Assembly (NCBI RefSeq): GCF_003315135.1
Contig: NZ_QNRK01000048.1
Span: forward strand, 1-50,063
Length of the DNA: 50,063 nt
Direction of reading: 5' to 3'
Origin: Roseiarcus fermentans
Lineage (GTDB): Bacteria; Pseudomonadota; Alphaproteobacteria; Rhizobiales; Beijerinckiaceae
Each line of letters starts with the position of its first letter. Position 1 is the stretch's first letter. Of the stretch, positions 1 through 50,063 are shown in pieces. Both the position numbers and the translations under genes were made by a program. A model generated the notes under the pieces. The model saw nothing but the letters and a program-made list of their open reading frames with translations. It made no database searches and was not told the origin of the DNA.

Positions 1-84
1 ATAGGCGACCCAGGCGGGCGACCACTTGCCGGCGATCTCGGCGCCGCCGGAATGGTAGTTCGGATGGATCAGAACGATCCTCAT
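1..84 (-). CDS. bchE: BchE N-terminus (anaerobic Mg-protoporphyrin ester oxidative cyclase), partial
   Basis: Only the first 28 codons lie in the window; the gene runs off the left edge. The N-terminus [19 protein letters not shown] followed by W-x-P-A-W-V-A-Y matches, from memory, the characteristic start of BchE, the cobalamin-binding radical-SAM enzyme that forms the isocyclic E ring of bacteriochlorophyll without oxygen. The start ATG is preceded by a strong GGAGG ribosome binding site (92-96 on the + strand read as CCTCC). A perfect PpsR/CrtJ-type palindrome lies about 60 bp upstream, as expected for a photosynthesis gene. The identification rests on a short stretch, so it is good but not certain; another B12-binding radical-SAM protein is the alternative. 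Confidence 0.8.
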
Positions 85-144
85 GACCAGACCTCCAGTC
101 GCGATTCCCGCACATGGTCTCGAGCGCAAATTGCTCGCGCGCAT

Positions 145-164
145 GTGTCAAGCCGGCTTGACAC
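145..164. promoter_or_regulatory. PpsR/CrtJ-type operator, perfect palindrome
   Basis: GTGTCAAGCCGGCTTGACAC is a perfect 20-bp palindrome containing TGT-N12-ACA (146-163), the known binding motif of the redox/light repressor PpsR (CrtJ). Because the palindrome contains TTGACA on both strands it could also supply the -35 element of either divergent promoter (bchE to the left, the cobZ-like gene to the right); no convincing -10 box is visible on either side. The site is 62 bp upstream of the bchE start. The rest of the 310-bp gap (85-394) shows no gene and no B12-box that I can recognise. Confidence 0.85.
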
Positions 165-394
165 GCACCTGAACGGATCGCTCGCGGGCTGTCAACAGGG
201 CGTCCATGTTTCCAGCCGGGGCGCCGCAAAATGCCTCAGTCCGGCCGGCGGAATCCAGGCCGGACATGGCGATTCCCACGGCCGCCGGTCAGGCGGGATG
301 CATCCGGCGGCGCGATCGTCTATGACGGGGGCGCTCGATCGGCGATTGCGGCGCGACCGATCGGCCACGCGATTCATCCATCTTGGGAGGCCTT

Positions 395-1723
395 GTGCCG
401 GCGACGGCGGACCCTTGGGACGTCCTGGTGATCGGCGGCGGATTGGCCGGCCTTTGCGCGGCGATCTCGGCGCGCAAGCTCGGAGCTTCGGTGCGCCTGA
501 TCGAAAGCGCGCCGTCCGAGTCGCGCGGCGGCAACGCGCGTCACGCGCGCAATTTTCGCGCCGCCCACGGGGCGCCGGCCTGGCATTCGCCGGGCGTCTA
601 TACCGCGGACGAATTCCTGTCCGAGCTCCGGAAGGCGTCGGCGCCGCAATTCGACGAAGGCCTCGCGCAAGAACTGATCGCGGACACGACGGGGCTCGCG
701 TCGTGGCTCATGGACTGCGGCGTGCGACTGCAGGACCCGCGGGTCGGGGTCGTTCCCTTTTCCCGTCGCACCGCCTTTCTGCTCGGCGGGGGCAAGGCGA
801 TGCTGAACGCGCTCTACCAGACCGCCGCCGGCATCGGCGTCGTCGTCGGCTACGGCGCCGAGGCCGTGGGTCTGGCCGACCGGCCGGATGGCGGGTGGAG
901 CGTGGAGGTCGCCGGCGCCGAGCGACAGCGGATCGCGGCGCGCTGTGTGGTGGTCGCGGCCGGCGGGCCGGGCGCCGATCCGGAATGGCTGCGCGCGCAT
1001 TTCGGCCCGGCGGCGGACGGCTACAGCATTCGAGGCTGCGCGTATTCGAACGGCCACGCCATGCAGATGCTGATCGAGGCCGGCGCTCGAACCGTGGGCG
1101 ACCCGACGACCTGCCACATAGTGGCGGTCGACGCCCGCGGACCCCGGTTCGACGGCGGGATCGTCACGCGCATCACCGCCATTCCCTACGGGCTCGTGGT
1201 CGACCGCGACGCAGCGCGCGTCGACATCGAGAGCCACGACGTCGGCCGCACGCACTACGCCCGGTGGGGGCCGAGGATCGCCCGTTGTCCCGGCGGCGTC
1301 GCGTTCCTGATTCTGGACGCAGGCGCGCTCGAGCGCGCCGCCCCGACCGCGCTGCCGGCGATCAGCGCCGACACGATCGCCGCCCTGGCCGGGACCCTCG
1401 GCCTCGACGCCGACGCGCTCGCTCGCGCGCTCGAGGCGTTCAACGCAGAGCGCTCCGGTCGCCGCCATCCGCTCTCCGGTCCGCCGTTTTTCGCGTTCCC
1501 GATGCGGCCGGGCCTGACCTTCGTTCATTACGGCGTCGCGGTCGACGAGCGGATGCGCGTCCGGAGGCGCGACGGAGGGACCGTCGCGACGCTGTTCGCG
1601 GCCGGCATGATCATGGCCGCCAACATCCTTCGGTCCGGCTATCTCGCCGGTCTCGGGCTCGCCCTTGCGGCGGTTTCGGGAAGACGCGCCGGGGAGGCCG
1701 CCGCGCGCCATGCCGCCGGATAG
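395..1723 (+). CDS. CobZ/TcuA-like FAD-dependent flavoprotein
   Basis: An FAD-binding oxidoreductase of about 442 residues in the fumarate reductase/tricarballylate dehydrogenase (TcuA) family. It has the N-terminal dinucleotide fold VLVIGGGLAGLCAAISA and the family-typical R-G-G-N-A-R-H-A-R-N-F-R segment near residue 50. I chose GTG 395 because GGGAGG lies four bases upstream; a TTG at 383 is an in-frame alternative. The next gene encodes a TcuB-like partner and the third is cobC. In Rhodobacter capsulatus the CobZ protein, which makes precorrin-3B, is a fusion of exactly these two modules, so a split CobZ is a plausible role; tricarballylate oxidation is the other possibility. Substrate is inferred from context only. 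Confidence 0.75.
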   Translation: MPATADPWDVLVIGGGLAGLCAAISARKLGASVRLIESAPSESRGGNARHARNFRAAHGAPAWHSPGVYTADEFLSELRKASAPQFDEGLAQELIADTTGLASWLMDCGVRLQDPRVGVVPFSRRTAFLLGGGKAMLNALYQTAAGIGVVVGYGAEAVGLADRPDGGWSVEVAGAERQRIAARCVVVAAGGPGADPEWLRAHFGPAADGYSIRGCAYSNGHAMQMLIEAGARTVGDPTTCHIVAVDARGPRFDGGIVTRITAIPYGLVVDRDAARVDIESHDVGRTHYARWGPRIARCPGGVAFLILDAGALERAAPTALPAISADTIAALAGTLGLDADALARALEAFNAERSGRRHPLSGPPFFAFPMRPGLTFVHYGVAVDERMRVRRRDGGTVATLFAAGMIMAANILRSGYLAGLGLALAAVSGRRAGEAAARHAAG

Positions 1724-2849
1724 CGCCGCGAGCGAGGCCGAGCGGGTCCTCAGAATCTGTAGCGCCTGCATGTACTGCGACGGGCTCTGCCCGGTGTTTC
1801 CGGCGCTCGCGGGTCGACATGCCTATCCGGCGAACGACCTGAACTATCTCGCCAATCTCTGCCACAACTGTCGCGGCTGCTGGTACGCCTGCCAATACGC
1901 CCCGCCGCACCCGTTCGCGGTCAATCTGCCAACCGCCCTCGCCGCCCTCCGCCGGGAGTCGTATGCGGAAACCGTTTGGCCGAGGCTGCTCGGCCGGGCT
2001 TTTCGGCGGCCGGCCCTGGGCGCGGTCCTCATAGTCGCGGCCGCCCTCGCGGCGATGATCGCAATCGTCGCCGCGTCGGGTTCGCCGGCGGCGCTTTGGA
2101 GGGTCCGCGCCGGTCCGGGATCGTTCTATGCCGCCGTCCCGTGGAGCGTGATGGCCGGGCTGGCGGGGGTGTCGATCGCCTGGGCGATCGTCAGCATGGC
2201 CGCCTCGACCTGGCGCTTCTGGCGGGCGATCGCCCCCAAAGTTCCCGGTCGCGCCTTGTGGCTCGCCGCTGGACCGGCGCTGCGCGACATCGTCACCTTG
2301 CGACACCTCGGCGGCGGCGGACCGGGCTGCAACGACGAAGACATCCGCTTCTCGAAGCGCCGCCGGCTCTTCCACCACCTCATGGCCGGCGGGGTGGCGC
2401 TGGATGTCGCCGCGACGCTCGCGGCCGCGGCCTGCCAGGACGTCTTCTCGTGGCCGCCGCCCTATCCGCTCGCGAGCCTGCCCGTCGGCCTCGGCGCGGT
2501 CGGCGGCGTCGGCGTCGTCGTCGGGGCGGCCGGGCTTCTCGCGCTCGAGGCCCGCGCCGACCGGGCGCCGTCCGAACGCGGCGAGTCGGTGCTCAACGTC
2601 GCCTTCCTCGTCGCCCTCGAAGTCGTGGCGTTGAGCGGGTTCGCGCTTTTCGCCTTGCGCGACACCGCCGTCATGGGGCCGCTGCTCGTTGTCCACATCG
2701 GGACCGTGGTCGGTCTTTTCGTGGGTCTGCCGGCCATGAAGAGCCTGCACGCGCCGTTCCGGGCCGCAGCGCTCCTGCGCGCGGCCGCAGAGCAAAAAGC
2801 CTCGGAGGGCAAGGAGGGCGCGCGCGCCGCCCGGGTCCTGTCCGAGTGA
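1710..2849 (+). CDS. TcuB/CobZ C-terminal-like Fe-S membrane protein
   Basis: A protein of 379 residues with two ferredoxin-like cysteine sets at the N-terminus (C17, C20, C23, C27 and C51, C54, C57, C61) followed by several hydrophobic segments from about residue 95 to the end, the architecture of TcuB, which reoxidises TcuA and passes electrons to the quinone pool through heme and Fe-S centres. The ATG at 1710 overlaps the end of the flavoprotein gene by 14 bp, and GGGGAGG (1691-1697) is in place, so the two are translationally coupled and probably form one complex. Together they have the same module order as R. capsulatus CobZ. Histidines in the membrane part (for example the RRRLFHHLMAG segment) could ligate heme. 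Function in cobalamin synthesis is an inference from the neighbouring cobC. Confidence 0.75.
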   Translation: MPPDSAASEAERVLRICSACMYCDGLCPVFPALAGRHAYPANDLNYLANLCHNCRGCWYACQYAPPHPFAVNLPTALAALRRESYAETVWPRLLGRAFRRPALGAVLIVAAALAAMIAIVAASGSPAALWRVRAGPGSFYAAVPWSVMAGLAGVSIAWAIVSMAASTWRFWRAIAPKVPGRALWLAAGPALRDIVTLRHLGGGGPGCNDEDIRFSKRRRLFHHLMAGGVALDVAATLAAAACQDVFSWPPPYPLASLPVGLGAVGGVGVVVGAAGLLALEARADRAPSERGESVLNVAFLVALEVVALSGFALFALRDTAVMGPLLVVHIGTVVGLFVGLPAMKSLHAPFRAAALLRAAAEQKASEGKEGARAARVLSE

Positions 2850-2932
2850 CCGAGCCCGCCGCCGCGCCCCGTGACGGGCCTGCGCATCCGCGCTAAGGGC
2901 GGCGTCGAGCGAGGCAATCACAGGAAAACCCG

Positions 2933-3967
2933 ATGGCGACGGAAGGCGAAGATCCCCCGCGCGAAGCGCTGATGGCGCGCCTGTTCCGGCACGGCGGCGA
3001 CCTCAGATCGGCCGCGGCGCTCTTTCCCGATGCGCCGGGGCCGTGGATCGATCTCTCGACCGGAATCAATCCGGTCGCCTATCCCGCCGACGTGAGCCCC
3101 CGGGCCTGGGAGCGGCTGCCCGAGCCCGGGCTCGTCGAGGCGCTTCTCTCGGCGGCGGCGAGCCGCTACGGCGCGGGGGCGGATTGCGTCGCCGCAGGCC
3201 CCGGGACGCAGGCGCTGATCCAGTGGCTGCCGCGGCTCTTCCCCGCCCGCCGGGTCGCGGTCGTCGGTTCGACCTACGCCGAGCACGAGCGCAGCTGGCT
3301 CGCCGGCGGCGCGGTCGTCGACGTCGTCCCGGACATTTCCGACGTCGGCGACCGCGAAGTCGTCGTCGTCGTCAACCCGAACAACCCCGACGGCCGGCTT
3401 TATCGGCGCGCGGCGCTGCAAGACCTCGCCGACCGCCTCGACCGCCGCGACGGGCTCCTGATCGTGGACGAGGCCTTCATGGACTTCGAGGACGAGTCGC
3501 TGGCTCCCGACCTGCGCCGATCGATCGTCGTGCTCAGGTCGTTCGGCAAGGCCTATGGACTGGCCGGCCTCCGGCTGGGCTTCGCGCTCGCGCCCCCGGA
3601 TCGGGCGCTCCTCATGCGCCGGGCGCTCGGCCCCTGGGCGGTGTCCGGGCCGGCGATCGAGATCGGACGCCGCGCCCTCCTCGATCGGCAATGGTTGGAG
3701 GCCACGCGCCGGCGCCTTCGCGACGACGGCGCGTGGTTCGACGGCGCGCTCGCGCGCGCAGGCTTCCAGGCGATCGGCGGCAATGCGCTGTTCCGGCTGG
3801 TCCGCCATCCGCGGGCCCGCGAGCGATTTTCCCGGCTGTGCGAAGGCGGCGTCCTGACGCGGCCGTTCGCCGGGCATCCCGAATGGCTCCGCTTCGGCGT
3901 CCCGCCGCCATCCTTACGCGCCCGGCTGTCCGAAACGCTGTCGCAATGCGCCCTCGACAAGAGCTGA
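2933..3967 (+). CDS. cobC: CobC, L-threonine-O-3-phosphate decarboxylase
   Basis: A fold-type I PLP aminotransferase-like protein (344 residues), the length of CobC. Visible features are the N-terminal HGGD segment (20-23), the DLSTGINP motif (40-47), N-P-N-N-P-D-G (148-154), the PLP-contacting Asp at 179 and the Schiff-base lysine K206 in SFGKAYGLAGLRLG. CobC makes (R)-1-amino-2-propanol phosphate, the linker of the cobalamin nucleotide loop. It follows the CobZ/TcuB-like pair by 83 bp in the same direction and probably belongs to the same transcript. The related histidinol-phosphate aminotransferase is a less likely alternative, since the HGGD/STGINP start is typical of CobC/CobD. Confidence 0.88.
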   Translation: MATEGEDPPREALMARLFRHGGDLRSAAALFPDAPGPWIDLSTGINPVAYPADVSPRAWERLPEPGLVEALLSAAASRYGAGADCVAAGPGTQALIQWLPRLFPARRVAVVGSTYAEHERSWLAGGAVVDVVPDISDVGDREVVVVVNPNNPDGRLYRRAALQDLADRLDRRDGLLIVDEAFMDFEDESLAPDLRRSIVVLRSFGKAYGLAGLRLGFALAPPDRALLMRRALGPWAVSGPAIEIGRRALLDRQWLEATRRRLRDDGAWFDGALARAGFQAIGGNALFRLVRHPRARERFSRLCEGGVLTRPFAGHPEWLRFGVPPPSLRARLSETLSQCALDKS

Positions 3968-4019
3968 CGCTGTCGAAGCGGATTGATTCCGCGCGCTGGT
4001 CTTCGCCGACCGCCTTCGT

Positions 4020-4051
4020 GGATGGCGGGAGCCGCGAGGCTCCGGCCATCC
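4020..4051. terminator. Strong hairpin between convergent genes (terminator or REP-like)
   Basis: A 32-base imperfect palindrome: a 14-bp stem beginning GGATGGC with one mismatch, closed by a GCGA tetraloop. It sits between the convergent cobC (+) and BKACE (-) genes, where it could end transcription from both sides. There is no T-run, so a repetitive extragenic palindrome is equally possible. Confidence 0.6.
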
Positions 4052-4063
4052 GGCGGCGCCGAT

Positions 4064-4993
4064 TCAGAAGCCGACGCGGTCGCCGCCCTTGAGCTGAAGA
4101 ATCGCCCTCGCCTCGTCCGGGGTCGCGGCCTCGTGGCCGAGTTCCTCCACCAGCCGCCGCGCCTTGGCGACCTGCTCGGCGTTGGTGCGGGCGAGTTGAC
4201 CCGGTCCGAGCCAGAGCGAGTCCTCGAGCCCGACGCGCACGTTGCCGCCGAGCGCGATCGCTTGCGCTGCGATCGTCATCTGGTTGCGTCCGGCGCCCAG
4301 GACCGACCAGCGATAGTCCTTGCCGAACAGGCGGTCGGCGGTTCGGCGCATGTGCATCACGTCCTCGGGATGGCCGCCGATCCCGCCGAGGATGCCGAAC
4401 ACGCTCTGTACGAAGAACGGCGCTTTCACCAGGCCCCGGTCGACGAAATGGGCGAGGGTGTAGAGATGGCCGATGTCGTAGCACTCGATCTCGAAGCGGG
4501 TGCCGTTGTCGGCGCAGGTGGTCAAAATCTTCTCGATGTCGGCGAAGGTGTTCTTGAAGATGCGGTCGCGCGAGCCTTCGAGATAGGGCCGCTCCCAGTC
4601 GTGCTTGAAGTCCTTGAAGCGCTGCAACATGGGAAAGAGGGCGAAGTTCATCGAGCCCATGTTGAGCGAGGCGACTTCGGGCTTGAACTTCGCCACGGGC
4701 AGCAGCCGCTCGTCGATCGTCATGGTCGAGGCGCCGCCGGTGGTGATGTTCACCACGCAGTTCGAGCGCTGCTTGATGATGTCGAGGAACGGCTTGAACC
4801 GCTCGGCCGACTGGTCCGGCCTGCCGTCGGCGGGATCGCGGGCGTGCAGATGGACGATGGCGGCGCCGGCTTCCGCCGCGCCGATCGCCGCCTCCGCGAT
4901 CTCCTCGGCGGTGATCGGCAGATGCGGCGACATCGAGGGGGTGTGAATTGAACCGGTGACGGCGCAGGTGATGATGACCTTGGGCTTGCTCAT
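4064..4993 (-). CDS. BKACE family beta-keto acid cleavage enzyme (DUF849), first copy
   Basis: A 309-residue DUF849/BKACE protein. The family condenses a beta-keto acid with acetyl-CoA and releases acetoacetate plus a new acyl-CoA, using a divalent metal. The metal ligands are visible: H48 and H50 in HLHARDP and E257 in GLEDSLW. The start SKPKVIITCAVTGS is typical. It is the last gene of the long minus-strand operon, 22 bp after the flavin monooxygenase, so it presumably cleaves a beta-keto acid produced late in the ring-cleavage route. The substrate cannot be told from the sequence. A second, diverged copy lies at 24478-25341. Confidence 0.9.
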   Translation of the reverse strand: MSKPKVIITCAVTGSIHTPSMSPHLPITAEEIAEAAIGAAEAGAAIVHLHARDPADGRPDQSAERFKPFLDIIKQRSNCVVNITTGGASTMTIDERLLPVAKFKPEVASLNMGSMNFALFPMLQRFKDFKHDWERPYLEGSRDRIFKNTFADIEKILTTCADNGTRFEIECYDIGHLYTLAHFVDRGLVKAPFFVQSVFGILGGIGGHPEDVMHMRRTADRLFGKDYRWSVLGAGRNQMTIAAQAIALGGNVRVGLEDSLWLGPGQLARTNAEQVAKARRLVEELGHEAATPDEARAILQLKGGDRVGF

Positions 4994-5015
4994 GAAATCG
5001 GTATCCTTCCCTCGT

Positions 5016-6617
5016 TCAGGCTTCGGCGGCGCCGGCCAATTCCGCAGGCGCGCGGGACTCCCCGAGCCCCTCGACGCGCCTGCGCCAGTCGCCGATCAGG
5101 CGCTCGAGTTCGTTCCCGTCGCGGGCGCCCCCCTGGAGATAGAAGTCCGGCCGCACGAACGCCGCGACGCAGCCTAACCGATCGAGCCATGCGCGATAGG
5201 CCCCCGTGACGTCGATCCCCAAGGAGAGGTCGACCACGGCCACGTTCCAGCGCGCGAGGGCATCGCGGCTGGCCGCGCTCAAGGACGCCAGCGTTTCGCA
5301 GTCGCGGGCGAACAGGGCGAACCGCACGCCGAAAACGTCGTCGAACAGGCCGCTTCGTCCATCGACTTCCACCCGCGCCTGAACGCCGAGCAGGCCCGCC
5401 CCCGGCGCGCCCTCGCTCCATAGTCCCGGACCGAGGCGCGGTTGCGGCGGCGGCGGGGGCTGGTAGCCGGGCGCCGTCCGGGCGGCGATCATCTCGGCGT
5501 CGCGGGCGCGCGCCAGGTCGAGATCGGTGACGCAGATCACCTTGCCCAGTTCGATCGAGAAGCCGATCATGGCCTGCACATGGCCGCTGCGCTCGGGCCC
5601 GTAGCTGTCGAGCAGCCAATCGCCGGCGAGGCCGCGCAAGATGGCGTCGAGCCGCCAGGCGAGCGCCAGACTGTCCCGGACGCCGCTGCACAGGCCCTGG
5701 CCCGCGAACGGCGGCATCAGATGGGCGGCGTCGCCGGCGAGCAGCGCGCGGCCCATCCGCCACGTCTCGGCCCACTGGCCCCGGAACGTGTAGACCGCGT
5801 GGCGCTCCAGTTCCGCCGTCCCGGGCGTCATGCCCCAGGGTTCGAGCAGGCGCCAGGCGACCTCGCGCCGGTTCATGTCGGCCGCCGTCTCGCCCGGCAG
5901 CAGCATGAACTCCCAGCGCCGGCGCCCCGGTCCCCCCGGCACGATCGTGGTCGGCCGGCGCGGATCGCAGAGCTGCCACGTCTTCGGCGTCCATTCGCGC
6001 CGCTCGCGCGGCTTGACGTCGACCACCAGCCAGTCGAACGCAAAGCCGAGATCGTGCGTTTCGACGCCGATGGCGCGGCGCACGAACGAATTGGCGCCGT
6101 CGCAGCCGATCACGTAGCGAGCCTGGAGACGGCCCGTCTCGCCGGTCGCGACCCATTGCCCGTCGCGCATCTCGCCGCGCTCGACCTCGACGCGGACGCC
6201 GTCGGCGTCCTGGGCAAGCCGCTTCGCGCTCCAGCCCTGGCGGACGTCGACGCTCGGCGTCGCCTTGACGCGCGCGTCGAGCGCCGCTTCCAGCTCCGGC
6301 TGCGAGAAGATGTTGGAGACCGGCCAGCCGCTCGGCCCGAGGCCGCGCCAGTCGAGCTCCAGCAGCATCTCGTGATCGGCGTTGCGCCACTGGTAGGTGT
6401 CGATCTCGTCCAGGACCGGGAGCACATCGTCGATCGCGCCGGCGGCCTGCAGGATCCTTGCGATTTCGTGATCGAAATGAACCGCGCGCGGCAGCGGATA
6501 GAGATCGGGCCAGCGGTCGATGGCGACGACACGATGGCCCATCCCGCCCAGCAACAGCGCCAGCGTCTGCCCGGTCGGGCCGTAGCCGACGATCGCGACG
6601 TCCGCGGTCACTTGCAT
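5016..6617 (-). CDS. MhpA-like FAD-dependent aromatic monooxygenase
   Basis: A class A flavoprotein hydroxylase of 533 residues, close to MhpA (3-(3-hydroxyphenyl)propionate hydroxylase) in length and layout. It has the GxGxxG nucleotide fold (IVGYGPTGQTLA, 9-20), the DG motif GCDGANSFVR (171-180) and the GD motif GDAAHLMPPFAGQGL (295-309), followed by the C-terminal thioredoxin-like part of this group. It would add a hydroxyl group to a phenolic ring with NAD(P)H and O2, preparing an extradiol substrate for the dioxygenase encoded just upstream. The start ATG at 6617 lies 57 bp after the dioxygenase stop. Exact substrate unknown. Confidence 0.87.
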   Translation of the reverse strand: MQVTADVAIVGYGPTGQTLALLLGGMGHRVVAIDRWPDLYPLPRAVHFDHEIARILQAAGAIDDVLPVLDEIDTYQWRNADHEMLLELDWRGLGPSGWPVSNIFSQPELEAALDARVKATPSVDVRQGWSAKRLAQDADGVRVEVERGEMRDGQWVATGETGRLQARYVIGCDGANSFVRRAIGVETHDLGFAFDWLVVDVKPRERREWTPKTWQLCDPRRPTTIVPGGPGRRRWEFMLLPGETAADMNRREVAWRLLEPWGMTPGTAELERHAVYTFRGQWAETWRMGRALLAGDAAHLMPPFAGQGLCSGVRDSLALAWRLDAILRGLAGDWLLDSYGPERSGHVQAMIGFSIELGKVICVTDLDLARARDAEMIAARTAPGYQPPPPPQPRLGPGLWSEGAPGAGLLGVQARVEVDGRSGLFDDVFGVRFALFARDCETLASLSAASRDALARWNVAVVDLSLGIDVTGAYRAWLDRLGCVAAFVRPDFYLQGGARDGNELERLIGDWRRRVEGLGESRAPAELAGAAEA

Positions 6618-6674
6618 ATCCTCTTCCCTCTCCCGCCGGCGACGACGCCGGCGCTCGCTGTTCCGGGCCGGTCT

Positions 6675-7628
6675 TCAGGCCTCGTAGTTGTGGACGAAAT
6701 CCGCCGGCGGGTTCGGTCCCCAAACGTAGAAGGAGTCTTCCGGCGGGTGGTCGGCTGCGGGCCAGTCGGCGTCGTGAGGCACGAAATCGATGTCGGCGGA
6801 ATATTCCGCGAACGAGCCCCACGGGTCCCCGACGTAATGGAAGAAGTTGGAGCCGAGCACGTGGCGCCCCAGCCCCCAGCCCTTGGCGTAGCCCTTGCCG
6901 AGCATGTGCGTCGCGCCGATGCCGATCTCGTCAACGCTGCCGACGTCCCAGCTCAGGTGATGGAAGCCGGGGGCGCTCGATCTCGCGAGCGCGATCATGT
7001 GGTGGTCGCTGCCGTGGATGCCGTGCAGGAACGCGATGCCGTCGCCGGAGCGATCGGAAAGCCTGAGCCCGAGCACGCGCGAATAGAAGTCGATCCCCCG
7101 AGCTACGTCGGTGGTGAACAGGAGGACATGGGCGAGCCGGCGCGGATGGGTCCGCGCGACGGCGCCGCGATTGGGAGCGCCGCGCGTCAGCGGGCCGGCC
7201 GAGAACTGCACGAACGCGCTCTTCTCGCTGGGCGAGGTCTTCGGCGCGGCGGCGATCTCGACCAGGTTGCCGTCGTGGTCGTGGAACCACAGGCCGTTCG
7301 AATCGACGCCGGCGGGCGGATCGACGCGCTTGACGCCCTGCGCCTGAAGGCGCTCGGCGAAGCGGTCGAGATCGTCCTCGAAGGCCCCGAACGTCATCGA
7401 CCGGTGCTTCTTGCGCGGACCCTCGCCGATAGTTCCCCAGACGTGGGGACTGCCCCTGGTCGCGAGCGAAAGGGCCCCGCCGCGCTCGCCGACGTCGAGT
7501 CCGAACGCGTCGTAGAAGGTTCTGGCGACGGCGAGGTCCGGGACGACGAAATGAAAATGGTCGAGCGAATGCACCCCGAGCGCGCCCGGCCTGCGGGTCG
7601 GCTTCACGTATCCCTGAATGGCGGTCAT
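6675..7628 (-). CDS. VOC-family extradiol ring-cleavage dioxygenase, copy 1
   Basis: A 317-residue two-domain vicinal-oxygen-chelate protein of the type I extradiol dioxygenase class. The second domain holds the expected Fe(II) triad: H167 (in RLAHVLLFTTD), H223 or H224 (GFHHLSWD) and E275 (WGSFAEYSAD); N-terminal domain about residues 18-130. It would open a catechol-type ring next to the hydroxyl pair with O2. It is a clear paralogue of the protein encoded just upstream at 7826-8776, sharing length, the GRHVLGSN segment and a C-terminal WGP-x-x-P ending. The 197-bp gap between the two genes (7629-7825) shows no further gene. Confidence 0.87.
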   Translation of the reverse strand: MTAIQGYVKPTRRPGALGVHSLDHFHFVVPDLAVARTFYDAFGLDVGERGGALSLATRGSPHVWGTIGEGPRKKHRSMTFGAFEDDLDRFAERLQAQGVKRVDPPAGVDSNGLWFHDHDGNLVEIAAAPKTSPSEKSAFVQFSAGPLTRGAPNRGAVARTHPRRLAHVLLFTTDVARGIDFYSRVLGLRLSDRSGDGIAFLHGIHGSDHHMIALARSSAPGFHHLSWDVGSVDEIGIGATHMLGKGYAKGWGLGRHVLGSNFFHYVGDPWGSFAEYSADIDFVPHDADWPAADHPPEDSFYVWGPNPPADFVHNYEA

Positions 7629-7825
7629 GCGTCTCCTCCTGCGTCTTCCGCTTCGTCCTTTTCGCCGCGCTTCGAGCGCGCGAGCCGCTCGCCGCGCCGA
7701 ACGCGCTGTCGCCGACTATAGGGCCGCGCGGATCTCGATCGAAACCGCGCCGGGCCCTTCGCGAGCGCGATCGCCTCGGCGACGGCCGCCGGGGCGTCGG
7801 TTCGCGCGCGTCCGTTGCGGCGCCG

Positions 7826-8776
7826 TCAGGCCGCCGTCTCCTCGGTGAACTGCATCATCTCCGCCGGCGCGTCCGGACCCCAGAGGTAGAAGGCGTCCTC
7901 GTCGGCGAAATTGGCGACCTCCCAGGGGGCGTCCTTCTCGATGTAGTCGATGTGGCAGCTGTTCTCCCACAGCTGGCCCCATGTGTCGGCGGTATAATTG
8001 AAATAGTTGGAGCCGAGCACGTGCCGGCCGGGGCCCCAGTGTATGGCGTAGCCGGCCGCGCGCAATTGCGTGTTGGCGAGGCCGAGGCATTCGACGCTCG
8101 GCATGTCCCAGGACGTGTGGTGCAGGCCGGGGGCGGGGCCGGCGGCGAAGGCCAGCATGTGATGATCGGAGCCGTGGCGGCCGTAGGTGAAGGCGATGAT
8201 GTCGCCCGAGCGGTCGGCGAGCCGCAACCCGAGCGCCTGGGTGTAAAACGCGAGGGCGCGGTCGAGGTCCGGCGTGAACAGCGCCACATGCGACAGCCGC
8301 GTCGCCCCGACCTTGCGCGCCGCCGAGCGCGCCGGCGCGCCGCGCACGTTGGCGCCGACGTTGAGATCGTCCATGCGCGCCTTCGCGTCCGGCATCGTCT
8401 TCGCCGCGACCAGCACCTGAACCAGCAGGCCGAACGGGTCGCGGAACCAGAACCCGCCGGTCGGACCGGCCGGATGGCCGTTGGAAAAGACGCCGCCGGC
8501 CGCCTCGACCTGATCGCGGATCCGCCCGTAATCCTGCTCGTAGCAGCCGAGCGACAGATATTGCAGCTTCTTGCGCGCGGTCTCCGACTTCAGAATCGTC
8601 GCCCAGACGTGATCGCCGCCGCCGGCGCGGATCTCGATGCGGTCGCCGGCGCGAGTCGGCTCGACGCCGAACGCTGCGAGAAAGCGCTGCGCCTCGTCGA
8701 GGTCGGGCTCCGCGAGCCCGAACTGGAAGATGGAATGGACGCCGGCCTCGGCGTCGTGAAAATCGATCTTCGGCAT
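7826..8776 (-). CDS. VOC-family extradiol ring-cleavage dioxygenase, copy 2
   Basis: A second two-domain extradiol dioxygenase (316 residues) with the same architecture as its neighbour. Predicted metal ligands are H163 (RLSHVALFTPD), H219 or H220 (GLHHTSWD) and E271 (WGQLWENSCHID). The two copies differ most in the N-terminal domain, so they may have different substrates or one may act on the product of the other branch. Two ATGs are close together: 8782 overlaps the livM stop as ATGA but has GGGAGG only two bases away, while 8776 has ideal spacing and is preferred. Translation is coupled to the permease gene upstream. Confidence 0.85.
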   Translation of the reverse strand: MPKIDFHDAEAGVHSIFQFGLAEPDLDEAQRFLAAFGVEPTRAGDRIEIRAGGGDHVWATILKSETARKKLQYLSLGCYEQDYGRIRDQVEAAGGVFSNGHPAGPTGGFWFRDPFGLLVQVLVAAKTMPDAKARMDDLNVGANVRGAPARSAARKVGATRLSHVALFTPDLDRALAFYTQALGLRLADRSGDIIAFTYGRHGSDHHMLAFAAGPAPGLHHTSWDMPSVECLGLANTQLRAAGYAIHWGPGRHVLGSNYFNYTADTWGQLWENSCHIDYIEKDAPWEVANFADEDAFYLWGPDAPAEMMQFTEETAA

Positions 8777-8778
8777 GC

Positions 8779-9846
8779 TCATGTCCTCCCGACTTCTGTC
8801 TTTCCAGCCAATTCGAGCGTCCGCGCGCCGCGCTGCGGCTGCCGCGCCGACAGGATGAGGCGGCGTTGCAGCGGCAGGAGCTGCAGGTCCCAGCGCGCCC
8901 GCACGTATCCCCAGAGGCCGGCGGGGGCGAAGACGACCACGCCGACCGCGACCGCCCCCATGACCAGCCAGTACCAGGTCCCGTAGTCGGCCAAGAGCCA
9001 GCGCAGGCCGAAGAAGATCGCCGTGCCGAGCACCGGCCCCTCGAGCGTGCCGATCCCGCCGATGACGACGATGAACACGGCCGCGACGACCCAGTTCGGA
9101 TCGAAGGCGGCGTTGGGCGAGATTCTGAGGATGCTGGTGAAATAGACTGCGCCGACCAGGCCCGCGCCGAACGAAGCCAGCGTGTAGACCTGAAGCTTCA
9201 GCGCCTTGACGTCGACGCCCTGACTTTCGGCCGCGTCCTCGCTGTCGCGGATCGCCGTCAGGCCGAGCCCGAAGCGCGAGCGCAGGAGCAGGTTGATCGC
9301 GACCGACGCAGCGATCAGGACCGTCGCGGCGATCAGATAGACGCCGATCTCGCGCGTCGTGCGGTCGATATGCGCCATCACGGTCAGGCTCTGCCCGGAG
9401 CCGCCGCCCAGGAGCGACACGTTGGAGAAGGCGATGCGGAACACTTCCGCCAGAACCCAGGTGCCGATGGCGAAATAGCCGCCGCGCATGCGGAAGACGA
9501 GAACCGAGGTCAGGAGCGCGGCCAGCGCCGCCATGACGCCGCCGAGCGGAATGGCGAGGAACGGATGGACGCCGAGGTGCTGGGCGAAGATGAAGAGGGA
9601 ATAGGCCCCGACGCCGACGAAGGCCTGCATGCCGACCGACATCAGGCCGCCGTAGCCCGCCATCAGGTTCCACATCTGGGCGAGCACGAGGTAGCACATC
9701 ACCTCGACCCCCCAGCGCATCAGCGCCGGACTTCCCCAGAGCGGCACGGACAGCACCGCCAGCGCCGAGGCGACGCCGAGCCAGACCGCCGCGACGCTGG
9801 TCCGGGTGTTGCGCGAGACCGTGTAGGAAACGCCGCGTTCGGTCAT
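8779..9846 (-). CDS. Branched-chain amino acid-type ABC permease, LivM family
   Basis: A membrane protein of 355 residues with about ten hydrophobic segments and the LivM-typical internal sequence SRFGLGLTAIRDSEDAAESQ that contacts the ATPases. Its ATG overlaps the livH stop by 4 bp (ATGA). It is one of five adjacent genes for a complete HAAT-family importer lying inside the aromatic catabolic operon, so the cargo is more likely an aromatic acid or phenol than an amino acid. A charged tail of about 35 residues follows the last membrane span. Confidence 0.87.
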   Translation of the reverse strand: MTERGVSYTVSRNTRTSVAAVWLGVASALAVLSVPLWGSPALMRWGVEVMCYLVLAQMWNLMAGYGGLMSVGMQAFVGVGAYSLFIFAQHLGVHPFLAIPLGGVMAALAALLTSVLVFRMRGGYFAIGTWVLAEVFRIAFSNVSLLGGGSGQSLTVMAHIDRTTREIGVYLIAATVLIAASVAINLLLRSRFGLGLTAIRDSEDAAESQGVDVKALKLQVYTLASFGAGLVGAVYFTSILRISPNAAFDPNWVVAAVFIVVIGGIGTLEGPVLGTAIFFGLRWLLADYGTWYWLVMGAVAVGVVVFAPAGLWGYVRARWDLQLLPLQRRLILSARQPQRGARTLELAGKTEVGRT

Positions 9847-10709
9847 AGCGTCCTCGCAAACAGGCCGGTCGGCTTGAAGAACAGCACCGCGAGGAAGACG
9901 AGATGGCCCGCGAGGATGCCGATGCCGATCGCGATCTTGGCCCCGAGCGTCTGGGCGACGCCGAGGATGACGGCGCCGGCGAAGGTGCCCCAGAGCGACC
10001 CCATGCCGCCGATCACCACCGCCTCGAAGGCGTAAAGCAAGGCGGCCGGCCCGGACTCGGGGGTGAAGGTGGTGCGGATGCCGGCGAACACCCCGCCGAC
10101 CGCGATCAGGGCGAAGGAGATCGCGAGCGCGATCCCGTAGGTGTGGCGGGCGCGGATGCCCATCAGCCCCGCGGTCTCGGCGTCGTCCGACGTCGCCCGG
10201 AGCGCGATGCCGATGCGGGTGTGGGTGAAGAGCAGCGACACCAGCACGGTCAGCGCGATCGCGGTCGCGAACACGATCAGCGGGAACAGCCCGATGGCGA
10301 TCCCGCCGCCCACCGCGATGCTGTCGGTTCCCAGGGCGCCGATCTGGAACGAGCGCGAATCCGAGTGGAACACCTGCTGCAGCCCGTTGCGCAGGATGAT
10401 CGACAGGCCGAACGTCGCCAGCAGCGGCGCCAGCGGGTTGGGTCCGATCGTGCGGTTGAGCAGAATGCGCTGCAGCGAGTAGCCGAGGCAGAACATCAGC
10501 GCCGCCACCGGCAGGATGGCCAGGAACGGATTGAGCTGCATCTGCATCACTGGCCACAGCGCCAGATAGGCGGCGAGCACCAGGAAGTCGCCGTGGCCGA
10601 TGTTGACCACGCGCATCACGCCATAGGTGATCGAGAGCCCGATCGCGAACAGCGCGTAGAGGCCGCCGAGCAGGACCCCCTGAATGATCGTGTCGAGCCA
10701 TTCGATCAT
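9843..10709 (-). CDS. Branched-chain amino acid-type ABC permease, LivH family
   Basis: A 288-residue inner-membrane permease with the LivH signature GLYALFAIGLSITYGVMRVVNIGHGDF at its N-terminus and the conserved TRIGIALRATSDDAETAGLMG coupling loop in the middle. It pairs with the LivM-like protein to form the channel of the importer. It starts one base after the livF stop and overlaps livM by 4 bp, so all three are translated together. Confidence 0.88.
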   Translation of the reverse strand: MIEWLDTIIQGVLLGGLYALFAIGLSITYGVMRVVNIGHGDFLVLAAYLALWPVMQMQLNPFLAILPVAALMFCLGYSLQRILLNRTIGPNPLAPLLATFGLSIILRNGLQQVFHSDSRSFQIGALGTDSIAVGGGIAIGLFPLIVFATAIALTVLVSLLFTHTRIGIALRATSDDAETAGLMGIRARHTYGIALAISFALIAVGGVFAGIRTTFTPESGPAALLYAFEAVVIGGMGSLWGTFAGAVILGVAQTLGAKIAIGIGILAGHLVFLAVLFFKPTGLFARTL

Positions 10710-10710
10710 G

Positions 10711-11412
10711 TCAGCGGTCCTCGAGTCCGAAATAGGCGGCGGAGATCGCCTCGCGACCGAGGTCGCGCGGCGCGCCGCGCAGCGTCACCCGCCCGTGCAT
10801 GAAGCAATAGATTTCGTCGGCGGCCTTGAGCGCCATGTCGATGTCCTGCTCGACCACGACGATCGACACGCCCTCGTCGCGGATCTTCGGCAGGACGGCG
10901 TAGATGTCCTTGACCACCGCCGGCGAGAGCCCGAGCGACAGTTCGTCGCACAGCAAGAGATCGGGGTTCGACATCAGCGCCCGGCCGATCGCGACCATCT
11001 GCTGCTGGCCGCCCGACAGCGCGGTCGCGGGATTGGCGCGCCGCTCCCTCAGGACCGGGAAGAGAGCAAAGACCGTCTCGAGGCGCCATCGCCCGGCGCG
11101 GCCCGCGAACGCCCCGGCGCGAAGGTTTTCTTCGACCGTCAGGCTGCGAAACAGGCGCCGCCCCTCGGGAACCATCGAGACGCCGCGGCGGACGACCTCG
11201 TCGGCGGCGAGCGCCCCGATGTCCTCGTTCTGAAAGCGGATCTCGCCGCCCTTCGACGGCATCAGCCCTGCGATCGAACGCAGGAACGTCGACTTTCCGG
11301 CGCCGTTGGCGCCGATCAGGGCCACGATCTGGCCCTTGGCCGCGTCGAAGTCGACGCCGAAGAGGGCCTGGAAGTCGCCGTAGCGGGCGACGAGATTTCT
11401 GACGCGCAGCAT
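10711..11412 (-). CDS. ABC transporter ATPase, LivF family
   Basis: A 233-residue cytoplasmic ATPase with Walker A GANGAGKST (about 34-42), the signature ALSGGQQQMVAIGRALMSNP and Walker B LLLCDELSLGL, the usual LivF pattern. It energises the importer together with the LivG-like ATPase encoded 8 bp upstream. Start ATG at 11412. Confidence 0.88.
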   Translation of the reverse strand: MLRVRNLVARYGDFQALFGVDFDAAKGQIVALIGANGAGKSTFLRSIAGLMPSKGGEIRFQNEDIGALAADEVVRRGVSMVPEGRRLFRSLTVEENLRAGAFAGRAGRWRLETVFALFPVLRERRANPATALSGGQQQMVAIGRALMSNPDLLLCDELSLGLSPAVVKDIYAVLPKIRDEGVSIVVVEQDIDMALKAADEIYCFMHGRVTLRGAPRDLGREAISAAYFGLEDR

Positions 11413-11420
11413 TGTCGCCT

Positions 11421-12146
11421 CTAGACCTCGATACCCATGTAGACGCGTTTCACATCGGAGCTCGCCATCACCGCGCGGGGATCGCCCTCGGCGAGCTTGG
11501 CGCCGAAGTTGATGACGAGGAGGCGCGAGGCGACCGCGAGCAGCGCGTGCACGACATGCTCGATCCAGACGATGGTCACGCCGCGCGCGCGGATATCGTT
11601 GATCAGGGCGATCAGGTCGTGCGCCTCGTGCTCGGTGAGGCCGCCGGCGATTTCGTCGAGCAGCAGGAGCGCGGGGTCGGTGGCGAGCGCGCGCGCCAGC
11701 TCGAGCCGCTTGCGGTCGAGCAGGGTCAGCGTTCCGGCGAGGCGGTTGGCCTTGCCGATCAGTCCGGTCCGGTCGAGGAGATCGACGCAGCGGTCGTTCG
11801 CCTCGGCCGCCGACCGCTGGCCGGCGCCGAACATGGCGCCGACCAGCAGGTTCTCGAACACGGTCATGCCCTCGAACGGCAGCGCGACCTGATAGGAACG
11901 GCCGATCCCCGCCCGGCAGCGACGGTGGGGCGAGAGCCGGGCCATGTCCTGGCCGTTGAAGCGGATCGCGCCGGAGTCGGGCGCGAGGCCGCCGCTGATC
12001 AGGTTGAACACCGTCGTCTTGCCCGCGCCGTTCGGCCCGAGGACGCCGAGCGCCTCGCCCCTGGCGACTTCGAACGAAAGGTCGTCGGTCACCTTGAGCG
12101 CGCCGAAACTCTTGGAGACGCGCTCGAAGGAGAGAAGGGCGGTCAT
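11421..12146 (-). CDS. ABC transporter ATPase, LivG family
   Basis: A 241-residue ATPase with Walker A GPNGAGKTT (about 38-46) and Walker B ALLLLDEIAGGL. The ABC signature is degenerate (LTLLDRKRLELARAL in place of LSGGQ), a form seen in one branch of LivG-like proteins acting on non-amino-acid cargo. The insertion after the first helical region and the C-terminal VKRVYMGIEV ending are typical of LivG. It follows the binding-protein gene by 27 bp. Confidence 0.86.
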   Translation of the reverse strand: MTALLSFERVSKSFGALKVTDDLSFEVARGEALGVLGPNGAGKTTVFNLISGGLAPDSGAIRFNGQDMARLSPHRRCRAGIGRSYQVALPFEGMTVFENLLVGAMFGAGQRSAAEANDRCVDLLDRTGLIGKANRLAGTLTLLDRKRLELARALATDPALLLLDEIAGGLTEHEAHDLIALINDIRARGVTIVWIEHVVHALLAVASRLLVINFGAKLAEGDPRAVMASSDVKRVYMGIEV

Positions 12147-12173
12147 CGCTGCGCGTCCCCGCGGGTCCGGACT

Positions 12174-13472
12174 TCAGTACGGGATCGCGATCGGCTTGGC
12201 GGCGACCGGGATCTCGGGCGCTTCGGTGTTCGCCACGACGATCAGGTCGTGCGGCCACTTGTCGCCCTTCACCCACTGGCCGGCGACCAGCGGCGTCTTG
12301 CACACGTTCTTCATCGGTCCCTTGCTCCAGTCGACGCGGCCGACGATGGTGGCGAGGTTGGTGGCGACGATCGCGTCGCGCAGCGAGGCCTTGTCGCTCG
12401 GGTCCTTGGCGCGCTTGATGACGTCGGCGGCGACCTCGAACATCGAGTGGACGAAGCCGATCGCGCCGTTCCACTGCCGTCCGGTGGCGGCCTCGTAGCC
12501 GTCGGCGAGCTGCGGCGAGGTGATGCCGGTCAGCGACGACTTGAACGGATTGGCGGGCGTCCACCACAGTTCCTGCGACAGGCCGTTGGCGAGGTCGCCC
12601 ATCGAATCGACGACGGAGGGGAAGGAATAGGCCTTGCCCATGGTCACGACCTTCGGGCGGAAGCCCTGCTGGCGCGCCTGCTTCCAGAAGTTGATGAAGT
12701 CCGGCGGGATCGGCACGCCGCACAGGATCTCGACGCCGGCCTTCTTGTAGGCGGCGATCTGGGCGCTGAAATCCTGGCTCAGCGGCTGGAAGCGGCCCGG
12801 ATCGAAGACGGTGAAGCCCATCTTGGTCAGCAGCGGCGGAAGGCCGAGCTTCGGATCGCCCCAGGCGTTGCCGTCGCCGTCGTTGGCGAGGAACAGGCCG
12901 ACCTTCTTGTTGGTGTCGACCTGCTTCCAGATGCTGGTGAAGACCTCGAGGATGTCCTCGATGCCCCAGAAGTAGTGGTAGGTCCACTGGAAGCCCTTGG
13001 CCGGGTCGCCGCCGCGGCCGAAGAACCAGGGCTGCCACGGCGTCGTGGTCGAGATGCAGGGCACGCCGTTGAGCTCGCACTGGTCGCAGACGGGATTGGA
13101 GTTTTCCGGCGTCGCGCCGACCACCATCAGGTCGATCCCGTCCTGCAGGATCAGTTCGCCGGCGACCTCGGCCGCGCGGTTCGGGTTCGACTGGCTGTCC
13201 TTGACCAGGATCTCGATCGGGAAGGTCCCGGCCGGATTGGCGAGGCCGTTCTTGAACGCGGCGCGGACGCCCTGGAGGATGAACTCGTCCGCCTCGGCCA
13301 GCGGCGCGAGCGGGCCCGTCGTCGGCGTGACCAGGCCGATCTTGATCGGCCGCGGCGCGGCGCGCGCGACGCCGAACGGCGCGACCGAGGCGAGCGCCGA
13401 GGCGCCGGCCAGTTGCAGCGCCCGCCGCCGGTCGAGCCTCGGGCCGCCGCGCATGAATTCGATGTCCGCCAT
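12174..13472 (-). CDS. Periplasmic substrate-binding protein of the ABC importer (LivJ-like)
   Basis: A 432-residue type I periplasmic binding protein. The N-terminus has an RRR stretch followed by a hydrophobic segment ending ARA (about residues 14-38), a likely Tat or Sec signal, and the mature part begins with IKIGLVTPTTGPLAPLAEADEFILQG, the family start. It captures the substrate for the LivHMGF-like transporter encoded downstream. Genes of this subfamily frequently sit in aromatic degradation clusters. Substrate unknown; a phenolic such as a trihydroxybenzene or an aryl carboxylate would fit the neighbours. Confidence 0.86.
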   Translation of the reverse strand: MADIEFMRGGPRLDRRRALQLAGASALASVAPFGVARAAPRPIKIGLVTPTTGPLAPLAEADEFILQGVRAAFKNGLANPAGTFPIEILVKDSQSNPNRAAEVAGELILQDGIDLMVVGATPENSNPVCDQCELNGVPCISTTTPWQPWFFGRGGDPAKGFQWTYHYFWGIEDILEVFTSIWKQVDTNKKVGLFLANDGDGNAWGDPKLGLPPLLTKMGFTVFDPGRFQPLSQDFSAQIAAYKKAGVEILCGVPIPPDFINFWKQARQQGFRPKVVTMGKAYSFPSVVDSMGDLANGLSQELWWTPANPFKSSLTGITSPQLADGYEAATGRQWNGAIGFVHSMFEVAADVIKRAKDPSDKASLRDAIVATNLATIVGRVDWSKGPMKNVCKTPLVAGQWVKGDKWPHDLIVVANTEAPEIPVAAKPIAIPY

Positions 13473-13516
13473 ATCGTCCTCCCTGATGATTTTGTTTGCT
13501 TGTTCCGGCCGCGGGC

Positions 13517-14383
13517 TCAGCCGCCGAGCGAAAGTTCTCCCAGATAGGTCGGGACGCCGGCCTTGGCCTTGGCCGTCGCCGGCGGGAACCCTTCACGGGT
13601 GATCCGGACCGTGTAGTCGCCGGTCGTTCGGGTCAGCCCGTCGAACTTGAAGTCGCCGAAGGCGTCGGTGCGCGCCGTTGCAAGCGTCTGTCCGTCGGCG
13701 ATCAGCGCCACCTCGGCGCCCTCGATGCATTCGGTGACGCCCTGCACCTTGCCGATCACGGCGCCGCCGACGAAGTGGCTCTTCGCCCGGCCGAGGTTCT
13801 TGTACCAGACGCGCGGCCGGGTCTTCAGCTCGGGGCGGATCGTCTCGAGCCTCTCCGCGTCGACCCGCCGCGTCATCTCGGCGTCGTCCGCCTTGACGGA
13901 GGTGAACACGCCGGTCGGGCACGAGTGGGCGCAGCGCGGCTCGGTCCAGCCCTGGTCGAGGAGGTGGGCGTCGAAGGTCCAGTTCTGCGGCAGCTGCGCC
14001 TCCTCGTTCCAGACGATCGCGCCGTACGGGCAGGCGCCGACCAGGTCCTTCCTGCCCTTCGCGGCGACCGGATCGATGACGACGATTCCGTCGTCGCGCT
14101 TCCGCACCGCGTCCGGCGCGGCCTTGATGCAGGGCGCGTCGTCGCAATGATTGCAGAGCCTGGGCACGTAGGTCACGTCGACCATGTGGCCGGAGCCGCG
14201 CATGTGACGGGTGATCTCGATCACGCTTCTGCCGTGGCGCGCGTGTCCGGCGCTGTAGCCGGGGAAATCGGCGCCGACGTACTCGTCCTTGGTGGCGAGG
14301 ATGCAATTGTTGCAGTTTTCGCAGAGCGCGACGTCGACGATGAGGTTCCATCGCGCCGTCGGCCGGGGTGTCGACTGGGTCAT
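13517..14383 (-). CDS. Transhydroxylase-type molybdoenzyme, Fe-S small subunit
   Basis: A 288-residue electron-transfer subunit resembling the small subunit of pyrogallol-phloroglucinol transhydroxylase (274 residues in Pelobacter acidigallici). Residues 12-165 form a ferredoxin-like core (CENCNNC at 21-27, CNHCDDAPC at 77-85, CPYGAI at 118, CAHSCP at 151-156); residues 210-288 form a Cna-B/carboxypeptidase-regulatory-like beta domain, as in the Pelobacter protein. Only nine cysteines are in the core. The position after CNNC-x-x-x is T31, and the usual CTFC near 135-138 reads WTFD, so the ligands of one [4Fe-4S] cluster appear to be missing. The gene lies 14 bp after the large-subunit gene. 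Resorcinol hydroxylase small subunit is the closest alternative role. Confidence 0.86.
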   Translation of the reverse strand: MTQSTPRPTARWNLIVDVALCENCNNCILATKDEYVGADFPGYSAGHARHGRSVIEITRHMRGSGHMVDVTYVPRLCNHCDDAPCIKAAPDAVRKRDDGIVVIDPVAAKGRKDLVGACPYGAIVWNEEAQLPQNWTFDAHLLDQGWTEPRCAHSCPTGVFTSVKADDAEMTRRVDAERLETIRPELKTRPRVWYKNLGRAKSHFVGGAVIGKVQGVTECIEGAEVALIADGQTLATARTDAFGDFKFDGLTRTTGDYTVRITREGFPPATAKAKAGVPTYLGELSLGG

Positions 14384-14397
14384 CGGTCGGGCTCCGT

Positions 14398-17376
14398 TCA
14401 GGCGCGCAAAAGCGCATGTTCCGGCGGCGTCCAGGTCTCGAACTGGACGAGGCAGGCGTTGGAGCCCATGCCGTCGGTATTGCGGGTTTGCGGGCGGTCG
14501 GGGGTCAGGATGTTGACGCAACCGCCGAAGTCGACCAGCCCGTAGCGCGGGTCGTGCTGGAAGTCGGACTCGGCGCTCGACTCGTAGGTCTTGCAGACGC
14601 CGCGCATGGTGAGCGGGCTGACGTCGGCCGCGCACACGACCGAGCCGCGGTCGTTGAAGACGCGGATCAGGTCGTTGTGGGCGATCCCGCGCGCCTTCGC
14701 GTCCTCGTCGTTGATCCGCATCACCCAGTAGAGGCGGCCGCCGACGTTCACCCGGTGGTCCTTGATGTCGTTGATCGTGGAGTCCTTGCCGTCGCCGTAG
14801 GTGTGGAAGCTGTAGCGCGAGTGGGTCGAGATCATCTGGACGGGGAACTTCTTGACCAGAGCTTCGGTGCGCGGCCCCTCCCAGGAGGGCACGTAGCGGT
14901 TGAGCGGATTGCGTTCCGGATCGACCGCGTCGAAGCGCTTGAGCGAATTCGGGATGAACTCGATCTTGCCCGACTGGGTCGACAGCCCCTTGAGGAAGTC
15001 GCCGGACCATTGCGAGGGCATCGGGATCGGCTCGGGCGCGTCCTTGGGACGCCCTTCGGCGAACCAGCCGTAGTTGCGCGGCGTCCGGATCGCCTCGGGC
15101 TCCGGCGGCACGACGTAATAGCCCTTCTTGACGAAATCGGCCCACTTCACCCGCTTCGAGGCGTCCGAGGCCATGAACAGGCGCCGCGCCCAGTCGAGAT
15201 CCGAGCACCCTTCGGTGAACATCGCCCCCGTTCCCATGCGGTTGAGAATGCCGGTGAAGATGTCGTAGTCCGATTTCGATTCGCCTAGCGGCTCGATGCA
15301 TTTGTGTTGCATCATCACCATGCGGTGATTGAGGCCGTGGGTGTTGTGGTGGATGTAGCCGCCCGAATTGGCCACTTCCGAGATGTCCCAGCGCTCGAAC
15401 GAGGTGCAGGCGGGCAGGATCACGTCGGCGAAATGCGCGTCGCCCTCCATCCAGATCGCCTGGTTGACGACCATGTCGATCGACTCGTGCCGGAACATGT
15501 CGATGTAGCGGCCCGACTTGGCGATCGTGCCGAAGGTCGAGGTTCCGTAGCGGTAGAGCATGTGGATCTTCGAATAGCCGGGCTTGGGATATTCGTAGGC
15601 CTGGAACTGCGCTTCGTTCGAGAAGCCGTCCCACGGATAGCCCCTTGCGTAGCCGTCGATGATTGCCTCGGGCAGACGCTGGCGCGGCACCATCTGCTGG
15701 ACGGGGTTCATGCTGAGGATGTGCGGCATGCGGCAGTAGGTGTGCGGCGCGGCCGCGGTCCACTGGAGTTCGCCCGAAATGCCGCCCTCCGCGTAGCCCG
15801 GGAACCAGAAGTACGGGTCGAGCGGCGTGCCGTACTGCAGGTTGCCGAAATTGACCCCCGGCTTGCCGAGGCCCTGCATCGCCATCATCATCACCAGATT
15901 GCGGGCGAACTGCGTGCCGGTGGCGTTGCGGCACGCGCCGCCGAAGCCGATGCCCGGTCCGCCGGCGCCGAGATAGACCTTGCGATTGCCCCACTTGCGC
16001 GCCAGCGCGCGCACCACGTGGGCGGGGATTCCGGTCTCGTCCGCCTGCCATTCCGGCGTCTTGGGCACGCCGTCCTCGACCCCGAGCACGTAGTCGCGCC
16101 ATTCCTCGAAGCCGGTCGTGCGGTTGGCGACGTAGTCCTTGTCGTACAGCCCCTCGTTGATCCAGACGTTCATGATCGCGAGCGAGAGCGCCGGATCGGT
16201 CCCGGGCCGGATCGGAATCCAGCGGCCGCCGAAGAGTTGCGCCGTCGGGTTGAAGTTCGGATCGATGTGGACCATCTCGATGCCGAGGTCCTTGGCCCAC
16301 AGGCGCCGTTTGGTGCCCTCGTAGCCGGCGGCGTAGCCGTTGGTCGATTCCGGGTCGCTCGACCAGAAGACGATCATCTCGGCTTCCTTCAGGCAGTCCT
16401 CGACCAGGCCGTACATGCCCGAGACGCCGACGCGCATCGAATTGCCGTAGTGATGGGTCGCGCCCCAGTACCAGCCTTCCCAGGAATCCGGGTTGTGATG
16501 GACGCGGGTGAAGCCGAGGAGATTGCCGAAGCGCAGCAGCGCCGACAGATAGTAGCCGACGTTGCCCCACTGGTGATGCGAGCCGTGCCAGATCGCCAGC
16601 GCGCCGGGCCCGTAGACCTGGCGCTGGCGCTTGATCTCGTTTCCGACCATGTCGAACGCCTCGTCCCAGCTGATGCGGACGTAGCCCGACTTGCCCCGGT
16701 TCTGCGGATTGCGCGCGCCGTTCGGATCGAAGTCGACGCGCTTCATCGGATAGAGGATGCGCTTGTCGGAATAGACCATCGACTTGAGGGTCTGCGCGTG
16801 CGGATTGATGCTGACGCGCCGATCGGGCGAGAACGTCTTGCCGCGGGCGCGGATGACGAAGCTCGGGGCGTCGCTCGGGTCGAGGTCGATCGGCGTAATG
16901 CGCAGGATCTTGCCGTCCTTCACATAGACGAAGGTCGGCCCGCCGTTGCCGTTCTGCGTGTAACGGGTCGATCCGTCCGGCATCTTCGCGCCGTACTCGA
17001 GCTTGGCGCTCGCGGTCAGGTTCATCAGTTGTGCGAACCAGACCGCGAGATGGTCCGGACCGATCAGCAGCACGCGAAAATTCTTCATCGCGTGAATGAT
17101 CTCGGCCTGGTCGGCGTTCGGGTTGAGGAAGGCGAGCGCGGTGTCGACGTCGAGGATGTCGACGATCACGTCCGGCTTCGCGTGCAGCCCGGCCTTGCTC
17201 TTTACGCCATCGATCGAGATGTCGTACCAGCGGCCGAGCGAACCGTCGCGCAGCTTCACCTGCACCACGGCGCGCGTCTTGCCGATATGCTTTCGTACCG
17301 CGCCATACTTCTTGATGGAGCTACGCAGGACCTGCGAGACCATGAAGAGAATGAACTTGAGCTTGAGCAGGTCCAT
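14398..17376 (-). CDS. Transhydroxylase-type molybdoenzyme, large (Mo-bisMGD) subunit with N-terminal SCP2-like domain
   Basis: A 992-residue DMSO-reductase-family protein. Residues from about 124 onward align with the 875-residue Pelobacter transhydroxylase at a nearly constant offset of 123: H267, Y275, D297, S298 (the molybdenum ligand) and W299 fall exactly on its remembered active-site residues His144, Tyr152, Asp174, Ser175 and Trp176, and Y528 on Tyr404. The family moves a hydroxyl group between polyhydroxylated benzenes without O2. Residues 1-120 are an extra domain that looks SCP2-like (GRWYDISIDG ... FRVLLIGPDHLAVW). There is no N-terminal Fe-S cysteine motif and no Tat signal, so it is cytoplasmic. 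Substrate is uncertain: pyrogallol, resorcinol or another phenol. Confidence 0.86.
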   Translation of the reverse strand: MDLLKLKFILFMVSQVLRSSIKKYGAVRKHIGKTRAVVQVKLRDGSLGRWYDISIDGVKSKAGLHAKPDVIVDILDVDTALAFLNPNADQAEIIHAMKNFRVLLIGPDHLAVWFAQLMNLTASAKLEYGAKMPDGSTRYTQNGNGGPTFVYVKDGKILRITPIDLDPSDAPSFVIRARGKTFSPDRRVSINPHAQTLKSMVYSDKRILYPMKRVDFDPNGARNPQNRGKSGYVRISWDEAFDMVGNEIKRQRQVYGPGALAIWHGSHHQWGNVGYYLSALLRFGNLLGFTRVHHNPDSWEGWYWGATHHYGNSMRVGVSGMYGLVEDCLKEAEMIVFWSSDPESTNGYAAGYEGTKRRLWAKDLGIEMVHIDPNFNPTAQLFGGRWIPIRPGTDPALSLAIMNVWINEGLYDKDYVANRTTGFEEWRDYVLGVEDGVPKTPEWQADETGIPAHVVRALARKWGNRKVYLGAGGPGIGFGGACRNATGTQFARNLVMMMAMQGLGKPGVNFGNLQYGTPLDPYFWFPGYAEGGISGELQWTAAAPHTYCRMPHILSMNPVQQMVPRQRLPEAIIDGYARGYPWDGFSNEAQFQAYEYPKPGYSKIHMLYRYGTSTFGTIAKSGRYIDMFRHESIDMVVNQAIWMEGDAHFADVILPACTSFERWDISEVANSGGYIHHNTHGLNHRMVMMQHKCIEPLGESKSDYDIFTGILNRMGTGAMFTEGCSDLDWARRLFMASDASKRVKWADFVKKGYYVVPPEPEAIRTPRNYGWFAEGRPKDAPEPIPMPSQWSGDFLKGLSTQSGKIEFIPNSLKRFDAVDPERNPLNRYVPSWEGPRTEALVKKFPVQMISTHSRYSFHTYGDGKDSTINDIKDHRVNVGGRLYWVMRINDEDAKARGIAHNDLIRVFNDRGSVVCAADVSPLTMRGVCKTYESSAESDFQHDPRYGLVDFGGCVNILTPDRPQTRNTDGMGSNACLVQFETWTPPEHALLRA

Positions 17377-17428
17377 CCGTTTCGCTCCCCGCGATTGTTA
17401 TCGTCTTCGAAGGTCTTTGCCTTGTCGC

Positions 17429-18265
17429 TTAGACGACGGTCTGCCGTTGCGAGCCGAGGATCCCGCCGTCGAGTTCGATCACGTCGCCGCGCTTCAGGAA
17501 CTGCGGCGGCTTCATGCCGGCCCCCACGCCCTCCGGCGTCCCGGTGACGACCACGTCGCCCGGCAACAGCGTCATGAACTGGCTGAGGTGCGACAGGATC
17601 TCGGCCACGGTGAAGATCATGTCGTTCGTACCGCTCTTCTGCCGCACGGCGCCGTTGACCGAGAGGGTCAGCGGGATCGCCTGCGGATCGGGGATCTCGT
17701 CCGCAGTCACCAGCCAGGGACCGAGCGGCCCGAACGTGTCGAAGCTCTTGCCCTTGACCCACTGGCCGCTGCGATTGGCCTGCCACTCGCGCTCGGAGAC
17801 GTCGTTGGCGAGGCAATAGCCGGCGATGTGCCCGAGGGCGGCCTCGCGGCCGACACTCTGCGCCTTGGTCCCGACGACGAAGGCGAGTTCGACCTCCCAA
17901 TCCATCTTCTCGGATCCCTGCGGCCAGCGAAGGTCGTCATTGGGGCCGTGAATGCAGGTGATCGCCTTGTTGAAAACGACCGGGTCGTTGGGGATCTGCA
18001 TGCCGGCTTCGGCGGCGTGCTTGCGATAGTTCAGGCCGATGGCGATGAACTGACGAATTCCAGCGACGGGCGCGCCGAGCCGCGCGCCGTCGGACACGAC
18101 GGGCAGTTTCTCGAGGTCGATCGCCGCGAGCGCGCCGAGCTTGTCGGGGGACAGCCATTCGGGCGTGATGTCGGGGACGAGGAGCGACAGGTCGCGCCTG
18201 ACGCCGTTTCTGTCGAGCGCTCCGGCCCGCTCCGAGCCAACCGCGCCGTGTCGGAAAAGCCGCAT
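17429..18265 (-). CDS. Fumarylacetoacetate hydrolase-family enzyme
   Basis: A 278-residue FAH-fold protein. The metal ligands E124 and E126 (in DWEVELAFVVGTK) and D155 (in ANDVSERE) are visible, with a conserved GLNYRKHAAE segment (77-86) and the C-terminal GTPEGVGAGMKPP loop. Such enzymes hydrolyse, hydrate or decarboxylate the keto products of meta-cleavage. It is the first gene of the minus-strand operon; ATG 18265 has a GGGGAGG site. The operon promoter must lie in the AT-rich region shared with the divergent regulator gene. Exact reaction cannot be assigned; hydratase, decarboxylase and acylpyruvase activities occur in the family. Confidence 0.85.
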   Translation of the reverse strand: MRLFRHGAVGSERAGALDRNGVRRDLSLLVPDITPEWLSPDKLGALAAIDLEKLPVVSDGARLGAPVAGIRQFIAIGLNYRKHAAEAGMQIPNDPVVFNKAITCIHGPNDDLRWPQGSEKMDWEVELAFVVGTKAQSVGREAALGHIAGYCLANDVSEREWQANRSGQWVKGKSFDTFGPLGPWLVTADEIPDPQAIPLTLSVNGAVRQKSGTNDMIFTVAEILSHLSQFMTLLPGDVVVTGTPEGVGAGMKPPQFLKRGDVIELDGGILGSQRQTVV

Positions 18266-18547
18266 CGTTTCCTCCCCTTCGTCATGGCCGCAGCCGATGT
18301 CGGACTTGAATGTATTTCCTCGATAGCACGAGATTTGGCGATTGAAAATATATTTTTTTCCACATAAGATATTTTGTGAGACGCCGCGGGCGGATTGAAC
18401 GCTTGCGCCAGCTCGCGTCGCCGTCATATCCGACGGCAGCGATCGGCCGGGGAGCGGCTCGAGCGGGCGGGCGGGACGCCTCCGCCCCAGGCGCGGGCGG
18501 GACCTGTCCGCGCGCCGCGACGCGAACGGGGCCGGAGGGCGGAGGGC
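18266..18547. promoter_or_regulatory. Divergent promoter/operator region of the catabolic operon and its GntR regulator
   Basis: This 282-bp gap between two divergent genes contains the only markedly AT-rich stretch of the window (about 18305-18377). In it an inverted repeat AAAATAT (18345-18351) and ATATTTT (18369-18375) is separated by 17 bp, and the segment from 18344 to 18360 is itself a rough palindrome of A and T runs. These are good candidates for the regulator's operator overlapping both promoters. I cannot define exact -10/-35 boxes. GGAGGG at 18534-18539 serves as ribosome binding site of the regulator gene. Confidence 0.6.
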
Positions 18548-19243
18548 ATGAGCAGCAAGACCCAATCGGACCGCATGTTCGATGCGCTTCGCGCCGACAT
18601 TCTGGCCTGCCGCATTCTTCCCGGCAGCAAGCTCAGGATCAACGACATCGCCGCGACGTCGGAGGTGAGTCTCGGCGCCGTGCGCGAGGCGCTGTCGAGG
18701 CTCGGCGCGGAGGATCTCGTGATCGCCGAGTCGCAGAAGGGCTATCGTGTCGCCCCCCTGTCGGTCGAGGATCTGCAGGACCTCACCGAGGCGCGCGTGG
18801 AGATCGAGGGCGCCGCCCTGGCGCGGTCGATCGCGCGCGGCGATCTCGACTGGGAAACCAATCTCGTCGCCGCATGGCATCGGCTCTCGAGAATTTCGGA
18901 GCGCGAGGAGGACGACCGCGGCCTGCCGACGGATCAATGGGCGCTCGCGCACGGGGCGTTCCACGAGGCGCTGGTCAAGGCTTGCGGCTCGGCGAAGCTC
19001 CTGCAGATCCGCTCGCAGCTCTATCAGCAGACCGAGCGCTATCGCCGGTATTCCGGCGTGGTCGACCGCGACCGCGACGTGGCCGGCGAGCACAGGCGGA
19101 TCTTCGACGCGGCCATCGCGCGCGACGGCGCCGAGGCGGCGAAGGCGATCAGCGAGCACCTGCGCGCCACCGCCGCAATCATCACCGGTTCGTTCGGACG
19201 CCCGGACGCCGCGGACGATGACAAGCGGCGCAGGGCCGTTTGA
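18548..19243 (+). CDS. GntR-family (FadR/FCD subfamily) transcriptional regulator
   Basis: A 231-residue regulator with an N-terminal winged helix-turn-helix (about 5-70; INDIAATSEVSLGAVREALSRL is the recognition region) and an all-helical FCD effector domain whose putative metal-binding histidines appear in AHGAFHEAL and in the late EHRRIFDA and SEHLRA segments. ATG 18548 was chosen because GGAGGG stands eight bases upstream; the reading frame is open further upstream but reads as arginine-rich noise. It is divergent from the aromatic operon, which it presumably represses until a pathway intermediate binds. Whether it also controls the plus-strand acyl-CoA operon is unknown. Confidence 0.87.
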   Translation: MSSKTQSDRMFDALRADILACRILPGSKLRINDIAATSEVSLGAVREALSRLGAEDLVIAESQKGYRVAPLSVEDLQDLTEARVEIEGAALARSIARGDLDWETNLVAAWHRLSRISEREEDDRGLPTDQWALAHGAFHEALVKACGSAKLLQIRSQLYQQTERYRRYSGVVDRDRDVAGEHRRIFDAAIARDGAEAAKAISEHLRATAAIITGSFGRPDAADDDKRRRAV

Positions 19244-19394
19244 GGGGTGCGACTCCGCTCCCCCGGGCCCTCCCGGTCGCGAGGGCGCCCGTGCGCATGA
19301 TCGGATTCGTCGGGCGCAGCGGGTGATCGCCGAAGGCTGTGGTCCGCACGGGACCTGACGCCCCGCGGACGGGGCCGGACGCGCCCGGCCGGCT

Positions 19395-19646
19395 CTAGCC
19401 CGATCGGCGCAGCGAAAACGTGTAGACGTCGCCGTCCCGCGACTGGCCCTCGAGCACGTCGCCGCGGGTGGCGACGAGGTGCGGGATGTCGATCACCGAG
19501 AGCGGGTCGGTGCAGCGGACGCGAAGCCGCGCGCCCGGGGCCATGCGCGACAGCGCCTTGCGCGTCCTCAGGGCCGGCAGCGGGCAATTGAGGCCGCGAA
19601 GATCGAGCACGACGACTCCGTCGTCGGTCGCGGTCGAGTCGGCCAT
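19395..19646 (-). CDS. TusA/SirA-like sulfur carrier protein
   Basis: A small protein of 83 residues with the TusA family signature LDLRGLNCPLPALRTRKAL; C21 in the CPxP motif would carry the persulfide sulfur. TusA-type carriers deliver sulfur for tRNA thiolation, molybdenum cofactor or sulfur oxidation. Here it stands alone, facing away from the acyl-CoA operon and without other sulfur genes, so the role is open. Delivery of sulfur to the several molybdenum enzymes of this region is a speculation. ATG 19646 begins the conserved part. Confidence 0.8.
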   Translation of the reverse strand: MADSTATDDGVVVLDLRGLNCPLPALRTRKALSRMAPGARLRVRCTDPLSVIDIPHLVATRGDVLEGQSRDGDVYTFSLRRSG

Positions 19647-19772
19647 GACGGTCTCAGCCTCGCTCCTGAAGGATCGCCGGGCGCCGGCGATTGCCAGCCG
19701 CGTCGACTGGAGGAGAGAGCGAGCCGTGTCAATCGGCCGGCCGAGGGGGCTGGGACGGCGGCGCTTTCCGAC

Positions 19773-19910
19773 GTCATCGCGAGGAGCGAAGCGACGTGGC
19801 GATCCAGGGGGACCGGGCCGATGACAGGGCCTGCCGCCAGCGCCGCGCTTCGACATCCGCCCGGGCGGCGCCTGGATCGCCGCGTCGCCCTTCGGGCGCC
19901 TCGCGCGGAT
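19773..19910. repeat. Dispersed inverted repeat (GTCATYGCGAGGAGCGAAG family)
   Basis: The left arm begins GTCATCGCGAGGAGCGAAG and ends GGCGATCCAGGG (19773-19809); a partly complementary right arm CCTGGATCGCCGCGTCGCCC lies around 19871-19890. The 58 bp at 19841-19898 recur in opposite orientation at 30755-30811 with only a handful of differences. These are intergenic mobile or REP-like palindromes, common in alphaproteobacteria; they carry no gene. Confidence 0.65.
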
Positions 19911-19935
19911 GGCGAAGGGCCCGGCCCGGTTGCGG

Positions 19936-19993
19936 GGCGCGCTCGTCGAGCGCGCCGGCGGGGTCTCCGACCAGGTCAGCGACCCCGCCCTAC
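19936..19993. repeat. Tandem double-hairpin repeat, copy A
   Basis: Two hairpins in a row: GGCGCGCTC-gtc-GAGCGCGCC followed by GGCGGGGTC ... GACCCCGCC and then CTACA. The same arrangement occurs at 25342-25384 and, in reversed order, at 29040-29079. Confidence 0.6.
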
Positions 19994-20127
19994 ACCGGCG
20001 CCCGCAAATCCGCTCCGGTCACCCGAACCTCGCGGCGCCCCGTTTGACTTCCCGCCGGTTCTCGTGGTCTGTTACCGATCATATGTGAACGATCCCGGGC
20101 AGCAGCGGGACGGGAGGGAGCGGCGGC

Positions 20128-21738
20128 ATGCCGGCGATCGCGTCGAACGTCATCGTCGAGAGCGAAGCGTTTCGCGCCAATCGCATCGCCCATCTCGAAC
20201 TGATCGCAGGGTTTCGCGACCTCGAGCGCAAGGTCCGCGCCGCATCCGGCCGCGCCGACGAAAAGTTCCGCTCCCGCGGGCAATTGCCGCCCCGGGAACG
20301 ACTGAACTGGCTTCTCGATCGCGAGTCCGCCTTTCTCGAATTGTCGACCCTGTGCGGCCTCGGCATGCACGAGGACGACGGCCGGGAGAATGTCTACGGC
20401 GGCGGCCTGATCGCCGGGATCGGCTTCGTCTCGGGCGTGCGCTGCCTCGTCGCCGCCAACGATTCCGGCATCAAGGGCGGCGCCGCCCACCCGATGGGGG
20501 TGGAGAAGGCGATCCGGGCGCAGGAGATCGCGCTCCGGGAAAAGCTGCCCTACGTGCAACTGGTCGAGAGCGCCGGCGCCAATCTGCTGCTCCAGGCGGA
20601 GATGTTCGTGCGCGGCGGCGCGACCTTCGCCAACATGGCGCGGATGTCGGCGGCGGGAATCCCGGTGATCTCGATCGTCCACGGCTCCTCGACCGCGGGC
20701 GGCGCCTATCAGACCGGGCTCGCCGATTATGTCGTCATGGTGCGCGGCCGCTCGAAGGTTTTCCTCGCCGGCCCGCCGCTGCTCAAGGCCGCGACCGGCG
20801 AGATCGCCGCGGACGAGGCGCTCGGCGGCGCGGAGCTGCACAGCGTCACGACGGGCCTCGCCGAATATCTCGCCGAGGACGACGCCGACGCCCTGCGGAT
20901 CGGCCGGGAGATCCTCGCCCGCGTCGTCTGGAGCGCGCCGCCGCCCCGCCCGCGCAGCTCCCCGCCGCTCTACGACCCGGAGGAACTGCTCGGTGTCGTG
21001 CCGGTCGACTACCGCAAGCCCTACGACGTGCGCGAGGTGATCGCCCGGGTCGTCGACGGCTCGGAGTTTCTCGACTTCAAGCCCGGCCATGGCCCGGCGA
21101 CCGTTTGCGGCCATGCCGCGATCGAGGGCCGCGGAATCGGCCTCGTCGGCAACAACGGCCCGATCGATTCGGCCGGGGCCGGCAAGGCGGCGCAGTTCAT
21201 CCAGCTCTGCTGCCAGGCCGGCCTGCCGATCGTCTTCCTGCAGAACACCACCGGCTATCTCGTCGGCGTGGAAGCCGAAAGCTCGGGCATCGTCAAGCAC
21301 GGCTCGAAGATGATCCAGGCCGTCACCAACGCCAGCGTGCCCAAGCTCACGCTTCAGATCGGCGGTTCGTTCGGCGCCGGCCACTACGGAATGTGCGGCC
21401 GCAGTTTCGGGCCGCGCTTCGTGTTCTCGTGGCCGAACGCGCGCGTGGCGGTGATGGGCGGGGAACAGGCTGCGCGGGTCATGGCGATCGTGGCCGAGGA
21501 CTCGGCGAACGCGCGCGGGCAGCCGTTCGACGAGGCGAAGACCAAAGCGATGGGGGCGATGATCGTCGCCGGATACGACAAGCAGTCGACCGCGCTGTTC
21601 GCCACCGCCCGCCTCTGGGACGACGGCTTGATCGACCCGCGCGACAGCCGTTCGGTGCTCTCTTTCTGCCTCGACACCTGCGCGGAGAGCGACGCCCGCG
21701 CCTTGCGGCCGAACGCGTTCGGCGTGGCGAGGTTCTGA
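20128..21738 (+). CDS. Acyl-CoA carboxylase beta (carboxyltransferase) subunit
   Basis: A biotin-dependent carboxyltransferase subunit of 536 residues, the size of 3-methylcrotonyl-CoA (LiuB) and geranyl-CoA (AtuC) carboxylase beta chains. Family landmarks are RGQLPPRERLNWLLD near residue 50, the acyl-CoA oxyanion segments SAGANLLLQ and GSSTAGGAYQTGLAD, and the C-terminal half FLQNTTGYLVGVEAESSGIVKHGSKM with GGSFGAGHYGMCGR. It transfers CO2 from biotin to an acyl-CoA, probably a 3-methyl-branched enoyl-CoA. The alpha subunit is encoded two genes downstream, with an enoyl-CoA hydratase between, as in liu and atu operons. Propionyl-CoA carboxylase is less likely. Confidence 0.88.
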   Translation: MPAIASNVIVESEAFRANRIAHLELIAGFRDLERKVRAASGRADEKFRSRGQLPPRERLNWLLDRESAFLELSTLCGLGMHEDDGRENVYGGGLIAGIGFVSGVRCLVAANDSGIKGGAAHPMGVEKAIRAQEIALREKLPYVQLVESAGANLLLQAEMFVRGGATFANMARMSAAGIPVISIVHGSSTAGGAYQTGLADYVVMVRGRSKVFLAGPPLLKAATGEIAADEALGGAELHSVTTGLAEYLAEDDADALRIGREILARVVWSAPPPRPRSSPPLYDPEELLGVVPVDYRKPYDVREVIARVVDGSEFLDFKPGHGPATVCGHAAIEGRGIGLVGNNGPIDSAGAGKAAQFIQLCCQAGLPIVFLQNTTGYLVGVEAESSGIVKHGSKMIQAVTNASVPKLTLQIGGSFGAGHYGMCGRSFGPRFVFSWPNARVAVMGGEQAARVMAIVAEDSANARGQPFDEAKTKAMGAMIVAGYDKQSTALFATARLWDDGLIDPRDSRSVLSFCLDTCAESDARALRPNAFGVARF

Positions 21739-21740
21739 CC

Positions 21741-22538
21741 ATGACGCTCGTCCGCACACGGGCCGTCGGCCGAAGCCTGGTTCTGACCCTCGCCGACCCG
21801 CGCCGCCAGAACGCGCTGTCGGCCGAGATGGTCGCCGCGATCGAGCGCGCCCTCGACGCCGCGCCGAAGGATCTGGCGGCCCTGGCGGTCGAGGGCGAAG
21901 GCGGCGCCTTCAGCGCCGGCGCCGACCTGAAGGCGCTGTCGGCGGCGCTGACGACGCCTGCCGTCGCCGGAGAGGCCGATCCGCTGCAGGCGCTGAACGC
22001 CGCCGGTGGGCGCTTCTTCGCCCGCTTCGCGAGCCTGCCCTTCGTCACCATCGCGGTCGTCGACGGCGCGGCGGTCGGCGGCGGCATGGGCCTCGCCGCC
22101 GCCGCCGACATCGTGATCGTGACGCCGAGGGCCCGCTTTGCGTTGACCGAGACCAGCCTCGGCATCCCCCCGGCGCAGATCGCGCCCTACCTGGTCGCCC
22201 GCCTCGGCCAACAGGTCGCCCGGCGCCTCGCGCTCACCGGCGCGCGGCTCGACGGTCGCGAGGCCGCCGCCGTCGGCCTCGCTGATCTTTATTGCGACAG
22301 CGAGGCGGAGCGCGACGCGGCGCTCGGCGGCCTGCTCGCTTCCATCGCCCGCTGCGCCCCCGGCGCCAACGCCGAGACGAAGCGGCTTTTTCGCGCCTGC
22401 GCCGTGGAGCCGCGGGAAACCTATGTCGAGACGGCGGCGCTGAGTTTCGCGGCGGCGCTGCGTGGCGCGGAGGGGCGCGAGGGGCTCGCGGCCTTCGCCC
22501 AGAAACGCCCCCCCGCCTGGGCGAAGGGGTCGGCATGA
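21741..22538 (+). CDS. Enoyl-CoA hydratase/isomerase family protein
   Basis: A crotonase-fold protein of 265 residues. The oxyanion-hole segments GGAFSAGADLKAL (about 53-65) and GAAVGGGMGLAAAADIVI (about 110-127) are present, and a catalytic-type Glu lies in FALTETSLGIPPAQ. It starts 2 bp after the carboxylase beta stop and overlaps the alpha gene by 4 bp (ATGA), so the three products are made together. By position it is equivalent to methylglutaconyl-CoA hydratase (LiuC) or isohexenylglutaconyl-CoA hydratase (AtuE), which hydrate the carboxylated intermediate. Exact substrate not determinable. Confidence 0.85.
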   Translation: MTLVRTRAVGRSLVLTLADPRRQNALSAEMVAAIERALDAAPKDLAALAVEGEGGAFSAGADLKALSAALTTPAVAGEADPLQALNAAGGRFFARFASLPFVTIAVVDGAAVGGGMGLAAAADIVIVTPRARFALTETSLGIPPAQIAPYLVARLGQQVARRLALTGARLDGREAAAVGLADLYCDSEAERDAALGGLLASIARCAPGANAETKRLFRACAVEPRETYVETAALSFAAALRGAEGREGLAAFAQKRPPAWAKGSA

Positions 22539-24475
22539 GCGCACGCTTTTCCTCGGTGCTGATCGCCAACCGCGGCGAGATCGCCTGCCGGATCATGCGC
22601 GCCGCGCGCGCCGAGGGGCTTCGGGTCATCGCCGTCCACAGCGACGCCGATCGGGACGCGCCCCATGTCCGGCTCGCCGACTCGAGCGTCCGCATCGGCC
22701 CGTCGCCGCCGGCCGGCTCCTATCTCGCGATCGGCGCGCTGCTCGACGCGGCCAGGGCGACCGGCGCCGGAGCGCTCCATCCCGGTTACGGCTTCCTCGC
22801 CGAGAACGCCGACCTCGCCGAGGCCTGCGCCGCGGCCGGCCTCGTCTTCGTCGGTCCGCCGCCGGAGGCGATCCGCGCCATGGGCGACAAGAGCGCGGCC
22901 AAGGCGAAGATGGAGGCGGCCGGCGTCGCCTGTGCGCCCGGCTATCACGGGGCCGACCAGTCGCCCGCGCGGTTCGCCGCCGAGGCGCGGCGGATCGGCT
23001 ATCCGGTCATGGTGAAAGCGGCCGCCGGCGGCGGCGGCCGAGGCATGCGCATCGTGCGCGAGCCCGAGGCCCTTGCGGCGGCGATCGCCGCCGCCGGGGT
23101 CGAGGCGGAGGCCGCTTTCGGCGACGGTCGCCTGCTCGTCGAACGCGCGCTCCTCAACGCCAGGCACGTCGAGGTGCAGGTTTTCGGCGACGAGGCCGGA
23201 CACATCGTCCATCTCGGCGAGCGCGACTGCTCGATCCAGCGCCGCCATCAGAAGGTGATCGAGGAGGCGCCCTCGCCCGCGGTGTCGCCCGAGCTGCGCG
23301 CGGCGATGGGCGAGGCCGCCGTCCGGGCGGCCGCGGCGGTCGGCTATGTCGGGGCGGGCACGGTCGAGTTTCTGCTCGATTCCGACGGCCGCTTCTGGTT
23401 CCTCGAGATGAACACCCGCATCCAGGTCGAGCACCCGGTGACGGAATGCGTGACCGGAATCGACCTCGTGCGCCTCCAGTTCCGGGTCGCGCAGGGCGGG
23501 CGGCTGCCGTTCTCGCAACCCGACGTGACCCTTCGCGGCCACGCGATCGAGGCGCGGCTCTACGCCGAGGATTCGGCCGCCGACTTCCTGCCCTCGATCG
23601 GGACGATCACGGCGTGGCGGCCGCCGACGGCCGAGGGCGTGCGGGTCGACGCCGGCGTCGAGGCCGGATCGGCGGTGACGCCGTATTACGATTCGATGCT
23701 CGCCAAGGTCGTCGCCTGCGGTGCGACCCGCGAGGAGGCGCGCCGCAGGCTCGTGCGTGCGCTCGAGGCGACTTTCGTCGCGGGCGTCGTCACCAACCGC
23801 GATTTCCTGCTTCATGCGCTCGGCCGGCCCGAATTCGTCGACGGGCGCGCCACCACCGCCTTCGTCGGCGACGCGCCGTTCAAGCGGCGGGAGGCGAGCC
23901 GCACGGCGCTCGCGCTGGCCGCGGCGCTCCTGGTCGAGCGCGGACGTCCGCCGCAGCCGACCGCCGGATGGCGCGCGGCGCCGTTGAAGATCGACGTCGA
24001 CGGAGGCGAGCGCCGCGTCTCGGTCAGGCGGCAGGGCGCGGAGACGGTCGTCGCCATCGACGGCGAGGAGGTCGCGCTTCGCCTGATCGACGCCGACGGC
24101 GGCGTGGCGCGCTACGCCATCGACGGCGTCGCTGTCCGCGCGGCCTATGCCCGCGACGGCGAGGCGCTGTGGCTCGACGTCGAGGGCGCCTGCCGGCGCT
24201 TCGCCGACCGAAGCTATGCGCCGCCGGCGGCGCGGGACGCGGACGAAGGCGGCGGCGCGGTGCGCGCGCCGGTCAGCGGAATCGTCGTCGCGGTCGAGGC
24301 GAAAGCCGGCGATGTCGTGAAGCGGGGCCAGATCCTCGCCACCGTCGAGGCGATGAAGATGCACTACGCCATCCTGGCCCCGATCGACGGGGCGGTCGCG
24401 GAGGCGCACGCCGTCGCGGGCCGTCAGACCCGCGCGCAGGCCGTTCTTTTCACGCTCGCGCCGCAGGAGAACTGA
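22535..24475 (+). CDS. Acyl-CoA carboxylase alpha subunit (biotin carboxylase + biotin carrier)
   Basis: A 646-residue fusion of biotin carboxylase (residues about 4-450: ANRGEIACRI start, AAAGGGGRGM ATP-grasp loop, FLEMNTRIQVEHPVTE catalytic segment) and a C-terminal biotin carrier domain with the biotinyl lysine near 608 in VEAMKMHY. The length matches the alpha chains of methylcrotonyl- and geranyl-CoA carboxylase. It charges biotin with bicarbonate and ATP and hands CO2 to the beta subunit encoded at 20128-21738. It overlaps the hydratase gene by 4 bp and is followed after 2 bp by a BKACE gene. Confidence 0.9.
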   Translation: MSARFSSVLIANRGEIACRIMRAARAEGLRVIAVHSDADRDAPHVRLADSSVRIGPSPPAGSYLAIGALLDAARATGAGALHPGYGFLAENADLAEACAAAGLVFVGPPPEAIRAMGDKSAAKAKMEAAGVACAPGYHGADQSPARFAAEARRIGYPVMVKAAAGGGGRGMRIVREPEALAAAIAAAGVEAEAAFGDGRLLVERALLNARHVEVQVFGDEAGHIVHLGERDCSIQRRHQKVIEEAPSPAVSPELRAAMGEAAVRAAAAVGYVGAGTVEFLLDSDGRFWFLEMNTRIQVEHPVTECVTGIDLVRLQFRVAQGGRLPFSQPDVTLRGHAIEARLYAEDSAADFLPSIGTITAWRPPTAEGVRVDAGVEAGSAVTPYYDSMLAKVVACGATREEARRRLVRALEATFVAGVVTNRDFLLHALGRPEFVDGRATTAFVGDAPFKRREASRTALALAAALLVERGRPPQPTAGWRAAPLKIDVDGGERRVSVRRQGAETVVAIDGEEVALRLIDADGGVARYAIDGVAVRAAYARDGEALWLDVEGACRRFADRSYAPPAARDADEGGGAVRAPVSGIVVAVEAKAGDVVKRGQILATVEAMKMHYAILAPIDGAVAEAHAVAGRQTRAQAVLFTLAPQEN

Positions 24476-24477
24476 CC

Positions 24478-25341
24478 ATGGACAAGGCCGTCGTCACCTG
24501 CGCGCTGACCGGCGTCCTGACCGACCCGGCGGTCTATCCCGCTCCCGTCACGCCGGAGGCGATGGCGCGCGAGGCGAGGCGCGCGACCGACGAGGGCGCG
24601 AGCGTCGTCCACGTGCATTTCCGCCGGCTCGAGCCCGGGAAGGGCCACCTGCCTTCCTGGGCTCCCGAGGTCGCGACCGCCGTCGTCGCCGCCATCCGCG
24701 ACGCCTGCCCGGGCGTGATCGTCAACCAGACCACCGGGATCGTCGGCCCCGACCTGTCCGGCCCGCTCGCCTGCCTGCGCGCGGTCAGGCCGGAGATCGC
24801 GGCGCTCAACGCCGGCTCGCTCAACTACTTGAAGACCCGCGGCGACGGGACGTGGGCGTGGCCGCCGATGCTGTTCGACAATTCCGTCGACAAGGTCGCG
24901 GCCTTTCTCGCCGTCATGCGTGAATGCGGGATCGAGCCGGAGTTCGAATGTTTCGACACCGGCATCGTCCGCACGGCGGCGGCGATCGCGCGCTTGAACG
25001 GCTTTCCCCGGCCGCCCAAATACAATTTCGTGATGGGCGTCGAGTCCGGCATGCCGGCCGACCCGGACCTGCTGCCGATCCTGCTTCGCCATACGACGCC
25101 CGGCGCGCGCTGGAGCGTGACCGCGATCGGGCGGGCAGAGATCTGGCCGCTGCACCGCCGCGCCGCCGAGCTCGGCGGCGACCTGCGCACCGGCCTCGAA
25201 GACACGATCTACCTGCCGGACGGTTCGCGCGCCGCCTCCAACGGCGATCTGATTGCGGCGCTTGTGTTCGCCGCGCGCGGCGCGGGCCGGGACATCGCGT
25301 CGCCGGAGGAGGCGCGCGCGGCGCTCGGACTTGCACGGTAG
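24478..25341 (+). CDS. BKACE family beta-keto acid cleavage enzyme (DUF849), second copy
   Basis: A 287-residue DUF849 protein. Metal ligands H45 and H47 lie in VVHVHFR (HVHFR in place of the usual HLHAR) and E241 in GLEDTIY. It begins 2 bp after the carboxylase alpha stop, firmly inside the acyl-CoA operon. It is shorter and clearly diverged from the copy at 4064-4993, so a different substrate is likely. In leucine- or terpene-type pathways this place would be taken by an HMG-CoA-lyase-like enzyme, none of which is seen here. Function inferred at family level only. Confidence 0.88.
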   Translation: MDKAVVTCALTGVLTDPAVYPAPVTPEAMAREARRATDEGASVVHVHFRRLEPGKGHLPSWAPEVATAVVAAIRDACPGVIVNQTTGIVGPDLSGPLACLRAVRPEIAALNAGSLNYLKTRGDGTWAWPPMLFDNSVDKVAAFLAVMRECGIEPEFECFDTGIVRTAAAIARLNGFPRPPKYNFVMGVESGMPADPDLLPILLRHTTPGARWSVTAIGRAEIWPLHRRAAELGGDLRTGLEDTIYLPDGSRAASNGDLIAALVFAARGAGRDIASPEEARAALGLAR

Positions 25342-25384
25342 CCGCGCTCGTTGAGCGCGGACGCGGTCAGCGACCGCGTCTACA
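25342..25384. repeat. Tandem double-hairpin repeat, copy B
   Basis: Two perfect hairpins directly after the BKACE stop: CCGCGCTC-gtt-GAGCGCGG then GACGCGGTC-agc-GACCGCGTC, followed by TACA. It resembles copies at 19936-19993 and 29040-29079. Its place inside an operon means it may also attenuate or stabilise the mRNA. Confidence 0.7.
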
Positions 25385-25406
25385 GGCCAGAGAAGGAGCC
25401 GAAAAG

Positions 25407-26570
25407 ATGACTGCCCATGTGTTCGACGTCGTGCGCAAGAGCCCGTTCTACAGCGCCGAGCACGAGGCTTTTCGCGACACCCTGCGCCGGTTCGTCGCCC
25501 GCGAGATCGAGCCCTATTGCAACGCGTGGGACGAGGCCGGCGCGTTTCCGCGCGAGCTGTATCGGAAGGCCGCGGCGGTCGGCTACATGGGCCTCGGCTT
25601 CCCGGAGGCTTACGGCGGCACGGAAGGCGACCGCTTCATGCGCATCATCGCCATGCAGGAGATCGCCCGGGCGGGCTGCGGCGGCGTTGGCGCGGGCCTG
25701 TTTTCCCACACCATCGGCGCGCCGCCGATCCTGCACCGCGGCGCGGAGTCCATGAAGGCGCGGGTGCTGCCGCAGATCCTGTCGGGCGAAAAAATCTCGG
25801 CCCTCGCCATCACCGAGCCGTCCGGCGGCTCCGACGTCGCGAACCTGCGCACGACGGCGAGGCGCGACGGCGATCACTATGTGATCAACGGCTCGAAGAC
25901 CTTCATCACCTCGGGGATGCGCGCCGATTTCATCACGCTCGCGGCGCGCACCGGCGGCCCCGGCGCGTCGGGCGTGAGCCTGATCCTGATCGAGGGCGAG
26001 CCCGAAGGCCTGCAGCGCACCCCGCTTCAGAAGATGGGCTGGTGGTGCTCCGACACCGCGACCCTCTATTTCGACAACGTGCGGGTTCCGGCGGAGAACC
26101 TGATCGGCGCGGAGGGCGAGGGGTTCCGCGCCATCATGCTCAACTTCAACGACGAGCGCCTGCACGGCGCGGCGGGCGCGATTTCGGCCGCCCGGGTCTG
26201 CCTCGAGGAGGCGATCGCCTACGCCAAGCAGCGCGTGGCCTTCGGCAAGCCGATCGTGCAGCATCAGGTGATCCGCCACAAGCTCGTCGACATGGCGATG
26301 AAGATCGAGGCGTCGCAGGCGATGCTGGAACTGCTGACCTGGCGGCTGGAGCAGGGCGAAAACCCGGTCGCGGAAATCTGCATGCTGAAGAACCAGGCGA
26401 CCACGACCCTCGCCTTCTGCGCCTCGGAAGGCGTGCAGATCTTCGGCGGCGCAGGGTACCTGCGCGGCGTCAAGGTCGAGCGGATCTATCGCGAGGTGAA
26501 GGTCAACGCCATCGGGGCGGGAACGGAAGAGATCATGAAGGACCTCGCCAGCCGGCAGATGGGGCTTTAG
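25407..26570 (+). CDS. Acyl-CoA dehydrogenase (isovaleryl/citronellyl-CoA type)
   Basis: A 387-residue FAD-dependent acyl-CoA dehydrogenase. It shows ITEPSGGSDVANLRT (135-149), INGSKTFITSG (160-170), the R-V-A-F-G-K-P-I helix start and the C-terminal GAGTEEIMKDLASR. The usual catalytic Glu of the IYEGT motif is replaced (IGAGT), while E250 in NDERLHGAAG takes the place of the helix-G Glu known from isovaleryl-CoA dehydrogenase. That points to 3-methyl-branched substrates, in line with the carboxylase next to it. It would pass electrons to ETF. ATG 25407 is preceded by AAGGAG. Confidence 0.88.
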   Translation: MTAHVFDVVRKSPFYSAEHEAFRDTLRRFVAREIEPYCNAWDEAGAFPRELYRKAAAVGYMGLGFPEAYGGTEGDRFMRIIAMQEIARAGCGGVGAGLFSHTIGAPPILHRGAESMKARVLPQILSGEKISALAITEPSGGSDVANLRTTARRDGDHYVINGSKTFITSGMRADFITLAARTGGPGASGVSLILIEGEPEGLQRTPLQKMGWWCSDTATLYFDNVRVPAENLIGAEGEGFRAIMLNFNDERLHGAAGAISAARVCLEEAIAYAKQRVAFGKPIVQHQVIRHKLVDMAMKIEASQAMLELLTWRLEQGENPVAEICMLKNQATTTLAFCASEGVQIFGGAGYLRGVKVERIYREVKVNAIGAGTEEIMKDLASRQMGL

Positions 26571-26586
26571 ACCCGCCACTTCATCC

Positions 26587-26665
26587 GTCATGGCGAGCGA
26601 AGCGAAGCCATCCACGCCACCCGCCGCGCCCTGCGGCAGGATTGCTTCGCTTCGCTCGCAATGAC
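26587..26665. repeat. Long inverted repeat (GTCATTGCGAGCGAAG family)
   Basis: The left arm 26587-26613 begins GTCATGGCGAGCGAAGCG; the right arm 26639-26665 ends CGCTCGCAATGAC. The 27-bp arms pair with two mismatches around a 25-base loop. Related arms occur at 19773, 30946 and 31077. It fills the gap between the dehydrogenase and GST genes. Confidence 0.75.
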
Positions 26666-26682
26666 GATCGGGAAAGGTTGCC

Positions 26683-27351
26683 ATGATCACGCTCTACCAC
26701 TGCGTCGACGCCCGCTCGTTCCGCGCCCTCTGGGCGCTGGAAGAGGTCGGGGTCGCCTACGAACTGCGGATGCTGCCGTTCCCGCCGCGCCGTCTCGCGC
26801 GCGAATATCTGGAGGTGAACCCGCTCGGCACCATCCCGTTCCTGATCGACGGCGAGACGCGGATGACGGAATCGGCGGCGATCTGCCAGTATCTCGCCGA
26901 GCGCTACGCCGGCCCGCCGCTGGCCGTCAGGCCAGACGAGCCCGGTTACGGCGCCTATCTCAACGCGCTTCATTGCGGCGAGGCGACGCTGACCTTCCCG
27001 CAGACGCTGGTGCTGCGCTACTCCACCCTCGAGCCGCCGGAACGTCGCCTGCCGCAGGCGGTCGCCGACTACGCCCGCTGGACGCTCGGCCGACTGGCTG
27101 CATTCGAGACCCTGATGGATGGGGCGGACTATGTCGCCGCCGGCCGCTTCACCGTCGCCGATATTTCGGTCGCCTACGCCCTGATGCTGCTCAAGGTGGT
27201 CGGCCTGTTCGATCAGGCGCCGGAGTCGATGAAGGCCTATTACCGCCGCCTTCGCGAGCGCCCCGGCTTCCATCGCGCCAAGGACGCGCAGACGACCGCC
27301 GCCGCCGAGCAACTCCACGCGCCGCAGAAGCAGAACGCGCCCCCTTCGTGA
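26683..27351 (+). CDS. Glutathione S-transferase family protein
   Basis: A 222-residue GST with an N-terminal thioredoxin-like domain (VDARSFRALWALEEVG at about 8-23; NPLGTIPFLIDGETRMTESAAICQYL at about 46-71) and an all-helical C-terminal domain (VAAGRFTVADISVAYAL is the conserved N-capping region). It sits within the acyl-CoA operon after a palindromic repeat. It could isomerise a glutathione-linked intermediate (maleylpyruvate-isomerase style) or detoxify; I cannot choose. The last 20 residues are low-complexity. Confidence 0.86.
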   Translation: MITLYHCVDARSFRALWALEEVGVAYELRMLPFPPRRLAREYLEVNPLGTIPFLIDGETRMTESAAICQYLAERYAGPPLAVRPDEPGYGAYLNALHCGEATLTFPQTLVLRYSTLEPPERRLPQAVADYARWTLGRLAAFETLMDGADYVAAGRFTVADISVAYALMLLKVVGLFDQAPESMKAYYRRLRERPGFHRAKDAQTTAAAEQLHAPQKQNAPPS

Positions 27352-27410
27352 CTCTTCGTGTCCTTCGTGGTGAACTCCCCCAACAAAGAGACAAGCGACG
27401 GGGAGGAAAG

Positions 27411-28943
27411 ATGACGCCGGACATCGGGCTCGCCAACTGGTTTCGCGAGCGCAGCGTTCGCACGCCTGAACGCCGGGCGCTGCATTTCGAGGGCCGCGAC
27501 TGGAGCTACGGCGCCATGCAGCGGGCGATCGAAGACTGCGCCGGCCGTCTCGCCGCGATCGGGATCGGGAAGGGCGACCGCGTCGCCTTCCTCGGCGCCA
27601 ATCAGCCGATGTTCCTGTTCGCCATGTTCGCGTCGGCGCGTCTCGGGGCGATCTTCGTCCCGCTCAATTTCCGCCTCACCGGACCCGAACTCGCTTTCAT
27701 GATCGACGACTGCGCGGCGAGCGCGCTGATCGTCGACGCGGCGCATCGTCCGGTGATCGAGCCCCAGCTGGCGCGGCTGGCCTCGCTCGAGGCGACGCTC
27801 GCCGCCGAGGACGAGGCGGGCTGGATCGAGGGGCCGCCGCCGGTCCCTTCCCAGATCCGGGCGCTCGAGGACGACGTCGCGCTGATCATGTACACGTCCG
27901 GGACCACCGGCCGGCCCAAGGGGGCGATGCTGACGCACGGCAATCTCTGGTGGAACAACGCGAGCGCCATGCATGCGATGGACGTGCTGGCGAACGACGT
28001 CACGCTCGTGCACGCGCCGATCTTCCACATCGGCGGCCTGAACGTGACGATGCTGGCCGCCTTGCAGAAGGGCGCGCTCGTCGTCCTCAGCCGGGCGTTC
28101 GATCCCGGCCGGGCGCTGGCCGACATTGCGGCGCACAAGGTCACGACCATGTTCGGCGTGCCGGCGATGTTCCTGTTCATGGCTCAGGCCCCGGGCTTCG
28201 CCGAAGCCGACCTGTCGTCGCTGCGCCTGCTCGTCGTCGGCGGCGCGCCCTGTCCGGTTCCGGTCCTCAACGTCTGGCTCGCGCGCGGCGTGATGATGCA
28301 GCAGGGTTACGGCCTGACCGAGACCTCGCCGATGGTCAGCATACTCAGCCCGGAATACGCGCTGGCCAAGATCGGCTCCTCGGGCCGGACGCCGATGTTC
28401 GTCGAGGTCCGAATCGTCGATTCCGTCGGCCGGGAGCTGACCGCGCCGGGTGAGCAGGGCGAGATTCTGGTGCGCGGGCCCAACGTGACCAAGGGCTACT
28501 GGGGCCTCCCCGACGCCACCGCCATGGCGATCGACGGGGACGGCTGGTTCCGCACCGGCGACGCCGGCTTCTTCGACGCGGATGGGTTCCTCACCATCAG
28601 CGACCGCATCAAGGATATGATCATCACCGGCGGCGAGAACGTCTATCCGGCCGAGATCGAGAGCCAGCTCATGCGTCATCCGGCGATCGCCGAGGTCGGG
28701 GTGATCGGCGAGCCGGATCCGCAATGGGGAGAAAAGGTCGTGGCCGTGGTCGCGCTGAAGCCCGGCGAGACGCTGACGCTCGAGGCGCTGCGCGCCTTCG
28801 CCGAACAAAGCCTCGCCCACTACAAGCTGCCCAAGCGGCTCGAACTGGTGACCGCGCTGCCGCGCAACGCGACCGGGAAAATCCTGAAACGCCAGCTGCG
28901 CCAGACGTTTGGGCAAGCGGGCAGGGCGGCGGCGCAGCAGTGA
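27411..28943 (+). CDS. Acyl-CoA synthetase (AMP-forming)
   Basis: An ANL-superfamily CoA ligase of 510 residues. The P-loop YTSGTTGRPKG (161-171), GYGLTETSP, GWFRTGDAGFFDADG and the C-terminal lysine motif RNATGKILKR are all present. It would activate the acid entering the operon's pathway as its CoA ester, for a 3-methyl-branched or aryl-alkyl acid. GGGGAGG directly before ATG 27411 is a strong ribosome binding site. It is the last gene of the plus-strand group. The substrate-binding residues do not let me separate fatty, isovalerate/citronellate and aromatic substrates. Confidence 0.88.
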   Translation: MTPDIGLANWFRERSVRTPERRALHFEGRDWSYGAMQRAIEDCAGRLAAIGIGKGDRVAFLGANQPMFLFAMFASARLGAIFVPLNFRLTGPELAFMIDDCAASALIVDAAHRPVIEPQLARLASLEATLAAEDEAGWIEGPPPVPSQIRALEDDVALIMYTSGTTGRPKGAMLTHGNLWWNNASAMHAMDVLANDVTLVHAPIFHIGGLNVTMLAALQKGALVVLSRAFDPGRALADIAAHKVTTMFGVPAMFLFMAQAPGFAEADLSSLRLLVVGGAPCPVPVLNVWLARGVMMQQGYGLTETSPMVSILSPEYALAKIGSSGRTPMFVEVRIVDSVGRELTAPGEQGEILVRGPNVTKGYWGLPDATAMAIDGDGWFRTGDAGFFDADGFLTISDRIKDMIITGGENVYPAEIESQLMRHPAIAEVGVIGEPDPQWGEKVVAVVALKPGETLTLEALRAFAEQSLAHYKLPKRLELVTALPRNATGKILKRQLRQTFGQAGRAAAQQ

Positions 28944-29039
28944 GGCCGCGGCCGGGTCCGGCGCGGCGTCATCGCGACGAGGCCCGCACTTCGCTAACCC
29001 GCAGACGCGTACCGGGGCGAAAGTCGGGCCGTCGTTGCA

Positions 29040-29079
29040 GACGCGGCCGCTGGCCGTGTCCCGCGCTCGCCGAGCCCGG
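29040..29079. repeat. Tandem double-hairpin repeat, copy C
   Basis: GACGCGGCC-gct-GGCCGTGTC followed by CCGCGCTCGCCGAGCCCGG, the same two hairpins as copies A and B but in opposite order. It lies in the 170-bp gap (28944-29113) between the convergent CoA ligase and ModA-like genes and may terminate both. Confidence 0.55.
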
Positions 29080-29113
29080 ACTACCAGAGCGCCGGCGCCC
29101 GATATTCGCCCGG

Positions 29114-29812
29114 CTACGCCTGCGCCGGTTCCATGCCGAACCGGCGCTTGGTTTCGGCGGCCTCGGGCCCGTTGAGGAAGGCGATCAGCGCCCGCGCCTC
29201 CTCGACCCGCGTCGAGCCGGCGCCGACGCCGATCGAGAAGGTGGTGACTGACTGGACCGGCGGCGGCGCGAGGCCGACGATGGCGATGCCCGCTTCGCCG
29301 AGAAATTCGCTGAGCTGCTGGACCCCGATCTCGGCGTCGCCGCCCGCGACGAGGGCCGCGACCGGGACGCCGGGCCTGGCCTGGACGAGGCGTGGGGCGT
29401 CGCCGGCGGGATCGAGACCCCAGGTCTTCAGAATCTCGACGAGGTGGGTTCCGCTCGGCCCGGTCGAATAGCCGATCGAGCGCGCCGTCATGAGCGCGGC
29501 CTTGACCGCCTCGCCGTCGCCGATGTCGGGCCGACGCGCGCCGGCCTTGACCGCGAGCGCCATCGCCGAACGGACGAACCCGACGGCGGTTCCGGCGAGG
29601 ACATGCCCCTCGGCCTCGAGTTTCGCGATCACGTCGTCGGCGAGGACGACGAGGTCGAACGGCTCGCCTGCCCGGACGCGTCTGGCCGCGTCGACGCCGC
29701 CGATCGCCTCGATTGAAACCGGCTTGCCCGTCGACGCCGCGTAGCGTTCCGTCAGCTCGCCGAGCGCGCGCCGGGTCGCCATGGAGGAAATGCCGGTGAT
29801 CGGGTGCGCCAT
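29114..29812 (-). CDS. ModA-like substrate-binding protein without a signal peptide
   Basis: A 232-residue type II periplasmic-binding-fold protein of the molybdate-binding (ModA) group: it has GGVDAARRVRAGEPFDLVVLADDVIAKLEAEG near residues 38-69, the GPSGTHLVEIL segment, and a C-terminal ALIAFLNGPEAAETKRRFGMEP typical of these proteins. The N-terminus MAHPITGISSMATRRALGEL has no signal sequence, so it probably stays in the cytoplasm; no permease or ATPase gene is adjacent. ATG 29812 has GGAGG seven bases upstream. It is divergent from a ferredoxin gene. Intracellular oxyanion sensing or storage is a guess. Confidence 0.75.
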   Translation of the reverse strand: MAHPITGISSMATRRALGELTERYAASTGKPVSIEAIGGVDAARRVRAGEPFDLVVLADDVIAKLEAEGHVLAGTAVGFVRSAMALAVKAGARRPDIGDGEAVKAALMTARSIGYSTGPSGTHLVEILKTWGLDPAGDAPRLVQARPGVPVAALVAGGDAEIGVQQLSEFLGEAGIAIVGLAPPPVQSVTTFSIGVGAGSTRVEEARALIAFLNGPEAAETKRRFGMEPAQA

Positions 29813-29999
29813 GACGTCCTCCGGGGAAAGGCGGGTCTCGCAGGCCGGTATAGCGCGGCGCGCCCGGCGGCCCAAGCCGCCTCGCCTGAGCCGCCGTGAC
29901 CATCCGCCGCGTCCGCGCCGATTGTCGAAAGCCGGCGGCGGTCTTAAGAAATGCGCTTGAGGGAAGCCGCTCGGACACGGACGGCGGCGGAGACAAGAC

Positions 30000-30218
30000 A
30001 TGGCCTATCGGATCGTCGCCGATCTCTGCACGAGCTGCGGCGCCTGTGAGCTGGACTGCCCGAACGAAGCGATCAGCATGGACCGCTTCACCTATGTGAT
30101 CGATCCGGCGAAGTGCACCGAGTGCAAGGGGTTTTTCGACACTTCGCACTGCGCCTCGGTCTGCCCGGTGGAGGGCTGCTGCGTGCCGGACGAAGCCGCT
30201 TCCGCCGCCGAAGGCTGA
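30000..30218 (+). CDS. 2[4Fe-4S] ferredoxin
   Basis: A 72-residue bacterial-type ferredoxin. Cluster cysteines are C10, C13, C16, C20 and C39, C42, C51, C55 (the second set with the long CxxC-x8-CxxxCP spacing, as in FdxN/YfhL-type proteins). Two extra cysteines, C60 and C61, follow. It is cytoplasmic and low-potential. Neighbours are the divergent ModA-like gene (187-bp gap) and, 1.3 kb away, the molybdenum hydroxylase, to or from which it might carry electrons; this link is only positional. Confidence 0.9.
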
Positions 30219-31477
30219 GGCCGGCGGGCGCGCTCGTCCGGCGCTCGCGCCACCTTCCCCGCGGGAGGAATGGGACACGGCTTCCGAACGACGGCTTCGA
30301 GCCGCAGGGGCTCGGATGCGGTCGCCGAGGGGTTGGGGAAGCAGAGCGCTCGGCAGACAATTTGTTGCGAAAAAGAGAAATATGGACTACGGTGCTTTCG
30401 ATTGGCGCGCGTCGCTGCCGACGAAAGCGTCCGGCTGTCTGACATCCAGAAGCAGAACCTGCGCGGACTCGCCCCTCGTCGGGCGCCCGCCTGAAGACGC
30501 GGTCGCCGGCCGCGCATCGCGGCCCAACGAGCGAGCCGGCCGTTCGCGATGAGCCGGACGCGTCGCCCTGGAGGGGGCGGCCCCGGAAGCCCGGGACAGG
30601 CGCCCTCCCGTTGGGCGGCGCGACCGCCGCTGTTACAGCCGGCTCGGGAGTTGCGCCCGCCCGTAACACCCAAGCCTTGGCGCAGCTTGGGAATGACCGG
30701 CGGTCGTCGACCCCGAGGCGGGGGCGATGACGCTTCGCGCCGTCCTCGCGAGGAGCCCGAAGGGCGACGCGGCGATCCAGGGGCCGCCTGCGCCGACGTT
30801 GAAGCGCGGCGACGCCCGGCATACTTGGCCACGCCCCCCTGGATCGCCACTTCCCCCCGGATCCAAGTCAGGATCCAAGTCCGGGGGTCGCTCCTCGCGA
30901 GCACGGCGGCTCGGGTGTTGCAGCCGCCCGTAACCGCCAACCCCGTCATTGCGAGGAGCGAAGCGACGAAGCAACCCATGCCGCCGCTTGCCTCCTGCGG
31001 AAAAAATCGCTCCGTCTTCTGCTCGCAACGAAGGGCGGCGGGACGATCAGAGGGCGCAACAGCAGCTCAGCGGCCCTGGATCGCTTCGCTTCGCTCGCGA
31101 TGACGGCGCTGTTCGCTGCCGGCTCGGGAGTTGCAGCCGCCCGGAAAATCCCGCACAAACTGCTGAAAACGCTCAAAACCGGCCGACGTCGGGGCCTGTC
31201 TCCGCTCTCGGCGCGGCGACAAGAGCGCGGCGCCGGAAGAGGGGGCGCGCCGTCGAGCGCCCGGTTCCCTCGGAAGGGTCAAAGCTCCGAACGCGTTGCA
31301 GCGCGTCACAATGGGCGCGGAGACGGCAAGGCCGACCGGTCATCGCCCGCGACACCCGGCGTTCGCGCCGGCGATCGCAGACAGCGGAGACGGTTCCGGA
31401 TCCGCCGCTGTGATGGAAACCATAGGAGGCCCTCGGACGGCGCGCAGCGCCAGGGTGGGCGGCCTCGGACGCAAGCC
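30219..31477. other. Noncoding, repeat-rich stretch of about 1.26 kb
   Basis: No gene is supported. The region contains arms of the GTCATTGCGAG family (about 30746-30785, 30946-30978, 31077-31104), a reversed copy (30755-30811) of the repeat at 19841-19898, and a small AT-richer island around 30352-30388 that could hold a promoter. A 56-codon open frame from ATG 30382 follows that island but has no recognisable product. Open frames elsewhere here differ in all frames and look like repeat translation. Confidence 0.6.
30746..31104. repeat. Cluster of dispersed palindromic repeats
   Basis: Contains CTCGCGAGGAGC ... GGCGATCCAGG (30745-30781) facing CCTGGATCGCC and GCTCCTCGCGAG (30839-30902), giving a nested inverted repeat, and then GTCATTGCGAGGAGCGAAG (30946-30964) facing CGCTTCGCTCGCGATGAC (31085-31102). 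Members of the same families occur at 19773-19910 and 26587-26665. Confidence 0.65.
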
Positions 31478-32665
31478 CTAATGGAGCTCCGCCATTCGCG
31501 CCCACAGGCCCGCCGCCTGCTCGCGCGCCAGCGCAAAAATTCGTTCGGCATCGCCGGTGACGAGCCTGCCGCCCTCGACGACCACGCGGCCGTCGACCAC
31601 GACGTGAACGACCGCGTCGTCGCGCCGGACGACACAGTCGCCGAGCGATCCCGGCGCGAGCGGCTCGGCCGCGGCGTCGAAGCGCTCCGCCACGAGGCCG
31701 TGCCCGGCCGCGAGGCGACCGTCGATCCGGGTGTCGCCGTTTTCGGCGGCGAGCCGGCGCAGGGCCGCCTCTTCCGCGCCCATGTCCGGGTCGAAGCCGT
31801 CGGTTCCGAGCGCCACGCGGCCTGTCGCGGACAAGGTTGCGGCGTAGCCGACGCGATTGCTTTCGTTGGAGCGCGGGTTGTGGACGAACCACGCGCCCGC
31901 GTCGCCCGCCCGCCGCACCGCCTCGGCGGAGCAATGGACGCCGTGCGCCAGGATCGAGCCCCGAGGCAGCGCGTCGAGCGCCGTCAGTCGTTCGAGCGGC
32001 CCGGCCCAGCCGCGGCGGCGGGCGTCGTCGACGTCGGCCCGATCCTCGGCGACGTGGACGTGCACGACCGTGCCGAGTTCCCGCGCCAGCGCGCCGGCGT
32101 CGCGGATCGTCTCGTCGGACACCGTGAAGCTCGCGTGCAGGCCGACGAGACCGCGGACCAGCGGGGAGGGCGCGACGCGCCGGCAAGCTTCGAGTCCGCG
32201 CCGCGCCTCGTTGCGGCCGAAATTGCGCTCGGTCGCGCCGTATGCGACCAGCGCCCGGACGCCGAGGCCGGCGCAGGCCTCGACGACAAGGGGAAGCGAA
32301 TCCTCGATCAGGTTCGGCGATTCGTGATGGTCGACCAGCGTCGTCACGCCGGCGAGCAGCGCCCGGGCGGCATGATCGCGCGCGGCGGCGGCGAGGCTCG
32401 CTTCATCGAGGGCGCGGTCGAGGCGCCACCACACGCTTTGCAGGATTTCCGGAAAACTCCGCGGCGGTGGGTCGGGCGGCGGCAAGCCGTAGCGGACGAG
32501 GCCGCTGTAAAGGTGGGTGTGGGCGCAGACGGCGCCGGGGACGATCTCGCCGTCGCCGCAGGCGAGCCGCGCCGCGCCCTTCGGCGCCTCCGCGACCACG
32601 CGCCCGCCGTCGATCGCCACGCTCCGTCCGTTGCGGTCGGGGCCGACGACGAGGGCGGCGGTCAC
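31478..32665 (-). CDS. SsnA-like amidohydrolase (deaminase family)
   Basis: A 395-residue amidohydrolase of the cytosine/guanine deaminase-like superfamily. Metal ligands are visible: H49 and H51 in AHTHLYSG, H204 (VHVHVAED), H241 (AHGVH) and D289 (GTDGFDPD). It starts at GTG 32665, overlapping by 4 bp (GTGA) the stop of the molybdenum hydroxylase gene. This pairing matches the SsnA family, found next to Se-dependent molybdenum hydroxylases (ssnA and xdhD in Escherichia coli). Reaction unknown; hydrolytic deamination of a purine-like substrate fits the fold. A chlorohydrolase-type enzyme is the alternative. Confidence 0.8.
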   Translation of the reverse strand: MTAALVVGPDRNGRSVAIDGGRVVAEAPKGAARLACGDGEIVPGAVCAHTHLYSGLVRYGLPPPDPPPRSFPEILQSVWWRLDRALDEASLAAAARDHAARALLAGVTTLVDHHESPNLIEDSLPLVVEACAGLGVRALVAYGATERNFGRNEARRGLEACRRVAPSPLVRGLVGLHASFTVSDETIRDAGALARELGTVVHVHVAEDRADVDDARRRGWAGPLERLTALDALPRGSILAHGVHCSAEAVRRAGDAGAWFVHNPRSNESNRVGYAATLSATGRVALGTDGFDPDMGAEEAALRRLAAENGDTRIDGRLAAGHGLVAERFDAAAEPLAPGSLGDCVVRRDDAVVHVVVDGRVVVEGGRLVTGDAERIFALAREQAAGLWARMAELH

Positions 32666-35301
32666 CGCCACCGGTCGCGCTCGCGGTCGGGGATGCGGCC
32701 GACGTTGATCGCGCGCGCAGCCGGCGAGTCCTTCATCGGCAAGCGGGTCCGGCGCACGCCGTCGAAGGCTGCGAGCGCGCCGGCGACCGCCCCCGCCGTC
32801 GGCACGAGGCCGATCTCGCCCACGCCCTTGGCGCCGAACGGCCCCTCGGGCTCGTGCTCCTCGACCAGAATCACCTCGACCTCGGGCATGTGCTGCGCGC
32901 GCAGGACGCCGAGCTCGCGCAACTTGAAGGTCACGGGCCAGCCGTCCTTGCAGGGAAGTTCTTCCGTGAGGGCGTAGCCGAGCCCCATGTGCACGGCGCC
33001 CTCGATCTGGGCCTCGCATTGCTGCGGGTTGAGGGCCCGGCCGACGTCGTGGGCGGCGATCACCTTTTCCAGCGCGCCCTTCTCGTTCAGCACGACCACC
33101 TGGGTCGCGAAGCCGTAGGTGGTGTGGGTCTTGACCCTGCCGCCCTTCGGCTGGCCTCCCGTCGTGTCGTCGATCCGCACTTCGCCGGCGTAGACGGTTC
33201 CGACGAGGTCGGCCAGCGTTCGCCCGGCGTCGAGGTCGGCCTTCAGCTTTTGCGCCGCGTCGATCGTGGCGCGCCCGGCGAGCAGGCTGCCGCGCGATCC
33301 GGTGGTCTCGCCGCAGCCGAGTTCGAAGCGGCTGTCGACCCGCGGCCGGAAGACGGCGGCCGGCAGGCCGGTGACCTCGACCGCGCACTGGGTGAGGATG
33401 GTGAGCAGCCCCTGTCCCATCTCGGTGAAGCCGGTGTAGAGGCCGACGATCCCGCCCGACTCGACGGTCAGGCGCGCCCGGCCGTATTCGATCGCGCCGT
33501 TGCCGAGCCCGGAGTTCTTGACGCCACAGGCGATGCCGACCGCCCGGCCCGCTTTGCGCGCGGCGTCCCAGGCGGGTTTCACCGCGAGCAGCGTCCGCTC
33601 GGCGCCGACCGACTTCTCCAGCGTCTGGCCGGTCGTCGTCATGTCGCCAACCTGCACGATGTTGCGAAACCGCATCTCCCAGCCGTCGAGGCCGGCCTTG
33701 GCGGCGAGCAGATCGATGGCGCCTTCGATGGCGAAGCTCGTCTGGTTGACGCCGAAGCCGCGCATCGCGCCGCACGGCGGGTTGTTGGTGTAGGCGGCGA
33801 TCGCCTCGACGTCGAGCGCCGGCATGCGGTAGGGGCCGCAGGCGTGGCCGGCGGCGCGTTCGAGCACCTTGCCGCCGACGGAGGCGTAGGCGCCCGAATC
33901 GCCGAGGATGCGGATCTTCGCAGCCGTCAGCCGGCCGTCGGCGTCGCATCCGACCGTGTAGGTCATGGTCAGCGGATGGCGCTTCGGGTGCATCCGGATC
34001 GACTCTTCCCGCGTGAGTTCGATCCGCACCGGGCGGCCGGTCAGGCGGGCGAGAAGCGCCGTCTGCGCCTGGATCGTCATGTCCTCCTTGCCCCCGAAGG
34101 CGCCGCCGTTCGGGACCAGTTCGACGAACACCTGCGCCTCCGGCTCGCCGAGAACCGCGGCGATCTGGCGGCGGTCCTCGAAGATGCCCTGGCTCTGGGT
34201 GAGCACGTGCAGGCGGCCGTCGGGCAAGGGCCTGGCGAGGCACGCCTCCGGTTCGAGGAACAGGTGCTCGATGCGCTGCGTCCGCCATTCGCCGCTGACG
34301 ACATGGGCGGAAGCAGCGAGCGCCGCCTCGACGTCGCCGCGCGCGTAAGCCGTGGTCGAGAGCACGTTGGCGTGCCTCGGGTTGATTTGCGGCGCGCCCA
34401 TGGCAATCGACTCGGCCGGGTCGAGCACCGGGGGGAGCGGCTCGTATTCGACCTCGACGAGCGCGGCCGCCTCGCGGGCGAGGCGCGGCGTCTCGGCGGC
34501 GACTGCCGCGAGCACGTCGCCGACAGTGCGGGCCTCTTCGCCTTCCGCAACGAGCACCGGCCAGTCGGCGTAAATCTGCCCGACCCAGCGGTCGCCGGGC
34601 ACGTCGGCGGCGGTCGCGACGCCCGCGATCCCCGGCAGCGCCAGCGCCTTCGACACATCGACGCGCACGATGCGCGCGCGGGCGTGGCGCGACAGGACGA
34701 CCGCCCCATAGAGGAGGCCTGGGGCGTCGATGTCGGCGACGAAGGGCCGGATTCCGAGCGCGAGTTCGGCGCCCTGGTAGCGCCGGAGCCGCTTGCCGAC
34801 CCCGCCGTCCTCGACGACCGGCGACGGCGCCGCCCCGCCGAGCTTGGCGTCCTGGATCATCTCGACCGCATCGAGGATCTTTGCGTAGCCGGTGCAGCGG
34901 CAAAGGTGCCCGTCGATGAGCTTCGCCAACTCGGCGCGTCCGAGGCGCTCGCCCTGGTCGGTGATCCACTTGATCCGCAGCACCAGCCCGGGGGTGCAGA
35001 ATCCGCATTGCAGGCCGGCGGCCGCCTGGAAGGCGTCGGCGTACAGGCGCCGCTCATTGTCGGAGACGCCCTCGAGGGTGGTGATCGACCGGCCCTCGAC
35101 CTGCTCGGAGCGGACGGCGCAGGCGAGCTTCGGCTGGCCGTCGAACAGCATCAGGCAACTGCCGCATTCCCGTTGCGGCGAGCAGCCCGCCTTCACCGAC
35201 TTGATCCCGAAGGTTTCGCGCAGGGCTTCGAGGAACAGCTGGTCCGCCGGGGCTTCGAACTGCCGGGCTTCGCCGTTGAGCTTGAACTGAATCGTCTTCA
35301 T
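32662..35301 (-). CDS. Fused 2Fe-2S/molybdenum hydroxylase, Se-dependent xanthine dehydrogenase-like (XdhD type)
   Basis: An 879-residue xanthine oxidase-family protein joining a small-subunit-like Fe-S region to the molybdenum subunit, without a FAD domain. Residues 1-160 carry both 2Fe-2S clusters (C40, C46, C49, C61; C99, C102, C134, C136). The rest is the Mo-binding part with GGAFGGKED, the GCGETTGSRGSLLAGRA segment and the catalytic Glu in KGVGEIGLVP near the C-terminus. This exact fusion and the following ssnA-like gene are typical of the selenium-dependent hydroxylases (E. coli XdhD). It would hydroxylate a heterocycle such as a purine with water as oxygen source. Start ATG 35301; the ribosome site is weak. 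Ordinary isoquinoline- or aldehyde-type enzymes are alternatives. Confidence 0.82.
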   Translation of the reverse strand: MKTIQFKLNGEARQFEAPADQLFLEALRETFGIKSVKAGCSPQRECGSCLMLFDGQPKLACAVRSEQVEGRSITTLEGVSDNERRLYADAFQAAAGLQCGFCTPGLVLRIKWITDQGERLGRAELAKLIDGHLCRCTGYAKILDAVEMIQDAKLGGAAPSPVVEDGGVGKRLRRYQGAELALGIRPFVADIDAPGLLYGAVVLSRHARARIVRVDVSKALALPGIAGVATAADVPGDRWVGQIYADWPVLVAEGEEARTVGDVLAAVAAETPRLAREAAALVEVEYEPLPPVLDPAESIAMGAPQINPRHANVLSTTAYARGDVEAALAASAHVVSGEWRTQRIEHLFLEPEACLARPLPDGRLHVLTQSQGIFEDRRQIAAVLGEPEAQVFVELVPNGGAFGGKEDMTIQAQTALLARLTGRPVRIELTREESIRMHPKRHPLTMTYTVGCDADGRLTAAKIRILGDSGAYASVGGKVLERAAGHACGPYRMPALDVEAIAAYTNNPPCGAMRGFGVNQTSFAIEGAIDLLAAKAGLDGWEMRFRNIVQVGDMTTTGQTLEKSVGAERTLLAVKPAWDAARKAGRAVGIACGVKNSGLGNGAIEYGRARLTVESGGIVGLYTGFTEMGQGLLTILTQCAVEVTGLPAAVFRPRVDSRFELGCGETTGSRGSLLAGRATIDAAQKLKADLDAGRTLADLVGTVYAGEVRIDDTTGGQPKGGRVKTHTTYGFATQVVVLNEKGALEKVIAAHDVGRALNPQQCEAQIEGAVHMGLGYALTEELPCKDGWPVTFKLRELGVLRAQHMPEVEVILVEEHEPEGPFGAKGVGEIGLVPTAGAVAGALAAFDGVRRTRLPMKDSPAARAINVGRIPDRERDRWR

Positions 35302-35634
35302 GCGGTCCGCCCGATCGTCGTCGCGGCGTCCCCGTCTCTTGCCGCATCCGGGACGCGCGCGCCGCATGTCAGTTATGCCCGGACCCGGGGGCGCGGCAGG
35401 TGTTTCTTTGTCGCAGCCGTCCCGGGGCCCGTCACCGTCGTGGCGGACGGCGCGGGGTTCGAAGGCCGGTCGGCCCGGTCGGCAGGAGTCGAGAGGCCCG
35501 CACCGCGGCGCGCCGCCGCCGAAGGCCGTCGATGCGCCTGTCTTGCCGCGGCCGATTCGATGCGGCGCGTGTCGCATCGCCGATCTCCTCGGCACGGCGC
35601 GCGGGCGAAGCGCCCGCGCCCGAAATTCGGGCGC
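35302..35634. other. Intergenic region of 333 bp with overlapping hairpins at one end
   Basis: No gene seen. Next to the rquA stop two overlapping hairpins occur: CGCGGGCG-aag-CGCCCGCG (35600-35618) and GCGCCCGAA-a-TTCGGGCGC (35616-35634). They could pause or terminate rquA transcription, although no T-run follows. Confidence 0.5.
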
Positions 35635-36375
35635 TCAGCGCTCGATCACGACCGCCTGGTAGAGGCCGGCGAACACCGACTCGCGGCGGAGGCTTCGGAC
35701 CGTCGCGGCCGGGTGCAGGAATGTTTGAATCTCGTCGCGCCAGATGTCGAGCGCGAACGGCTCGAGCAGCGCGAGCGCGGGCGGCATGATGTAGCGGAAG
35801 GGACTCCACCACTTCGGGCGCGCGTAGTCGACGATGACGATGCGCCCGCCGGGGCGCACCACACGCCACGCCTCGGCGAGCGTCTTGCGCCGCCAGTCGT
35901 CCGGTTGCTCGTGCAGGAGCAGAAACAGCACCGCCCGATCGTAGCGGCCGTCGGGCAGGTCGAGGTCGGCGGAGTCCATAACCAGTCCCCGGACGGGCGC
36001 GCCGGGCGGAAGCTTCCCGTGCATATTCTCGATCTGGGCGGGAACGACGTCGATGACGTCGAGGTGGCCCTCGCCCTCCTGCACCCGCGCTGCGAGGCGG
36101 TTGGTCAGGTCGCCATAGGCGCAGGCGATCTGCAGCGTTCGCCCGGACAGCCGCGCCGGGCCGAGCAGGTCGAGCGCCTTGTCGCGCAGGCGCGCATAGT
36201 TGCCGAACACGATCGCGTTGATCAGCCATTGGCGCTCGAACAGTCGGATCGCCCAGGGCCGAACGTAGGTCCACCAGTAGACCTTCTCGAGGTAGGCAGG
36301 GACCTCGGCCACAGCGCCGCGGGACACCGCGGCGCCCGATGCGGCGTCTGCGGTCGTCGTGACCCTGATATTCAT
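35635..36375 (-). CDS. rquA: RquA, rhodoquinone biosynthesis methyltransferase-like protein
   Basis: A 246-residue protein with the distinctive RquA N-terminal sequence VPAYLEKVYWWTYVRPWAIRLFERQWLIN followed by NYARLRDKALDLLG and a class I methyltransferase-like fold whose nucleotide motif reads LQIACAYGDLT, unlike classical ubiquinone methyltransferases. RquA converts ubiquinone to rhodoquinone by introducing the amino group, giving a low-potential quinone for anaerobic fumarate reduction. ATG 36375 is preceded by GGAGGG. The gene follows the puf operon terminator in the same direction, so it is likely transcribed mostly on its own. Confidence 0.9.
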   Translation of the reverse strand: MNIRVTTTADAASGAAVSRGAVAEVPAYLEKVYWWTYVRPWAIRLFERQWLINAIVFGNYARLRDKALDLLGPARLSGRTLQIACAYGDLTNRLAARVQEGEGHLDVIDVVPAQIENMHGKLPPGAPVRGLVMDSADLDLPDGRYDRAVLFLLLHEQPDDWRRKTLAEAWRVVRPGGRIVIVDYARPKWWSPFRYIMPPALALLEPFALDIWRDEIQTFLHPAATVRSLRRESVFAGLYQAVVIER

Positions 36376-36465
36376 TCCACCCTCCGGTTCGGTCGCTCGC
36401 CGATTCCGCCTGGGCGGAAGAACGATACGCATGAAGGAATCGCGGCTGCATATAGACTTGCGCAA

Positions 36466-36506
36466 AGAAAAAGGTCGATGCGAATTATCGTCGCATCGAC
36501 CCTTTT
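36466..36506 (-). terminator. Rho-independent terminator of the puf operon
   Basis: A perfect 11-bp stem (GGTCGATGCGA at 36473-36483 with TCGCATCGACC at 36491-36501) and a 7-base loop. Read on the minus strand the stem is followed by TTTTTCTTT, a classical terminator directly after pufC. The other side also has four T, so it may work in both directions. Confidence 0.9.
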
Positions 36507-36520
36507 GCGTTACGAGCGGT

Positions 36521-37558
36521 TTACTTCGCCGCCGTTCCACCCAACGCAGGCCAGTCCTTCGCCAGGCTCACGCCGAGAAGCGGCTTGTTCGCCCCCTGAT
36601 GGCAAGTCATGCAGTTAGCCTTCGGAGCGTCCCCGAGTTTCCCGAGCCGTTCCGCAGGAAGCAGGTCCTTGAGCGGATCGAGGTAGGAAACGTTGAGGTC
36701 CCGGGCCATCTGCATGCCGTGCCACGCGGTCACGCGCTGCGGCAGGCTCTCCTCCCAGCTCCAGAACGCGCGGCTGTTGTGGCAGAAGGTGCAGTTGACC
36801 CCCAGACCCTTCGACATCGCGATCATCAGCGAGTAGGTGTTTTCGGCGTCCTGATACGAGGGGCCGTTGCTGTTGAGCGGCAGCGCGCGGGTCGGCTGGA
36901 CGCGAACGTTCACGACCGAAGCCTGGCTGTCCAGAGGCCCGTACGGGTCCTGCAGCAGCGCGGTCGACCCGTTGGCCCAGCTGGGATGACCCATGCCGCG
37001 GTTGGTCGTGGCGAAGCCTCCGGTCGCCTGCGGATAGCCCTCTCCATTGGTCCAAGTGTACTTCGGAATCGGGTTGCCGCGGTGGCAGGTCCAGCAGACG
37101 ACGCCGGTGTTGGCGACGTGCGCCTTGTAGTCGGTGTTGACGTGCTGGACCATCTGGATCATCCGGCGGGCGACCTTTTTCGTGTACTTGCCGTCGTCAG
37201 CCAGGTTGTCCGGGTTGTGGCAGTAGTTGCAGCCCTGATCGGGGGCGACCCAGGTCGTGATCGCCGCCATCAAGGTGTTGAACTGGACCGCCGAGAGGTC
37301 CTTCAGAACCTGGACGTTCTGGTAGACCTCGGAGGCCTTCGGCCCATCGGGCGGGCCCTCCTCGATCGCCGCCGGCAGGGCGTTGGCCAGTTCGAGTTTG
37401 GCCTTGGCTGCAGGCGTGGTGAGCTGGTTCAGGGCCAGGCCGCGGAACCCGGCCTGGGTGCTGAGGATCGGCGGATGCACCCACCCTGCGGTGAACAGCA
37501 TCGCGACCGTCAGGAGCGTCGCTATGACGACGCCGAAAAGTGCGGCGACGATCTTCAT
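36521..37558 (-). CDS. pufC: PufC, photosynthetic reaction center tetraheme cytochrome c subunit
   Basis: A 345-residue periplasmic cytochrome with four heme-binding motifs: CNYCH (110-114), CWTCH (155-159), CTFCH (256-260) and CMTCH (316-320), as in Blastochloris viridis PufC. It re-reduces the special pair. The N-terminus has a hydrophobic segment (about 4-24) but no lipobox cysteine (LFTAGW), so membrane anchoring is probably by an uncleaved helix and not by a lipid. ATG overlaps the pufM stop (ATGA). The puf terminator follows. Confidence 0.95.
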
Positions 37559-38526
37559 TGCCCGGCTCCCGTCACTAGTGGGTCAACGACCGGCGGAACC
37601 GCGTGCGGATACGTCGGCACCAGACCGTGCTGAATTCCCCAGATATACCAGTTGTCGACGACCGTGCCGGACAGCAGGATGCCGATGGCGCCGGTGAAGG
37701 TGACGAGGACGGCGAACCACCAGCCCCAGCGATGGATCGATTCCATCGTGGCGTTGAAGCCCATCGTCCAGCGCCAGAACAGCTGCGCGCGTTCCGCCGC
37801 CGTGCCGCGGTCGATCATTTGCTCGACTTCGCGCTCGCCGCCGTAGCGGCCGACTGCCAGGATGGTCGCGCCGTGCATCGCGAACAGCACCGCCGAGCCA
37901 TACAGGAACGCGATCGAGAGCATGTGGAACGGGTTGTAGTAGAGGTTGCCGTACCGGATCGAAAACGCCGCGGTCCAGTCGAGGTGCGGGAAGATGCCGA
38001 ACGGCACCGACTCGCTGAAGTGCCCCATCAGCAGCGGCTGGATGAAGCCGATCGACAGGAACAGGAAGATCGCAGAGGCGAAGGCCCAGGCGACATGGGT
38101 TCCGAGCCCCAGCGCCCTGGCGCGGCGATAGATGCGCGCCCACCACGTCAGGACCGACAGGGTGAGGAACAGGCCCGCCAGTTGCCACCAGCCGCCCTCC
38201 GCCAGGGGAGCGATGCCGATGCCGTATTCCGGCTTCGGCGGCTCGAGCGCCAGCCAGGGCAGCTGGCGCACGAACTGGATCGGGTTCCAGTGGACCGAGG
38301 CCAGCATGTTCAGGCCGATGATCTCGAAGGCCATGAAGCCGAAGACGAGCGACACGACGCCGAGCGTTCCGAGATAGATCGGACCGATCTGGGCGTTGCC
38401 GATCAGGCCGAGCAGGTAAACGAAGATCGTTCCCTTTTCCCGTTCCACGATGTCGCCGAGGACGCCTTCCTCGGGCTTTTCCGGCCAGACTTCGACCGGG
38501 CTAAAGATGTTCTCATAGGCGGACAT
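37555..38526 (-). CDS. pufM: PufM, reaction center M subunit
   Basis: A 323-residue membrane protein with the five transmembrane helices of the M chain. [32 protein letters not shown] carries the special-pair and iron-ligand histidines, and [12 protein letters not shown] precedes helix E with another iron ligand. It binds bacteriochlorophyll, bacteriopheophytin and the QA quinone. The gene lies 17 bp after pufL and is translationally coupled to pufC. Confidence 0.97.
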
Positions 38527-38543
38527 TGGTCAGCTCCTCTGTC

Positions 38544-39368
38544 CTAGCGCCAAATCGGAAGGTTGAGCCACCAGTTCCACCACTCGGGCCAGCCCTGGGT
38601 CCAGAACGGGCCGCTCAGGATGATGCACATGGCGCTCCAGAACGCCGCCGAGACCGCGAGGAACATGCCCAGCCGATGGATGCCGAGCGTGCCGATGGAG
38701 TAGCCGATCGCGTCGCGGAAGAACGTGTCCTCATACTCGGTCTCCCGCACCGGCTTGCCCTTGGGCGGGTTCGCCGCGGAGAGGATCAACCCGCCGTGCA
38801 TCGCGAGCGCGAGCGCGTTCGTGAAGAAGAACGAGATCGCGATCATGTGCGCGGGGTTGTAGTGGAAGTGCAGGTACTGGTAGCCGGTGTTCGACACCCA
38901 GTCGAGATGGCTCATGATGCCGTAAGGGAAGCCATATCCCCACGCGCCCAGGAGCAAGGGGCGGAAAAGAACCAGCGTCAGATAGGCGAAAATCGCGAAG
39001 CCGAAGGCAATGGGCACGTGATAGCCCATTCCGAGCTTGCGCGCGATCTCGGCCTGGCGCAACGCCCAGGAAATGAAGGCCCCGGAGGCGCAGATCGTGA
39101 TGATCTGCCACAGCCCGCCCTGCTTGAGCGGGGCGAATCCGAGCCCGTATTTCAGGTCCGGGGGCGCGATGTTGATCGCCCAGGGGTCCCAGGTCGGTCC
39201 AATCGCCGCCCCGTAAACGATCATCGCCACCCCCACGGCGGTGAATATGAAGGTCGTCACACCGAAGAAGCCGACGTAGAAAGGTCCGACCCAGAAGTCG
39301 AACAGGTCGCCGCCGACCAACGTGCCTCCACGCACGCGATATCTTCGTTCAAAGTTGAGCATCGCCAC
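38544..39368 (-). CDS. pufL: PufL, reaction center L subunit
   Basis: A 274-residue L chain ([33 protein letters not shown] start; [27 protein letters not shown] with special-pair and iron ligands; GTLGIHRLG near the QB pocket). I chose GTG 39368 because GGAG stands eight bases upstream and L chains begin M-A-x-L; ATG 39362 is an alternative. It follows the hairpin-containing pufA-pufL spacer. Confidence 0.96.
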
Positions 39369-39439
39369 GGTCGGTTCTCCGCGTTCGAACGCCGGCCGTC
39401 GACCGTCCAGCCGAGCCGGTCGAGGCCAATTCGCCACCC

Positions 39440-39491
39440 GTCACGCCTGCGCGCAGCGTGACCTGTCGGCGGGCGCAGGAGCGCGCCCGCC
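39440..39491 (-). promoter_or_regulatory. Tandem hairpins in the pufA-pufL spacer (mRNA segment stabiliser)
   Basis: Two hairpins lie in the 138-bp spacer: GTCACGC ... GCGTGAC (39440-39462) and GGCGGGCGC-loop-GCGCCCGCC (39468-39491). In Rhodobacter, hairpins at this place protect the pufBA transcript from 3' decay so that more light-harvesting than reaction-center protein is made; the same role is inferred here. Confidence 0.75.
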
Positions 39492-39506
39492 CACGATATG
39501 TTCGTC

Positions 39507-39701
39507 TCAGCCGATGTCCGTCACGGTCATGCTGAACGGCGCCGACTCGATCATGCCGGTCTTCGCCGGGTTGCCTTCCAGCCAGTTGAAGCGGGCCGTG
39601 CTCAGGCAGATGAAGTGAATGATGAGCGCGAGCACGAAAAGGAACGCGAACAGCCCGACCAGCGCACGGCGGGGATCGAAAAGCAGCCAAATCCGATACA
39701 T
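39507..39701 (-). CDS. pufA: PufA, LH1 antenna alpha polypeptide
   Basis: A 64-residue single-span antenna protein: [20 protein letters not shown] start and the bacteriochlorophyll-binding histidine in [17 protein letters not shown]. It pairs with PufB to form the core antenna ring. It starts 12 bp after pufB and is followed by the stabilising hairpins. Confidence 0.96.
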
Positions 39702-39713
39702 GAGCAGGCCTCC

Positions 39714-39935
39714 TTAGCTGATGAGCGAGACGACGCTGTGCGCCGCGTTGGTGACGCCGTCGAGCATCGCCCAGCCCTTGGGTCCGGGAATCCAGGGGCG
39801 CCACGCCCACACGAGAATGTGAGCGAGCACACAGACGCAGATGAAGGCGATGAAGCTCGAAACGAACAGCGAGTGGAACTCCTGCGCTTCCGCTTCCGTC
39901 AGTCCGGATAATGTGGATCTATCGTCGCTGGGCAT
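39714..39935 (-). CDS. pufB: PufB, LH1 antenna beta polypeptide
   Basis: A 73-residue antenna protein with the beta signature [37 protein letters not shown]; the second His ligates bacteriochlorophyll. ATG 39935 is preceded by GGAGG. It is the first structural gene after the pufQ-like gene. The C-terminal extension [23 protein letters not shown] is longer than in Rhodobacter. Confidence 0.96.
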
Positions 39936-40033
39936 CTACTGACCTCCAACTTTACTGCCGTGCACGCCCTTCACGGCGAGATTGTCGAGACCTCCGTCAC
40001 GACAGGCGTACCGGGCGACTTCCGTCGCTCGGA

Positions 40034-40321
40034 TCAGTGCAGGAGCGATCGCGCCATGAGCACGTAGGACGTCGCGATCGACGCCTGCGTCTTGGCTTCC
40101 GTCAGCCAATCGCGCTGACCAGTCGCAGCGCCACTGCGCCTCAGCCCGGTCATCACGCGATGCGTTCCTTCTGCGATCGCGAACAGCGGCACGAGCGCGC
40201 ACCACAGCAGACGTCCGTCCGCGGGATGGTGGAGCCCGGCCTGATCGGCATGGATCGGTTTGTGCATCCTTCCTCTCCTCAGCCCTGTCGCCGTTCCTCG
40301 CCGGCCGCCCGCGTCGGTCAT
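40034..40321 (-). CDS. Small pufQ-position protein, probable divergent PufQ
   Basis: A protein of 95 residues (from ATG 40321, which overlaps the bchZ stop as ATGA) or 77 residues (from ATG 40267, which has a GGAGAGGAAGG site and starts [11 protein letters not shown]). It has one hydrophobic segment ([17 protein letters not shown]) and a helix [19 protein letters not shown]. Its place between bchZ and pufB and its size are those of pufQ, the factor that supports bacteriochlorophyll synthesis, but sequence similarity is weak to my eye. The shorter start seems better since the first 18 residues of the long form are low-complexity. Confidence 0.6.
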
Positions 40322-41772
40322 GCGCGCCCCTCAGCCAGTTGAGCGCGCGCCCGTTCGAAGCGCGCGAGACTCACGCGATCTTCTCCCGCCTGCCGCGCCT
40401 CGCGCTCGGCGGCGTCCCTGAGCCGCTTGGCGGCGGAAATGCGCACGAGCACCGGACTCGACTCGACGAGCTCGTCGAGACGCGTCCGGGCCGCTTCGTC
40501 CCAGCGAAGCTCGCGATGGATGCGCGACGGGGTCGCCTCGATCCGGTCGAGGTCCGCCCCGAGCGGGAGAATGGCGAATAGCGCGTCGAACAGTGCGTTG
40601 CACACTTCCTGCACGAGGTAGGTCGCGCCCGCGTAGCCCATGAAGGGCGTGCCGGTGTGCCGGCGCACGATCGCGCCGGGGAAGGAAGCGGGGATGTACA
40701 TTGCCCGCGCGCCCGCTTCCGCCAGATAGAGGCGCTCGTTGTAGCTGCCGAACAGGACCAGCGGAGTCCTCGCGCGGATCGCCTCTCGCACCGCGGCGTT
40801 GTCGGTCTTTTCTCCCGGTCGCCTGGGGATGGCGAACTGGCAGGGGAGGCCCAGTTCGTCCTCGAGAAAATGCCGGACGCCGCGAGCGTAGGTTTCGGAG
40901 GCGACGATCGCGAAGGTCGCGGTGCCGAAGAAGTCCTGCGTCACCGAGCGCCACAGGTCCCACACCGGCTTGATCGTGGTGTGCTTCTCGCGCTCTATGA
41001 ACGGCTCGGGGTCGAGGCCCAGAAGCTCGCCCAGCGCGCCCAGAAACCGGGTGGTCGTGTGCAAGCCGATCGGCGCCATCAGGTAGGGCCGGTCGAGCGC
41101 CTCGCACAAAGCCTGGCCGAACTCGCGGTACAGGCAGACGTTGACCTCGGCCTCGGCGAGGCGCGGCACGTCCTCGATATGGCTCCCGAGCGGAAACACC
41201 ATGCCGACCTCGGCCCCGATCCCCTCGATCAGTCGCCGGACTTCGGCGACATCGGAGGGCATGTTGAACACGCCGTAGGCCGGGCCGATGATGTTGACCT
41301 TGGGCTTCGCGCCCGCGGCGCGCGCCTTTGGCGTGCCGGCGCGGCCCTTCTTCGGGCCGAACTCGCTCCACAGCCACGCCATCGCGCGGTTGGCGCACTG
41401 CCATTGATCCTCGTCGATGGTGCGCGGCAGGAAGCGCTGCAGCCCGGTTCCCTCGGGCGTCACCCCGCCGCCGATCATCTCGGCGATTGATCCGGTGACG
41501 ACGACGCTCGGCAGGTCGGGGTCGAGGGTCGCGTGGGCGCGCTTCATCGCGCCTTCCGTCCCGTGCCGGCCGAGCTCCTCCTCGGAAATCCCGGTGACGA
41601 CGATCGGCAGTTCGTGCGGGGGCAGGGCGTCGGTGTAATGCAGCACCGCCGTCACCGGCAGGTTCTCGCAGCCCACCGGTCCGTCGATGACGACCTGCAG
41701 GCCCTTGATCGCGGCGAAGACGTAGACCGCGCCCCAGTAGCCGCCGGCCCTGTCGTGATCGAGGACTAGCAT
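40318..41772 (-). CDS. bchZ: BchZ, chlorophyllide a reductase subunit Z
   Basis: A 484-residue nitrogenase-like subunit. [54 protein letters not shown] and the C-terminal [16 protein letters not shown] are typical. With BchY it forms the catalytic component that reduces the B ring of chlorophyllide a, receiving electrons from BchX. ATG 41772 overlaps bchY by 7 bp. Confidence 0.94.
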
Positions 41773-43307
41773 GCGCCCGGCTCCTCGGCCTTGGCCCTGG
41801 CGGCTTGCGCCCGACGGCGCTTCGCCTTGAACTCCGGCCGGTCGCGCGGAACGGCGTTCCAGTGGCCCGCGGCGTAGCCAGCGCCGACGCCGGCGAAGAA
41901 TTCGCACATCTCGTCGAACCGGCTCTTGCCGGCGATCGCGGTGTTGACGACCTTGGCGAGAGAGCTTGCGCCGGCTACGCCCATGAGCGGGCGCGCGGAG
42001 ATCAGATTGGTGAAGTAGAGCGCGGGGATGGAGCGCTCCTTCGCCTTCTGAACGACCGGCGTCGTGCCGATGGCGAGGTCGGGCTCGTACTCGGCGAGCG
42101 CGGCGCAATCGTCTTCCAGCGAGGCGCGGAACCTGACCTGCACGCCCCTGGCTTCGAGCCAGTCGCGGTCGTCGAGCGAGAAGCGCGTCTTGGGACACGC
42201 CGTGCCGACGTAGCGGACGTCGGCGCCGCTTTCGACCATGAGTCGTGCGACGATCAGTTCCGATCCCTCGTAGCCGGAGAGGGTGACACGGCCGGCGATC
42301 GGGGTCGCCGCAAGAGCGCCCTTGATCGCCGGAAGAAGCTTCGCCTTGGCCGCATCGATCCGGTCGGCGGCGACCCCGCAAGCCTTGCCGATCGCCTCGA
42401 GCCAGGCCGCCGTCCCGTCGACGCCGACGGGCGCGGAGCCGACCACCGGGCGCCCGGCGAGTTCGAACTCGCGCACCGACGCCGTGTAGTGGGGATGGAT
42501 CGCGGCGACGGCCGCGCAGTCGAGCGCGCCGTAGAGCTCGCGCCATTCGCGGGTCGGGACGACCGGACCCGCGGCCAGTCCCAGAAGGTCGAGCATGCCG
42601 CCGATCTGGACGGGGTCAGCCGGGAACATCTCGCCCAGCAGCGTCACCGAAGGCTTTTCCGATCGCGGCGCGCGCGGCGCCTGAACCGGCCCCTGTTCCG
42701 CCTCGCGGCGGGCGAAATTCAGCATCGCGCCGGCGAGGACGTCCTTGGCTTCGGCATGGGTCGGCACGCCGAAGCCCGGGACGTCGATGCCGATCACGCG
42801 CACGCCGTCGATCTCCCTCGGCAGCAGCCGCAGCGGCACGCCCGAGGCCGACGGCACGCAGAGATTGATCACGACGATCGCATCGTAGCGGTCGGGGTCG
42901 GCGAGCGAGACGACGGCCTCGCGGATGTCCTCGAACAGCTTGCCGGTGACCAGCGTCTCGGAACTGAACGGGACGTAACCGACGGTCCGCTTCGCGCCGT
43001 AGAAATGCGAGGTGAAGGTGAGGCCGTAGACGCAGCACGCCGAGCCGCACAGCACGCTCGCGGTGCGCCGCATGCGCAGCCCGACGCGCAGCGCGCCGAA
43101 CGCGGGGCACATGGACTGCGGCTGGTCGTGCGGCCCTGCCGGATAATCGCGGGCGTAGCGTTCGAGCGTCTCGCCCGATCCGGCCTGGCGCGCCGCCTCG
43201 CGGACGGCCGCCTTGTCGGAATGGCAGGACGCGGTTTCGGGCGCGGGCGCGCCGACTTCTGCGGGGGCGGCGCCGTTCGCGGGGCGGATATCGAGACAGT
43301 CGGTCAT
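41766..43307 (-). CDS. bchY: BchY, chlorophyllide a reductase subunit Y
   Basis: A 513-residue NifD/K-like subunit. [44 protein letters not shown] contains the Fe-S cysteines; [21 protein letters not shown] follows. It partners BchZ. The first 60 residues are variable. The gene lies 16 bp after bchX. Confidence 0.94.
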
Positions 43308-43323
43308 GACTTTCCGGGCGCCC

Positions 43324-44325
43324 TCAGACTGCTGGGTCGTAGACGACTTCGAGGGACGGCCTGGGCTTCAGCGCCCCGCCGCACATGTCCGCCATCGTCG
43401 CGGGCTCGAGCGTCACGTGCCGTCCGACCGCGTCGCCGGCGAAGAGGCCGAGGAGACCGTCCTGCGAGAGCGGCTTGGGGCGGTTCGGCAGCGCCGCGGC
43501 GACATTGGTGGCGAGATCCTCGAACAGCCCCGCCCAGCGTCCGCCGGGTTTGCCGACGATTTCGTAGTTCGCGCTCTTCCTGCGGATATCGTCGTCGGCC
43601 GGGATCGAGGCGAGCACCGGAACGCCCGCGGCCGCGGCGAACGCGCGCGCCTCGCCGGTTCCGTCGTCCTTGTTGATCACGAGGCCGCCGATGCCGACGT
43701 TGCCGCCGAGCCTGCGGAAATACTCGACCGCCGAGCAGACGTTGTTGGCGACGTAGAGCGACTGAAGGTCGTTCGAGCCGACGATGATGACCTTCTGGCA
43801 CATGTCGCGCGCGATCGGCAGGCCGAACCCGCCGCACACCACGTCGCCGAGAAAGTCGAGCAGGACGAAGTCGAACCCCCACTCGTGGAAGCCGAGCTTC
43901 TCCAGCAGCTCGAAGCCGTGGATGATGCCGCGCCCGCCGCAACCGCGCCCGACTTCCGGCCCGCCGAGCTCCATGGCGAAGACGCCGTCGCGCTTGAAGC
44001 AGACGTCGCCGATCGAAACCTGCTCGCCCGCGAGCTTCTTTCGGGTCGAGGTCTCGATGATCGTCGGGGTGGCGCGACCGCCGAACAGCAGGGAGGTCGT
44101 GTCGCTCTTCGGGTCGCAGCCGATCAGCAGGACCTTCTTGCCCTGCTGCGCCATCATGTAGGACAGGTTGGCGAGGGTGAAGCTCTTGCCGATTCCGCCC
44201 TTGCCGTAGATCGCGATGATCTGCGTCGTCTTGGCGGCGGGCGCGGGTTCGGCCGCGGCGGCCTCGAGATGCGCCGGTGGGTTCGCCACTTCTTCGGCGG
44301 TGAGAAAGCCCTCGCCGAGACTCAT
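43324..44325 (-). CDS. bchX: BchX, chlorophyllide a reductase iron protein
   Basis: A 333-residue NifH/BchL-like ATPase: P-loop GKGGIGKS (41-48), cysteine ligands of the bridging [4Fe-4S] cluster in GRGCGGRGI and VVCGGFGLP. It donates electrons to BchYZ with ATP hydrolysis. ATG 44325 overlaps the bchC stop (ATGA) and has GGAGG upstream, giving exactly the length of the R. capsulatus protein. Confidence 0.95.
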   Translation of the reverse strand: MSLGEGFLTAEEVANPPAHLEAAAAEPAPAAKTTQIIAIYGKGGIGKSFTLANLSYMMAQQGKKVLLIGCDPKSDTTSLLFGGRATPTIIETSTRKKLAGEQVSIGDVCFKRDGVFAMELGGPEVGRGCGGRGIIHGFELLEKLGFHEWGFDFVLLDFLGDVVCGGFGLPIARDMCQKVIIVGSNDLQSLYVANNVCSAVEYFRRLGGNVGIGGLVINKDDGTGEARAFAAAAGVPVLASIPADDDIRRKSANYEIVGKPGGRWAGLFEDLATNVAAALPNRPKPLSQDGLLGLFAGDAVGRHVTLEPATMADMCGGALKPRPSLEVVYDPAV

Positions 44326-45263
44326 GCCAACGTCCTCCAGTCGAGCACCATTTTCAGACATGCGGGATCGCCGAAGGCGACCGGATAGGCTTCCGGGGCC
44401 GAGCTCGCCGGAGCGCGATGGGTGATCAGCCCGTCCAGCGAAAGCAGACCCGACTCGACCAGGCGCGCCGCCTCGGCGAGGTCGCCCTCGCGCCACTGCG
44501 CGGTGACCCGGAAGCGGGCCTCGCGCATGAACGCGGGTGGAAAGGCGAAGCTCACCCGGTCGTAGAAGCCGGCGAGCACGATCTCGCCGCCGGGCGCCAG
44601 ACGCTGAACGAGCAAATCAAGCGCGCTTGCATCGCCGCTGACGTCGATGACCACCGGGTAGGATTTGCGCGAATCGTCCTCGGGCGTGGTGACGGCGTAG
44701 CCGGTCCCGCCGTCGCGCCGGTTCGCGTTGGTCTCCCACACCACCGGCGGTTCGCCGCCCCGCAGCGTTGCGAGCCGCGCCATCAGCCGGCCGAGAACGC
44801 CGTGTCCGACGATCAGCGCCCCCGCCTCGAGCGTCGACCCAGAGAGGGCGTGCAGCGCGGTGGCGGCGAGCGCGAGCAACACCGCTTTTTCTCCAAGCGA
44901 CTCGGACACCGGGACCACGCGGTCGCCCCGCGTCACGAGCCTCGAGGCCGCGCCGCCGTGCAGTCCGCGGACCGGACCAAAGCAACGCGCGCCCGGCACG
45001 AACACCCGGGCGCCGACAGGAATCCGGGAGTCCGGGCCGGCGTCGACTACACGTCCGACGGTCTCGTAGCCGGGGACGAGCGGATAGCCCATGCCGGGAA
45101 AGTGCGGCATTTGGCCGGTGTAGAGCAGCCGCTCGGTTCCGGCGCTCACGCCGGTCCACAGCGTCTCCACGACGACATCACCCGCGGCCGGGGAGTCGAC
45201 CGGGAGCGTCGTCAACGACAGGCGCTCCGGCTGCTCCAAAACCACGGCCAGGGACTTCAACAT
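44322..45263 (-). CDS. bchC: BchC, bacteriochlorophyllide dehydrogenase
   Basis: A 313-residue medium-chain dehydrogenase-like protein (GTERLLYTGQMPHFPGMGYPLVPGYETVGRVV; HGVLGRLMARLATLRGG nucleotide region; VIDVSGDASAL) that oxidises the C3 1-hydroxyethyl group of the bacteriochlorophyll precursor. ATG 45263 is preceded by CGGGAG; a GTG at 45281 is in frame. It is the first bch gene of the superoperon and has its own PpsR-controlled promoter. Confidence 0.92.
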   Translation of the reverse strand: MLKSLAVVLEQPERLSLTTLPVDSPAAGDVVVETLWTGVSAGTERLLYTGQMPHFPGMGYPLVPGYETVGRVVDAGPDSRIPVGARVFVPGARCFGPVRGLHGGAASRLVTRGDRVVPVSESLGEKAVLLALAATALHALSGSTLEAGALIVGHGVLGRLMARLATLRGGEPPVVWETNANRRDGGTGYAVTTPEDDSRKSYPVVIDVSGDASALDLLVQRLAPGGEIVLAGFYDRVSFAFPPAFMREARFRVTAQWREGDLAEAARLVESGLLSLDGLITHRAPASSAPEAYPVAFGDPACLKMVLDWRTLA

Positions 45264-45294
45264 GCCCGGCGGCTCCCGCACTCAGACTCTCTGG

Positions 45295-45338
45295 TGTAAG
45301 TCTAACTTGTCACCTCAAAGCGTCAAGTCGAATTTACA
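45295..45338 (-). promoter_or_regulatory. bchC promoter with two near-consensus PpsR/CrtJ sites
   Basis: Two TGT-N12-ACA-like sites, each with a single mismatch, lie exactly 8 bp apart (45295-45312 and 45321-45338). On the minus strand the distal site covers a -35 box TTGACG (45326-45321) and the proximal one a -10 box TAGACT (45304-45299), separated by 16 bp. This arrangement is the one described for the R. capsulatus bchC promoter, where CrtJ binds the two sites cooperatively. The distal site overlaps the end of crtF. Confidence 0.8.
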
Positions 45339-46473
45339 CTCGGGAGGCCTTCACGATGCTGAGAACGAACGGATTCGGGGTCCTCAGACGGAGGGGGCGG
45401 GCGAATCCCGCATCCTTCAGGAGAGCGCCGATCTCGTCGGGCGTGCGCGGCCGACCGCGCCCCATCGCCAGCAAATAAAGGCCGAAATAGGCGTCCCCCA
45501 TGGGTTCGGCGCCCCGAATCCCCGACATCGGTTCGGCGATGAGGATGTCGCCGTCGTGCGGCAATGCGCCGCGCACCGCCGCCAGGATCGCGCCCGCCTC
45601 CGCGTCGTTGTGGTCGTGCAGGACTCGCACCAGAGTCGCGACATCGGCGCCCTCGGGCAGGGGATCGCGCAGCATGTCGCCGCCGGCGACCGCGACGCGC
45701 TTCTGAAGCCCGAGTTCCGTCAACCGCGCCCGCGCCCGCTCCGCGACCCGCGGCAGGTCGAACAGCGTGACCGCGAGACGGGGATGCCGCTGCGCCGCCG
45801 CGACGGCGAAGGCGCCCTCGCCGCCCCCGACATCGAGGAGACGGCGCCGGCTCACGAACGGATAGGCGGCGAGGACCGCGTCCGCCACCTGCGCGTGGGT
45901 CCGGGACATGAGCGCGCTGTAGGCGGCGGCGGCGCCGTCGCCGTCATCGGGCCTGGTCGGGTCCGACGCATAGCTCCAGAACCGGGACAGCCGCGTCTCG
46001 ACGTGGCCGCGCAGCAGCGCCGCCGGATCGGCGAGGTCGGCGTAGAAGAGGTCGTGATGCGCGACGAATTCGGCGACCGCGGCGTTGCCGAGGGTCGCGG
46101 CGCCGAGGTCGTCGAGCGCGAACCGGCCGTCGGGCAGCGCCCGGACGAGCCGGAGCGCGGCGGCGGCCTTGAGCAGGCGCAGCGCGGCCGGCGGCTCGAG
46201 GCCCGTTTCGGCCGCGGTCGTCGCGACGTCGACGGCCCCCGCGCGCAGGATCTCGAAGACGCGCAGTTTGACGCAGGCGCTCAGGATCTGGGAATAGACG
46301 AAGCCCGCGCACAGATCGAACAGCGCCCGGGCGTCCCGCCGCACGAGCCCGCGGGTGAGCGGCGACTGCGCCGCCCAGCGCTGGAAGGCGGGATCGGCGG
46401 TGCGCCGGATGCGCCAATCCTTGATGCGCCGCGCGAGTGCGGAGAACAGCGGCGGCAGGCCCGGGGACGCCAT
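45334..46473 (-). CDS. crtF: CrtF, demethylspheroidene/hydroxyneurosporene O-methyltransferase
   Basis: A 379-residue SAM-dependent O-methyltransferase: a dimerisation domain (about 40-170), the SAM motif LLDVGGGEGAFAVAAAQRHP, LFDLPRVAERA, and HDHNDAEAGAIL near the catalytic His. It methylates the tertiary hydroxyl of acyclic carotenoids on the way to spheroidene or spirilloxanthin. It starts 13 bp after crtE. Confidence 0.92.
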   Translation of the reverse strand: MASPGLPPLFSALARRIKDWRIRRTADPAFQRWAAQSPLTRGLVRRDARALFDLCAGFVYSQILSACVKLRVFEILRAGAVDVATTAAETGLEPPAALRLLKAAAALRLVRALPDGRFALDDLGAATLGNAAVAEFVAHHDLFYADLADPAALLRGHVETRLSRFWSYASDPTRPDDGDGAAAAYSALMSRTHAQVADAVLAAYPFVSRRRLLDVGGGEGAFAVAAAQRHPRLAVTLFDLPRVAERARARLTELGLQKRVAVAGGDMLRDPLPEGADVATLVRVLHDHNDAEAGAILAAVRGALPHDGDILIAEPMSGIRGAEPMGDAYFGLYLLAMGRGRPRTPDEIGALLKDAGFARPLRLRTPNPFVLSIVKASRV

Positions 46474-46486
46474 CGCGCCCGAGGGG

Positions 46487-47350
46487 TCAGGCGGCGACCT
46501 GGGTCAGTTGCCTCGGGAACAGCGCCCGCGTCTGCAGCTCGATCGCCTTGCACAGCGCCGCGCGTCCCGGGCAGTCGGGGATCGACGCCGAGGCCGCTGC
46601 GACCAGCGTCTCGAGCCTCGACTTGGCGCCGGCGATTCCGAGCTGGGCCGCGGCGTTCGGACGGGTTCGCGCCGCGTCCTGGCCGATCGGCTTGCCGAGT
46701 TCTTCCGCGGTGCAGAGCACGTCGCGCAGATCGTCGGCGACCTGATAGGCCTCGCCGATCTTGTCGCCGAGCATCCGCCACGGCTCCGGGTCGACTCCCG
46801 CCGACGCCGCTCCGGACATGGTCGCGCCGACGAACAGCGCGCCGGTCTTGGCCCGCTGATAGTCGGCCAGCGGGACGGCGGCCTCGCATTCCCAGGCCTG
46901 GCCCGCTACGATCCCGCCCGGCGCGCCGACGGCCCCGGCGACGATCGCAATCGCGGGCGCGAGCCGGCTCGGCGCCACCTCGCGCGCCAAGGTCTCGAAC
47001 GCGAGCACGATCAGCGCGTCGCCGGTGAGGACGGCGATCGGTTCGCCGAACTGCGCGTGAACCGAGGGCTTTCCGCGTCGCGTGTCGGCGTTGTCGAACG
47101 AGGGCAGGTCGTCGTGAACCAGAGACGCGCAATGCAGCAGCTCGACCGCGGCCGCCGCGGCGTAGGTCTCGCGCGGAAACGGCGCGCCGCAGGCGGCGGC
47201 GACGGCGATGCACAGGTTCGGCCGGATCCGGTGCCCGCCCGGGAACACCGCGTAATGCAGGGCCGAGGCGAGCAGCGGCGGCGACCCAGCGTCTCCGGCG
47301 CGATGGACGGCGCTTTCCAGCGCCAGCTCGATGCGGTCCGAAGTCAGCAC
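46487..47350 (-). CDS. crtE: CrtE, geranylgeranyl diphosphate synthase
   Basis: A 287-residue polyprenyl synthase with the first aspartate-rich motif in LVHDDLPSFDNADTRRGKPSVH and the second in QVADDLRDVLC, plus PGGHRIRPNLC. It makes the C20 precursor of carotenoids and of the bacteriochlorophyll tail. I chose GTG 47350 because GGAGG lies five bases upstream. The promoter is shared with the divergent crtD. Confidence 0.93.
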   Translation of the reverse strand: MLTSDRIELALESAVHRAGDAGSPPLLASALHYAVFPGGHRIRPNLCIAVAAACGAPFPRETYAAAAAVELLHCASLVHDDLPSFDNADTRRGKPSVHAQFGEPIAVLTGDALIVLAFETLAREVAPSRLAPAIAIVAGAVGAPGGIVAGQAWECEAAVPLADYQRAKTGALFVGATMSGAASAGVDPEPWRMLGDKIGEAYQVADDLRDVLCTAEELGKPIGQDAARTRPNAAAQLGIAGAKSRLETLVAAASASIPDCPGRAALCKAIELQTRALFPRQLTQVAA

Positions 47351-47391
47351 ACGCGCCTCCAGTGTCGTAAAGACGGCTTGTCTCTCTCTCG

Positions 47392-47409
47392 TGTCATGAG
47401 AACTTGACA
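47392..47409. promoter_or_regulatory. PpsR/CrtJ operator between crtE and crtD
   Basis: TGTCATGAGAACTTGACA fits TGT-N12-ACA exactly and is palindromic in its outer parts. It sits 42 bp upstream of crtE and 31 bp upstream of crtD, where one bound repressor could close both promoters. TTGACA within it could act as a -35 box. Confidence 0.8.
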
Positions 47410-47440
47410 CATTCGCACGTGTCCCGCAAGGAGAGCCGTC

Positions 47441-48982
47441 ATGGCGGATCGTCGCATCGTCATCGTCGGAGCGGGCATGGGCGGGCTCGCCGCCGCCGTC
47501 CTCCTGTCTTCCGCCGGCTTTCGCACGACCGTGATCGAGGCGACCGACCGGGCGGGCGGGAAAATGCGCCCGGCTCCGCTCGCCGGACGCCCGATCGACG
47601 CCGGACCGACCGTGCTGACGATGCGCTGGGTGTTCGATCGGCTGTTCGACGAGGCCGGCTCCTCGCTGTCGCAATGGGCGACGCTCGTCCGGGCCGAGCG
47701 GCTCGCCCGACACGCCTGGGCCGACGGCTCCCGCCTCGACCTCTATTCCGACATCGACCGCAGCGCCGACGCGATTCTGGCGTTCGCGGGCGCGCGCGAG
47801 GCCCGCGGCTATCGGGCCTTCTGCAAGCGCGCGCAGGCGATCTACGAGACGCTGCGCCCGGGCTTCATCGACGCGCCGCGCGTCGCCGGCCCGCTCGATC
47901 TGTCGGCGCGCGTCGGCCTCTCGCACGTCGGGGACCTCGTCCGCATCGCGCCGTTCGCAACGATGTGGAAGGCGCTCGGCGAACATTTCGCCGATCCGCG
48001 GCTGCGCCAGCTGTTCGGGCGCTACGCCACCTATTGCGGCTCGTCGCCGTTCCTCGCGCCCGCGACGCTGATGCTCGTCGCCCATGTCGAGCGGGAGGGC
48101 GTGTGGCTCGTCGAGGGGGGCATGGCGCGGCTGGCCGAGGCGCTTCGCGGCCTCGCCGAAGCGCGCGGCGCGCAGTTCCGGTTCGGGACCGCGGTGGCGC
48201 GCATCCTGACGGCGGGCGGCCGGGTGGCGGGCGTCGCGACCGGCGCGGGCGAGCCGATCGCCGCGGACGCCGTCATCTGGAACGGCGACGTCGCCGCGCT
48301 CGCGGACGGCGCGGCCGGCCCCGAGGCCAGGCGCGCGGTCGCCGCCCACACGCCCGAGCGGTCGCTGTCGGCGGTGACCTGGGCGATGTCGGCGCGGGTG
48401 CGCGGGTTCCCGCTCGTCCGCCACACCGTGTTCTTCTCGCGCGACAGCCGCGCCGAATTCGACGATCTGTTCGCCCGCGGCCGCCTGCCCGCCGCCCCGA
48501 CCGTGTATCTTTGCGCCCAGGATCGCGGTGATTCCGACGCGGGCGCGCCCTCGGGGCCCGAGCGCGTCTTCGGCCTCGTCAACGCGCCGGCGCGGCCGGC
48601 CAACCGTCCCCTGACCGCAGCGGAGATCGAGACATGCGAGAGCGCGGCCTTCAGCCTCCTGGGACGGTGCGGATTGACGATCGAGCGGGACCGCGAATCG
48701 ATCGTCCGGACGATTCCGGAGGATTTCGCCAAGGTCTACCCCTCGACCCGGGGGGCGCTCTACGGCCCGGCGACGCACGGCTGGAAGGCGACCTTCGCCC
48801 GGGAAGGGGCGAAGACCCGGCTGCCGGGACTCTATCTCGCGGGGGGCAGCGTTCATCCGGGGCCGGGGGCGCCGATGGCGGCGCTGTCGGGCCGGCAGGC
48901 GGCGCTGAGCGTGATCAGGGACCTTTCTTCGACCGGCCGGTCGCGCCCGGCGGCTACGCCTGGTGGTACGTCGACGCGCTGA
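47441..48982 (+). CDS. crtD: CrtD, 1-hydroxycarotenoid 3,4-desaturase
   Basis: A 513-residue phytoene-desaturase-family flavoprotein: FAD fold IVGAGMGGLAAAVLLSSAGFRTTVIEATDRAGGKMR at the start, and the C-terminal family motif GLYLAGGSVHPGPGAPMAALSGR. It introduces the 3,4 double bond in the spheroidene/spirilloxanthin route. AAGGAG precedes ATG 47441. Its last 50 bp overlap, in another frame, the beginning of the crtC-like coding sequence. Confidence 0.9.
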   Translation: MADRRIVIVGAGMGGLAAAVLLSSAGFRTTVIEATDRAGGKMRPAPLAGRPIDAGPTVLTMRWVFDRLFDEAGSSLSQWATLVRAERLARHAWADGSRLDLYSDIDRSADAILAFAGAREARGYRAFCKRAQAIYETLRPGFIDAPRVAGPLDLSARVGLSHVGDLVRIAPFATMWKALGEHFADPRLRQLFGRYATYCGSSPFLAPATLMLVAHVEREGVWLVEGGMARLAEALRGLAEARGAQFRFGTAVARILTAGGRVAGVATGAGEPIAADAVIWNGDVAALADGAAGPEARRAVAAHTPERSLSAVTWAMSARVRGFPLVRHTVFFSRDSRAEFDDLFARGRLPAAPTVYLCAQDRGDSDAGAPSGPERVFGLVNAPARPANRPLTAAEIETCESAAFSLLGRCGLTIERDRESIVRTIPEDFAKVYPSTRGALYGPATHGWKATFAREGAKTRLPGLYLAGGSVHPGPGAPMAALSGRQAALSVIRDLSSTGRSRPAATPGGTSTR

Positions 48983-49830
48983 GCGCCGACCGCACCTTCG
49001 GGCTGACGGTGATCGTTTTCGTCGGCAGCGTGTTCTCGCCCTATTACGCCTGGGCCGGACGGCGCGACCCGCTCGACCATTGCGCCTTCAACGTCGCGCT
49101 CTACGGGCCGCGGGGCGCGATCTGGACGATGACCGAGCGCCGCCGCCGCGCGGTGCGGCCGGGCCGCGACACGCTCGAGATCGGCCGCTCGCGAGCGGAA
49201 TGGACCGGCGCCGGGCTCGCGCTCGTGATCGACGAGCGCGCCGCGCCCTTCCCGCGCCGGGTGCGCGGGCGGATCGAGGTCCGGGCGGCGGCGCTCAACG
49301 CCAACGCCTTCACCCTCGACGCCGAGGGCGGCCACTGGTGGCGCCCGATCATGCCGACCGCCGATGTCGAGGTCGCCATGGACGCGCCGGCCCTCCGCTG
49401 GCGCGGGACCGGCTATTTCGACCAGAACGCCGGCGCCGAGCCGCTCGAACGCGGCTTTTCCCGCTGGACCTGGTCGCGCGCCGCGACCGCGAGCGGCGCG
49501 AGCGTGCTCTACGACGCGGCGCCGCGCCGCGGCCCGCCGCTGTCGCTGGCGTTGCGTTTCGACGCCCGCGGCGGCTGCGAGACCCTGGCCGCGCCCCCGC
49601 CGGTCCCGCTGCCGCGGACGAAATGGCGGCTCGAGCGCGCCACCCGCTCCGACGACGGCCGCGCCGAGGCGGTGCGCTCGTTCGAGGATTCGCCGTTCTA
49701 CGCCCGCAGCCTCGTCGCCCACCGGCTCCACGGCGAAACGGTGGAATCGGTGCACGAGAGCCTGTCGCTCGACCGCTTCGCCAGCCCGGCGGTGCGCCTG
49801 ATGCTGCCGTTCCGCATGCCGCGGTGGTAG
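48931..49830 (+). CDS. crtC: CrtC, acyclic carotenoid 1,2-hydratase (start codon not identified)
   Basis: The protein beginning FDRPVAPGGYAWWYVDALS and continuing VFVGSVFSPYYAWAGRRDPLDHCAFNVALYG to SLSLDRFASPAVRLMLPF is a clear hydroxyneurosporene synthase (CrtC), which adds water to the end double bond. The coordinate 48931 marks where family similarity begins, not a start codon. In this frame there is no ATG, GTG or TTG between GTG 48667 and GTG 49009. Starting at 49009 would give 273 residues, near the R. capsulatus length (281), but would drop the conserved GGYAWWYVDALS. Starting further upstream would read out of frame through the conserved end of crtD. A non-canonical start or a frameshift from crtD is possible. 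Confidence 0.85.
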   Translation, partial: DRPVAPGGYAWWYVDALSADRTFGLTVIVFVGSVFSPYYAWAGRRDPLDHCAFNVALYGPRGAIWTMTERRRRAVRPGRDTLEIGRSRAEWTGAGLALVIDERAAPFPRRVRGRIEVRAAALNANAFTLDAEGGHWWRPIMPTADVEVAMDAPALRWRGTGYFDQNAGAEPLERGFSRWTWSRAATASGASVLYDAAPRRGPPLSLALRFDARGGCETLAAPPPVPLPRTKWRLERATRSDDGRAEAVRSFEDSPFYARSLVAHRLHGETVESVHESLSLDRFASPAVRLMLPFRMPRW

Positions 49831-50063
49831 CGGCGGCCACCCCGTCGGGTCGGGACGCGCCGGCCGGGCGGGGGCCTGCCGACCCCGCGAAAGGTCGGGC
49901 GCGGAATCAATCTTCTCAGAGCGTTGCGACCAGATTCCCGGGCGACCGTAACTCCCAAGCCGGGGTGGGTCCGAATTGTCACAGGTTGGGTGCGCTCGTC
50001 GGGTGGCGGCGGATTTTGCGAGACGCGGCGGGGCGAAACGTGAGTCAAGGTGGGGATGGTTGT
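49831..50063. other. Region after crtC to the window end, no gene recognised
   Basis: These 233 bp show only a short hairpin, CCGACC ... GGTCGG around 49879-49898, that could weakly terminate crtC. No coding sequence or further PpsR motif was seen. Confidence 0.4.

Follow-up and report, generated by a model that had tools for sequence, protein, structure and literature searches.

A putative hybrid route for resorcinol-type phenols in Roseiarcus fermentans, combining a molybdenum hydroxylase-like enzyme with extradiol ring cleavage

In the meta-cleavage pathways of the textbooks the aromatic ring is prepared by O2-dependent oxygenases. Orcinol meta-cleavage, in which 2,3,5-trihydroxytoluene is converted to a 2,4,6-trioxo acid, relies on the flavin hydroxylase OrcA and is not known to involve a molybdenum (Mo) enzyme. 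Among the Mo enzymes, the pyrogallol-phloroglucinol transhydroxylase uses a tetrahydroxybenzene co-substrate, and the hydroxyl added by the resorcinol hydroxylase RehLS comes from water. RehLS and the oxidative hydroxyhydroquinone pathway are known from the nitrate reducers Azoarcus anaerobius and Thauera aromatica AR-1; genes for an E1/E2/E3-type dehydrogenase lie beside the Mo enzyme in this anaerobic pathway, and the complex cleaves hydroxyquinone. The conversion of resorcinol to hydroxyhydroquinone by resorcinol hydroxylase in anaerobic respiration is described in one report (PMC10100899). According to two others, the type I extradiol dioxygenase HcdB cleaves 2,3,5-trihydroxyphenylpropionate (PMC6222606), and the triacetate acetoacetate-lyase of Clostridium scatologenes (CsTAL), a member of the beta-keto acid cleavage enzyme (BKACE) family in the phloroglucinol pathway, acts on 3,5-dioxohexanoate (PMC10470551).

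The window analysed here is a stretch of 50,063 nucleotides from Roseiarcus fermentans, which also carries reaction-centre genes. An earlier note had described twelve tightly packed minus-strand genes at 4064..18265, and all of them are present as open reading frames. The packing, calculated from the coordinates, is tight with intergenic gaps of -4 to 57 nt, except for 197 nt between VOC1 and VOC2; neither a consensus terminator nor a sigma-70 promoter was called in this gap, whose length is similar in the congener L134. Family scans upheld the names of ten proteins, and the two ATPases, which were outside the scan, are named from their sequence and relatives. Read along the minus strand, the genes encode a FAH-family hydrolase, a proposed acylpyruvate-type C-C hydrolase (17429..18265; PF01557, 243 bits), the large subunit of the Mo enzyme, a proposed resorcinol-type hydroxylase (14398..17376; PF21423, PF00384), its Fe-S small subunit with a CarboxypepD_reg-like C-terminal domain (13517..14383; PF13247 Fer4_11, PF13620), an ABC importer consisting of a substrate-binding protein (12174..13472; PF13458), ATPases 1 and 2 (11421..12146 and 10711..11412) and permeases 1 and 2 (9843..10709 and 8779..9846; both PF02653), the type I extradiol dioxygenase-like proteins VOC1 (7826..8782) and VOC2 (6675..7628; both PF00903), a MhpA-like FAD monooxygenase (5016..6617; NF004829, PF01494) and a BKACE (4064..4993; NF053538, PF05853). 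A divergent gene on the plus strand (18548..19243, start as in L134, where a divergent relative is present) is of the GntR type according to its sequence and is likely to encode a regulator.

The BphC residues H146, H195, H210, H241, Y250 and E260 are all matched in the alignments of VOC1 and VOC2, so that both carry the 2-His-1-Glu metal site and the catalytic His/His/Tyr of type I extradiol dioxygenases, and the six residues are likewise kept by each of the 32 VOC proteins with a length of 280-345 aa. Against the NCBIfam equivalog models, both proteins scored below cut-off. The best PDB match of the FAH protein was 8gsr, an L-2,4-diketo-3-deoxyrhamnonate hydrolase (E 1.7e-77), and its score against NF053535 was 363 bits, below the cut-off of 500; the FAA_hydrolase domain and the likeness to a 2,4-dioxo acid hydrolase suggest an acylpyruvate hydrolase. 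The MhpA-like protein passes the subfamily model NF004829 (622 bits, cut-off 390) and remains below the cut-offs of the equivalogs PRK06183.1-1, -2, -4 and -5, by which it does not qualify as MhpA (3-HPP hydroxylase) itself. The BKACE passes NF053538 (552 bits, cut-off 430), which makes it a candidate '3,5-dioxohexanoate:acetyl-CoA acetone transferase'. BKACE genes adjoin VOC, FAH and Mo-enzyme genes in L042, L053 and L063 as well, the one in L042 being of the NF053538 type.

Relatives of the large subunit were the best 80 of 583 in the main search, among which near relatives are over-represented and many belong to the Burkholderiaceae. The 104 large-subunit genes correspond to 103 loci (L098 holds two), which include the window as well as L134, a near copy of it; genes outside the window were called with a simple caller, which performed poorly on L172 and parts of L173-L176. 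A VOC gene lies within 6 kb of the large-subunit gene in 42 of the 103 loci and has two-domain size (at least 250 aa) in 34, the remaining eight holding only shorter VOC genes, some of them truncated by the start call or at a contig edge. FAH genes were found within the same distance in 45 of 103 loci, and both VOC and FAH in 36 (31 with a VOC of at least 250 aa). When the window and the identical repeats L146 and L112 are left out, the counts are 33 of 100 for VOC of at least 250 aa and 30 of 100 for VOC and FAH together. Neither VOC, FAH nor E1 was seen within 6 kb in 46 of 103 loci (49 if short VOC genes are disregarded), some of which lie on short contigs. Homologues of the Mo enzyme that never co-occur with dioxygenase genes had been named beforehand as evidence against a common system; this objection fails on the 42 VOC-linked loci, and it is very probable that the Mo enzyme works in the same pathway as O2-dependent ring cleavage, as the earlier note had supposed.

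Gene densities within 5 kb of the large subunit were compared with those 5 to 10.5 kb away in 100 loci. VOC genes reach 5.0 near versus 1.1 far genes per 100 kb (about 4.4-fold) and FAH genes 4.6 versus 1.3 (about 3.6-fold), which together with the counts over 103 loci rules out a chance neighbourhood. E1 genes are not denser near the Mo gene (5 near, 7 far), MhpA genes are denser far from it (2 near, 7 far), and acyl-CoA synthetase genes number 20 near and 4 far. A 656-aa neighbour first considered as an acetoacetyl-CoA synthetase proved to be a general acyl-CoA synthetase (NF005714). In 14 further loci, a VOC of 255-279 aa was found no more than two genes away from the Mo gene in three (L192, L195, L196), a VOC of 180-188 aa in four (L189, L190, L191, L201) and none in seven; L190 and L191 are probably the same records as L080 and L085, judging from their matching gene arrays.

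The Burkholderiales locus L020 contains FAH, large subunit (73% identity), small subunit, five importer genes and VOC in the order of the window, and its 16 kb contig shows no match to MhpA or BKACE. The Mo enzyme therefore probably prepares the ring for cleavage, and the MhpA-like monooxygenase, to judge from this syntenic contig, is not a required partner. Relatives of the importer binding protein adjoin Mo-enzyme genes in L020, L025, L134, L135 and L139. In G708, a genome of the same genus, one contig runs from FAH to VOC1 in the same order and breaks off in the first part of VOC2, and sequence searches (rather than gene calls) located MhpA (81%) next to BKACE (92%) on a second contig; the gene order is thus more than chance. 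In G734, a congener devoid of the Mo enzyme, BKACE lies beside VOC2 alone, so that VOC2, MhpA and BKACE may be a module of their own.

E1 genes occur within 6 kb in six loci, all of which lack VOC and FAH there according to model-based assignment. In the Rhodocyclales loci L135, L136 and L139, E1-type genes lie beside the same Mo enzyme, in L135 and L139 together with the same importer. E1/E2/E3-type dehydrogenase genes, by which the oxidative pathway would be recognized, are absent from the window operon, and a search of its own genome with the fused E1 gave no close relative (best match 33%). The 700-aa neighbours in L142-L144 were rejected as hydroxyquinone-pathway E1, the scanned one in L143 being another Mo oxidoreductase.

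The large subunit shares 51% identity with AhtL of Pelobacter, whose structure 4v4c (911 bits) is the closest solved one, and with a PF21423 score of 83.8 bits (cut-off 27) it belongs to the AhtL-like family. The two enzymes agree at seven of the ten active-site positions examined, namely H267, Y275, D297, S298, W299, Y528 and Y674, which correspond to AhtL H144, Y152, D174, S175, W176, Y404 and Y560, residues that we take to have catalytic roles. AhtL R153, F468 and C557 are replaced by Y276, W582 and S671; no other group listed has R153 either, so this residue marks AhtL apart, not the window enzyme. Position 557 is Cys in AhtL and the E1-linked rows, and not in the window or most VOC-linked clades, a split which may mean that the window and E1-linked enzymes have different substrates. 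S298 at the Mo-ligand position and the PF13247 small subunit are as in RehLS-type enzymes, although AhtL shares both, so that they do not discriminate.

A quick tree was built from AhtL and the 103 large subunits with a length of 850 aa or more, without the split gene of G336 (L145) and the second gene of L098 (838 aa). In it, AhtL clusters with Chloroflexota, Bacillota and Myxococcota-type rows, a long way from the window enzyme, its long branch making the exact place unsure. The large subunit thus shares neither the clade nor the entire pocket of AhtL. The window clade has eight rows (support 99), all VOC-linked, L023 only via a 117-aa fragment at a contig edge; a single 60-row clade holds this clade and five of the six E1-linked rows, with AhtL far outside. 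An unexpected feature is the N-terminal domain of the large subunit (16966..17376, modelled part 16966-17367), which has no counterpart in AhtL and whose predicted structure matches the SCP2 fold over the whole domain. Any role of this domain is a guess, as a shared fold shows no function. The SCP2 domain and the acyl-CoA synthetase neighbours had given rise to the idea of an alkylresorcinol substrate. The N-terminal extension is, however, also found in relatives without acyl-CoA synthetase genes, and what the window offers in place of such genes is an ABC importer and BKACE; alkylresorcinol as the general substrate was therefore demoted to an option.

These results bear on the name transhydroxylase. 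On a reading in line with the earlier note, the enzyme would merely move a hydroxyl between phenols (e.g. from a phloroglucinol-type to a pyrogallol-type compound) with no net oxidation, after which MhpA and VOC could act. The similarity to AhtL, including the kept equivalents of H144, D174, S175 and Y404, fits this reading, as does the operon itself, among whose genes no dedicated electron-transfer partner or acceptor is visible. We nevertheless regard it as unlikely, since the identity is 51%, AhtL lies outside the window clade, three pocket residues differ (R153 counting for little), L020 combines VOC and FAH with no MhpA match on its contig, and in the Rhodocyclales relatives an E1-type dehydrogenase replaces VOC/FAH, suggesting the oxidative resorcinol/hydroxyhydroquinone type. 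Given that type, a link we draw from general background, it is incomplete to describe the known transhydroxylase pathways as anaerobic and reductive.

On balance we lean towards a hybrid pathway for resorcinol-type phenols, composed of a water-using Mo hydroxylase, extradiol cleavage, FAH and BKACE. Starting from the observed gene content, recurrent linkage, kept active-site residues, predicted SCP2 fold and phylogenetic place, we infer substrate, reaction direction, electron acceptor and step order as follows. The ABC importer would take up the aromatic compound, and the Mo large and small subunits would add a water-derived hydroxyl to a resorcinol-type ring, using neither O2 nor NADPH and giving a 1,2,4-trihydroxy (2,3,5-trihydroxy-R) benzene. 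The Fe-S small subunit would carry the electrons away, perhaps delivering them to a quinone bound in the SCP2-fold domain. Cleavage of the ring by VOC1 (and VOC2) with O2 would follow and yield a 2,4,6-trioxo acid, from which FAH would release pyruvate and a 3-oxo acid (R-CO-CH2-COOH), and BKACE would convert the latter with acetyl-CoA to acetoacetate and acyl-CoA. The MhpA-like flavoprotein may be accessory, serving in pre-hydroxylation or as an alternative O2-dependent hydroxylase. The use of O2 is possible, since the genome has five COX1-family matches.

Alternatively, one regulator might control two branches for the same substrate, the Mo enzyme acting under anoxic phototrophic conditions and MhpA and VOC under oxic ones. 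Reaction-centre genes in the window and COX1-family genes in the genome make both lifestyles plausible, and gene types for O2-dependent and O2-independent hydroxylases are both present; we consider this quite improbable, however, because the anaerobic back end sought across the genome, the fused E1, has no close relative there, and because the Mo enzyme accompanies VOC/FAH also in genera that are not known to be phototrophic. Similarly improbable is that two modules for different compounds (FAH, Mo enzyme, importer and VOC1; VOC2, MhpA and BKACE) adjoin, as the 197-nt gap, the L020 contig with the first module only and the BKACE-VOC2 pair of G734 might suggest, since in G708 the first module continues as far as the beginning of VOC2, MhpA and BKACE being paired on the other contig, the gap has no called terminator or promoter, BKACE lies beside VOC/FAH/Mo in three other loci, and Mo enzyme, VOC1 and FAH would even then form a hybrid.

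The hybrid pathway may extend beyond this locus, as the similar pairings of Mo and ring-cutting enzymes in other bacteria suggest hybrid degradation of resorcinol-like phenols. More tentatively, we propose widespread unrecognised aerobic pathways in which an SCP2-bearing Mo enzyme hydroxylates resorcinol-type rings with water and passes electrons to quinone, so that energy is gained, NADPH is unspent and O2 is used only for the ring cut, and in which importer and Mo enzyme would form a front half swapped between back halves that need O2 (VOC/FAH) and ones that do not (E1/E2/E3). If true, part of the 'anaerobic' phenol chemistry would take place in soils and root zones that are oxic or low in oxygen; this would also account for transhydroxylase-like genes in Paraburkholderia-, Pseudomonas-, Rhizobium- and Ensifer-type bacteria, provide a testable role for a large number of enzymes that may bear the wrong name and join a lipid-carrier fold to a molybdoenzyme. 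The system had been called undescribed, which stands within the reach of the literature searched (titles and abstract openings of the papers listed), where no description of a Mo hydroxylase combined with extradiol cleavage was found.

Compared by gene context and general background, the RehLS system is similar in having a Ser-ligated Mo enzyme for a 1,3-dihydroxyphenol, and L135, L136 and L139 show the E1-type context of its pathway, whereas the window operon has extradiol dioxygenases and FAH as back end in place of the dehydrogenase complex. Pelobacter AhtL is alike in family, overall identity and seven of ten active-site positions, but differs in clade and in the other three positions, and the window enzyme has the additional SCP2-fold domain and O2-dependent neighbours. 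The phloroglucinol pathway of C. scatologenes is anaerobic and reductive, unlike the one proposed here, and the likeness of the window BKACE to CsTAL is through the family model NF053538 only. The orcinol pathway shares the 2,4,6-trioxo acid with the proposed route, but employs OrcA instead of a Mo enzyme. Finally, in the HcdABC system of Pseudomonas mandelii 7HK4 the hydroxyl is introduced by a flavin-binding hydroxylase instead of a Mo enzyme and nothing in the accessible part of the source assigns the hydrolase to the FAH family, yet there, too, a 2,3,5-trihydroxyphenyl compound is cut by an extradiol dioxygenase and then passed to a putative hydrolase (PMC6222606).

All twelve genes of the operon are present on the minus strand at 4064–18265, as the earlier note had observed, within a window that is one contig (C48) of a 6.79-Mb genome. 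Read from 18265 downwards they encode a FAH-family hydrolase (FAH), the Mo-enzyme large subunit, its Fe-S small subunit, a substrate-binding protein, two ATPases, two permeases, two type I extradiol dioxygenase-like proteins of the VOC family (VOC1 and VOC2), an MhpA-like monooxygenase (MhpA) and a beta-keto acid cleavage enzyme (BKACE). A gene for a GntR-type regulator, so named from its sequence, lies divergently on the plus strand (18548–19243). NCBIfam and Pfam scans fit the protein names proposed earlier for 10 of the 12 products, the two ATPases being named from sequence and relatives only. The description of the genes as tightly packed holds for gaps of -4 to 57 nt, but not for the 197 nt separating VOC1 and VOC2, where a consensus promoter or terminator was looked for and none was called.

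Comparison of the large subunit's neighbourhoods across genomes supported the suggested pairing of the Mo enzyme with ring-cleavage genes. A contig scan identified 583 relatives of the large subunit, and the best 80 of these, the window and loci from further genomes gave 103 scored loci. Within 6 kb of the large subunit, 42/103 loci contain a VOC-family gene, 45/103 FAH, 36/103 both, 6/103 an E1 gene (of dehydrogenase-complex type) and 46/103 none of the three, all counts including the best 80 of 583. If only VOC proteins of at least 250 aa are counted, the same set, again with the best 80 of 583, gives 34/103 for VOC, 31/103 for VOC with FAH and 49/103 for none; this recount lowers some pairing figures, too little to shift the odds of the reading. 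At the 100 loci counted for gene density, the number of VOC genes per 100 kb is 5.0 at up to 5 kb from the large subunit versus 1.1 further out; the values are 4.6 versus 1.3 for FAH and 2.3 versus 0.6 for acyl-CoA synthetase, whereas for MhpA the relation is reversed (0.2 versus 1.0) and E1 shows no enrichment (0.6 versus 1.0). The scored loci are not independent, many being from Burkholderiaceae; tree rows with both VOC and FAH also occur in Cellvibrionaceae, Parvularculaceae, Comamonadaceae, Sphaerotilaceae, Neisseriaceae and Pseudomonadaceae. Pseudomonas benzenivorans DSM 8628 and Curvibacter lanceolatus ATCC 14669 are examples of environmental bacteria in which VOC and FAH accompany the large subunit.

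The large-subunit gene itself is sporadic, being found in 9/298 genomes of its own family, 9/385 of its own class, 12/249 of a Rhodocyclales family and 4/349 of the order around a Caballeronia genome, the centre genome being counted in each. The family, class and order searches added 14 loci, with a VOC protein of 255–279 aa beside the Mo gene in 3/14, one of 180–188 aa in 4/14 and none in 7/14. Single-domain VOC proteins of 168–182 aa are encoded at or near the Mo genes of the alphaproteobacterial loci L075, L080, L085, L099, L189, L190 and L191, some of which also have FAH and TRAP transporter genes. At L145 (G336:C123), where VOC and FAH genes lie alongside, the large subunit is split into two ORFs (30962–32584 and 32638–33942), through either gene breakage or misassembly.

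Several relatives differ in other respects. At the position of Asp174 of AhtL, the Pelobacter transhydroxylase large subunit, a Burkholderiaceae sub-clade (L070, L073, L076, L081, L083, L086, L090, L091) has Ile, and L019, L088, L094 and L151 have Asp, Gln or Ser; from the sequences we read changes at this position as probably lost or changed chemistry. Upstream of the Mo genes, L022, L033, L051, L063, L064, L071 and L141 have genes that, on reading the clusters, are of the DUF1302-DUF1329-YCF48-RND type, sets known from the catabolism of hydrophobic compounds.

Within the genus, the large subunit is present in 1/10 other genomes (G708, 92% identical). One of its contigs (C103, locus L134) has the order FAH, large subunit, small subunit, importer, VOC1 and, at the contig end, a VOC2-like gene, and on another (C361) MhpA (81%) and BKACE (92%) adjoin each other. 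In the congener G734, BKACE adjoins VOC2 and the Mo enzyme is absent at the search threshold; therefore the last genes of the operon may form a separate, older module. The shortest version, L020 on a 16-kb Burkholderiales contig, keeps the window's order of FAH, large subunit (73%), small subunit, five related importer genes and one VOC gene, with one extra gene (268 aa) between FAH and large subunit; neither MhpA nor BKACE has a match on this contig. If it shows the complete operon, the Mo enzyme would be its only hydroxylase and would prepare the VOC substrate.

For ring cleavage, VOC1 and VOC2 align with all six active-site residues of BphC, which are also kept in 32/32 VOC proteins of 280–345 aa. 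A type I extradiol dioxygenase, HcdB, is reported to cut 2,3,5-trihydroxyphenylpropionate (PMC6222606). The closest solved structure to the window's FAH is L-2,4-diketo-3-deoxyrhamnonate hydrolase, and therefore it is a fair inference that FAH would free pyruvate from a 2,4-dioxo acid. The BKACE of the window scores above the NF053538 cut-off, as does that of L042, which adjoins FAH, VOC and Mo genes; other loci have an acyl-CoA synthetase or aldehyde dehydrogenase as neighbour instead. These varied neighbours fit putative 3-oxo acid substrates that would differ with the substituents of the parent resorcinol.

Elsewhere in the window, the stretch 36521–43307 contains photosynthetic reaction-centre genes, with two PF00124 proteins (37558–38526 and 38547–39320), and a nitrogenase-type reductase subunit (PF00148, 41769–43307); by gene content the bacterium is a purple phototroph. 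Locus L068 of Rhodoblastus sphagnicola has a large subunit identical to that of L146, from genome G712 of the same family, which places the window's family with Rhodoblastus. A second, unrelated molybdoenzyme, a hydroxylase of the xanthine-dehydrogenase type with fused 2Fe-2S domain (32662–35301), adjoins an amidohydrolase (31478–32665). The PF13531 solute-binding protein at 29114–29812, of a family that includes molybdate-binding proteins, shares the window with two Mo enzymes. A plus-strand cluster (20128–28943) contains a carboxyltransferase (20128–21738), a second BKACE (24478–25341) and an AMP-binding enzyme (27411–28943).

Some relatives have an alternative back end. L135 and L139 (genomes G410 and G478) combine the Mo enzyme and the same importer type (in L135 over the stretch examined) with a fused E1 replacing VOC and FAH; in L135, where it was scanned, the fused E1 carries PF00676, PF02779 and PF02780. 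Named from sequence, an E2-like gene adjoins it in both and an E3-like gene is present in L135, and in L136 the scanned E1 consists of separate subunits, accompanied by E2- and E3-like genes. By the models used, neither VOC nor FAH occurs at any of the 6 loci in which E1 lies within 6 kb; L135 and L139 each encode a single-domain VOC protein (196–197 aa) that these models leave uncounted. For L022 and L033, the distance between E1 and the large subunit is about 5 kb. At 33%, the best match to the fused E1 in the window's genome is not a close copy. A possible third back-end type is seen in L142, L143 and L144, where two small genes and then one of 702–716 aa come after the large and small subunits; in L143, the one scanned, the long gene encodes a second Mo oxidoreductase.

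Pathways for the anaerobic degradation of resorcinol and of 3,5-dihydroxybenzoate have E1, E2 and E3 beside such a Mo enzyme. A Ser-ligated resorcinol hydroxylase that forms hydroxyhydroquinone is described in PMC10100899. Within the open-licence literature searched, a joining of known enzyme kinds like that in the window's operon was not found in print. Of the earlier interpretation, the hybrid with O2-dependent meta-cleavage probably stands, but hydroxylation from water is likelier than the proposed rearrangement of hydroxyls. The likeliest system is a hybrid, in which the Mo enzyme would add a water-derived hydroxyl and O2-dependent meta-cleavage would then open the ring.
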